A stretch of 64,000 bases of DNA from Pontederia crassipes (taxonomy: Eukaryota; Streptophyta; Magnoliopsida; Commelinales; Pontederiaceae), in assembly GCA_030549335.1 (NCBI GenBank), contig JAUKPH010000026.1, positions 1,054,001 through 1,118,000 of the forward strand, written 5' to 3'. The notes under the pieces are model-generated. The model worked only from the letters and a program-made list of their open reading frames with translations, searched no databases and was not told the DNA's origin. Below, piece by piece: positions 1-64,000 of the stretch. The translations under genes and the position numbers were made by a program. How positions within the stretch are numbered: position 1 is the stretch's first letter; each line of letters opens with the position of its first letter.

Positions 1-276
1 TGACGCTGTCAAAAGAAGCCAAATTTTCGACGGTTTCCTGTCTGTTGATGCATGGTAAGATGATTGGGACGAAAAAAGGACTCAGGCGCAAATTTTCCGG
101 TGGTGCGAAATTTCGCGTGCGCGCCTTGTACTCGTGTTTTCAGCCAAGAAGGTCAAAAAATGCGAAATTTTTGATGGTGTCAAAAGATGCCAAATTTTCG
201 ACACTATCGTGCATGTTGATGCATGGTGAGATGATTGGGACGAAAAAAAGGACTCAGGCGCAAATTTTCCGGGGGT

Positions 277-297
277 GCGAAATTTCGCGCGCGCGCC
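277..297 (+). repeat. 12-bp palindrome abutting a (CG)n tract, one per monomer
   Basis: The sequence gcgaaatttcgc equals its own reverse complement and is followed directly by alternating CG, ending in cgcc. The element repeats at the same phase in most units of both arms. Variants replace the first half with gagaaattt or gcaaaattt, or shorten the CG run (for example gcgcgcgctttt units at 19.3-33 kb). Alternating CG is the classic Z-DNA-prone sequence and the palindrome can extrude; whether either structure forms here is inference. Confidence 0.9.
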
Positions 298-336
298 TTG
301 TACTCGTGTTTTCAGCCAAAAAGGTCAAAAAACGCG

Positions 337-377
337 AAATTTTTGACGCTGTCAAAAGATGCCAAATTTTCGACGCT
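337..377 (+). repeat. Internal 27-bp direct repeat within the monomer
   Basis: In the representative monomer aaatttttgacgct (phases 120-133) and aaattttcgacgct (phases 147-160) lie 27 bp apart and differ at one base. Both are preceded by a gatgc- or cgc-type sequence, suggesting that the 3' third of the monomer arose by duplication of a 27-bp segment. A monomer at about 8,577 has lost exactly one copy. Confidence 0.85.
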
Positions 378-719
378 ATCGTGCATGTTGATGCATGGTG
401 AGATGATTGGGACGAAAAAAAGGAGTCAGGCGCAAATTTTCCGGGGGTGCAAAATTTCGCACGCGCGCCTTTTACTCGTGTTTTCAGCCAAGAAGGTCAA
501 AAAATACGAAATTTTTGACGCTATCAAAAGATGCCAAATTTTTTATGCTTTCGTGCCTATTGATGCATGGTGAGATGATTGGGACGAAAAAATGGACTCA
601 GATGAAAATTTTCCGGGGGTGCGAAATTTCGCGCGCGTGCCTTTAACTCGTGTTTTCAGCCAAGAAGGTCAAAAAACGCGAAATTTTTGACGTTGTCAAA
701 AGATGCCAAATTTTTGACA

Positions 720-729
720 CCTTCTTTCC
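720..729 (+). repeat. Forward-arm HOR marker ccttctttcc
   Basis: This variant of the phase 156-170 segment appears ten times: 720, 2095, 6043, 7245, 8447, 10651, 11340, 13571, 15801 and 18031. It is always followed within 30 bp by gataattgggacaaaa instead of gatgattgggacg, so the variants travel together as one monomer type. It is absent after 18.1 kb and from the reverse arm. Confidence 0.9.
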
Positions 730-3437
730 AGTTGATGCATGGTGAGATAATTGGGACAAAAAAAAGGACTCAGGCGCAAACTTTCCGGGGGTGAGAAATT
801 TCGCGCGCGCGCCTTTTACTCGTGTTTTCAGCCAAGAAGGTCAAAAAATGTGAAATTTTTTATGCTGTCAAAAGATGCCAAATTTTTGACGCTATCGTGC
901 ATGTTGATGCATGGTTAGATGATTGGGACGAAAAAAAGGAATCGGATGAAAATTTTCTTGGGGTGAGAAATTTCGCGCGCGCGCCTTTTACTCGTGTTTT
1001 CAGCCAAGAAGGTAAAAAAATGCGAAATTTTTGACGCTGTCAAAAGATGCCAAATTTTCGACGCTTTCGTGCCTGTTGATGCATGGTGAGATGATTGGGA
1101 CGAAAAAAAGGACTCAGGCGCAAATTTTCCGGGGGTGCGAAATTTCGCGCACGCGCCTTTTACTCGTGTTTTCTGCCAAGAAGGTCAAAAAACGTGAAGT
1201 TTATGACGCTGTCAAAAGAAGCCAAATTTTCGACGGTTTCCTGTCTGTTGATGCATGGTAAGATGATTGGGACAAAAAAAGGACTCAGGCGCAAATTTTC
1301 CGGGGGTGCGAAATTTAGCGCGCGCGCCTTGTTCTCGTGTTTTCAGCCAAGAAGGTCAAAAAATGCGAAATTTTTTATGGTGTCAAAAGATGCCAAATTT
1401 TCGACGCTATCGTGCATGTTGATGCATGGTGAGATGATTGGGACGAAAAAAAGGACTCAGGCGCAAATTTTCCGGGGGTGCGAAATTTCGCGCGCGCGCC
1501 TTGTACTCGTGTTTTCAGCCAAAAAGGTCAAAAAACGCGAAATTTTTGACGCTGTCAAAAGATGCCAAATTTTCGACGCTATCGTGCATGTTGATGCATG
1601 GTGAGATGATTGGGACGAAAAAAAGGACTCAGGCACAAATTTTCCGGGGGTGAGAAATTTCGCGCGCTCGCCTTTTACTCGTGTTTTCAGCCAAGAAGGT
1701 CAAAAAATGCGAAGTTTTTGACGCTGTCAAAAGATTCCAACTTTTTTACGCTTTCGTGCCTATTGATGCATGGTGAGATCATTGGGACGAAAAAAAGGAC
1801 TCAGGCGCAAATTTTCCGGGGGTGCGAAATTTCGCGCACGCGCCTTTTACTCGTGTTTTCTGCCAAGAAGGTAAAAAAATGCAAAATTTTTGATGCTGTC
1901 AAAAGATGCCAAATTTTCGATGCTTTCGTGCCTATTGATGCATGGTGAGATGATTGGGACGAAAAAATGGACTCAGATGAAAATTTTCCGGGGGTGCGAA
2001 ATTTCGCGCGCGTGCCTTTAACTCGTGTTTTCAGCCAAGAAGGTCAAAAAACGCGAAATTTTTGACGTTGTCAAAAGATGCCAAATTTTTGACACCTTCT
2101 TTCCAGTTGATGCATGGTGAGATAATTGGGACAAAAAAAAGGACTCAGGCGCAAACTTTCCGGGGGTGAGAAATTTCGCGCGCGCGCCTTTTACTCGTGT
2201 TTTCAGCCAAGAAGGTCAAAAAATGCGAAATTTTTTATGCTGTCAAAAGATGCCAAATTTTTGACGCTATCGTGCATGTTGATGCATGGTTAGATGATTG
2301 GGACGAAAAAAAGGAATCGGATGAAAATTTTCTTGGGGTGAGAAATTTCGCGCGCGCGCCTTTTACTCGTGTTTTCAGCCAAGAAGGTAAAAAAATGCGA
2401 AATTTTTGACGCTGTCAAAAGATGCCAAATTTTCGACGCTTTCGTGCCTGTTGATGCATGGTGAGATGATTGGGACGAAAAAAAGGACTCAGGCGCAAAT
2501 TTTCCGGGGATGCGAAATTTCGCGCACGCGCCTTTTACTCGTGTTTTCTGCCAAGAAGGTCAAAAAACGTGAAATTTTTGAAGCTGTCAAAAGAAGCCAA
2601 ATTTTCGACGGTTTCCTGTCTGTTGATGCATGGTAAGATGATTGGGACGAAAAAAGGACTCAGGCGCAAATTTTCCGGGGGTGCGAAATTTAGCGCGCGC
2701 GCCTTGTTCTCGTGTTTTCAGCCAAGAAGGTCAAAAAATGCGAAATTTTTGATGGTGTCAAAAGATGCCAAATTTTCGACGCTATCGTGCATGTTGATGC
2801 ATGGTGAGATGATTGGGACGAAAAAAAGGACTCAGGCGCAAATTTTCCGGGGGTGCGAAATTTCGCGCGCGCGCCTTGTACTCGTGTTTTCAGCCAAAAA
2901 GGTCAAAAAACGCGAAATTTTTGACGCTGTCAAAAGATGCGAAATTTTCGACGCTATCGTGCATGTTGATGCATGGTGAGATGATTGGGACGAAAAAAAG
3001 GACTCAGGCACAAATTTTCCGGGGGTGAGAAATTTCACGCGCGCGCCTTTTACTCGTGTTTTCAGGTAAGAAGGTCAAAAAATGCGAAGTTTTTGACGCT
3101 GTCAAAAGATTCCAACTTTTTTACGCTTTCGTGCCTATCGATGCATGGTGAGATCATTGGGACGAAAAAAAGGACTCAGGCGCAAATTTTTCGGGGGTGC
3201 GAAATTTCGCGCACGCGCCTTTTACTCGTGTTTTCTGCCAAGAAGGTCAAAAAATGCAAAATTTTTGATGCTGTCAAAAGATGCCAAATTTTCGACGCTT
3301 TCATGCCTGTTGATGCATTGTGAGATGATTGGGACGAAAAAAGGACTCAGGCGCAAATTTTCTGGGGGTGCGAAATTTCGCGCGCGCGCCTTTTACTCGT
3401 GTTTTCAGCCAAGAAGGTCAAAAAATGCGAAATTTTT

Positions 3438-5495
3438 GACACTGTCAAAAGATGCCAAATTTTTGACGCTATCGTGCATGTTGATGCATGGTGAGATGAT
3501 TGGGACGAAAAAAAGGACTCTGGCGCAAATTTTCCGGGGGTGAGAAATTTCGCGCGCGCGCCTTTTACTCGCGTTTTCAGCCAAGAAGGTAAAAAAATGC
3601 AAAATTTTTGACGCGTCAAAAGATGCCAAATTTTCGACGCTGTCATGCCTATAGATGCATGGTGAGATGATTGGGACAAAAAAATGGACTCGGATGAAAA
3701 TTTTTCGGGTGTGCGAAATTTTGCGCGCGCGTCTTTTACTCGTGTTTTCAGCCAAGAAGGTCAAAAAACGCAAAATTTTTGACGCTGTCAAAAGATACCA
3801 AATTTTCGACGCTTTCGTGCCTGTTGATGCATGGTGAGATGATTGGGATGAAAAAAAGGACTCAGGCGCAAATTTTCCGGAGGTGCAAAATTTCGCACGC
3901 GCGCCTTTTACTCGTGTTTTCAGCCAAGAAGGTCAAAAAATGCGAAATTTTTGACGCTATCAAAAGATGCCAAATTTTCGACGCTTTCGTGCCTATTGAT
4001 GCATGGTGAGATGATTGGACGAAAAAATGGACTCAGATGAAAATTTTCCGGGGGTGCGAAATTTCGCGCGCGCGCCATGTACTCGTGTTTTCAGCCAAGA
4101 AGGTCAAAAAATGCGAAATTTTTGACGCTGTCAAAAGATGCCAAATTTTCGACGCTATCGTGCATGTTGATGCATGGTGAGATGATTGGGACGAAAAAAA
4201 GGACTCAGGCGCAAATTTTCCGGGGGTGAGAAATTTCGCCCGCGCGCCTTTTACTCGTGTTTTCAGCCAAGAAGGTCAAAAAATGCGAAATTTTTGACGC
4301 GTCAAAAGATGCCAAATTTTCAACGCTATCTTGCCTGTTGATGCATGGTGAGATGATTGGGACAAAAAAATGGACTCGGATGAAAATTTTCCGGGTGTGC
4401 GAAATTTTGCGCGCGCGCCTTTTATTCGTGTTTTCAGCCAAGAAGGTCAAAAAATGCGAAATTTTTGACACTGTCAAAAGATGCCAAATTTTTGACGCTA
4501 TCGTGCATGTTGATGCATGGTGAGATGATTGGGACGAAAAAAAGGACTCAGGCGCAAATTTTCCGGGGGTGAGAAATTTTGCGCGCGCGCCTTTTACTCG
4601 CGTTTTCAGCCAAGAAGGTCAAAAAATGCAAAATTTTTGATGCGTCAAAAGATGCCAAATTTTCGACGCTATCATGCCTATAGATGCATGGTGAGATGAT
4701 TGGGACAAAAAAATGGACTCGGATGAAAATTTTCCGGGTGTGCGAAATTTTGCGCGCGCGTCTTTTACTCGTGTTTTCAGCCAAGAAGGTAAAAAAACGC
4801 AAAATTTTTGACGCTGTCAAAAGATACCAAATTTTCGATGCTTTCGTGCGTGTTGATGCACGGTGAGATGATTGGGATGAAAAAAAGGACTCAGGCGCAA
4901 ATTTTCCGGAGGTGCAAAATTTCGCACGCGCGCCTTTTACTCGTGTTTTCAACCAAGAAGGTCAAAAAATGCGAAATTTTTGACGCTATCAAAAGATGCC
5001 AAATTTTCGACGCTTTCGTGCCTATTGATGCATGGTGAGATGATTGGACGAAAAAATGGACTCAGATGAAAATTTTCCGGGGGTGCGAAATTTCGCGCGC
5101 GCGCCATGTACTCCTGTTTTCAGCCAAGAAGGTCAAAAAATGCGAAATTTTTGACGCTGTCAAAAGATGCCAAATTTTCGACGCTATCGTGCATGTTGAT
5201 GCATGGTGAGATGATTGGGACGAAAAAAAGGACTCAGGCGCAAATTTTCCGGGGGTGAGAAATTTCGCCCGCGCGCCTTTTACTCGTGTTTTCAGCCAAG
5301 AAGGTCAAAAAATGCGAAATTTTTGACGCGTCAAAAGATGCCAAATTTTCAACGCTATCTTGCCTGTTGATGCATGGTGAGATGATTGGGACAAAAAAAT
5401 GGACTCGGATGAAAATTTTCCGGGTGTGCGAAATTTTGCGCGCGCGCCTTTTACTCGTGTTTTCAGCCAAGAAGGTCAAAAAATGCAAAATTTTT
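3438..5495 (+). repeat. HOR block, 1,029-bp 6-mer, two copies
   Basis: Variant-for-variant matches lie 1,029 bp apart, including gacactgtcaaaag at 3438 and 4467, the tatagatgcatgg unit at 3650 and 4679, and the unit with gattggacg (one G lost) near 4013 and 5042. Similarity breaks near 5,496, where gacgctgtcaaaagatgtc replaces the expected sequence. Two palindrome-bearing monomers (4292 and 5321) are the same HOR position. Confidence 0.85.
3606..3621. repeat. 16-bp perfect palindrome formed by a 1-bp loss
   Basis: The usual ttttgacgctgtcaaaa is an inverted repeat with a 3-base centre. Loss of the T gives ttttgacgcgtcaaaa, which equals its own reverse complement and creates an MluI site (ACGCGT). 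Perfect versions are also at 4292, 5321, 10101, 13021, 15250, 17481 and 18682. One-mismatch versions lie at 4635, 6696 and 7898. I saw none in the reverse arm. Confidence 0.88.
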
Positions 5496-5729
5496 GACGC
5501 TGTCAAAAGATGTCAAATTTTCGACGCTTTCGTGCCTGTTGATGCATGGTGAGATGATTGGGACGAAAAAAAGTACTCAGGCGCAAATTTTTCGGGGGTG
5601 CGAAATTTCGCGCGCGCGCCTTGTACTCGTGTTTTAAGCCAAAAAGGTCAAAAAACGTGAAATTTTTGACGCTGTCAAAAGATGCCAAATTTTCGACCCT
5701 ATCGTGCATGTTGATGCATGGTGAGATGA

Positions 5730-8560
5730 TTGGGACGAAAAAAAGGACTCAGGCGCAAATTTTTCGGGGGTGCAAAATTTCGCACGCGCGCCTTTTACTC
5801 GTGTTTTCAGCCAAGAAGGTCAAAAAACACGAAATTTTTGACGCTATCAAAAGATGCCAAATTTTCGACGCTTTCGTGCCTATTGATGCATGGTGAGATG
5901 ATTGGGACGAAAAAATGGACTCAGATGAAAATTTTCCGGGGGTGCGAAATTTCGCGCGCGTGCCTTTAACTCGTGTTTTCAGCCAAGAAGGTCAAAAAAC
6001 GCGAAATTTTTGACGTTGTCAAAAGATGCCAAATTTTCGACACCTTCTTTCCAGTTGATGCATGGTGAGATAATTGGGACAAAAAAAAGGACTCAGGCGC
6101 AAACTTTCCGAGGGTGAGAAATTTCGCGCGCGCGCCTTTTACTCGTGTTTTCAGCCAAGAAGGTCAAAAAATGCGAAATTTTTTATGCTGTCAAAAGATG
6201 CCAAATTTTTTACGCTATCGTGCATGTTGATGCATGGTTAGATGATTGGGACGAAAAAAAGGAATCGGATGAAAATTTTCTTGGGGTGAGAAATTTCGCG
6301 CGCGCGCCTTTTACTCGTGTTTTCAGCCAAGAAGGTAAAAAAATGCGAAATTTTTGACGCTGTCAAAAGATGCCAAATTTTCGACGCTTTCGTGCCTGTT
6401 GATGCATGGTTAGATGATTGGGATGAAAAAAAGGACTCAGGCGCAAAATTTCCGGGGGTGCGAAATTTCGCGCACGCGCCTTTTACTCGTGTTTTCTGCC
6501 AAGAAGGTCAAAAAATGCGAAATTTTTGACGCTGTCAAAAGATGCCAAATTTTCGACGCTATCGTGCATGTTCATGCATGGTGAGATGATTGGGACGAAA
6601 AAAAGGACTCAGGCGCAAATTTTCCGGGGGTGAGAAATTTCGCCCGCGCGCCTTTTACTCGTGTTTTCAGCCAAGAAGGTCAAAAAATGCGAAATTTTTG
6701 ACACGTCAAAAGATGCCAAATTTTCGACGCTATCCTGCCTGTTGATGCATGGTGAGTTGATTGGGAAAAAAAATGGACTCGGATGAAAATTTTCCGGGTG
6801 TGCGAAATTTTGCGCGCGTGCCTTTTACTCGTGTTTTCAGCCAAGAAGGTCAAAAAATGCAAAATTTTTGACGCTGTCAAAAGATGCCAAATTTTCGACG
6901 CTTTCGTGCCTGTTGATGCATGGTGAGATGATTGGGACGAAAAAAAGGACTCAGGCGCAAATTTTCCGGGGGTGCAAAATTTCGCACGCGCGCCTTTTAC
7001 TCGTGTTTTCAGCCAAGAAGGTCAAAAAACGCGAAATTTTTGACGCTATCAAAAGATGCTGTATTTTCGACGCTTTCGTGCCTATTGATGCATGGTGAGA
7101 TGATTGGGACGAAAAAATGGACTCAGATGAAAATTTTCCGGGGGTGCGAAATTTCGCGCGCGTGCCTTTAACTCGTGTTTTCAGCCAAGAAGGTCAAAAA
7201 ACGCGAAATTTTTGACGTTGTCAAAAGATGCCAAATTTTCGACACCTTCTTTCCAGTTGATGCATGGTGAGATAATTGGGACAAAAAAAAGGACTCAGGC
7301 GCAAACTTTCCGAGGGTGAGAAATTTCGCGCGCGCGCCTTTTACTCGTGTTTTCAGCCAAGAAGGTCAAAAAATGCGAAATTTTTTATGCTGTCAAAAGA
7401 TGCCAAATTTTTTACGCTATCGTGCATGTTGATGCATGGTTAGATGATTGGGACGAAAAAAAGGAATCGGATGAAAATTTTCTTGGGGTGAGAAATTTCG
7501 CGCGCGCGCCTTTTACTCGTGTTTTCAGCCAAGAAGGTAAAAAAATGCGAAATTTTTGACGCTGTCAAAAGATGCCAAATTTTCGACGCTTTCGTGCCTG
7601 TTGATGCATGGTGAGATGATTGGGACGAAAAAAAGGACTCAGGCGCAAAATTTTCGGGGGTGCGAAATTTCGCGCACGCGCCTTTTACTCGTGTTTTCTG
7701 CCAAGAAGGTCAAAAAATGCGAAATTTTTGACGCTGTCAAAAGATGCCAAATTTTCGACGCTATCGTGCATGTTCATGCATGGTGAGATGATTGGGACGA
7801 AAAAAAGGACTCAGGCGCAAATTTTCCGGGGGTGAGAAATTTCGCCCGCGCGCCTTTTACTCGTGTTTTCAGCCAAGAAGGTCAAAAAATGCGAAATTTT
7901 TGACACGTCAAAAGATGCCAAATTTTCGACGCTATCCTGCCTGTTGATGCATGGTGAGTTGATTGGGAAAAAAAATGGACTCGGATGAAAATTTTCCGGG
8001 TGTGCGAAATTTTGCGCGCGTGCCTTTTACTCGTGTTTTCAGCCAAGAAGGTCAAAAAATGCAAAATTTTTGACGCTGTCAAAAGATGCCAAATTTTCGA
8101 CGCTTTCGTGCCTGTTGATGCATGGTGAGATGATTGGGACGAAAAAAAGGACTCAGGCGCAAATTTTCCGGGGGTGCAAAATTTCGCACGCGCGCCTTTT
8201 ACTCGTGTTTTCAGCCAAGAAGGTCAAAAAACGCGAAATTTTTGACGCTATCAAAAGATGCTGTATTTTCGACGCTTTCGTGCCTATTGATGCATGGTGA
8301 GATGATTGGGACGAAAAAATGGACTCAGATGAAAATTTTCCGGGGGTGCGAAATTTCGCGCGCGTGCCTTTAACTCGTGTTTTCAGCCAAGAAGGTCAAA
8401 AAACGCGAAATTTTTGACGTTGTCAAAAGATGCCAAATTTTCGACACCTTCTTTCCAGTTGATGCATGGTGAGATAATTGGGACAAAAAAAAGGACTCAG
8501 GCACAAACTTTTCGGGGGTGAGAAATTTCGCGCGCGCGCCTTGTACTCGTGTTTTCAGCC
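5730..8560 (+). repeat. HOR block, 1,202-bp 7-mer, about 2.3 copies
   Basis: The diagnostic ccttctttcc lies at 6043, 7245 and 8447, exactly 1,202 bp apart. Other paired markers are the gttcatgcatgg unit (about 6570 and 7772), gagttgattgggaaaa (about 6753 and 7955) and gatgctgtatttt (about 7055 and 8257). The third copy is cut by the change to the next block and by the 27-bp collapse at 8,577. Confidence 0.87.
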
Positions 8561-11500
8561 AAGAAGGTCAAAAAATGCGAAATTTTTGACGCTATCGTGC
8601 ATGTTGATGCATGGTTAGATGATTGGGACGAAAAAAAGGACTCGGATGAAAATTTTCCTGGGGTGAGAAATTTCGCGCGCGCACCTTTTACTCGTGTTTT
8701 CAGCCAAGAAGGTCCAAAAATGCGAAATTTTTGACGCTGTCAAAAGATGCCAAATTTTCGACGCTTTCGTGCCTGTTGATGCATGGTGAGATGATTGGGA
8801 CGAAAAAAAGGACTCAGGCGCAAATTTTCCGGGGGTGCGAAATTTCGCGCACGCGCCTTTTACTCGTGTTTTCTGCCAAGAAGGTCAAAAAATGTGAAAT
8901 TTTTGACGCTGTCAAATGAAGCCAAATTTTCGACGGTTTCCTGTCTGTTGATGCATGGTAAGATGATTGGGACGAAAAAAGGACTCAGGCGCAAATTTTA
9001 TGGGGGTGCGAAATTTCGCGCGCGCGCCTTGTACTCGTGTTTTCAGCCAAGAAGGTCAAAAAATGCGAAATTTTTGACGGTGTCAAAAGATGCCAAATTT
9101 TCGACGCTATCGTGCATGTTGATGCATGGTGAGATGATTAGGACGAAAAAAAGGACTCAGGCGCAAATTTTCCGGGGGTGCGAAATTTCGCGCGCGCGCC
9201 TTGTACTCGTGTTTTCAGCCAAAAAGATCAAAAAATGCGAAATTTTTGACGTTGTCAAAAGATGCCAAATTTTCGATGCTATCGTGCATGTTGATGCATG
9301 GTGAGATGATTGGGACGAAAAAAAGGACTCAGGCACAAATTTTCCGGGGGTGAGAAATTTCGCGCGCGCGCCTTTTACTCGTGTTTTCAGCCAAGAAGGT
9401 CAAAAAATGTGAAGTTTTTGATACTGTCAAAAGATTCCAACTTTTTTACGCTTTCGTGCCTATTGATGCATGGTGAGATCATTGGGACGAAAAAAAGGAC
9501 TCAGGCGCAAATTTTCCGGGGGTGCGAAATTTCGCGCACGCGCCTTTTACTCGTGTTTTCTGCCAAGAAGGTCAAAAAATGCAAAATTTTTGATGCTGTC
9601 AAAAGATGCCAAATTTTCGACGCTTTCAAGCCTGTTGATGCATTGTGAGATGATTAGGACGAAAAAAGGACTCAGGCACAAATTTTCTGGGGGTGTGAAA
9701 TTTCGCGCGCGCGCCTTTTACTCGTGTTTTCAGCCAAGAAGGTCAAAAAATGCGAAATTTTTGATGCTGTCAAAAGATGCCAAATTTTTGACGCTTTCAT
9801 GCCTGTTGATGCATTGTGAGATGATTGGGACGAAAAAAGGACTCAAGCGCAAATTTTCTGGGGGTGCAAAATTTCGCGCGCGCGCCTTTTACTCGTGTTT
9901 TCAGCCAAGAAGGTCAAAAAATGCGAAATTTTTGACACTGTCAAAAGATGCCAAATTTTTGACGCTATCGTGCATGTTGATGCATGGTGAGATGATTGGG
10001 ACGAAAAAAGGACTCAGGCGCAAATTTTCCGGGGGTGACAAATTTCGCGCGCGCGCCTTCTACTCGTGTTTTCAGCCAAGAAGGTCAAAAAATGCGAAAT
10101 TTTTGACGCGTCAAAATATGCCAAATTTTCGACGCTATCTTGCCTGTTGATGCATGGTGAGATGATTGGGACGAAAAAAAGGACTCAGGCGCAAATTTTT
10201 CGGGTGTGCGAAATTTTGCGCGCGCGCCTTTTACTCGTGTTTTCAGCCAAGAAGGTCAAAAAATGCAAAATTTTTGACGCTGTCAAAGGATGCCAAATTT
10301 TTGACGCTTTCGTGCCTGTTGATGCATGGTGAGATGATTGGGACGAAAAAAAGGACTCAGGCGCAAATTTTCCGGGGGTGCAAAATTTCGCACGCGCGCC
10401 TTTTACTCGTGTTTTCAGCCAAGAAGGTCAAAAAACGCGAAATTTTTGACGCTATCAAAAGATGCCAAATTTTCGACGCTTTCGTGCCTATTGATGCATG
10501 GTGAGATGATTGTGACGAAAAAATGGACTCAGATGAAAATTTTCCGGGGGTGCGAAATTTCGCGTGCGTGCGTTTAACTTGTGTTTTCAGCCAAGAAGGT
10601 CAAAAAACGCGAAATTTTTGACGTTGTCAAAAGATGCCAAATTTTTGACACCTTCTTTCCAGTTGATGCATGGTGAGATAATTGGGACAAAAAAAAAGGA
10701 CTCAGGCACAAACTTTCCGGGGGTGAGAAATTTCGCGCGCGCGCCTTGTACTCGTGTTTTCAGCCAAGAAGGTCAAAAAATGCGAAATTTTTGATGCTGT
10801 CAAAAGATGCCAAATTTTCGACGCTATCGTGCATGTTGATGCATGGTTAGATGATAGGGACGAAAAAAAGGACTCGGGTGAAAATTTTCCTGGGGTGAGA
10901 AATTTCGCGCGCGCACCTTTTACTTGTGTTTTCAGCCAAGAAGGTCAAAAAATGCGAAATTTTTTACGCTGTCAAAAGATGCCAAATTTTCGACACTATC
11001 GTGCATGTTGATGCATGGTGAGATGATTGGGACGAAAAAAAGGACTCAGGCGCAAATTTTCCGGGGGTGCAAAATTTCGCACGCGCGCCTTTTACTCGTG
11101 TTTTCAGCCAAGAAGGTCAAAAAACGCGAAATTTTTGACGCTATCAAAAGATGCCAAATTTTCGACACTTTCGTGCCTATTGATGCATGGTGAGATGATT
11201 GGGACGAAAAAATGGACTCAGATGAAAATTTTCCGGGGGTGCGAAATTTCGCGCGCGTGCCTTTAACTCGTGTTTTCAGCCAAGAAGGTCAAAAAACGCG
11301 AAATTTTTGACGTTGTCAAAAGATGCCAAATTTTCGACACCTTCTTTCCAGTTGATGCATGGTGAGATAATTGGGACAAAAAAAAGGACTCAGGCACAAA
11401 CTTTCCGGGGGTGAGAAATTTCGCGCGCGCGCCTTGTACTCGTGTTTTCAGCCAAGAAGGTCAAAAAATGCGAAATTTTTTATCCTGTCAAAAGATGCCA

Positions 11501-13930
11501 AATTTTCGACGCTATCGTGCATGTTGATGCATGGTTAGATGATTGGGACGAAAAAAAGGACTCGGATGAAAATTTTCCTGGGGTGAGAAATTTCGCGGCG
11601 CACCTTTTACTCGTGTTTTCAGCCAAGAAGGTCAAAAAATGCGAAATTTTTTACGCTGTCAAAAGATGCCAAATTTTCGACGCTTTCGTGCCTGTTGATG
11701 CATGGTGAGATGATTGGGACGAAAAAAAGGACTCAGGCGCAAATTTTCCGAGAGTGCAAAATTTCGCGCACGCGCCTTTTACTCGTGTTTTCTGCCAAGA
11801 AGGTCAAAAAACGTGAAATTTTTGACGCTGTCAAATGAAGCCAAATTTTCGACGGTTTCCTGTCTGTTGATGCATGGTAAGATGATTGGGACGAAAAAAG
11901 GACTCAGGCACAAATTTTCCGGGTGTGCGAAATTTCGCGCGCGCGCCTTGTACTCGTGTTTTCAGCCAAGAAGGTCAAAAAATGCAAAATTATTGATGGT
12001 GTCAAAAGATGCCAAATTTTCGACGCTATCGTGCATGTTGATGCATGGTGAGATAATTGGGACGAAAAAAAGGACTCAGGCGCAAATTTTCCGGGGGTGC
12101 GAAATTTCGCGAGCGCGCCTTGTACTCGTGTTTTCAGCCAAAAAGGTCAAAAAACGCGAAATTTTTGACGCTGTCAAAAGAAGCCAAATTTTCGACGCTA
12201 TCGTGCATGTTGATGCATGGTGAGATGATTGGGATGAAAAAAAGGACTCAGGCACAAATTTTCCGGGGGTGAGAAATTTCGCGCGCGCGCCTTTTACTCG
12301 TGTTTTCAGCCAAGAAGGTCAAAAAATGCGAAGTTTTTGATACTGTCAAAAGATTCCAACTTTTTTACGCTTTCGTGCCTATTGATGCATGGTGAGATCA
12401 TTGGGACGAAAAAAAGGACTCAGGCGCAAATTTTCCGGGGGTGCGAAATTTCGCGCACGCGCCTTTTACTCGTGTTTTCTGCCAAGAAGGTCAAAAAATG
12501 CAAAATTTTTGATGCTGTCAAAAGATGCCAAATTTTCGACGCTTTCAAGCCTGTTGATGCATTGTGAGATGATTAGGACGAAAAAAGGACTCAGGCACAA
12601 ATTTTCTGGGGGTGTGAAATTTCGCGCGCGCGCCTTTTACTCGTGTTTTCAGCCAAGAAGGTCAAAAAATGCGAAATTTTTGATGCTGTCAAAAGATGCC
12701 AAATTTTTGACGCTTTCATGCCTATTGATGCATTGTGAGATGATTGGGACGAAAAAAGAACTCAGGCGCAAATTTTCTGGGGGTGCGAAATTTCGCGCGC
12801 GCGCCTTTTACTCGTGTTTTCAGCCAAGAAGGTCAAAAAATGCGAAATTTTTGACACTGTCAAAAGATGTCAAATTTTTGACGCTATCGTGCATGTTGAT
12901 GCATGGTGAGATGATTGGGACGAAAAAAAGGACTCAGGCGCAAATTTTCCGGGGGAGAGAAATTGCGCGCGCGCGCCTTTTACTCGTGTTTTCAGCCAAG
13001 AAGGTCAAAAAATGCGAAATTTTTGACGCGTCAAAAGATGCCAAATTTTCGACGCTATCTTGCCTGTTTATGGATGGTGAGATGATTGGGACAAAAAAAT
13101 GGACTCGGATGAAAATTTTCCGGGTGTGCGAAATTTTGCGCGCGCGCCTTTTACTCGTGTTTTCAGCCAAGAAGGTTAAAAAATGCAAAATTTTTGACAC
13201 TGTCAAAAGATGCCAAATTTTTGACGCTTTCGTGCCTGTTGATGCATGGTGAGATGATTGGGACGAAAAAAAGGACTCAGGCGCAAATTTTCCGGGGGTG
13301 CAAAATTTCGCACGCGCGCCTTTTACTCGTGTTTTCAGCCAAGAAGGTCAAAAAACGCGAAATTTTTGACGCTATCAAAAGATGCCAAATTTTCGACGCT
13401 TTCGTGCCTATTGATGCATGGTGAGATGATTGGGACGAAAAAATGGACTCAGATGAAAATTTTCCTGGGATGCGAAATTTCGCGCGCGTGCCTTTAACTC
13501 GTGTTTTCAGCCAAGAAGGTCAAAAAACGCGAAATTTTTGATGTCGTCAAAAGATGCCAAATTTCCGACACCTTCTTTCCATTTGATGCATGGTGAGATA
13601 ATTGGGACAAAAAAAAGGACTCAGGCGCAAACTTTCCGGGGGTGAGAAATTTCGCGCGCGCGCCTTGTACTCGTGTTTTCAGCCAAGAAGGTCAAAAAAT
13701 GCGAAATTTTTGATGCTGTAAAAAGATGCCAAATTTTCGACGCTATCGTGCATGTTGATGCATGGTTAGATGATTGGGACGAAAAAAAGGACTCGGATGA
13801 AAATTTTCCTGGGGTGAGAAATTTCGCGCGCGCACCTTTTACTCGTGTTTTCAGCCAAGAAGGTCAAAAAATGCGAAATTTTTTACGGTGTCAAAAGATG
13901 CCAAATTTTCGACGCTATCGTGCATGTTGA
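8447..13930 (+). repeat. HOR block, ~2,919-bp 17-mer, two copies
   Basis: Long runs of monomers match at an offset of 2,919-2,920 bp, for example the segments starting at 8795 and 11714, 9470 and 12389, and 10338 and 13258. The marker ccttctttcc sits at 8447, 10651, 11340 and 13571, so each 17-mer divides into 13 plus 4 monomers; the first 13 are 27 bp short because of one collapsed unit. Distinctive members are the gatgcattgtgag monomers near 9640, 9813, 12560 and 12730. Confidence 0.85.
8577..8603 (+). repeat. Monomer with the 27-bp internal repeat collapsed
   Basis: The sequence gcgaaatttttgacgctatc passes directly from the first aaattttYgacgct copy to the sequence that normally follows the second. 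The intervening gctgtcaaaagatgccaaat segment is missing, exactly 27 bp. Sister units at the same HOR position (for example near 7,378 and 11,469) retain both copies. Confidence 0.88.
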
Positions 13931-16900
13931 TGCATGGTGAGATGATTGGGACGAAAAAAAGGACTCAGGCGCAAATTTTCCGGGGTTGCGAAATTTCGTG
14001 CGCCCGCCTTGTACTCGTGTTTTCAGCCAAAAAGGTCAAAAAATGCGAAATTTTTGACGCTGTCAAAAGATGCCAAATTTTTGACGGTTTCCTGTCTGTT
14101 GATGCATGGTAAGATTATTGGGACGAAAAAAGGACTCAGGCGCAAATTTTCCGGGGGTGCGAAATTTCGCGCGCGCGCCTTGTACTCGTGTTTTCAGCCA
14201 AGAAGGTCAAAAAATGCGAAATTTTTGACGGTGTCAAAAGATGCCAAATTTTCGACGCTATCGTGCATGTTGATGCATGGTGAGATGATTGGGACGAAAA
14301 AAAGGACTCAGGCGCAAATTTTCCGGGGGTGCGAAATTTCGCGCGCGCGCCTTGTACTCGTGTTTTCAGCCAAAAAGGTCAAAAAACGCGAAATTTTTGA
14401 CGCTGACAAAAGATGCCAAATTTTCGACGCTATCGTGCATGTTGATGCATGGTGAGATGATTGGGACGAAAAAAAGGACTCAGGCACAAATTTTCCGGGG
14501 GTGAGAAATTTCGCGCGCGCGCCTTTTACTCGTGTTTTCAGCCAAGAAGGTCAAAAAATGCGAAGTTTTTGATGCTGTAAAAAGATTCCAACTTTTTTAC
14601 GCTTTCGTGCCTATTGATGCATGGTGAGATCATTGGGACGAAAAAAGGACTCAGGCGCAAATTTTCCGGGGGTGCGAAATTTCGCGCACGCGCCTTTTAC
14701 TCGTGTTTTCTGCCAAGAAGGTCAAAAAATGCAAAATTTTTGATGCTGTCAAAAGATGCCAAATTTTCGACGCTTTCAAGCTTGTTGATGCTTTGTGAGA
14801 TGATTAGGACGAAAAAAGGACTCAGGCGCAAATTTTCTGGGGTGCGAAATTTCCCGCGCGCGCCTTTTACTCGTGTTTTCAGCCAAGAAGGTCAAAAAAT
14901 GCGAAATTTTTGATGCTGTCAAAAGATGCCAAATTTTTTACGCTTTCATGCCTGTTGATGCATTATGAGATGATTGGGACGAAAAAAGGACTCAGGCGCA
15001 AATTTTCTGGGGGTGCAAAATTTCGCGCGCGCGCCTTTTACTCGTGTTTTCAGCCAAGAAGGTCAAAAAATGCGAAATTTTTGACACTGTCAAAAGATGC
15101 CAAATTTTTGACGCTATCGTGCATGTTGATGCATGGTGAGATGATTGGGACGAAAAAAGGACTCAGGCGCAAATTTTCCGGGGGTGACAAATTTCGCGCG
15201 CGCGCCTTCTACTTGTGTTTTCAGCCAAGAAGGTCAAAAAATGCGAAATTTTTGACGCGTCAAAAGATGCCAAATTTTCGACGCTATCTTGCCTGTTGAT
15301 GCATGGTGAGATGATTGGGACAAAAAAATGGACTCGGATGAAAATTTTCCGGGTGTGCGAAATTTTGCGCGCGCGCCTTTTACTCGTGTTTTCAGCCAAG
15401 AAGGTCAAAAAACGCAAAATTTTTGACGCTGTTAAAAGATGCCAAATTTTCGACGCTTTCGTGCCTGTTGATGCATGGTGAGATGATTGGGACGAAAAAA
15501 AGGACACAGGCGCAAATTTTCCGGGGGTGCAAAATTTCGCACGCGCGCCTTTTACTCATGTTTTCAGCCAAGAAGGTCAAAAAACGCGAAATTTTTGACG
15601 CTATCAAAAGATGGCAAATTTTCGACGCTTTCGTGCCTATTGATGCATGGTGAGATGATTGGGACGAAAAAATGGACTCAGATGAAAATTTTCCTGGGAT
15701 GCGAAATTTCGCGCGCGTGCCTTTAACTCGTGTTTTCAGCCAAGAAGGTCAAAAAAACGCGAAATTTTTGATGTTGTCAAAAGATGCCAAATTTCTGACA
15801 CCTTCTTTCCATTTGATGCATGGTGAGATAATTGGGACAAAAAAAAGGACTCAGGCGCAAACTTTCCGGGGGTGAGAAATTTCGCGCGCGCGCCTTGTAC
15901 TCGTGTTTTCAGCCAAGAAGGTCAAAAAATGCGAAATTTTTGATGCTGTAAAAAGATGCCAAATTTTCGACGCTATCGTGCATGTTGATGCATGGTTAGA
16001 TGATTGGGACGAAAAAAAGGACTCGGATGAAAATTTTCCTGGGGTGAGAAATTTCGCGCGCGCACCTTTTACTCGTGTTTTCAGCCAAGAAGGTCAAAAA
16101 ATGCGAAATTTTTGACGGTGTCAAAAGATGCCAAATTTTCGACGCTATCGTGCATGTTGATGCATGGTGAGATGATTGGGACGAAAAAAAGGACTCAGGC
16201 GCAAATTTTCCGGGGTTGCGAAATTTCGCGCGCCCGCCTTGTACTCGTGTTTTCAGCCAAAAAGGTCAAAAAATGCGAAATTTTTGACGCTGTCAAAAGA
16301 TGCCAAATTTTTGACGGTTTCCTGTCTGTTGATGCATGGTAAGATTATTGGGACGAAAAAAGGACTCAGGCGCAAATTTTCCGGGGGTGCGAAATTTCGC
16401 GCGCGCGCCTTGTACTCGTGTTTTCAGCCAAGAAGGTCAAAAAATGCGAAATTTTTGACGGTGTCAAAAGATGCCAAATTTTTGACGCTATCGTGCATGT
16501 TGATGCATGGTGAGATGATTGGGACGAAAAAAGGACTCAGGCGCAAATTTTCCGGGGGTGCGAAATTTCGCGCGCGGCGCCTTGTACTCGTGTTTTCAGC
16601 CAAAAAGGTCAAAAAACGCGAAATTTTTTACGCTGACAAAAGATGCCAAATTTTCAACGCTATCGTGCATGTTGATGCATGGTGAGATGATTGGGACGAA
16701 AAAAAGGACTCAGGCACAAATTTTCCGGGGGTGAGAAATTTCGCGCGCGCGCCTTTTACTCGTGTTTTCAGCCAAGAAGGTCAAAAAATGCGAAGTTTTT
16801 GATGCTGTCAAAAGATTCCAACTTTTTTACGCTTTCGTGCCTATTGATGCATGGTGAGATCATTGGGACGAAAAAAGGACTCAGGCGCAAATTTTCCGGG

Positions 16901-18560
16901 GGTGCGAAATTTCGCGCACGCGCCTTTTACTCGTGTTTTCTGCCAAGAAGGTCAAAAAATGCAAAATTTTTGATGCTGTCAAAAGATGCCAAATTTTCGA
17001 CGCTTTCAAGCTTGTTGATGCTTTGTGAGATGATTAGGACGAAAAAAGGACTCAGGCGCAAATTTTCTGTGGTGCGAAATTTCCCGCGCGCGCCTTTTAC
17101 TCGTGTTTTCAGCCAAGAAGGTCAAAAAATGCGAAATTTTTGATGCTGTCAAAAGATGCCAAATTTTTTACGCTTTCATGCCTGTTGATGCATTGTGAGA
17201 TGATTGGGACGAAAAAAGGATTCAGGCGCAAATTTTCTGGGGGTGCAAAATTTCGCGCGCGCGCCTTTTACTCGTGTTTTCAGCGAAGAAGGTCAAAAAA
17301 TGCGAAATTTTTGACGATGTCAAAAGATGCCAAATTTTCGACGCTATCGTGCATGTTGATGCATGGTGAGATGATTGGGACGAAAAAAAGGACTCAGGCG
17401 CAAATTTTCCGGGGGTGAGAAATTTCGCCCGCGCGCCTTTTACTTGTGTTTTCAGCCAAGAAGGTCAAAAAATGCGAAATTTTTGACGCGTCAAAAGATG
17501 CCAAATTTTCGATGCTATCTTGCCTGTTGATGCATGGTGAGATGATTGGGACAAAAAAATGGACTCGGATGAAAATTTTCCGGGTGTGCGAAATTTTGCG
17601 CGCGCGCCTTTTACTCGTGTTTTCAGCCAAGAAGGTCAAAAAACGCAAAATTTTTGACGCTGTTAAAAGATGCCAAATTTTCGACGCTTTCGTGCCTGTT
17701 GATGCATGGTGAGATGATTGGGACGAAAAAAAGGACTCAGGCGCAAATTTTTCGGGGGTGCAAAATTTCGCACGCGCGCCTTTTACTCATGTTTTCAGCC
17801 AAGAAGGTCAAAAAACGCGAAATTTTTGACGCTATCAAAAGATGGCAAATTTTCGACGCTTTCGTGCCTATTGATGCATGGTGAGATGATTGGGACGAAA
17901 AAATGGACTCAGATGAAAATTTTCCTGGGATGCGAAATTTCGCGCGCGTGCCTTTAACTCGTGTTTTCAGCCAAGAAGGTCAAAAAACGCGAAATTTTTG
18001 ATGTCGTCAAAAGATGCCAAATTTCCGACACCTTCTTTCCATTTGATGCATGGTGAGATAATTGGGACAAAAAAAAGGACTCAGGCGCAAACTTTCCGGG
18101 GGTGAGAAATTTCGCGCGCGCGCCTTGTACTCGTGTTTTCAGCCAAGAAGGTCAAAAAATGCGAAATTTTTGATGCTGTAAAAAGATGCCAAATTTTCGA
18201 CGCTATCGTGCATGTTGATGCATGGTTAGATGATTGGGACGAAAAAAAGGACTCGGATGAAAATTTTCCTGGGGTGAGAAATTTCGCGCGCGCACCTTTT
18301 ACTCGTGTTTTCAGCCAAGAAGGTCAAAAAATGCGAAATTTTTGACGGTGTCAAAAGATGCCAAATTTTCGACGCTATCGTGCATGTTGATGCATGGTGA
18401 GATGATTGGGACGAAAAAAAGGACTCAGGCGCAAATTTTCCGGGGTTGCGAAATTTCGCGCGCCCGCCTTGTACTCGTGTTTTCAGCCAAAAAGGTCAAA
18501 AAATACGAAAATTTTGACGCTGTCAAAAGATGCCAAATTTTCGACGCTATCGTGCATGTT
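13200..18560 (+). repeat. HOR block, 2,230-bp 13-mer, about 2.4 copies
   Basis: The marker ccttctttcc lies at 13571, 15801 and 18031, 2,230 bp apart. Shared private variants are catttgatgcatgg after the marker, ccggggttgcg near 13980, 16210 and 18440, and ttgttgatgctttgtgag near 14780 and 17010. This is the 13-monomer sub-block of the preceding 17-mer, now amplified without the 4-monomer part. The third copy ends near 18,560. Confidence 0.87.
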
Positions 18561-19310
18561 GATGCATGGTGAGATGATTGGGACGAAAAAAGGACTCAGG
18601 CACAAATTTTCCGGGGGTGAGAAATTTCGCGCGCGCGCCTTTTACTCGTGTTTTCATCCAAGAAGGTCAAAAATGCGAAATTTTTGACGCGTCAAAAGAT
18701 GTCAAATTTTCGACGCTATCATGCCTATTGATGCATGGTGAGATGATTGGGACGAAAAAAAGGACTCAGGCGCAAATTTTCCGGAGGTGCAAAATTTCGC
18801 ACGCGCGCCTTTTACTCGTGTTTTCAACCAAGAAGGTCAAAAAATGCGAAATTTTTGACGCTATCAAAAGATGCCAAATTTTCGACGCTTTCGTGCCTAT
18901 TGATGCATGGTGGGGACGAAAAAAAGGACTCATGCGCAAATTTTCCGGGTGTGCGAAATTTCACGCGCGCGCCTTTTACTCGTGTTTTCAGCCAAGAAGG
19001 TCAAAAAATGCGAAATTTTTGACGGTGTCAAAAGATGCCAAATTTTCGACACTATCGTGCATGTTGATGCATGGTGAGATGATTGGGACGAAAAAAAGGA
19101 CTCAGGCGCAAATTTTCCGGGGGTGCGAAATTTCGCGCGCGCGCCTTGTACTCGTGTTTTCAAAAAACGCGAAATTTTTGACGCTGTCAAAAGATGCCAA
19201 ATTTTCGACGCTATCGTGCATGTTGATGCATGGTGAGATGATTGGGACGAAAAAAGGACTCAGGCACAAATTTTCCGGGGATGCGAAATTTCGCGCGCGC
19301 TTTTTACTCG
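18560..19310 (+). repeat. Disordered monomers with deletions
   Basis: Between the 13-mer and 4-mer blocks the units do not fit a clean HOR. At about 18,908-18,917 the sequence gatgcatggtggggacg has lost 8 bp relative to the usual unit. At about 19,160 gtgttttcaaaaaacgc has lost 13 bp (the gccaagaagg segment) between two tca triplets. Units here mix features of both neighbouring blocks. Confidence 0.75.
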
Positions 19311-20690
19311 TGTTTTCAGCCAAGAAGGTCAAAAAACGCAAAATTTTTGACGCTGTCAAAAGATGCCAAATTTTCGACGCTTTCGTGCCTGTTGATGCAT
19401 GGTGAGATGATTGGGACAAAAAAAAGGACTCAGGCGCAAATTTTCCGGGGGTGCGAAATTTCGCGCGCGCTTTTTACTTGTGTTTTCAGCCAAGAAGGTC
19501 AAAAAACGCGAAATTTTTGACGTTGTCAAAAGATGCAAAATTTTCGACGCTTTCGTGCCTGTTGATGCATGGTGACATGATTGGGAAGAAAAAATGGACT
19601 CGGATGAAAATTTTCCAGGGGTGAGAAATTTCGCGCTCACGCTATTCACTCGTGTTTTCAGCCAAGAAGGTCAAAAAACGCGAAATTTTTTACGCTGTCA
19701 AAAGATGCAAAATTTTCGACGCTATCGTTCCTGTTGATGCATGGTGAGATGATTGGGATGAAAAAAAGTACTCAGACGCAAATTTTCCGCGGGTGCGAAA
19801 TTTTGTGCGCATGCCTTTTACTCGTGTTTTCAGCCAAGAAGGTCAAAAAACGCAAAATTTTTGACGCTGTCAAAAGATGCCAAATTTTCGACGCTTTCGT
19901 GCCTGTTGATGCAAGGTGAGATGATTGGGACAAAAAAATGGACTCGGATGAAAATTTTTCGGGGGTGCGAAATTTCGCGCGCGCGCTTTTTACTCGTGTT
20001 TTCAGCCAAGAAGGTCAAAAAACGCGAAATTTTTGACGCTGTCAAAAGATGCCAAATTTTCGACGCTTTCGTGCCTGTTGATGCATGGTGAGATGATTGG
20101 GACAAAAAAAAGGACTCAGGCGCAAATTTTCCGGGGGTGCGAAATTTCGCGCGCGCTTTTTACTCGTGTTTTCAGCCAAGAAGGTCAAAAAACGTGAAAT
20201 TTTTGACGTTGTCAAAAGATGCAAAATTTTCGACGCTTTCGTGCATGTTGATGCATGCTGACATGATTGGGAAGAAAAAATGGACTCGGATGAAAATTTT
20301 CCAGGGGTGAGAAATTTCGCGCTCACGCTATTCACTCGTGTTTTCAGCCAAGAAGGTCAAAAAACGCGAAATTTTTTACGCTGTCAAAAGATGCAAAATT
20401 TTCGACGCTATCGTTCCTGTTGATGCATGGTGAGATGATTGGGATGAAAAAAAGTACTCAGACGCAAATTTTCCGCGGGTGCGAAATTTTGTGCGCGTGC
20501 CTTTTACTCTTGTTTTCAGCCAAGAAGGTCAAAAAACGCAAAATTTTTGACGCTGTCAAAAGATGCCAAATTTTCGACGCTTTCGTGCCTATTGATGCAA
20601 GGTGAGATGATTGGGACAAAAAAATGGACTCGGATGAAAATTTTTCGGGGGTGCGAAATTTCGCGCGCGCGCTTTTTACTCGTGTTTTCA
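19310..20690 (+). repeat. HOR block, 686-bp 4-mer, two copies
   Basis: Matching variants lie 686 bp apart: the tgacatgattgggaag unit near 19572 and 20258, aaaaaaagtactcagacgc near 19751 and 20437, and the ttgatgcaaggtgag unit near 19908 and 20594. The second copy runs into the 26-mer block, and this 4-monomer set is also the last 4-monomer part of the 26-mer. Confidence 0.8.
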
Positions 20691-23600
20691 GCCAAGAAGG
20701 TCAAAAATGCGAAATTATTGACGCTGTCAAAAGATGCTAAATTTTCGACGCTTTCGTGCCTGTTGATGCATGGTGAGATGATTGGGACGAAAAAATGGAT
20801 GCGGATGAAAATTTTTCGGGGGTGCGAAATTTCGCGCGCGCGCTTTTTACTCGTGTTTTCAGCCAAGAAGGTCAAAAAATGTGAAATTTTTGACGCTGTC
20901 AAAAGATGCCAAATTTTCGACGCTTTCGTGCCTGTTGATGCATGGTGAGATGATTGGGACGAAAAAATGAACTCGGATGAAAATTTTCCGGGGGTGCGAA
21001 ATTTCACGCGCGCGCTTTTTACTCGTGTTTTCAGCCAAGTTGGTCAAAAAACGCGAATTTTTTGACGCTGTCAAAAGATGCCAAATTTTCGACGCTTTCG
21101 TGCCTGTTGATGCATGGTGAGATGATTGGGACGAAAAAAAGGACTCAGGCGCAAATTTTTCGGGGGTGCGAAATTTCGCGCGCGCGCTTTTTACTCGTGT
21201 TTTCAGCCAAGAAGGTCAAAAAACGCGAAATTTTTGACGTTGTCAAAAGATGCAAAATTTTCGACGCTTTCGTGCCTGTTGATGCATGGTGACATGATTG
21301 GGAAGAAAAAATGGACTCGGATGAAAATTTTTCGGGGGTGAGAAATTTCGTGCGCGCGCTATTCACTCGTGTTTTCAGCCAAGAAGGTCAAAAAATGCGA
21401 AATTTTTGACGCTGTCAAAAGATGCCAAATTTTCGACGCTATCGTGCCTGTTGATGCATGGTGAGCTGATTGGGACGAAAAAATGGACTCGGATGAAAAT
21501 TTTCCGGGGGTGCGAAATTTCGCGCGCGCGCTTTTTACTCGTGTTTTCAGCCAAGAAGGTCAAAAAATGTGAAATTTTTGACGCTGTCAAAAGATGCCAA
21601 ATTTTTGACGCTTTCGTGCCTGTTGATGCATGGTGAGATGATTGGGACGAAAAAATGGACTCGGATGAAAATTTTCCGGGGGTGCGAAATTTCGCGCGCG
21701 CGCTTTTTACTCGTGTTTTCAGCCAAGTAGGTCAAAAAACGCGAATTTTTGACGCTGTCAAAAGATGCCAAATTTTCGACGCTTTCGTGCCTGTTGATGC
21801 ATGGTGAGATGATTGGGACGAAAAAAAGGACTCAGGCGCAAATTTTCCAGGGGTGCGAAATTTCGCGCGCGATTTTTACTCGTGTTTTCAGCCAAGAAGG
21901 TCAAAAAACGCGAAATTTTTGACGTTGTCAAAAGATGCAAAATTTTCGACGCTTTCGTGCCTGTTGATGCATGGTGACATGATTGGGAAGAAAAAATGGA
22001 CTCGGATGAAAATTTTTCGGGGGTGAGAAATTTCGTGCGCGCGCTATTCACTCGTGTTTTCAGCCAAGAAGGTCAAAAAATGCGAAATTTTTGATGTTGT
22101 CAAAAGATGCAAAATTTTCGACGCTTTCGTGCTTGTTGATGCATGGTGACATGATTGGGAAGAAAAAATGGACTCGGATGGAAATTTTCCAGGGGTGAGA
22201 AATTTCGCGCTCGCGCTATTCACTCGTGTTTTCAGCCAAGAAGGTCAAAAAATGCGAAATTTTTTACGCTGTCAAAAGATGCAAAATTTTCGACGCTATC
22301 GTTCCTGTTGATGCATGGTGAGATGATTGGGACGAAAAAAAGTACTCAGATGCAAATTTTCCGGGGGTGCGAAATTTTGCGCGCGCGCCTTTTACTCGTG
22401 TTTTCAGCCAAGAAGGTCAAAAAACGCAAAATTTTTGACGCTGTCAAAAGATGCCAAATTTTCGACGCTTTCGTGCCTGTTGATGCAAGGTGAGATGATT
22501 GGGACAAAAAAATGGACTCGGATGAAAATTTTTCGGGGGTGCGAAATTTCGCGCGCGCGCTTTTTACTCGTGTTTTCAGCCAAGAAGGTCAAAAATGCGA
22601 AATTATTGACGCTGTCAAAAGATGCTAAATTTTCGACGCTTTCGTGCCTGTTGATGCATGGTGAGATGATTGGGACGAAAAAATGGACGCGGATGAAAAT
22701 TTTTCGGGGGTGCGAAATTTCGCGCGTGCGCTTTTTACTCGTGTTTTCAGCCAAGAAGGTCAAAAAATGTGAAATTTTTGACGCTGTCAAAAGATGCCAA
22801 ATTTTTGACGCTTTCGTGCCTGTTGATGCATGGTGAGATGATTGGGACGAAAAAATGGACTCGGATGAAAATTTTCCGGGGGTGCGAAATTTCGCGCGCG
22901 CGCTTTTTACTCGTGTTTTCAGCCAAGTAGGTCAAAAAACGCGAATTTTTTGACGCTGTCAAAAGATGCCAAATTTTCGACGCTTTCGTGCCTGTTGATG
23001 CATGGTGAGATGATTGGGACGAAAAAAAGGACTCAGGCGCAAATTTTTCGGGGGTGCGAAATTTCGCGCGCGCGCTTTTTACTCGTGTTTTCAGCCAAGA
23101 AGGTCAAAAAACGCGAAATTTTTGACGTTGTCAAAAGATGCAAAATTTTCGACGCTTTCGTGCCTGTTGATGCATGGTGACATGATTGGGAAGAAAAAAT
23201 GGACTCGGATGAAAATTTTTCGGGGGTGAGAAATTTCGTGCGCGCGCTATTCACTCGTGTTTTCAGCCAAGAAGGTCAAAAAATGCGAAATTTTTGACGC
23301 TGTCAAAAGATGCCAAATTTTCGACGCTATCGTGCCTGTTGATGCATGGTGAGCTGATTGGGACGAAAAAATGGACTCGGATGAAAATTTTCCGGGGGTG
23401 CGAAATTTCGCGCGCGCGCTTTTTACTCGTGTTTTCAGCCAAGAAGGTCAAAAAATGTGAAATTTTTGACGCTTTCAAAAGATGCCAAATTTTTGACGCT
23501 TTCGTGCCTGTTGATGCATGGTGAGATGATTGGGACGAAAAAATGGACTCGGATGAAAATTTTCCGGGGGTGCGAAATTTCGCGCGCGCGCTTTTTACTC

Positions 23601-24794
23601 GTGTTTTCAGCCAAGTAGGTCAAAAAACGCGAATTTTTGACGCTGTCAAAAGATGCCAAATTTACGACGCTTTCGTGCCTGTTGATGCATGGTGAGATGA
23701 TTGGGACGAAAAAAAGGACTCAGGCGCAAATTTTCCGGGGGTGCGAAATTTCGCGCGCGCTTTTTACTCGTGTTTTCAGCCAAGAAGGTCAAAAAACGCG
23801 AAATTTTTGACGTTGTCAAAAGATGCAAAATTTTCGACGCTTTCGTGCCTGTTGATGCATGGTGACATGATTGGGAAGAAAAAATGGACTCGGATGAAAA
23901 TTTTTCGGGGGTGAGAAATTTCGTGCGCGCGCTATTCACTCGTGTTTTCAGCCAAGAAGGTCAAAAAACGCGAAATTTTTGACGTTGTCAAAAGATGCAA
24001 AATTTTCGACGCTTTCGTGCTTGTTGATGCATGGTGACGTGATTGGGAAGAAAAAATGGACTCGGATGGAAATTTTCCAGGGGTGAGAAATTTCGCGCTC
24101 GCGCTATTCACTCGTGTTTTCAGCCAAGAAGGTCAAAAAATGCAAAATTTTGTACGCCGTCAAAAGATGCCAAATTTTCAACGCTTTCGTGCCTGTTGAT
24201 GCATGGTGAGATGATTGGGATGAAAAAATTGACTCGGATGAAAATTTTTCGGGGGTGCGAAATTTCGCGCGCGCGCTTTTTACTCGTGTTTTCAGCCAAG
24301 AAGGTCAAAAAACGCGAATTTTTTGACGCTGTCAAAAGATGCCAAATTTTCGACGCTTTCGTGCCTGTTGATGCATGGTGAGATGATTGGGACGAAAAAA
24401 TGGACTCGGATGAAAATTTTCCGTGGGTGCGAAATTTCGCGCGCACGCTTTTTACTCGTGTTTTCAACCAAGAAGGTCAAAAAACGCGAATTTTTTGACG
24501 CTGTCAAAAGATGCCAAATTTTTGACGCTTTCGTGCCTGTTGATGCATGGTGAGATGATTGGGACGAAAAAATGGACTCGGATGAAAATTTTCCGGGGGT
24601 GCGAAATTTCGCGCGCGCGCTTTTTACTCGTGTTTTCAGCCAAGTAGGTCAAAAAACGCGAATTTTTGACGCTGTCAAAAGATGCCAAATTTACGACGCT
24701 TTCGTGCCTGTTGATGCATGGTGAGATGATTGGGACGAAAAAAAGGACTCAGGCGCAAATTTTCCGGGGGTGCGAAATTTCGCGCGCGCTTTTT
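20334..24794 (+). repeat. 26-monomer HOR, copy 1 (4,461 bp)
   Basis: Positions in this copy recur at +4,461 and +8,922. It has internal structure: 20.33-22.2 kb and 22.2-24.1 kb match each other at an offset of 1,888 bp (11 monomers), followed by four more monomers, giving 11+11+4. Private markers are gtcaaaaatgcgaaattattg (20,701 and 22,589), the short gcgcgcgattttta tract (about 21,866) and gcaaaattttgtacgccg (about 24,142). Confidence 0.9.
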
Positions 24795-27700
24795 ACTCGT
24801 GTTTTCAGCCAAGAAGGTCAAAAAACGCGAAATTTTTTACGCTGTCAAAAGATGCAAAATTTTCGACGCTATCGTTCCTGTTGATGCATGGTGAGATGAT
24901 TGGGATGAAAAAAAGTACTCAGACGCAAATTTTCCGCGGGTGCGAAATTTTGTGCGCGTGCCTTTTACTTTTGTTTTCAGCCAAGAAGGTCAAAAAACGC
25001 AAAATTTTTGACGCTGTCAAAAGATGCCAAATTTTCGACGCTTTCGTGCCTATTGATGCAAGGTGAGATGATTGGGACAAAAAAATGGACTCGGATGAAA
25101 ATTTTTCGGGGGTGCGAAATTTCGCGCGCGCGCTTTTTACTCGTGTTTTCAGCCAAGAAGGTCAAAAATGCGAAATTATTGACGCTGTCAAAAGATGCTA
25201 AATTTTCGACGCTTTCGTGCCTGTTGATGCATGGTGAGATGATTGGGACGAAAAAATGGATGCGGATGAAAATTTTTCGGGGGTGCGAAATTTCGCGCGC
25301 GCGCTTTTTACTCGTGTTTTCATCCAAGAAGGTCAAAAAATGTGAAATTTTTGACGCTGTCAAAAGATGCCAAATTTTCGACGCTTTCGTGCCTGTTGAT
25401 GCATGGTGAGATGATTGGGACGAAAAAATGGACTCGGATGAAAATTTTCCGGGGGTGCGAAATTTCGCGCGCGCGCTTTTTACTCGTGTTTTCAGCCAAG
25501 TTGGTCAAAAAACGCGAATTTTTTGACGCTGTCAAAAGATGCCAAATTTTCGACGCTTTCGTGCCTGTTGATGCATGGTGAGATGATTGGGACGAAAAAA
25601 AGGACTCAGGCGCAAATTTTTCGGGGGTGCGAAATTTCGCGCGCGCGCTTTTTACTCGTGTTTTCAGCCAAGAAGGTCAAAAAACGCGAAATTTTTGACG
25701 TTGTCAAAAGATGCAAAATTTTCGACGCTTTCGTGCCTGTTGATGCATGGTGACATGATTGGGAAGAAAAAATGGACTCGGATGAAAATTTTTCGGGGGT
25801 GAGAAATTTCGTGCGCGCGCTATTCACTCGTGTTTTCAACCAAGAAGGTCAAAAAATGCGAAATTTTTGACGCTGTCAAAAGATGCCAAATTTTCGACGC
25901 TATCGTGCCTGTTGATGCATGGTGAGCTGATTGGGACGAAAAAATGGACTCGGATGAAAATTTTCCGGGGGTGCGAAATTTCGCGCGCGCGCTTTTTACT
26001 CGTGTTTTCAGCCAAGAAGGTCAAAAAATGTGAAATTTTTGACGCTGTCAAAAGATGCCAAATTTTTGACGCTTTCGTGCCTGTTGATGCATGGTGAGAT
26101 GATTGGGACGAAAAAATGGACTCGGATGAAAATTTTCCGGGGGTGCGAAATTTCGCGCGCGCGCTTTTTACTCGTGTTTTCAGCCAAGTAGGTCAAAAAA
26201 CGCGAATTTTTGACGCTGTCAAAAGATGCCAAATTTTCGACGCTTTCGTGCCTGTTGATGCATGGTGAGATGATTGGGACGAAAAAAAGGACTCAGGCGC
26301 AAATTTTCCAGGGGTGCGAAATTTCGCGCGCGATTTTTACTCGTGTTTTCAGCCAAGAAGGTCAAAAAACGCGAAATTTTTGACGTTGTCAAAAGATGCA
26401 AAATTTTCGACGCTTTCGTGCCTGTTGATGCATGGTGACATGATTGGGAAGAAAAAATGGACTCGGATGAAAATTTTTCGGGGGTGAGAAATTTCGTGCG
26501 CGCGCTATTCACTCGTGTTTTCAGCCAAGAAGGTCAAAAAATGCGAAATTTTTGATGTTGTCAAAAGATGCAAAATTTTCGACGCTTTCGTGCTTGTTGA
26601 TGCATGGTGACATGATTGGGAAGAAAAAATGGACTCGGATGGAAATTTTCCAGGGGTGAGAAATTTCGCGCTCGCGCTATTCACTCGTGTTTTCAGCCAA
26701 GAAGGTCAAAAAACGCGAAATTTTTTACGCTGTCAAAAGATGCAAAATTTTCGACGCTATCGTTCCTGTTGATGCATGGTGAGATGATTGGGACGAAAAA
26801 AATTACTCAGATGCAAATTTTCCGGGGGTGCGAAATTTTGCGCGCGCGCCTTTTACTCGTGTTTTCAGCCAAGAAGGTCAAAAAACGCAAAATTTTTGAC
26901 GCTGTCAAAAGATGCCAAATTTTCGACGCTTTCGTGCCTGTTGATGCAAGGTGAGATGATTGGGACAAAAAAATGGACTCGGATGAAAATTTTTCGGGGG
27001 TGCGAAATTTCGCGCGCGCGCTTTTTACTCGTGTTTTCAGCCAAGAAGGTCAAAAATGCGAAATTATTGACGCTGTCAAAAGATGCTAAATTTTCGACGC
27101 TTTCGTGCCTGTTGATGCATGGTGAGATGATTGGGACGAAAAAATGGACGCGGATGAAAATTTTTCGGGGGTGCGAAATTTCGCGCGTGCGCTTTTTACT
27201 CGTGTTTTCAGCCAAGAAGGTCAAAAAATGTGAAATTTTTGACGCTGTCAAAAGATGCCAAATTTTTGACGCTTTCGTGCCTGTTGATGCATGGTGAGAT
27301 GATTGGGACGAAAAAATGGACTCGGATGAAAATTTTCCGGGGGTGCGAAATTTCGCGCGCGCGCTTTTTACTCGTGTTTTCAGCCAAGTAGGTCAAAAAA
27401 CGCGAATTTTTTGACGCTGTCAAAAGATGCCAAATTTTCGACGCTTTCGTGCCTGTTGATGCATGGTGAGATGATTGGGACGAAAAAAAGGACTCAGGCG
27501 CAAATTTTTCGGGGGTGCGAAATTTCGCGCGCGCGCTTTTTACTCGTGTTTTCAGCCAAGAAGGTCAAAAAACGCGAAATTTTTGACGTTGTCAAAAGAT
27601 GCAAAATTTTCGACGCTTTCGTGCCTGTTGATGCATGGTGACATGATTGGGAAGAAAAAATGGACTCGGATGAAAATTTTTCGGGGGTGAGAAATTTCGT

Positions 27701-29255
27701 GCGCGCGCTATTCACTCGTGTTTTCAGCCAAGAAGGTCAAAAAATGCGAAATTTTTGACGCTGTCAAAAGATGCCAAATTTTCGACGCTATCGTGCCTGT
27801 TGATGCATGGTGAGCTGATTGGGACGAAAAAATGGACTCGGATGAAAATTTTCCGGGGGTGCGAAATTTCGCGCGCGCGCTTTTTACTCGTGTTTTCAGC
27901 CAAGAAGGTCAAAAAATGTGAAATTTTTGACGCTGTCAAAAGATGCCAATTTTTTGACGCTTTCGTGCCTGTTGATGCATGGTGAGATGATTGGGACGAA
28001 AAAATGGACTCGGATGAAAATTTTCCGGGGGTGCGAAATTTCGCGCGCGCGCTTTTTACTCGTGTTTTCAGCCAAGTAGGTCAAAAAACGCGAATTTTTG
28101 ACGCTGTCAAAAGATGCCAAATTTACGACGCTTTCGTGCCTGTTGATGCATGGTGAGATGATTGGGACGAAAAAAAGGACTCAGGCGCAAATTTTCCGGG
28201 GGTGCGAAATTTCGCGCGCGCTTTTTACTCGTGTTTTCAGCCAAGAAGGTCAAAAAACGCGAAATTTTTGACGTTGTCAAAAGATGCAAAATTTTCGACG
28301 CTTTCGTGCCTGTTGATGCATGGTGACATGATTGGGAAGAAAAAATGGACTCGGATGAAAATTTTTCGGGGGTGAGAAATTTCGTGCGCGCGCTATTCAC
28401 TCGTGTTTTCAGCCAAGAAGGTCAAAAAACGCGAAATTTTTGACGTTGTCAAAAGATGCAAAATTTTCGACGCTTTCGTGCTTGTTGATGCATGGTGACA
28501 TGATTGGGAAGAAAAAATGGACTCGGATGGAAATTTTCCAGGGGTGAGAAATTTCGCGCTCGCGCTATTCACTCGTGTTTTCAGCCAAGAAGGTCAAAAA
28601 ATGCAAAATTTTGTACGCCGTCAAAAGATGCCAAATTTTCAACGCTTTCGTGCCTGTTGATGCATGGTGAGATGATTGGGATGAAAAAATTGACTCGGAT
28701 GAAAATTTTTCGGGGGTGCGAAATTTCGCGCGCGCGCTTTTTACTCGTGTTTTCAGCCAAGAAGGTCAAAAAACGCGAATTTTTTGACGCTGTCAAAAGA
28801 TGCCAAATTTTAGACGCTTTCGTGCCTGTTGATGCATGGTGAGATGATTGGGACGAAAAAATGGACTCGGATGAAAATTTTCCGTGGGTGCGAAATTTCG
28901 CGCGCACGCTTTTTACTCGTGTTTTCAACCAAGAAGGTCAAAAAACGCGAATTTTTTGACGCTGTCAAAAGATGCCAAATTTTTGACGCTTTCGTGCCTG
29001 TTGATGCATGGTGAGATGATTGGGACGAAAAAATGGACTCGGATGAAAATTTTCCGGGGGTGCGAAATTTCGCGCGCGCGCTTTTTACTCGTGTTTTCAG
29101 CCAAGTAGGTCAAAAAACGCGAATTTTTGACGCTGTCAAAAGATGCCAAATTTACGACGCTTTCGTGCCTGTTGATGCATGGTGAGATGATTGGGACGAA
29201 AAAAAGGACTCAGGCGCAAATTTTCCGGGGGTGCGAAATTTCGCGCGCGCTTTTT
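24795..29255 (+). repeat. 26-monomer HOR, copy 2 (4,461 bp)
   Basis: Nearly identical to copy 1 at an offset of 4,461 bp, with the same 11+11+4 substructure. The few differences seen by eye include aaattactcag at about 26,808 where copies 1 and 3 have aaagtactcag, and tgacatgattggg at about 28,496 where copy 1 has tgacgtgattggg. Such low divergence indicates recent amplification or gene conversion. Confidence 0.9.
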
Positions 29256-32200
29256 ACTCGTGTTTTCAGCCAAGAAGGTCAAAAAACGCGAAATTTTTTA
29301 CGCTGTCAAAAGATGCAAAATTTTCGACGCTATCGTTCCTGTTGATGCATGGTGAGATGATTGGGATGAAAAAAAGTACTCAGACGCAAATTTTCCGCGG
29401 GTGCGAAATTTTGTGCGCGTGCCTTTTACTTTTGTTTTCAGCCAAGAAGGTCAAAAAACGCAAAATTTTTGACGCTGTCAAAAGATGCCAAATTTTCGAC
29501 GCTTTCGTGCCTATTGATGCAAGGTGAGATGATTGGGACAAAAAAAAGGACTCGGATGAAAATTTTTCGGGGGTGCGAAATTTCGCGCGCGCGCTTTTTA
29601 CTCGTGTTTTCAGCCAAGAAGGTCAAAAATGCGAAATTATTGACGCTGTCAAAAGATGCTAAATTTTTGACGCTTTCGTGCCTGTTGATGCATGGTGAGA
29701 TGATTGGGACGAAAAAATGGATGCGGATGAAAATTTTTCGGGGGTGCGAAATTTCGCGCGCGCGCTTTTTACTCGTGTTTTCATCCAAGAAGGTCAAAAA
29801 ATGTGAAATTTTTGACGCTGTCAAAAGATGCCAAATTTTCGACGCTTTCGTGCCTGTTGATGCATGGTGAGATGATTGGGACGAAAAAATGGACTCGGAT
29901 GAAAATTTTCCGGGGGTGCGAAATTTCGCGCGCGCGCTTTTTACTCGTGTTTTCAGCCAAGTTGGTCAAAAAACGCGAATTTTTTGACGCTATCAAAAGA
30001 TGCCAAATTTTCGACGCTTTCGTGCCTGTTGATGCATGGTGAGATGATTGGGACGAAAAAAAGGACTCAGGCGCAAATTTTTCGGGGGTGCGAAATTTCG
30101 CGCGCGCGCTTTTTACTCGTGTTTTCAGCCAAGAAGGTCAAAAAACGCGAAATTTTTGACGTTGTCAAAAGATGCAAAATTTTCGACGCTTTCGTGCCTG
30201 TTGATGCATGGTGACATGATTGGGAAGAAAAAATGGACTCGGATGAAAATTTTTCGGGGGTGAGAAATTTCGTGCGCGCGCTATTCACTCGTGTTTTCAG
30301 CCAAGAAGGTCAAAAAATGCGAAATTTTTGACGCTGTCAAAAGATGCCAAATTTTCGACGCTATCGTGCCTGTTGATGCATGGTGAGCTGATTGGGACGA
30401 AAAAATGGACTCGGATGAAAATTTTCCGGGGGTGCGAAATTTCGCGCGCGCGCTTTTTACTCGTGTTTTCAGCCAAGAAGGTCAAAAAATGTGAAATTTT
30501 TGACGCTGTCAAAAGATGCCAAATTTTTGACGCTTTCGTGCCTGTTGATGCATGGTGAGATGATTGGGACGAAAAAATGGACTCGGATGAAAATTTTCCG
30601 GGGGTGCGAAATTTCGCGCGCGCGCTTTTTACTCGTGTTTTCAGCCAAGTAGGTCAAAAAACGCGAATTTTTGACGCTGTCAAAAGATGCCAAATTTTCG
30701 ACGCTTTCGTGCCTGTTGATGCATGGTGAGATGATTGGGACGAAAAAAAGGACTCAGGCGCAAATTTTCCAGGGGTGCGAAATTTCGCGCGCGATTTTTA
30801 CTCGTGTTTTCAGCCAAGAAGGTCAAAAAACGCGAAATTTTTGACGTTGTCAAAAGATGCAAAATTTTCGACGCTTTCGTGCCTGTTGATGCATGGTGAC
30901 ATGATTGGGAAGAAAAAATGGACTCGGATGAAAATTTTTCGGGGGTGAGAAATTTCGTGCGCGCGCTATTCACTCGTGTTTTCAGCCAAGAAGGTCAAAA
31001 AATGCGAAATTTTTGATGTTGTCAAAAGATGCAAAATTTTCGACGCTTTCGTGCTTGTTGATGCATGGTGACATGATTGGGAAGAAAAAATGGACTCGGA
31101 TGGAAATTTTCCAGGGGTGAGAAATTTCGCGCTCGCGCTATTCACTCGTGTTTTCAGCCAAGAAGGTCAAAAAACGCGAAATTTTTTACGCTGTCAAAAG
31201 ATGCAAAATTTTCGACGCTATCGTTCCTGTTGATGCATGGTGAGATGATTGGGACGAAAAAAAGTACTCAGATGCAAATTTTCCGGGGGTGCGAAATTTT
31301 GCGCGCGCGCCTTTTACTCGTGTTTTCAGCCAAGAAGGTCAAAAAACGCAAAATTTTTGACGCTGTCAAAAGATGCCAAATTTTCGACGCTTTCGTGCCT
31401 GTTGATGCAAGGTGAGATGATTGGGACAAAAAAATGGACTCGGATGAAAATTTTTCGGGGGTGCGAAATTTCGCGCGCGCGCTTTTTACTCATGTTTTCA
31501 GCCAAGAAGGTCAAAAATGCGAAATTATTGACGCTGTCAAAAGATGCTAAATTTTCGACGCTTTCGTGCCTGTTGATGCATGGTGAGATGATTGGGACGA
31601 AAAAATGGACGCGGATGAAAATTTTTCGGGGGTGCGAAATTTCGCGCGTGCGCTTTTTACTCGTGTTTTCAGCCAAGAAGGTCAAAAAATGTGAAATTTT
31701 TGACGCTGTCAAAAGATGCCAAATTTTTGACGCTTTCGTGCCTGTTGATGCATGGTGAGATGATTGGGACGAAAAAATGGACTCGGATGAAAATTTTCCG
31801 GGGGTGCGAAATTTCGCGCGCGCGCTTTTTACTCGTGTTTTCAGCCAAGTAGGTCAAAAAACGCGAATTTTTTGACGCTGTCAAAAGATGCCAAATTTTC
31901 GACGCTTTCGTGCCTGTTGATGCATGGTGAGATGATTGGGACGAAAAAAAGGACTCAGGCGCAAATTTTTCGGGGGTGCGAAATTTCGCGCGCGCGCTTT
32001 TTACTCGTGTTTTCAGCCAAGAAGGTCAAAAAACGCGAAATTTTTGACGTTGTCAAAAGATGCAAAATTTTCGACGCTTTCGTGCCTGTTGATGCATGGT
32101 GACATGATTGGGAAGAAAAAATGGACTCGGATGAAAATTTTTCGGGGGTGAGAAATTTCGTGCGCGCGCTATTCACTCGTGTTTTCAGCCAAGAAGGTCA

Positions 32201-33510
32201 AAAAATGCGAAATTTTTGACGCTGTCAAAAGATGCCAAATTTTCGACGCTATCGTGCCTGTTGATGCATGGTGAGCTGATTGGGACGAAAAAATGGACTC
32301 GGATGAAAATTTTCCGGGGGTGCGAAATTTCGCGCGCGCGCTTTTTACTCGTGTTTTCAGCCAAGAAGGTCAAAAAATGTGAAATTTTTGACGCTGTCAA
32401 AAGATGCCAAATTTTTGACGCTTTCGTGCCTGTTGATGCATGGTGAGATGATTGGGACGAAAAAATGGACTCGGATGAAAATTTTCCGGGGGTGCGAAAT
32501 TTCGCGCTGCGCGCTTTTTACTCGTGTTTTCAGCCAAGTAGGTCAAAAAACGCGAATTTTTGACGCTGTCAAAAGATGCCAAATTTACGACGCTTTCGTG
32601 CCTGTTGATGCATGGTGAGATGATTGGGACGAAAAAAAGGACTCAGGCGCAAATTTTCCGGGGGTGCGAAATTTCGCGCGCGCTTTTTACTCGTGTTTTC
32701 AGCCAAGAAGGTCAAAAAACGCGAAATTTTTGACGTTGTCAAAAGATGCAAAATTTTCGACGCTTTCGTGCCTGTTGATGCATGGTGACATGATTGGGAA
32801 GAAAAAATGGACTCGGATGAAAATTTTTCGGGGGTGAGAAATTTCGTGCGCGCGCTATTCACTCGTGTTTTCAGCCAAGAAGGTCAAAAAACGCGAAATT
32901 TTTGACGTTGTCAAAAGATGCAAAATTTTCGACGCTTTCGTGCTTGTTGATGCATGGTGACATGATTGGGAAGAAAAAATGGACTCGGATGGAAATTTTC
33001 CAGGGGTGAGAAATTTCGCGCTCGCGCTATTCACTCGTGTTTTCAGCCAAGAAGGTCAAAAAATGCAAAATTTTGTACGCCGTCAAAAGATGCCAAATTT
33101 TCAACGCTTTCGTGCCTGTTGATGCATGGTGAGATGATTGGGATGAAAAAATTGACTCGGATGAAAATTTTTCGGGGGTGCGAAATTTCGCGCGCGCGCT
33201 TTTTACTCGTGTTTTCAGCCAAGAAGGTCAAAAAACGCGAATTTTTTGACGCTGTCAAAAGATGCCAAATTTTCGACGCTTTCGTGCCTGTTGATGCATG
33301 GTGAGATGATTGGGACGAAAAAATGGACTCGGATGAAAATTTTCCGGGGGTGCGAAATTTCGCGCGCACGCTTTTTACTCGTGTTTTCAACCAAGAAGGT
33401 CAAAAAACGCGAATTTTTTGACGCTGTCAAAAGATGCCAAATTTTTGACGCTTTCGTGCCTGTTGATGCATGGTGAGATGATTGGGACGAAAAAATGGAC
33501 TCGGATGAAA
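29256..33510 (+). repeat. 26-monomer HOR, copy 3 (incomplete, ~4,255 bp)
   Basis: Follows copies 1 and 2 unit by unit. Near 33,510 it departs: a ttttcggggg replaces ttttccggggg, and at 33,567 ccaagaagg replaces the ccaagtagg expected at this HOR position. About 1.2 monomers of the 26 are missing. A private one-base insertion, cgcgctgcgcgc, lies near 32,504. Confidence 0.87.
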
Positions 33511-33860
33511 ATTTTTCGGGGGTGCGAAATTTCGCGCGCGCGCTTTTTACTCGTGTTTTCAGCCAAGAAGGTCAAAAAATGCGATATTTTTGACGCTGTC
33601 AAAAGATGCCAAATTTCGACGCTTTCGTGCCTGTTGATGCATGGTGAGATGATTGGGAAGAAAAAATGGACTCGGATGAAAATTTTCTGGGGGTGAGAAA
33701 TTTCGCGCGCGCGCTATTCACTCGTGTTTTGAGCCAAGAAGGTCAAAAAACGCGAAATTTTTTACGCTGTCAAAAGATGCAAAATTTTCGACGCTATCGT
33801 GCCTGTTGAAGCATGGTGAGATGATTGGGACGAAAAAAAGGACTCAAACGCAAATTTTCC

Positions 33861-33871
33861 GGGGGGGGGGG
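33861..33871 (+). repeat. 11-base G homopolymer
   Basis: The usual ccgggggtgcg of the monomer is replaced by cc followed by eleven G and then caaaa. This is the longest G run in the window. It is either polymerase slippage in a degraded unit or a sequencing/assembly error. Confidence 0.85.
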
Positions 33872-34928
33872 CAAAATTTCGCGCGCGCGCCTTTTACTCG
33901 TATTTTCAGCCAAGAAGGTCAAAAAATGCGAAATTTTTGACGTTGTCAAAAGATGCCAAATTTTCGACGCTTTCGTGCCTGTTGATGCATGGTGAGATGA
34001 TTGGAAGAAAAAATGGACTCGGATGAAAATTTTCCGGGGGTGAGAAATTTCGCGCGCAGCGCTATTCACTCGTGTTTTCAGCAAGAAGGTCAAAAAATGC
34101 GAAATTTTTTACGCTGTCAAAAGATGCAAAATTTCGACGCTATCATGCCTATTGATGCATGGTGAGATGATTGGGACGAAAAAAAGGACTCAGACGCAAA
34201 TTTTCTGGGGGTGCAAAATTTCGCGTGCGCGCCTTTTACTCGTGTTTTCAGCCAAAAAGGTCAAAAAACGCAAAATTTTTGACGCTGTCAAAAGATGCCA
34301 AATTTTTTACGCTTTCGTGCCTGTTGATGCATGGTGAGATGATTGGGACGAAAAAATGTACTCGGATGAAAATTTTCCGGGGGTGAGAAATTTCGCGCGC
34401 GCGCTTTTAACTCGTGTTTCAGCCAAGATGGTCAAAAACGCGAAATTTTTTACGCTGTCAAAAGATGCCAAATTTTCGACGCTTTCGTGTCTGTTGATGC
34501 ATGGTGAGATGATTGGGACGAAAAAAAGGACTCAGGCGCAAATTTTCCGGGGGTGCGAATTTTCGCGCGGCGCGCCTTTTACTCGTATTTTCAGCCAAGA
34601 AGGTCAAAAAATGCGAAATTTTTGACGTTATCAAAAGATGCCAAATTTTCGACGCTTTCGTGCCTGTTGATGCATGGTGAGATGATTGGGAAGAAAAAAA
34701 TGGACTCGGATGAAAATTTTCCGGGGTGAGAAATTTCGCGCGCGCTATTCACTTGTGTTTTCAGCCAAGAAGGTCAAAAAATGCGAAATTTTTTACGCTG
34801 TCAAAAGATGCAAATTTTTTACGCTTTCATGCCTGTTGATGCATGGTGAGATGATTGGGACGAAAAAATGTACTCGGATGAAAATTTTCCGGGGGTGAGA
34901 AATTTCGCGCGCGCGCTTTTAACTCGTG

Positions 34929-34934
34929 TTTTCA
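34929..34934. other. Inversion junction between the two array arms
   Basis: Left of the join the monomer reads in + orientation up to actcgtgttttca (phase about 96). To the right, from tcccaatcatctcacc, it reads as the reverse complement starting at phase about 25. The six bases ttttca fit both sides: the left continuation would be gccaag, and the right-hand predecessor, seen in the sister copy near 35,780, is a T-run ending ttttca. There is no spacer, and the two phases differ, so the arms do not form a symmetrical perfect palindrome at the join. Confidence 0.93.
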
Positions 34935-35387
34935 TCCCAATCATCTCACCATGCATCAACAGGCACGAAAGCGTCGAAAATTTGGTATCTTTTGACAGCG
35001 TAAAAAAAATTTGCGTTTTGTACCTTCTTGGCTGAAAATGCGGGTAAAAGGCGCGCACGCGAAATTTTGCATCCCGGAATATTTGCGCTTGAGTCCTTTT
35101 TTTTCATCCCAATCATCTCACCATGCATCAACAGGCACGAAAGCGTCGAAAATTTGGCATCTTTTGATAGCGTAAAAAATTTTGCGTTTTTTGACCTTCT
35201 TGCTGAAAACACGAGTAAAAGGCGCGCGCGCGAAATTTCGCACCCCCGAAAAATTTGCGTCTGAGTCCTTTTTTTCATCCCAATCATCTCACCATGCATC
35301 AACAGGCACGATAGCGTCGAAAATTTTGCATCTTTTGACAGCGTAAAAAATTCGCGTTTTTTGACCTTCTTGGCTGAAAACACGAGT

Positions 35388-35402
35388 GGATAGTGTTCTC
35401 AC
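35388..35402 (-). repeat. Monomer lacking the CG tract and palindrome half (copy 1)
   Basis: The sequence acgagtggatagtgttctcaccc replaces the usual run of alternating CG plus gaaattt, a deletion of about 15 bp covering the whole Z-DNA-prone segment. The same lesion appears near 37,609-37,623. Confidence 0.75.
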
Positions 35403-37608
35403 CCCCGGAAAATTTTCATCTGAGTCCATTTTTTCTTCCCAATCATCTCACCATGCATCAATAGGCACGAAAGCGTCGAAAATTTGTCAACTTTTTACAG
35501 CGTCAAAAATTCAGGTTTTTTGACCTTCTTGGCTGAAAACACGACTAAAAAGCGCGCGCGCGAAATTTCGCACACCGGAAAATTTTCATCCGAGTCCATT
35601 TTTTTCGTCCCAATCATCTCACCATGCATCAACAGGCACGAAAGCGTCGAAAATTTGGCATCTTTTGACAGCGTCAAAAATTTCGCATTTTTTGACCTTC
35701 TTGGCTGAAAACACGAGTGATTAGCGCGCGCGCGAAATTTCGCACCCCCGAAAAATTTTCTTCTGAGTCCATTTTTTCATCCCAATCATCTCACCATGCA
35801 TCAACAGGCACGAAAGCGTCGAAAATTTGGTATCTTTTGACAGCGTAAAAAAATTTGCGTTTTGTACCTTCTTGGCTGAAAATACGGGTAAAAGGCGCGC
35901 ACGCGAAATTTCGCATCCCCGGAATATTTGCGCTTGAGTCCTTTTTTTTCATCCCAATCATCTCACCATGCATCAACAGGCACGAAAGCGTCGAAAATTT
36001 GGCATCTTTTGATAGCGTCAAAATTTTCGCATTTTTTTGACCTTCTTGGCTGAAAACACAAGTAAAAAGCGCGCGCGCGAAATTTCGCACCGCGAAAAAT
36101 TTTCATCCGAGTCCATTTTTTCGTCCCAATCATCTCACCATGCATCAACAGGCACGAAAGCGTCGAAAATTTGGCATCTTTTGATAGCGTAAAAAATTTT
36201 GCGTTTTTTACCTTCTTGGCTGAAAATACGGGTACAAGGCGCGCTGCGCGCGAAATTTCGCACCCCCGGAAAATTTGCGCCTGAGTCCTTTTTTTTTGTC
36301 CCAATCATCTCACCATGCATCAACAGGCACGAAAGCGTCGAAAATTTGGCATCTTTTGACAGCGTCAAAAATTTTGCATTTTTTGACCTTCTTGGCTGAA
36401 AACACGAGTAAAAGACGCGCGCGCGAAATTTTGCACCCCCGAAAAATTTGCGCCTGAGTCCTTTTTTTCGTCCCAACCATCTCACCATGCATCAACAGGC
36501 ACGAAAGCGTCGAAAATTTGGCAACTTTTTACAGCGTCAAAAATTTCAGGTTTTTTGACCTTCTTGGCTGAAAACACGAGTAAAAAGCGCGCGCGCGAAA
36601 TTTCGCACCCCGGAAAATTTTCATCCGAGTCCATTTTTTTCGTCCCAATAATCTCACCATGCATCAACAGGCACGAAAGCGTCAAAAATTTGGCATCTTT
36701 TGACAGCGTAAAAAATTTTGCATTTTTTGACCTTCTTGGCTGAAAACACGAGTAAAAGGTGCGCGCGCGAAATTTCGCACCCTCGGAAAATATGCGTCTG
36801 TGTCCTTTTTTTCGTCCCAATCATCTCACCATGCATCAACAGGCCGATAGCGTCAAAAATTTTGCATCTTTTGATAGCGTAAAAAATTTCGTGTTTTTTG
36901 ACCTTCTTGGTTGAAAACACGAGTGAATAGCGCTGCGCGCGAAATTTCTCACCCCCGGAAAATTTTCATCCGAGTCCATTTTTTCTTCCCAATCATCTCA
37001 CCATGCATCAACAGGCATCAGAACGTCGAAAATTTGGCATCTTTTGACAACGTCAAAAATTTTGCATTTTTTGACCTTCTTGGCTGAAAATACGAGTAAA
37101 AGACGCGCGCGCGAAATTTCGCACACCCGAAAAATTTGCGCCTGAGTCCTTTTTTTCGTCCCAATCATCTCACCATGCATCAATAGGCACGAAAGCGTAA
37201 AAAATTTGGCATCTTTTGACAGCGTAAAAAATTTTGCGTTTTTTGACCTTGGCTGAAAACAAGAGTAAAAAGCGCGAACACGAAATTTCGCACCCCCAAA
37301 AAATTTTCATCCGAGTCCATTTTTTCGTCCCAATCATCTCACCATGCATCAACAGGCACGAAAGCGTCGAAAATTTGGCATCTTTTGACAGCGTAAAAAA
37401 TTTTGCGTTTTTTGACCTTCTTGGCTGAAAACACGAGTAAAAGGCGCGCGCGCGAAATTTCGCACCCCCGAAAAATTTGTGTCTGAGTCCTTTTTTTCAT
37501 CCCAATCATCTCATCATGCATCAACAGGCACGATAGCGTCGAAAATTTTGCATCTTTTGACAGCGTAAAAAATTCGCGTTTTTTGACCTTCTTGGCTGAA
37601 AACACGAG

Positions 37609-37623
37609 TTAATAGTGTTCTCA
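37609..37623 (-). repeat. Monomer lacking the CG tract and palindrome half (copy 2)
   Basis: The sequence gttaatagtgttctcaccc carries the same deletion as the unit at 35,388, about 2,220 bp away, so the deleted monomer was duplicated as part of a 13-monomer segment. Confidence 0.75.
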
Positions 37624-39139
37624 CCCCCGGAAAATTTTCATCCGAGTCCATTTTTTCTTCCCAATCATCTCACCATGCATCAACAGGCATGAAAGCGTCG
37701 AAAATTTGGCATCTTTTGACAGCGTCAAAAATTTTGCATTTTTTGACCTTCTTGGCTGAAAAGACGAGTAAAAAGCGCGCGCGCGAAATTTCGCACCCCC
37801 GAAAAATTTTCATCCGAGTCCATTTTTTCGTCCCAATCATCTCATCATGCATCAACAGGCACGAAAGCGTCGAAAATTTGGCATCTTTTGACAGTGTCAA
37901 AAATTTCGCATTTTTTGACCTTCTTGCTGAAAAAACAAGTAAAACGCGCGCGCGCGAAATTTCGCACAACGAAAAATTTTCATCCGAGTCCATTTTTTCG
38001 TCCCAATCATCTCACCATGCATCAACAGGCACGAAAGCGTCGAAAATTTGGCATCTTTTGACAGCGTAAAAAATTTTGCGTTTTTTACCTTCTTGGCTGA
38101 AAATACGGGTAAAAGGCGCGCGCGCGAAATTTCGCACCCCCGAAAAATTTGAGCCTGAGTCCTTTTTTTTCGTCCCAATCATCTCACCATGCATCAACAG
38201 GCACGAAAGCGTCGAAAATTTGGCATCTTTTGACAGCGTCAAAAATTTTGCATTTTTTGACCTTCTTGGCTGAAAACACGAGTAAAAAGCGCGCGCTGCG
38301 AAATTTCGCACCCCTGGAAAATTTGCGCCTGAGTCCTTTTTTTCGTCCCAATCATCTCACCATGCATCAACAGGCACGAAAGCGTCGAAAATTTGGCAAC
38401 TTTTTACAGCGTCAAAAATTTCAGGTTTTTTGACCTTCTTGGCTGAAAACACGGGTAAAAAGCGCGCGCGCGAAATTTCGCACCCCGGAAAATTTTCATC
38501 CGAGTCCATTTTTTTCATCCCAATCATCTCACCATGCATCAACAGGCACGAAAGCGTCGAAAATTTGGCATCTTTTGACAGCGTCAAAAATTTCGCATTT
38601 TTTGACCTTCTTGGCTGAAAACACGAGTGAATAGCGCGCGCCCAAAATTTCGCACCCCCGAAAAATTTTCATCCGAGTCCATTTTTTCGTCCCAATCATC
38701 TCACCATGCATCAACTGGCACGAAAGCGTCGAAAATTTGGCATCTTTTGACAGCGTCAAAAATTTCGCATTTTTTGACCTTCTTGACTGAAAACACGAGT
38801 AAAAAGCGCGCGCAGCGAAATTTTGCACCCCCGGAAAATTTGCGCCTGAGTCCTTTTTTTCGTCCCAATCATCTCACCATGCATCAACAGGAACGATAGC
38901 GTCAAAAATTTGGCATCTTTTGACATCGTCAAAAATTTTGCGTTTTTTTGACCTTCTTGGCTGAAAACACGAGTGAAAAGCGCGCCCGCGAAATTTCGCA
39001 CCCCGGAAAATTTTCATCCGAGTCCATTTTTTTCGTCCCAATCATCTCACCATGCATCAACAGGCACAAAAGCGTCAAAAATTTGGCATCTTTTGACAGC
39101 GTCAAAAATTTCGCATTTTTTGACCTTCTTGGCTGAAAA

Positions 39140-39910
39140 CACGAGTGAATAGCGCGCGCGCGAAATTTCGCACCCCCGAAAAATTTTCATCCGAGTCCAT
39201 TTTTTCGTCCCAGTCATCTCACCATGCATCAACAGGCACGAAAGCGTTGAAAATTTGGCATCTTTTGACAACGTCAAAAATTTCGCATTTTTTGACCTTC
39301 TTGGCTGAAAATACGAGTAAAAGGCGCACGCGCGAAATTTCGCACCCCCGAAAAATTTGCGTCTGAGTCCTTTTTTTCGTCCCAATCATCTCACCATGCA
39401 TCAACAGGAACGATAGCGTCGAAAATTTGGCATCTTTTGACAGCGTAAAAAATTTCGCGTTTTTTTGACCTTCTTGGCTGAAAACACGAGTGAATAGCGC
39501 ACGCGCAAACTTTCTCACCCCCGGAAAATTTTCATCCGAGTCCATTTTTTCTTCCCAATCATCTCACCATGCATCAACAGGCACGAAAGCGTCAAAAATT
39601 TGGCATATTTTGACAGCGTAAAAAATTTCACATTTTTTGACCTTCTTGGCTGAAAACACGAGTAAAAAGCGCGCGCGCGAAATTTCGCGCCCCCGAAAAA
39701 TTTTCATCCGAGTCCATTTTTTCGTCCCAATCATCTCACCATGCATCAACAAGCACGAAAGCGTCAACAATTTGGCATCTTTTGACAACGTCAAACATTT
39801 TGCATTTTTTGATCTTCTTGGCTGAAAACACGAGTAAAAGGCGCGCGCGCGAAATTTCGCCCCCCCGGAAAATTTGCGTCCGAGTCCTTTTTTTCGTCCC
39901 AATCATCTCA
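39140..39910 (-). repeat. Start of the reverse-arm HOR family
   Basis: The monomers here (gaatagcgcacgcgcaaac with ctcaccccc and ttcttccc near 39,495-39,556, then gaaatttcgcgccccc near 39,680) are the same ordered series that precedes the HOR marker in every later copy. The regular family therefore begins around this point. Confidence 0.7.
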
Positions 39911-42486
39911 CCATGCTTCAACAGGCACGATAGCGTCGAAAATTTTGCATCTTTTGACAGCGTCAAAAATTTCTCATTTTTTGACCTTCTTGGCTGAAAA
40001 CACGAGTAAAAGGCGCGCGCGCGAAATTTCGCACCCCCGGAAAATTTGCGCCTGAGTCCTTTTTTTCATCCCAATCATCTCACCATGCATCAACAGGCAC
40101 GAAAGCGTCGAAAATTTGGCATCTTTTGACAGCGTAAAAATTTCACATTTTTTGACCTTCTTGGCTGAAAACACGAGTAAAAGGCGCGCGCGCGAAATTT
40201 CGCACCCTCGGAAAATTTGCACCAGAGTCTTTTTTTCTTCCCATCATCTCACCTTGCATAAACAGGCACGAAAGCGTCGAAAATTTGGCATCTTTTGACA
40301 GCGTCAAAAATTTCGCATTTTTTGATCTTCTTGGCTGAAAACACGAGTTAAAAGTCGCGCAGGCGAAATTTCGCACCCCCGGAAAATTTTCATCCGAGTC
40401 CATTTTTTCGTCCAAATCATCTCACCATGCATCAACAGGCACGAAAGCGTAAAAAATTTGGCATCTTTTGACAGCGTCAAAAATTTCGCATTTTTTGACC
40501 TTCTTGACTGAAAACACGAGTAAAAGGCGCGCGCGCGAAATTTCGCACCCCCGGAAAATTTGCGCCTGAGTCCTTTTTTTCGTCCCAATCATCTCACCAT
40601 GCATCAACAGGCACGATAGCGTCAAAAATTTGGCATCTTTTGACAGCGTCAAAAATTTCGCATTTTTTGACCTTCTTGGCTGAAAACCCGAGTAAAAAGT
40701 GCGCATGCGAAATGTCGCACCCCCGGAAAAATTTCATCCGAGTCCATTTTTTTCGTCCCAATCATCTCACCATGCATCAACAGGCACGAAAGCGTCGAAA
40801 ATTTGGCATCTTTTGACAGCGTCAAAAATTTTGCATTTTTTGATCTTCTTGGCTGAAAACATGAGTAAAAGGCGCGCACGCGAAATTTCGCACCCCCGGA
40901 AAATTTGCGCCTGAGTCCTTTTTTTCGTCCCAATCATCTCACCATGCATCAACAGGCACGATAGTGTCGAAAGTTTGGCCTCTTTTGACAGCGTCAAAAA
41001 TTTTGCATTTTTTGACGTTCTTGGCTGAAAACACGAGTAAAAGGCGCGCGCGCGAAATTTCGCACCCCCGAAAAATTTGCGCCTGAGTCCTTTTTTTCGT
41101 CCCAATCATCTCACCATGCATCAACAGACACGAAAGCGTCAAAAATTTGGCATCTTTTGACAGCATCAAAAATTTCGCATTTTTTTACCTTCTTAGCTGA
41201 AAACACGAGTAAAAGGCGCGCGCGCGAAATTTCGCACCCCCGAAAAATTTGCGCCTGAGTCCTTTTTTTCGTCCCAATCATCTCACCATGCATAAACTAC
41301 GAAAGCGTCGAAAATTTGGCATCTTTTGACAGCGTCAAAAAATTCGCATTTTTTGACCTTCTTGGCTGAAAACACGAGTAAAAAGCGCGCGCGCGAAATT
41401 TCGCACGCCCGAAAAATTTGCATCCGAGTCCATTTTTTCGTCCCAATCATCTCACCATGCATCAACAGGCACAAAAGCGTCAAAAATTTGGCATCTTTTG
41501 ACAGCGTCAAAAATTTCGCATTTTTTGACCTTCTTGGCTGAAAACACGAGTAAAAAGCGCACGCGCGAAATTTCGCACCCCCAAAAAATTTTCATCCGAG
41601 TCCATTTTTTCGTCCAGTCATCTCACCATGCATCAACAAGCATGAAAGCGTTGAAAATTTGGCATCTTTTGACAGCGTCAAAAATTTTGCATTTTTTGAC
41701 CTTCTTGGCTGAAAACACGAGTAAAAGGCGCGCATACGAAATTTCGCACCCCCGAAAAATTTGCGTCTGAGTCCTTTTTTTCGTCCCAATCATCTCACCA
41801 TGCATCAACAGGCACAATAGCGTCAAAAATTTGGCATCTTTTGACAGCGTAAAAAATTTCGCATTTTTTGACCTTCTTGGCTAAAAACACGAGTAAAAGG
41901 CGCGCGCACAAAATTTCGCACCCCCGGAAAATTTTCAACCGAGTCCATTTTTTCGTCCTAATCATCTCACCATGCATCAACTGGCACGAAAGCGTCGAAA
42001 ATTTGGCATCTTTTGACAGCGTAAAAAATTTCGCGTTTTTTTGACCTTCTTGGCTGAAAACACGAGTGAATAGCGCACGCGCAAACTTTCTCACCCCCGG
42101 AAAATTTTCATCCGAGTCCATTTTTTCTTCCCAATCATCTCACCATGCATCAACAGGCACGAAAGCGTCGAAAATTTGGCATCTTTTGACAGCGTCAAAG
42201 ATTTCACATTTTTTGACCTTCTTGGCTGAAAACACGAGTAAAAAGCGCGCGCGCGAAATTTCGTGCCCCCGAAAAATTTTCATCCGAGTCCATTTTTTCG
42301 TCCCAATCATCTCACCATGCATCAACAGGCACGAAAGCGTCAAAAATTTGGCATCTTTTGACAACGTCAAACATTTTGCATTTTTTGATCTTCTTGGCTG
42401 AAAACACGAGTAAAAGGCGCGCGCGCGAAATTTCGCCCCCCCGGAAAATTTGCGTCCGAGTCCTTTTTTTCGTCCAAATCATCTCA
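39911..42486 (-). repeat. Reverse-arm HOR copy, 2,576 bp (15 monomers)
   Basis: The copy is bounded by the marker ccatgcttcaac, a monomer with ATGCTT in place of ATGCAT, found at 39,911 and 42,487. It also contains the caccttgcataaacagg unit with its shortened cttcccatcatc (near 40,245) and the catgcataaactacg unit (41,288). Confidence 0.85.
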
Positions 42487-45412
42487 CCATGCTTCAACAG
42501 GCACGATAGCGTCGAAAATTTTGCATCTTTTGACAGCGTCAAAAATTTCTCATTTTTTGACCTTCTTGGCTGAAAACACGAGTAAAAGGCGAGCGCGCGA
42601 AATTTCGCACCCCCGGAAAATTTGCGCCTGAGTCCTTTTTTTCATCCCAATCATCTCACCATGCATCAACAGGCACGAAAGCGTCGAAAATTTGGCATCT
42701 TTTGACAGCGTAAAAATTTCACATTTTTTGACCTTCTTGGCTGAAAACACGAGTAAAAGGCGCGCGCGCGAAATTTCGCACCCTCGGAAAATTTGCACCA
42801 GAGTCTTTTTTTCTTCCCATCATCTCACCTTGCATAAACAGGCACGAAAGCGTCGAAAATTTGGCATCTTTTGACAGCGTCAAAAATTTCGCATTTTTTG
42901 ATCTTCTTGGCTGAAAACACGAGTTAAAGTCGCGCAGGCAAAATTTCGCACCCCCGGAAAATTTTCATCCGAGTCCATTTTTTCGTCCAAATCATCTCAC
43001 CATGCATCAACAGGCACGAAAGCGTAAAAAATTTGGCATCTTTTGACAGCGTCAAAAATTTCGCATTTTTTGACCTTCTTGACTGAAAACACGAGTAAAA
43101 GGCGCGCGCGCGAAATTTCAACCACCGGAAAATTTGCGCCTGAGTCCTTTTTTTTCGTCCCAATCATCTCACCCCTGCATCAACAGACATGAAAGCGTCG
43201 AAAATTTGGCCTCTTTTGACAGCGTCAAAAATTTCGCATTTTTTGACCTTCTTGGCTGAAAACACGAGTAAAAGGCGCGCGCGCGAAATTTTGCACCATC
43301 GGAAAATTTGCGCCTGAGTCCTTTTTTTCATCCCAATCATCTCACCATGCATCAACAGGCACGAACACGTCGAAACTTTGGCATATTTTGATAGCGTCAA
43401 AAAATTTCGCATTTTTTGACCTTCTTGGCTGACAACACGAGTAAAAGGCGCGGGCGCGAAATTTCGCACTCCCGGAAAATTTGCGCCAGAGTCCATTTTT
43501 TCGTCCCAATCATCTCACCATGCATCAACAGGCACGAAAGCGTCGAAAATTTGGCATCTTTTGACAGCGTCAAAAATTTCACATTTTTTGACCTTCTTGG
43601 TTGAAAACACGAGTAAAAAGCGCGCACGCGAAATTTCGCACCCCCGGAAAATTTGCGCCTGAGTCCTTTTTTTCGTCCCAATCATCTCACCATGCATCAA
43701 CAGGCACGATAGCGTCAAATATTTGGCATCTTTTGACAGCGTCAAAAATTTCGCATTTTTTGACCTTCTTGGCTGAAAACCCGAGTAAAAAGTGCGCGCG
43801 CAAAATTTCGCACCCCCGGAAAATTTTCATCCGAGTCCATTTTTTTCGTCCCAATCATCTCACCATGCATCAACAGGCACGAAAACGTCGAAAATTTGGC
43901 ATCTTTTGACAGCCTCAAAAATTTCGCATTTTTTGACCTTTTTGGCTGAAAACACGAGAAAAAAGCGCGCGCGCGAAATTTCGCACCCCCGAAAAATTTT
44001 CATCCGAGTCCATTTTTTCGTCCCAATCATCTCACCATGCATCAACAGGGACGAAAGCGTCGAAAATTTGGCATCTTTTGACAGCGTCAAAAATTTTGCA
44101 TTTTTTTATCTTCTTGGCTGAAAACATGAGTAAAAGGCGCGCACGCGAAATTTTGCACCCCCGGAAAATTTATTTGCGCCTGAGTCCTTTTTTTCGTCCC
44201 AATCATCTCACCATGCATCAACAGGCACGATAGTGTCGAAAGTTTGGCCTCTTTTGACAGCGTCAAAAATTTTGCATTTTTTGACGTTCTTGGCTGAAAA
44301 CACGAGTAAAAGGCGCGCGCGCGAAATTTCGCACCCCCGAAAAATTTGCGCCTGAGTCCTTTTTTTCGTCCCAATCATCTCACCATGCATAAACTACGAA
44401 AGCGTCGAAAATTTGGCATCTTTTGACAGCGTCAAAAATTTCGCGTTTTTTGACCTTCTTGGCTGAAAACACGAGTAAAAAGCGCGCGCGCGAAATTTCG
44501 CACGCCCGAAAAATTTGCATCCGAGTCCATTTTTTCGTCCCAATCATCTCACCATGCATCAACAGGCACAAAAGCGTCAAAAATTTGGCATCTTTTGACA
44601 GCGTCAAAAATTTCGCATTTTTTGACCTTCTTGGCTGAAAACACGAGTAAAAAGCGCACGCGCGAAATTTCGCACCCCCAAAAAATTTTCATCCGAGTCC
44701 ATTTTTTCGTCCCAGTCATCTCACCATGCATCAACAGGCATGAAAGCGTTGAAAATTTGGCATCTTTTGACAGCGTCAAAAATTTTGCATTTTTTGACCT
44801 TCTTGGCTGAAAACACGAGTAAAAGGCGCGCATACGAAATTTCGCACCCCCGAAAAATTTGCGTCTGAGTCCTTTTTTTCGTCCCAATCATCTCACCATG
44901 CATCAACAGGAACGATAGCGTCGAAAATTTGGCATCTTTTGACAGCGTAAAAAATTTCGCGTTTTTTTGACCTTCTTGGCTGAAAACACGAGTGAATAGC
45001 GCACGCGCAAACTTTCTCACCCCCGGAAAATTTTCATCCGAGTCCATTTTTTCTTCCCAATCATCTCACCATGCATCAACAGGCACGAAAGCGTCGAAAA
45101 TTTGGCATCTTTTGACAGCGTCAAAAATTTCACATTTTTTGACCTTCTTGGCTGAAAACACGAGTAAAAAGCGCGCGCGCGAAATTTCGCGCCCCCGAAA
45201 AATTTTCATCCGAGTCCATTTTTTAGTCCCAATCATCTCACCATGCATCAACAGGCACGAAAGCGTAAAAAATTTGGCATCTTTTGACAACGTCAAACAT
45301 TTTGCATTTTTTGATCTTCTTGGCTGAAAACACGAGTAAAAGGCGCGCGCGCGAAATTTCGCCCCCCCGGAAAATTTGCGTCCGAGTCCTTTTTTTCGTC
45401 CCAATCATCTCA
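42487..45412 (-). repeat. Reverse-arm HOR copy, 2,926 bp (17 monomers)
   Basis: Same marker order as the previous copy but two monomers longer. The first part (42.5-43.0 kb) is almost identical to 39.9-40.4 kb, whereas the middle carries units with gcaccatcgg (about 43,296) and cactcccgg (about 43,467) that the first copy lacks. Confidence 0.85.
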
Positions 45413-48333
45413 CCATGCTTCAACAGGCACGATAGCGTCGAAAATTTTGCATCTTTTGACAGCGTCAAAAATTTCTCATTTTTTGACCTTCTTGGCTGAA
45501 AACACGAGTAAAAGGCGCGCGCGCGAAATTTCGCACCCCCAGAAAATTTGCGCCTGAGTCCTTTTTTTCATCCCAATCATCTCACCATGCATCAACAAGC
45601 ACGAAAGCGTCGAAAATTTGGCATCTTTTGACAGCGTAAAAATTTCACATTTTTTGGCCTTCTTGGCTGAAAACACGAGTAAAAGGCGCGCGCGCGAAAT
45701 TTCGCACCCTGGAAAATTTGCACCAGAGTCTTTTTTTCTTCCCATCATCTCACCTTGCATAAACAGGCACGAAAGCGTCGAAAATTTGGCATCTTTTGAT
45801 AGCGTCAAAAATTTCGCATTTTTTGATCTTCTTGGCTGAAAACACGAGTTAAAGTCGCGCAGGCGAAATTTCGCACCCCCGGAAAATTTTCATCCGAGTC
45901 CATTTTTTCGTCCAAATCATCTCACCATGCATCAACAGGCACGAAAGCGTAAAAAATTTGGCATCTTTTGACAGCGTCAAAAATTTCGCATTTTTTGACC
46001 TTCTTGACTGAAAACACGAGTAAAAGGCGCGCGCGCGAAATTTCGACCACCGGAAAATTTGCGCCTGAGTCCTTTTTTTTCGTCCCAATCATCTCACCCT
46101 GCATCAACAGACATGAAAGCGTCGAAAATTTGGCCTCTTTTGACAGCGTCAAAAATTTCGCATTTTTTGACCATCTTGGCTGAAAACACGAGTAAAAGGC
46201 GCGCGCGCGAAATTTTGCACCATCGGAAAATTTGCGCCTGAGTCCTTTTTTTCATCCCAATCATCTCACCATGCATCAACAGGCACGAACGCGTCGAAAC
46301 TTTGGAATATTTTGACAGCGTCAAAAAATTTCGCATTTTTTGACCTTCTTGGCTGACAACACGAGTAAAAGGCGCGGGCGCGAAATTTCGCACTCCCGGA
46401 AAATTTGCGCCAGAGTCCATTTTTTCGTCCCAATCATCTCACCATGCATCAACAGGCACGAAAGCGTCGAAAATTTGGCATCTTTTGACAGCGTCAAAAA
46501 TTTCACATTTTTTGACCTTCTTGGTTGAAAACACGAGTAAAAAGCGCGCACGCGAAAATTCGCACCCCCGGAAAATTTGCGCCTGAGTCCTTTTTTTCGT
46601 CCCAATCATCTCACCATGCATCAACAGGCACGATAGCGTCAAAAATTTGGCATCTTTTGACAGCGTCAAAAATTTCGCATTTTTTGACCTTCTTGGCTGA
46701 AAACCCGAGTAAAAAGTGCGCGCGCAAAATTTCGCACCCCCGGAAAATTTTCATCCGAGTCCATTTTTTTCGTCCCAATCATCTCACCATGCATCAACAG
46801 GCACGAAAGCGTCGAAAATTTGGCATCTTTTGACAGCCTCAAAAATTTCGCATTTTTTGACCTTTTTGGCTGAAAACACGAGAAAAAAGCGCGCGCGCGA
46901 AATTTCGCACCCCCGAAAAATTTTCATCCGAGTCCATTTTTTCGTCCCAATCATCTCACCATGCATCAACAGGCACGAAAGCGTCGAAAATTTGGCATCT
47001 TTTGACAGCGTCAAAAATTTTGCATTTTTTGATCTTCTTGGCTGAAAACATGAGTAAAAGGCGCGCACGCGAAATTTCGCACCCCCGGAAAATTTGCGCC
47101 TGAGTCCTTTTTTTCGTCCCAATCATCTCACCATGCATCAACAGGCACGATAGTGTCGAAAGTTTGGCCTCTTTTGACAGCGTCAAAAATTTTGCATTTT
47201 TTGACGTTCTTGGCTGAAAACACGAGTAAAAGGCGCGCGCAGCGAAATTTCGCACCCCCGAAAAATTTGCGCCTGAGTCCTTTTTTTCATCCCAACCATC
47301 TCACCATGCATCAACAGACACGAAAGCGTCAAAAATTTGGCATCTTTTGACAGCGTCAAAAATTTCGCATTTTTTTACCTTCTTAGCTGAAAACAAGAGT
47401 AAAAGGCGCGCGCGCGAAATTTCGCACCCCCAAAAAATTTGCGCCTGAGTCCTTTTTTTCGTCCCAATCATCTCACCATGCATAAACTACGAAAGCGTCG
47501 AAAATTTGGCATCTTTTGACAGCGTCAAAAATTTCGCGTTTTTTGACCTTCTTGGCTGAAAACACGAGTAAAAAGCGCGCGCGCGAAATTTCGCACCCCC
47601 AAAAAATTTTCATCCGAGTCCATTTTTTCGTCCCAGTCATCTCACCATGCATCAACAGGCACAAAAGCGTCAAAAATTTGGCATCTTTTGACAGCGTCAA
47701 AAATTTCGCATTTTTTGACCTTCTTGGCTGAAAACACGAGTAAAAGGCGCGCATACGAAATTTCGCACCCCCGAAAAATTTGCGTCTGAGTCCTTTTTTT
47801 CGTCCCAATCATCTCACCATGCATCAACAGGAACGATAGCGTCGAAAATTTGGCATCTTTTGACAGCGTAAAAAATTTCGCGTTTTTTTGACCTTCTTGG
47901 CTGAAAACACGAGTGAATAGCGCACGCGCAAACTTTCTCACCCCCGGAAAATTTTCATCCGAGTCCATTTTTTCTTCCCAATCATCTCACCATGCATCAA
48001 CAGGCACGAAAGCGTCGAAAATTTGGCATCTTTTGACAGCGTCAAAAATTTCACATTTTTTGACCTTCTTGGCTGAAAACACGAGTAAAAAGCGCGCGCG
48101 CGAAATTTCGCGCCCCCGAAAAATTTTCATCCGAGTCCATTTTTTCGTCCCAATCATCTCACCATGCATCAACAGGCACGAAAGCGTAAAAAATTTGGCA
48201 TCTTTTGACAACGTCAAACATTTTGCATTTTTTGATCTTCTTGGCTGAAAACACGAGTAAAAGGCGCGCGCACGAAATTTTGCCCCCCCGGAAAATTTGC
48301 GTCCGAGTCCTTTTTTTCGTCCCAATCATCTCA
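45413..48333 (-). repeat. Reverse-arm HOR copy, 2,921 bp (17 monomers)
   Basis: Matches the preceding 17-mer unit by unit, including gcaccatcgg near 46,217 and cactcccgg near 46,391, with small indels such as gcgcgcgcagcg near 47,236. Confidence 0.85.
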
Positions 48334-50910
48334 CCATGCTTCAACGGGCACGATAGCGTCGAAAATTTTGCATCTTTTGACAGCGTCAAAAATTTCTCAT
48401 TTTTTGACCTTCTTGGCTGAAAACACGAGTAAAAGGCGCGCGCGCGAAATTTCGCACCCCCGGAAAATTTGTGCCTGAGTCCTTTTTTTCATCCCAATCA
48501 TCTCACCATGCATCAACAGGCACGAAAGCGTCGAAAATTTGGCATCTTTTGACAGCGTAAAAATTTCACATTTTTTGACCTTCTTGGCTGAAAACACGAG
48601 TAAAAGGCGCGCGCGCGAAATTTCGCACCCTCGGAAAATTTGCACCAGAGTCTTTTTTTCTTCCCATCATCTCACCTTGCATAAACAGGCACGAAAGCGT
48701 CGAAAATTTGGCATCTTTTGACAGCGTCAAAAATTTCGCATTTTTTGATCTTCTTGGCTGAAAACACGAGTTAAAGTCGCGCAGGCGAAATTTCGCACCC
48801 CCGGAAAATTTTCATCCGAGTCCATTTTTTCGTCCAAATCATCTCACCATGCATCAACAGGCACGAAAGCGTAAAAAATTTGGCATCTTTTGACAGCGTC
48901 AAAAATTTCGCATTTTTTGACCTTCTTGACTGAAAACACGAGTAAAAGGCGCGCGCAGCGAAATTTCGCACCCCCGGAAAATTTGCGCTTGAGTCCTTTT
49001 TTTCGTCCCAATCATCTCACCATGCATCAACAGGCACAATAGCGTCAAAAATTTGGCATCTTTTGACGGCGTCAAAAATTTCGCATTTTTTGACCTTCTT
49101 GGCTGAAAACCCGAGTAAAAAGTGCGCGCGCGAAATTTCGCACCCCCGGAAAATTTTCATCCGAGTCCATTTTTTTCGTCCCAATCATCTCACCATGCAT
49201 CAACAGGCACGAAAGCATCAAAAATTTGGCATCTTTTGACAGCGTCTAAAATTTCGCACTTTTTGACCTTCTTGGCTGAAAACACGAGAAAAAAGCGCGC
49301 GCGCGAAATTTCGCACCCCCGAAAAATTTTCATCCGAGTCCATTTTTTCGTCCCAATCATCTCACCATGCATCAACAGGCACGAAAGCGTCGAAAATTTG
49401 GCATCTTTTGACAGCGTCAAAAATTTTGTATTTTTTGATCTTCTTGGCTGAAAACATGAGTAAAAGGCGCGCACGCGAAATTTCGCACCCCCGGAAAATT
49501 TGCGCCTGAGTCCTTTTTTTCGTCCCAATCATCTCACCATGCATCAACAGGCACGATAGTGTCGAAAGTTTGGCCTCTTTTGACAGCGTCAAAAATTTTG
49601 CATTTTTTGACCTTCTTGGCTGAAAACACGAGTAAAAGGCGCGCGCGCGAAATTTCGCACCCCCGAAAAATTTGCGCCTGAGTCCTTTTTTTCGTCCCAA
49701 TCATCTCACCATGCATCAACAGACACGAAAGCGTCAAAAATTTGGCATGTTTTGATAGCGTCAAAAATTTCGCATTTTTTTACCTTCTTAGCTGAAAACA
49801 CGAGTAAAAGGCGCGCGCGCGAAATTTCGCACCCCCGAAAAATTTGCGCCTGAGTCCTTTTTTTCGTCCCAATCATCTCACCATGCATAAACTACGAAAG
49901 CGTCGAAAATTTGGCATCTTTTGACAGCGTCAAAAATTTCGCGTTTTTTGACCTTCTTGGCTGAAAACACGAGTAAAAAGCGCGCGCGCGAAATTTCGCA
50001 CGCCCGAAAAATTTGCATCCGAGTCCATTTTTTCGTCCCAATCATCTCACCATGCATCAACAGGCACAAAAGCGTCAAAAATTTGGCATCTTTTGACAGC
50101 GTCAAAAATTTCGCATTTTTTGACCTTCTTGGCTGAAAACACGAGTAAAAAGCGCACGCGCGAAATTTCGCACCCCCAAAAAATTTTCATCCGAGTCCAT
50201 TTTTTCGTCCCAGTCATCTCACCATGCATCAACAGGCATGAAAGCGTTGAAAATTTGGCATCTTTTGACAGCGTCAAAAATTTTGCATTTTTTGACCTTC
50301 TTGGCTGAAAACACGAGTAAAAGGCGCGCATACGAAATTTCGCACCCCCGAAAAATTTGCGTCTGAGTCCTTTTTTTCGTCCCAGTCATCTCACCATGCA
50401 TCAACAGGAATGATAGCGTCGAAAATTTGGCATCTTTTGACAGCGTAAAAAATTTCGCGTTTTTTTGACCTTCTTGGCTGAAAACACGAGTGAATAGCGC
50501 ACGCGCAAACTTTCTCACCCCCGGAAAATTTTCATCCGAGTCCATTTTTTCTTCCCAATCATCTCACCATGCATCAACAGGCACGAAAGCGTCGAAAATT
50601 TGGCATCTTTTGACAGCGTCAAAAATTTCACATTTTTTGACCTTCTTGGCTGAAAACACGAGTAAAAAGCGCGCGCGCGAAATTTCGCGCCCCCGAAAAA
50701 TTTTCATCCGAGTCCATTTTTTAGTCCCAATCATCTCACCATGCATCAACAGGCACGAAAACGTAAAAAATTTGGCATCTTTTGACAACGTCAAACATTT
50801 TGCATTTTTTGATCTTCTTGGCTGAAAACACGAGTAAAAGGCGCGCGCGCGAAATTTCGCCCCCCCGGAAAATTTGCGTCCGAGTCCTTTTTTTCGTCCC
50901 AATCATCTCA
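48334..50910 (-). repeat. Reverse-arm HOR copy, 2,577 bp (15 monomers)
   Basis: Marker to marker 2,577 bp. It lacks the gcaccatcgg and cactcccgg units present in the 17-mers, so it resembles the first 15-mer. It contains a private gcgtctaaaatttcgcac near 49,243, seen again near 62,457. Confidence 0.85.
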
Positions 50911-53310
50911 CCATGCTTCAACAGGCACGATAGCGTCGAAAATTTTGCATCTTTTGACAGCGTCAAAAATTTCTCATTTTTTGACCTTCTTGGCTGAAAA
51001 CACGAGTAAAAGGCGCGCGCGCGAAATTTCGCACCCCCAGAAAATTTGCGCCTGAGTCCTTTTTTTCATCCCAATCATCTCACCATGCATCAACAGGCAC
51101 GAAAGCGTCGAAAATTTGGCATCTTTTGACAGCGTAAAAATTTCACATTTTTTGACCTTCTTGGCTGAAAACACGAGTAAAAGGAGCGCGCGCGAAATTT
51201 CGCACCCTCGGAAAATTTGCACCAGAGTCTTTTTTTCTTCCCATCATCTCACCTTGCATAAACAGGCACGAAAGCGTCGAAAATTTGGCATCTTTTGACA
51301 GCGTCAAAAATTTCGCATTTTTTGATCTTCTTGGCTGAAAACACGAGTTAAAGTCGCGCAGGCGAAATTTCGCACCCCCGGAAAATTTTCATCCGAGTCC
51401 ATTTTTTCGTCCAAATCATCTCACCATGCATCAACAGGCACGAAAGCGTAAAAAATTTGGCATCTTTTGACAGCGTCAAAAATTTCGCATTTTTTGACCT
51501 TCTTGACTGAAAACACGAGTAAAAGGCGCGCGCGCGAAATTTCGGACCACCGGAAAATTTGCGCCTGAGTCCTTTTTTTTCGTCCCAATCATCTCACCTT
51601 GCATCAACAGACATGAAAGCGTCGAAAATTTGGCCTCTTTTGACAGCGTCAAAAATTTCGCATTTTTTGACCTTCTTGGCTGAAAACACGAGTAAAAGGC
51701 GCGCGCGCGAAATTTTGCACCATCGGAAAATTTGCGCCTGAGTCCTTTTTTTCATCCCAATCATCTCACCATGCATCAACAGGCACGAACGCGTCGAAAA
51801 TTTGGCATATTTTGACAGCGTCAAAAAATTTCGCATTTTTTGACCTTCTTGGCTGACAACACGAGTAAAAGGCGCGGGCGCGAAATTTCGCACTCCCGGA
51901 AAATTTGCGCCAGAGTCCATTTTTTCGTCCCAATCATCTCACCATGCATCAACAGGCACGAAAGCGTCGAAAATTTGGCATCTTTTGTCAGCGTCAAAAA
52001 TTTCACATTTTTTGACCTTCTTGGTTGAAAACACGAGTAAAAAGCGCGCACGCGAAATTTCGCACCCCCGAAAAATTTGCGCCTGAGTCCTTTTTTTCGT
52101 CCCAACCATCTCACCATGCATCAACAGACACGAAAGCGTAAAAAATTTGGCATCTTTTGACAGCGTCAAAAATTTCGCATTTTTTTACCTTCTTAGCTGA
52201 AAACACGGGTAAAAGGCGCGCGCGCGAAATTTCGCACCCCCGAAAAATTTGCGCCTGAGTCCTTTTTTTCGTCCCAATCATCTCACCATGCATAAACTAC
52301 GAAAGCGTCGAAAATTTGGCATCTTTTGACAGCGTCAAAAATTTCGCGTTTTTTGACCTTCTTGGCTGAAAACACGAGTAAAAAGCACGCGCGCGAAATT
52401 TCGCACGCCCGAAAAATTTGCATCCGAGTCCATTTTTTCGTCCCAATCATCTCACCATGCATCAACAGGCACAAAAGCGTCAAAAATTTGGCATCTTTTG
52501 ACAGCGTCAAAAATTTCGCATTTTTTGACCTTCTTGGCTGAAAACACGAGTAAAAAGCGCACGCGCGAAATTTCGCACCCCCAAAAAATTTTCATCCGAG
52601 TCCATTTTTTCGTCCCAGTCATCTCACCATGCATCAACAGGCATGAAAGCGTTGAAAATTTGGCATCTTTTGACAGCGTAAAAAATTTTGCATTTTTTGA
52701 CCTTCTTGGCTGAAAACACGAGTAAAAGCATACGAAATTTCGCACCCCCGAAAAATTTGCGTCTGAGTCCTTTTTTTCGTCCCAATCATCTCACCATGCA
52801 TCAACAGGAACGATAGCGTCGAAAATTTGGCATCTTTTGACAGCGTAAAAAATTTCGCGTTTTTTTGACCTTCTTGGCTGAAAACACGAGTGAATAGCGC
52901 ACGCGCAAACTTTCTCACCCCCGGAAAATTTTCATCCGAGTCCATTTTTTCTTCCCAATCATCACACCATGCATCAACAGGCACGAAAGCGTCGAAAATT
53001 TGGCATCTTTTGACAGCGTCAAAAATTTCACATTTTTTGACCTTCTTGGCTGAAAACATGAGTAAAAAGCGCGCGCGCGAAATTTCGCGCCCCCGAAAAA
53101 TTTTCATCCGAGTCCATTTTTTCGTCCCAATCATCTCACCATGCATCAACAGGCACGAAAGCGTCAAAAATTTGGCATCTTTTGACAACGTCAAACATTT
53201 TGCATTTTTTGATCTTCTTGGCTGAAAACACGAGTAAAAGGCGCGCGCGCGAAATTTCGCCCCCCCGGAAAATTTGCGTCCGAGTCCTTTTTTTCGTCCC
53301 AATCATCTCA
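50911..53310 (-). repeat. Reverse-arm HOR copy, 2,400 bp (14 monomers), amplified type
   Basis: First copy of a 14-mer version. It carries gcaccatcgg and cactcccgg and gains a private 5-bp deletion in the CG tract (gagtaaaagcatacg near 52,720). Confidence 0.86.
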
Positions 53311-55712
53311 CCATGCTTCAACAGGCACGATAGCGTCGAAAATTTTGCATCTTTTGACAGCGTAAAAAATTTCTCATTTTTTGACCTTCTTGGCTGAAAA
53401 CACGAGTAAAAGGCGCGCGCGCGCGAAATTTCGCACCCCCGGAAAATTTGCGCCTGAGTCCTTTTTTTCATCCCAATCATCTCACCATGCATCAACAGGC
53501 ACGAAAGCGTCGAAAATTTGGCATCTTTTGACAGCGTAAAAATTTCACATTTTTTGACCTTCTTGGCTGAAAACACGAGTAAAAGGAGCGCGCGCGAAAT
53601 TTCGCACCCTCGGAAAATTTGCACCAGAGTCTTTTTTTCTTCCCATCATCTCACCTTGCATAAACAGGCACGAAAGCGTCGAAAATTTGGCATCTTTTGA
53701 CAGCGTCAAAAATTTCGCATTTTTTGATCTTCTTGGCTGAAAACACGAGTTAAAGTCGCGCAGGCGAAATTTCGCACCCCCGGAAAATTTTCATCCGAGT
53801 CCATTTTTTCGTCCAAATCATCTCACCATGCATCAACAGGCACGAAAGCGTAAAAAATTTGGCATCTTTTGACAGCGTCAAAAATTTCGCATTTTTTGAC
53901 CTTCTTGACTGAAAACACGAGTAAAAGGCGCGCGCGCGAAATTTTGGACCACCGGAAAATTTGCGCCTGAGTCCTTTTTTTTCGTCCCAATCATCTCACC
54001 TTGCATCAACAGACATGAAAGCGTCGAAAATTTGGCCTCTTTTGACAGCGTCAAAAATTTCGCATTTTTTGACCTTCTTGGCTGAAAACACGAGTAAAAG
54101 GCGCGCGCGCGAAATTTTGCACCATCGGAAAATTTGCGCCTGAGTCCTTTTTTTCATCCCAATCATCTCACCATGCATCAACAGGCACGAACGCGTCGAA
54201 AATTTGGCATATTTTGACAGCGTCAAAAAATTTCGCATTTTTTGACCTTCTTGGCTGACAACACGAGTAAAAGGCGCGGGCGCGAAATTTCGCACTCCCG
54301 GAAAATTTGCGCCAGAGTCCATTTTTTCGTCCCAATCATCTCACCATGCATCAACAGGCACGAAAGCGTCGAAAATTTGGCATCTTTTGTCAGCGTCAAA
54401 AATTCCACATTTTTTGACCTTCTTGGTTGAAAACACGAGTAAAAAGCGCGCACGCGAAATTTCGCACCCCCGAAAAATTTGCGCCTGAGTCCTTTTTTTC
54501 GTCCCAACCATCTCACCATGCATCAACAGACACGAAAGCGTAAAAAATTTGGCATCTTTTGACAGCGTCAAAAATTTCGCATTTTTTTACCTTCTTAGCT
54601 GAAAACACGGGTAAAAGGCGCGCGCGCGAAATTTCGCACCCCCGAAAAATTTGCGCCTGAGTCCTTTTTTTCGTCCCAATCATCTCACCATGCATAAACT
54701 ACGAAAGCGTCGAAAATTTGGCATCTTTTGACAGCGTCAAAAATTTCGCGTTTTTTGACCTTCTTGGCTGAAAACACGAGTAAAAAGCGCGCGCGCGAAA
54801 TTTCGCACGCCCGAAAAATTTGCATCCGAGTCCATTTTTTCGTCCCAATCATCTCACCATGCATCAACAGGCACAAAAGCGTCAAAAATTTGGCATCTTT
54901 TGACAGCGTCAAAAATTTCGCATTTTTTGACCTTCTTGGCTGAAAACACGAGTAAAAAGCGCACGCGCGAAATTTCGCACCCCCAAAAAATTTTCATCCG
55001 AGTCCATTTTTTCGTCCCAGTCATCTCACCATGCATCAACAGGCATGAAAGCGTTGAAAATTTGGCATCTTTTGACAGCGTCAAAAATTTTGCATTTTTT
55101 GACCTTCTTGGCTGAAAACACGAGTAAAAGCATACGAAATTTCGCACCCCCGAAAAATTTGCGTCTGAGTCCTTTTTTTCGTCCCAATCATCTCACCATG
55201 CATCAACAGGAACGATAGCGTCGAAAATTTGGCATCTTTTGACAGCGTAAAAAATTTCGCGTTTTTTTGACCTTCTTGGCTGAAAACACGAGTGAATAGC
55301 GCACGCGCAAACTTTCTCACCCCCGGAAAATTTTCATCCGAGTCCATTTTTTCTTCCCAATCATCACACCATGCATCAACAGGCACGAAAGCGTCGAAAA
55401 TTTGGCATCTTTTGACAGCGTCAAAAATTTCACATTTTTTGACCTTCTTGGCTGAAAACACGAGTAAAAAGCGCGCGCGCGAAATTTCGTGCCCCCGAAA
55501 AATTTTCATCCGAGTCCATTTTTTCGTCCCAATCATCTCACCATGCATCAACAGGCACGAAAGCGTCAAAAATTTGGCATCTTTTGACAACGTCAAACAT
55601 TTTGCATTTTTTGATCTTCTTGGCTGAAAACACGAGTAAAAGGCGCGCGCGCGAAATTTCGCCCCCCCGGAAAATTTGCGTCCGAGTCCTTTTTTTCGTC
55701 CCAATCATCTCA
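53311..55712 (-). repeat. Reverse-arm HOR copy, 2,402 bp (14 monomers), amplified type
   Basis: Nearly identical to the previous copy, including tttggaccaccgg (about 53,943; ttcggaccaccgg at about 51,542), aaaaggagcgcgcgcg (about 53,581) and gagtaaaagcatacg (about 55,122). Near 53,411 the CG tract is one repeat longer than usual. Confidence 0.86.
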
Positions 55713-58117
55713 CCATGCTTCAACAGGCACGATAGCGTCGAAAATTTTGCATCTTTTGACAGCGTAAAAAATTTCTCATTTTTTGACCTTCTTGGCTGAA
55801 AACACGAGTAAAAGGCGAGCGCGCGAAATTTCGCACCCCCGGAAAATTTGAGCCTGAGTCCTTTTTTTCATCCCAATCATCTCACCATGCATCAACAGGC
55901 ACGAAAGCGTCGAAAATTTGGCATCTTTTGACAGCGTAAAAATTTCACATTTTTTGACCTTCTTGGCTGAAAACACGAGTAAAAGGCGCGCGCAGCGAAA
56001 TTTCGCACCCTCGGAAAATTTGCACCAGAGTCTTTTTTTCTTCCCATCATCTCACCTTGCATAAACAGGCACGAAAGCGTCGAAAATTTGGCATCTTTTG
56101 ACAGCGTCAAAAATTTCGCATTTTTTGATCTTCTTGGCTGAAAACACGAGTTAAAGTCGCGCAGGCGAAATTTCGCACCCCCGGAAAATTTTCATCCGAG
56201 TCCATTTTTTCGTCCAAATCATCTCACCATGCATCAACAGGCACGAAAGCGTAAAAAATTTGGCATCTTTTGACAGCGTCAAAAATTTCGCATTTTTTGA
56301 CCTTCTTGACTGAAAACACGAGTAAAAGGCGCGCGCGCGAAATTTCGACCACCGGAAAATTTGCGCCTGAGTCCTTTTTTTTCGTCCCAATCATCTCACC
56401 TTGCATCAACAGACATGAAAGCGTCGAAAATTTGGCCTCTTTTGACAGCGTCAAAAATTTCGCATTTTTTGACCTTCTTGGCTGAAAACACGAGTAAAAG
56501 GCGCGCGCGCGAAATTTTGCACCATCGGAAAATTTGCGCCTGAGTCCTTTTTTTCATCCCAATCATCTCACCATGCATCAACAGGCACGAACGCGTCGAA
56601 AATTTGGCATATTTTGACAGCGTCAAAAAATTTCGCATTTTTTGACCTTCTTGGCTGACAACACGAGTAAAAGGCGCGGGCGCGAAATTTCGCACTCCCG
56701 GAAAATTTGCGCCAGAGTCCATTTTTTCGTCCCAATCATCTCACCATGCATCAACAGGCACGAAAGCGTCGAAAATTTGGCATCTTTTGACAGCGTCAAA
56801 AATTTCACATTTTTTGACCTTCTTGGTTGGAAAACACGAGTAAAAAGCGCGCACGCGAAATTTCGCACCCCCGGAAAATTTGCGCCTGAGTCCTTTTTTT
56901 CGTCCCAATCATCTCACCATGCAACAACAGGCACGATAGCGTCAAAAATTTGGCATCTTTTGACAGCGTCAAAAATTTCGCATTTTTTGACCTTCTTGGC
57001 TGAAAACCCGAGTAAAAAGTGCGCGCGCGAAATTTCGCACCCCCGGAAAATTTTCATCCGAGTCCATTTTTTTCGTCCCAATCATCTCACCATGCATCAA
57101 CAGGCACGAAAGCGTCGAAAATTTGGCATCTTTTGGCAGCGTCAAAAATTTCGCATTTTTTGACCTTCTTGGCTGAAAACACGAGAAAAAAGCGCGCGCG
57201 CGAAATTTCGCACCCCCGAAAAATTTTCATCCGAGTCCATTTTTTCGTCCCAATCATATCACCATGCATCAACAGGCACGAAAGCATCGAAAATTTGGCA
57301 TCTTTTGACAGCGTCAAAAATTTTGCATTTTTTGATCTTCTTGGCTGAAAACATGAGTAAAAGGCGCGCACGCGAAATTTCGCACCCCCGGAAAATTTGC
57401 GCCTGAGTCCTTTTTTTCGTCCCAGTCATCTCACCATGCATCAACAGGCATGAAAGCGTTGAAAATTTGGCATCTTTTGACAGCGTAAAAAATTTTGCAT
57501 TTTTTGACCTTCTTGGCTGAAAACACGAGTAAAAGCATACGAAATTTCGCACCCCCGAAAAATTTGCGTCTGAGTCCTTTTTTTCGTCCCAATCATCTCA
57601 CCATGCATCAACAGGAACGATAGCGTCGAAAATTTGGCATCTTTTGACAGCGTAAAAAATTTCGCGTTTTTTTGACCTTCTTGGCTGAAAACACGAGTGA
57701 ATAGCGCACGCGCAAACTTTCTCACCCCCGGAAAATTTTCATCCGAGTCCATTTTTTCTTCCCAATCATCACACCATGCATCAACAGGCACGAAAGCGTC
57801 GAAAATTTGGCATCTTTTGACAGCGTCAAAAATTTCACATTTTTTGACCTTCTTGGCTGAAAACACGAGTAAAAAGCGCGCGCGCGAAATTTCGCGCCCC
57901 CGAAAAATTTTCATCCGAGTCCATTTTTTCGTCCCAATCATCTCACCATGCATCAACAGGCACGAAAGCGTCAAAAATTTGGCATCTTTTGACAACGTCA
58001 AACATTTTGCATTTTTTGATCTTCTTGGCTGAAAACACGAGTAAAAGGCGCGCGCGCGAAATTTCGCCCCCCCGGAAAATTTGCGTCCGAGTCCTTTTTT
58101 TCGTCCCAATCATCTCA
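55713..58117 (-). repeat. Reverse-arm HOR copy, 2,405 bp (14 monomers), amplified type
   Basis: Same markers in the same order. It contains gcgcgcagcgaaat near 55,988 and an unusual ccatgcaacaacagg near 56,922. The gagtaaaagcatacg deletion recurs near 57,528. Confidence 0.86.
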
Positions 58118-61100
58118 CCATGCTTCAACAGGCACGATAGCGTCGAAAATTTTGCATCTTTTGACAGCGTAAAAAATTTCTCATTTTTTGACCTTCTTGG
58201 CTGAAAACACGAGTAAAAGGCGAGCGCGCGAAATTTTGCACCCCCGGAAAATTTGCGCCTGAGTCCTTTTTTTCATCCCAATCATCTCACCATGCATCAA
58301 CAGGCACGAAAGCGTCGAAAATTTGGCATCTTTTGACAGCGTAAAAATTTCACATTTTTTGACCTTCTTGGCTGAAAACACGAGTAAAAGGCGCGCGCGC
58401 GAAATTTCGCACCCTCGGAAAATTTGCACCAGAGTCTTTTTTTCTTCCCATCATCTCACCTTGCATAAACAGGCACGAAAGCGTCGAAAATTTGGCATCT
58501 TTTGACAGCGTCAAAAATTTCGCATTTTTTGATCTTCTTGGCTGAAAACACGAGTTAAAGTCGCGCAGGCGAAATTTCGCACCCCCGGAAAATTTTCATC
58601 CGAGTCCATTTTTTCGTCCAAATCATCTCACCATGCATCAACAGGCACGAAAGCGTAAAAAATTTGGCATCTTTTGACAGCGTCAAAAATTTCGCATTTT
58701 TTGACCTTCTTGACTGAAAACACGAGTAAAAGGCGCGCGCGCGAAATTTCGACCACCGGAAAATTTGCGCCTGAGTCCTTTTTTTTCGTCCCAATCATCT
58801 CACCTTGCATCAACAGACATGAAAGCGTCGAAAATTTGGCCTCTTTTGACAGCGTCAAAAATTTCGCATTTTTTGACCTTCTTGGCTGAAAACACGAGTA
58901 AAAGGCGCGCGCGCGAAATTTTGCACCATCGGAAAATTTGCGCCTGAGTCCTTTTTTTCATCCCAATCATCTCACCATGCATCAACAGGCACGAACGCGT
59001 CGAAAATTTGGCATATTTTGACAGCGTCAAAAAATTTCGCATTTTTTGACCTTCTTGGCTGACAACACGAGTAAAAGGCGCGGGCGCGAAATTTCGCACT
59101 CCCGGAAAATTTGCGCCAGAGTCCATTTTTTCGTCCCAATCATCTCACCATGCATCAACAGGCACGAAAGCGTCGAAAATTTGGCATCTTTTGACAGCGT
59201 CAAAAATTTCACATTTTTTGACCTTCTTGGTTGAAAACACGAGTAAAAAGCGCGCACGCGAAATTTCGCACCCCCGGAAAATTTGCGCCTGAGTCCTTTT
59301 TTTCGTCCCAATCATCTCACCATGCAACAACAGGCACGATAGCGTCAAAAATTTGGCATCTTTTGACAGCGTCAAAAATTTCGCATTTTTTGACCTTCTT
59401 GGCTGAAAACCCGAGTAAAAAGTGCGCGCGCGAAATTTCGCACCCCCGGAAAATTTTCATCCGAGTCCATTTTTTTCGTCCCAATCATCTCACCATGCAT
59501 CAACAGGCACGAAAGCGTCGAAAATTTGGCATCTTTTGGCAGCGTCAAAAATTTCGCATTTTTTGACCTTCTTGGCTGAAAACACGAGAAAAAAGCGCGC
59601 GCGCGAAATTTCGCACCCCCGAAAAATTTTCATCCGAGTCCATTTTTTCGTCCCAATCATCTCACCATGCATCAACAGGCACGAAAGCATCGAAAATTTG
59701 GCATCTTTTGACAGCGTCAAAAATTTTGCATTTTTTGATCTTCTTGGCTGAAAACATGAGTAAAAGGCGCGCACGCGAAATTTCGCACCCCCGGAAAATT
59801 TGCGCCTGAGTCCTTTTTTTCGTCCCAGTCATCTCACCATGCATCAACAGGCATGAAAGCGTTGAAAATTTGGCATCTTTTGACAGCGTAAAAAATTTTG
59901 CATTTTTTGACCTTCTTGGCTGAAAACACGAGTAAAAGCATACGAAATTTCGCACCCCCGAAAAATTTGCGTCTGAGTCCTTTTTTTCGTCCCAATCATC
60001 TCACCATGCATCAACAGGAACGATAGCGTCGAAAATTTGGCATCTTTTGACAGCGTAAAAAATTTCGCGTTTTTTTGACCTTCTTGGCTGAAAACACGAG
60101 TGAATAGCGCACGCGCAAACTTTCTCACCCCCGGAAAATTTTCATCCGAGTCCATTTTTTCGTCCCAATCATCTCACCATGCATCAACAGGCACGAAAGC
60201 ATCGAAAATTTGGCATCTTTTGACAGCGTCAAAAATTTTGCATTTTTTGATCTTCTTGGCTGAAAACATGAGTAAAAGGCGCGCACGCGAAATTTCGCAC
60301 CCCCGGAAAATTTGCGCCTGAGTCCTTTTTTTCGTCCCAATCATCTCACCATGCATCAACAGGCACGATAGTGTCGAAGTTTGGCCTCTTTTGACAGCGT
60401 CAAAAATTTTGCATTTTTTGACGTTCTTGGCTGAAAACACGAGTAACAGGCGCGCGCGCGAAATTTCGCACCCCCGAAAAATTTGCGCCTGAGTCCTTTT
60501 TTTCGTCCCAATCATCTCACCATGCATCAACAGACACGAAAGCGTAAAAAATTTGGCATCTTTTGACAGCGTCAAAAATTTCGCATTTTTTTACCTTCTT
60601 AGCTGAAAACACGAGTAAAAGGCGCGCGCGCGAAATTTCGCACCCCCGAAAAATTTGCGCCTGAGTCCTTTTTTTCGTCCCAATCATCTCACCATGCATA
60701 AACTACGAAAGCGTCGAAAATTTGGCATCTTTTGACAGCGTCAAAAATTTCGCGTTTTTTGACCTTCTTGGCTGAAAACACGAGTAAAAAGCGCACGCGC
60801 GAAATTTCGCACCCCCAAAAAATTTTCATCCGAGTCCATTTTTTCGTCCCAGTCATCTCACCATGCATCAACAGGCACAAAAGCGTCAAAAATTTGGCAT
60901 CTTTTGACAGCGTCAAAAATTTCGCATTTTTTGACCTTCTTGGCTGAAAACACGAGTAAAAGGCGCGCATACGAAATTTCGCACCCCCGAAAAATTTGCG
61001 TCTGAGTCCTTTTTTTCGTCCCAATCATCTCACCATGCATCAACAGGAACGATAGCGTCGAAAATTTGGCATCTTTTGACAGCGTAAAAAATTTCGCGTT

Positions 61101-61548
61101 TTTTTGACCTTCTTGGCTGAAAACACGAGTGAATAGCGCACGCGCAAACTTTCTCACCCCCGGAAAATTTTCATCCGAGTCCATTTTTTCTTCCCAATCA
61201 TCTCACCATGCATCAACAGGCACGAAAGCGTCGAAAATTTGGCATCTTTTGACAGCGTCAAAAATTTCACATTTTTTGACCTTCTTGGCTGAAAACACGA
61301 GTAAAAAGCGCGCGCGCGAAATTTCGCGCCCCCGAAAAATTTTCATCCGAGTCCATTTTTTCGTCCCAATCATCTCACCATGCATCAACAGGCACGAAAG
61401 CGTCAAAAATTTGGCATCTTTTGACAACGTCAAACATTTTGCATTTTTTGATCTTCTTGGCTGAAAACACGAGTAAAAGGCGCGCGCACGAAATTTTGCC
61501 CTCCGGAAAATTTGCGTCCGAGTCCTTTTTTTCGTCCCAATCATCTCA
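58118..61548 (-). repeat. Reverse-arm HOR copy, 3,431 bp (20 monomers)
   Basis: The first part follows the 14-mer type, with ccatgcaacaacagg near 59,325 and gagtaaaagcatacg near 59,932. It then continues with six further monomers, including the catgcataaactacg unit (60,694), before the next marker at 61,549. It looks like a recombinant between the 14-mer and the older 15-17-mer type. Confidence 0.83.
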
Positions 61549-64000
61549 CCATGCTTCAACAGGCACGATAGCGTCGAAAATTTTGCATCTTTTGACAGCG
61601 TCAAAAATTTCTCATTTTTTGACCTTCTTGGCTGAAAACACGAGTAAAAGGCGCGCGCGCGAAATTTCGCACCCCCGGAAAATTTGCGCCTGAGTCCTTT
61701 TTTTCATCCCAATCATCTCACCATGCATCAACAGGCACGAAAGCGTCGAAAATTTGGCATCTTTTGACAGCGTAAAAATTTCACATTTTTTGACCTTCTT
61801 GGCTGAAAACACGAGTAAAAGGCGCGCGCGCGAAATTTCGCACCCTCGGAAAATTTGCACCAGAGTCTTTTTTTCTTCCCATCATCTCACCTTGCATAAA
61901 CAGGCACGAAAGCGTCGAAAATTTGGCATCTTTTGACAGCGTCAAAAATTTTGCATTTTTTGACGTTCTTGGCTGAAAACACGAGTAAAAGGCGCGCGCG
62001 CGAAATTTCGCACCCCCGAAAAATTTGCGCCTGAGTCCATTTTTTCGTCCAAATCATCTCACCATGCATCAACAGGCACGAAAGCGTAAAAAATTTGGCA
62101 TCTTTTGACAGCGTCAAAAATTTCGCATTTTTTGACCTTCTTGACTGAAAACACGAGTATAAGGCGCGCGCGCGAAATTTCGCAGCCCCGGAAAATTTGC
62201 GCCTGAGTCCTTTTTTTCGTCCCAATCATCTCACCATGCATCAACAGGCACGATAGCGTCAAAAATTTGGCATCTTTTGACGGCGTCAAAAATTTCGCAT
62301 TTTTTGACCTTCTTGGCTGAAAACCCGAGTAAAAAGTGCGCGCGCGAAATTTCGCACCCCCGGAAAATTTTCATCCGAGTCCATTTTTTTCGTCCCAATC
62401 ATCTCACCATGCATCAACAGGCACGAAAGCGTCGAAAATTTGGCATCTTTTGACAGCGTCTAAAATTTCGCACTTTTTGACCTTCTTGGCTGAAAACACG
62501 AGAAAAAAGCGCGCGCGCGAAATTTCGCACCCCCGAAAAATTTTCATCCGAGTCCATTTTTTCGTCCCAATCATCTCACCATGCATCAACAGGCACGAAA
62601 GCGTCGAAAATTTGGCATCTTTTGACAGCGTCAAAAATTTTGCATTTTTTGATCTTCTTGGCTGAAAACATGAGTAAAAGGCGCGCACGCGAAATTTCGC
62701 ACCCCCGGAAAATTTGCGCCTGAGTCCTTTTTTTCGTCCCAATCATCTCACCATGCATCAACAGGCACGATAGTGTCGAAAGTTTGGCCTCTTTTGACAG
62801 CGTCAAAAATTTTGCATTTTTTGACCTTCTTGGCTGAAAACACGAGTAAAAGGCGCGCGCGCGAAATTTCGCACCGCCGAAAATTTGCGCCTGAGTCCTT
62901 TTTTTCGTCCCAATCATCTCACCATGCATCAACAGACACGAAAGCGTAAAAAATTTGGCATGTTTTGATAGCGTAAAAAATTTCGCATTTTTTTACCTTC
63001 TTAGCTGAAAACACGAGTAAAAGGCGCGCGCGCGAAATTTCGCACCCCCGAAAAATTTGCGCCTGAGTCCTTTTTTTCGTCCCAATCATCTCACCATGCA
63101 TAAACTACGAAAGCGTCGAAAATTTGGCATCTTTTGACAGCGTCAAAAATTTCGCGTTTTTTGACCTTCTTGGCTGAAAACACGAGTAAAAAGCGCGCGC
63201 GCGAAATTTCGCACGCCCGAAAAATTTGCATCCGAGTCCATTTTTTCGTCCCAATCATCTCACCATGCATCAACAGGCACAAAAGCGTAAAAAATTTGGC
63301 ATCTTTTGACAGCGTCAAAAATTTCGCATTTTTTGACCTTCTTGGCTGAAAACACGAGTAAAAAGCGCACGCGCGAAATTTCGCACCCCCAAAAAATTTT
63401 CATCCGAGTCCATTTTTTCGTCCCAGTCATCTCACCATGCATCAACAGGCATGAAAGCGTTGAAAATTTGGCATCTTTTGACAGCGTCAAAAATTTTGCA
63501 TTTTTTGACATTCTTGGCTGAAAACACTAGTAAAAGGCGCGCATACGAAATTTCGCACCCCCGAAAAATTTGCGTCTGAGTCCTTTTTTTCGTCCCAATC
63601 ATCTCACCATGCATCAACAGGAACGATAGCGTCGAAAATTTGGCATCTTTTGACAGCGTAAAAAATTTCGCGTTTTTTTGACCTTCTTGGCTGAAAACAC
63701 GAGTGAATAGCGCACGCGCAAACTTTCTCACCCCCGGAAAATTTTCATCCGAGTCCATTTTTTCTTCCCAATCATCTCACCATGCATCAACAGGCACGAA
63801 AGCGTCGAAAATTTGGCATTTTTGACAGCGTCAAAAATTTCACATTTTTTGACCTTCTTGGCTGAAAACACGAGTAAAAAGCGCGCGCGCAAAATTTCGC
63901 GCCCCCGAAAAATTTTCATCCGAGTCCATTTTTTAGTCCCAATCATCTCACCATGCATCAACAGGCACGAAAGCGTCAAAAATTTGGCATCTTTTGACAA
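61549..64000 (-). repeat. Reverse-arm HOR copy, incomplete at the window end
   Basis: Begins with the ccatgcttcaac marker and follows the 15-mer order, including gcgtctaaaatttcgcac near 62,457 and catgcataaactacg at about 63,096. It runs off the window after about 14 monomers, so the array continues beyond base 64,000. Confidence 0.83.

Follow-up and report, generated by a model that had tools for sequence, protein, structure and literature searches.

The 64-kb window analysed here (the whole stretch of DNA under study, C26:1,054,001-1,118,000, in a 1.13-Gb assembly of 43 contigs) contains a head-to-head strand switch, at which two arms of one 172-bp satellite meet at a short shared word. The arms are different higher-order arrays, and we consider it probable, at roughly 65%, that end-joining or template-switch repair fused two oppositely oriented satellite segments; no function is implied. 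The switch is present in the assembled sequence, and it is of an ordinary, previously described kind.

The strand switch and its two arms

Tandem Repeats Finder places the 172-bp satellite across the whole window, end to end. The switch consists of the following elements.

1-34,931, forward strand: forward arm, 203 monomers of the 172-bp satellite (anchor scan, Tandem Repeats Finder)
34,929-64,000, reverse strand: reverse arm, 169 monomers of the same 172-bp satellite (Tandem Repeats Finder, anchor scan)
34,929-34,934, unstranded: the word TTTTCA, common to both arms, at the head-to-head switch (sequence, Tandem Repeats Finder)

The anchor scan of the window found 203 forward anchors from 47 to 34,838 and 169 reverse anchors from 34,935 to 63,937; every anchor left of the joint reads forward, and every one right of it reads reverse. 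Tandem Repeats Finder reported arrays at 1-34,934 (203.8 copies) and 34,929-63,999 (169.4 copies), which overlap by the 6 bp TTTTCA, and the GC skew changes sign at the joint. The same monomer family is found on both sides in opposite orientation, and unrelated sequence between the arms is absent. The preliminary description had given about 203 forward and then about 169 reverse monomers, a switch at 34,929-34,934 and a TTTTCA overlap free of foreign DNA, all of which these two methods bear out. It had also placed the arms at monomer phases of about 96 and about 25, in keeping with the GATGCATGG anchor numbering, in which TTTTCA lies at 92-97 in the forward and 24-29 in the reverse arm. When the anchor scan was extended to 264 kb around the joint, 787 forward anchors were followed by 743 reverse anchors and no further switch was seen.

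The two arms carry higher-order arrays of different period.

19,000-33,400 (limits approximate), forward strand: 26-mer (4,461 bp) higher-order array with near-identical copies (autocorrelation, monomer lag)
46,700-64,000 (start approximate), reverse strand: higher-order array of the reverse arm, a 14-mer of about 2.4 kb (monomer lag)

Autocorrelation reaches 0.774 at lag 4461 over 19,000-34,934, and a lag of 26 monomers gives a mean of 3.4 edits in the left arm. For the last 100 monomers of the right arm a lag of 14 was the best of the lags tried, with a mean of 7.1 edits. We compared 774 left with 732 right monomers, and the best run of eight monomers averaged 9.4 edits in antiparallel order and 9.6 in the parallel control. 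A single cross-arm pair lay within 2 edits in this comparison, against 670 such pairs inside the left arm and 2,664 inside the right arm. As no mirrored order was found among these monomers, the right arm is no recent mirror copy of the left, and a young mirror-image fold-back was rejected. The joint had previously been called the inversion of a satellite array, a wording that does not suit arms with different higher-order repeats and unmirrored monomer order.

The investigation of the whole contig found the satellite in five of 20 samples, including both contig ends, where it is reversed; the remaining 15 had no anchor. The middle satellite block spans at least 930 to 1,330 kb. It reads forward as far as 1,088.9 kb, reverse from there to a point between 1,238.6 and 1,248.0 kb, forward again up to about 1,281.1 kb, and reverse past that. 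The second forward-to-reverse switch, at about C26:1,280,980-1,281,190, is a patchwork made up of short satellite pieces in both orientations. The sample at C26:1,350,001-1,350,600 lacks the satellite anchor; its open reading frame of 200 aa encodes an integrase zinc-binding domain (PF17921) and probably belongs to a retrotransposon beside the array. This domain fits a plant, as do the COX1 matches, which in 5 of 6 places are free of stops when translated with the standard code.

Sequence at and beside the joint

Microhomology at the joint is suggested by the shared word, with support that is fair at best. Among random blunt joins of the two arms, at least 6 bp are shared in 0.83% if cuts are placed uniformly and in 0.14% if distinct products are counted; for at least 3 bp the figures are 7.7% and 2.3%. 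The word is unevenly distributed, as the complete TTTTCA is present in 1,270 of the 1,391 scored forward monomers versus 121 of the 1,246 scored reverse contexts. Most reverse contexts are without its A, and 1,122 of the 1,246 match 0 bases of the word, reading CGTCCC or similar, not CATCCC. Donor pairs drawn at random overlap by exactly 6 bp in 8.7% of cases and by none in 81.6%. The right-side monomers adjoining the joint do have the CATCCC form. The left stub (listed below) has a nearest relative that reads GTGTTTCAGCC; between this and the nearest relative of the right stub the overlap is reduced to TTT (3 bp). Depending on the donors, the overlap is therefore 6 bp for one plausible pair and 3 bp for the nearest relatives. 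Since the nearest relatives give 3 bp and most reverse contexts do not have the A, the evidence for microhomology is weak.

The joint lies within a zone of divergent monomers and cuts off a partial copy on each side.

33,465-39,402, unstranded: divergent-monomer zone across the joint, with nearest neighbours at 3-13 edits per monomer (nearest-neighbour comparison)
34,811-34,931, forward strand: left stub, a 99.2% copy of 34,299-34,419 at offset 512, truncated by the joint (sequence comparison)
34,929-35,173, reverse strand: right stub, an about 98.4% copy of 35,774-36,018 at offset 845, truncated by the joint (gapped alignment)

Nearest neighbours for the divergent zone were sought among the 1,613 monomers of the contig. 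In 6-kb bins over the rest of the window the nearest-neighbour medians are 0-2 edits. Values of 5-7 edits occur in some bins farther to the left on the contig, so divergent stretches are not peculiar to the joint. The right stub differs from 35,774-36,018 at four places in about 245 gapped columns, a match that is absent among the 40 ungapped matches listed. As both stub copies are cut by the joint, it is probably no older than these copies of about 98-99% identity, provided that gene conversion has not refreshed them. Being cut off does not in itself set the copies apart, since other pieces in the same zone, for instance 33,885-34,004 and 34,570-34,689, are 99% alike without touching the joint.

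A local duplication of about 1,875 bp (11 monomers, 97-98% identical, in three pieces) adjoins the joint at 36,058-38,628 of the window. The seven best matches listed for 34,000-34,500 all lie in the C20:7.52 Mb array, with up to 97.8% identity, which hints at exchange between contigs. For 33,465-34,000 and 34,680-34,934 the joint's own contig ranks first.

Other switches in the assembly

Our scan for switches used exact anchors, with head-to-head spacings of 46-228 and one tail-to-tail band of 111-171. It yielded the ten places listed below, where two longer rows nested within C17 and C20:9,139,842 were not counted separately. With two further switches on C26 the total comes to 12 candidates, of which 11 are additional to the window joint.

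Head-to-head candidates (eight): C16:27,136,298; C17:1,594,933; C18:18,068,850; C26:1,088,845 (the window joint); the remaining four on C20
Head-to-head candidates on C20: 4,971,423; 7,509,211; 9,139,842; 9,140,691
Tail-to-tail candidates (two): C12:11,799,258; C18:17,987,983

Long flanks were examined for three of these, namely the window joint, the C18 joint and the switch at C26:1,281 kb; the rest are candidates, possibly tiny inversions. The earlier remark that such joins are rarely visible at base level does not fit the 11 other candidates here, nor the thousands described for Tribolium madens (PMC13081366, as far as the portion available to us goes).

One of the candidates is similar to the window joint in its geometry. 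The joint at C18:18,068,934 (C18:18,068,843-18,068,962) is a simple head-to-head switch that agrees with the window joint in phase pair and in its anchor spacing of 97 bp. The C18 tail-to-tail match at 17,987,983 lies about 81 kb from it. On the left the C18 and window joints differ by 10 edits in 91 bp, and 65% of the compared monomers are equally close or closer; on the right there are 28 edits in the first 195 bp. Common descent of the two joints was rejected, as their flanks offer no supporting similarity. For an overlap of at least 5 bp and the searched spacing, two joints fall into the same phase class by chance with a probability of 0.04 per pair. A phase class and its mirror are one joint, which doubles this to about 0.08. 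Over the six pairs that four joints make, the match is not significant, and a breakpoint hot spot was rejected on these grounds. The set of shared words is limited, so a chance agreement of the C18 and C26 phases is not unlikely. Hairpin energetics do not single out the joint phase either. That switches recur at a preferred monomer position, as the shared phase pair, the 97-bp spacing and the unrelated flanks of C26:1,088,929 and C18:18,068,934 could be read, seems very doubtful to us. If it were true, the preferred position would be a weak spot built into the monomer, which repeatedly makes large inverted-repeat (macro-dyad) arrays.

Origin of the joint and comparable systems

In the origin that we favour, two separately homogenised blocks of one 172-bp satellite would have met head-to-head. 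Microhomology-assisted end joining may have mended a break inside the array, or a replication fork may have stalled and moved to another template. By either route a forward and a reverse segment would have become fused at a short T-rich word of 3-6 bp that both contain. Each side has its own higher-order repeat, and the monomers adjacent to the joint would have escaped homogenisation. We infer this repair route and order of events from several observations. The switch is single and clean, without foreign sequence, and its 6-bp overlap exceeds that of random joins. The arms are unmirrored, and both stubs are truncated copies of neighbouring sequence. The patchwork joint at C26:1,281,000 and the simple same-phase switch on C18 point in the same direction. 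Joints patched together from short pieces in both orientations are typical of template switching or polymerase-theta-type repair. All such traces can be blurred by later exchange within the array, and gene conversion could make the stubs look young. Microhomology-mediated joining or template switching had already been put forward in the preliminary description, and the abrupt, spacerless head-to-head switch with its short shared sequence fits it.

The same description had preferred this to a simple fold-back because of the unequal phases, an argument that fails: a loop in a tandem array yields just such a phase offset, which makes unequal phases compatible with fold-back. What does argue against a recent fold-back is the missing mirrored sequence. 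An old fold-back, in which a broken end paired with itself at TTTTC(A)/(T)GAAAA, formed a loop and was copied, and turnover then erased the mirror symmetry, seems unlikely to us, and it is the best placed of the alternatives. A loop of about 60 bp, with any number of monomers added, would be in keeping with the phase offset and the short overlap, and the identical phase pair on C18 also speaks in its favour. Human fold-back junctions have spacers and often 2-8 bp of microhomology; in the part of that study available to us a spacer loop was found in 21 of 21 sequenced junctions, with spacers of 766-70,466 bp, and microhomology in 13 of 21 (PMC3907307). These human duplications resemble the window in their inverted joint, short microhomology and offset between the arms, but their arms are copied from each other and the arms here are not. 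The left and right monomers nearest the joint differ by 8-35 edits, antiparallel runs are no better than the control, and the stubs suggest an age no greater than that of copies about 98-99% identical, all of which counts against an old fold-back. Nor is a hairpin with its 3' end at the joint favoured, as consensus phases 92-99 rank 50th to 121st of 172 in 3'-end pairing. In the window's own last 100 bases the end pairs in 12% of the ensemble, with another site as its partner. The joint itself folds strongly (z -6.66), as is expected for any head-to-head joint; shuffled sequences fold as well as the consensus monomer does (z 0.34). With these middling ranks and this consensus fold, a self-priming hairpin was rejected as the cause.

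A two-break inversion, in which the reverse block, starting at 1,088.9 kb and ending between 1,238.6 and 1,248.0 kb, was flipped in place, is somewhat less probable still. Forward orientation does resume within 1,238.6-1,248.0 kb, so a second breakpoint exists. A flip would predict that the block resembles the left flank at its far end and the next forward block at its near end. Neither likeness was seen, the nearest means being 14.3 edits (6 with 7 monomers) and 16.1 edits (18 with 12 monomers), which is a weak comparison with so few monomers. No swapped continuity was seen at the two C26 breakpoints, where few monomers were compared near the second joint. On average the reverse block stands 13.8 edits from the reverse array sampled at the contig start (33 monomers) and 17.4 edits from the left arm, a difference that may partly come from its lying nearer the consensus.

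We regard an assembly mis-join or chimeric read as about equally improbable. Satellite arrays pose difficulties for assembly, and both ends of the contig lie within the 172-bp satellite. Assemblers join on long overlaps, however, and the 3-6 bp at the joint are far from that. A fold-back read artefact would make a true palindrome, which the joint is not, and there are other candidate switches in the assembly, though these share any weakness that it has.

Among described systems the satellites of Tribolium madens come closest. The part of that work available to us reports thousands of base-level inversion sites, termed 'macro-dyad symmetries', which are 98.2-98.9% alike within a type (PMC13081366). 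As in the window, satellite arrays reverse at a base-level site and the turn can fold as a hairpin. One opposing subunit is divergent there, by 10.7% or 23.5% in two TmSat1 types, which is a further likeness. The difference is that the Tribolium sites are near-identical and number in the thousands, whereas the window joint brings together arms of unlike higher-order make-up (PMC13081366). We found no near-identical copies of the window joint of the Tribolium kind among the 40 scored of 3,753 first-look candidates, and in the same search (380 matches) the entire 261-bp joint matched only at its own place. In plants, array a2 of FabTR-10 in pea centromere 6 is also of uniform orientation save for one inverted portion, but it is a different locus in a different species, and the accessible part of the paper gives no base-level description of a joint (PMC10027222). 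The accessible parts of studies on chicken (PMC9974502) and Salicaceae (PMC12046899) mention nothing on joints within an array, and four 19-base words of the 172-bp monomer matched none of the papers searched.

By itself the window joint does not alter current knowledge. Strand switches resolved at base level preserve a record of how satellite arrays are broken and rejoined. The window joint is a clean example of this, which can be compared with local copies on both sides, and the genome offers a small comparative set of candidates.
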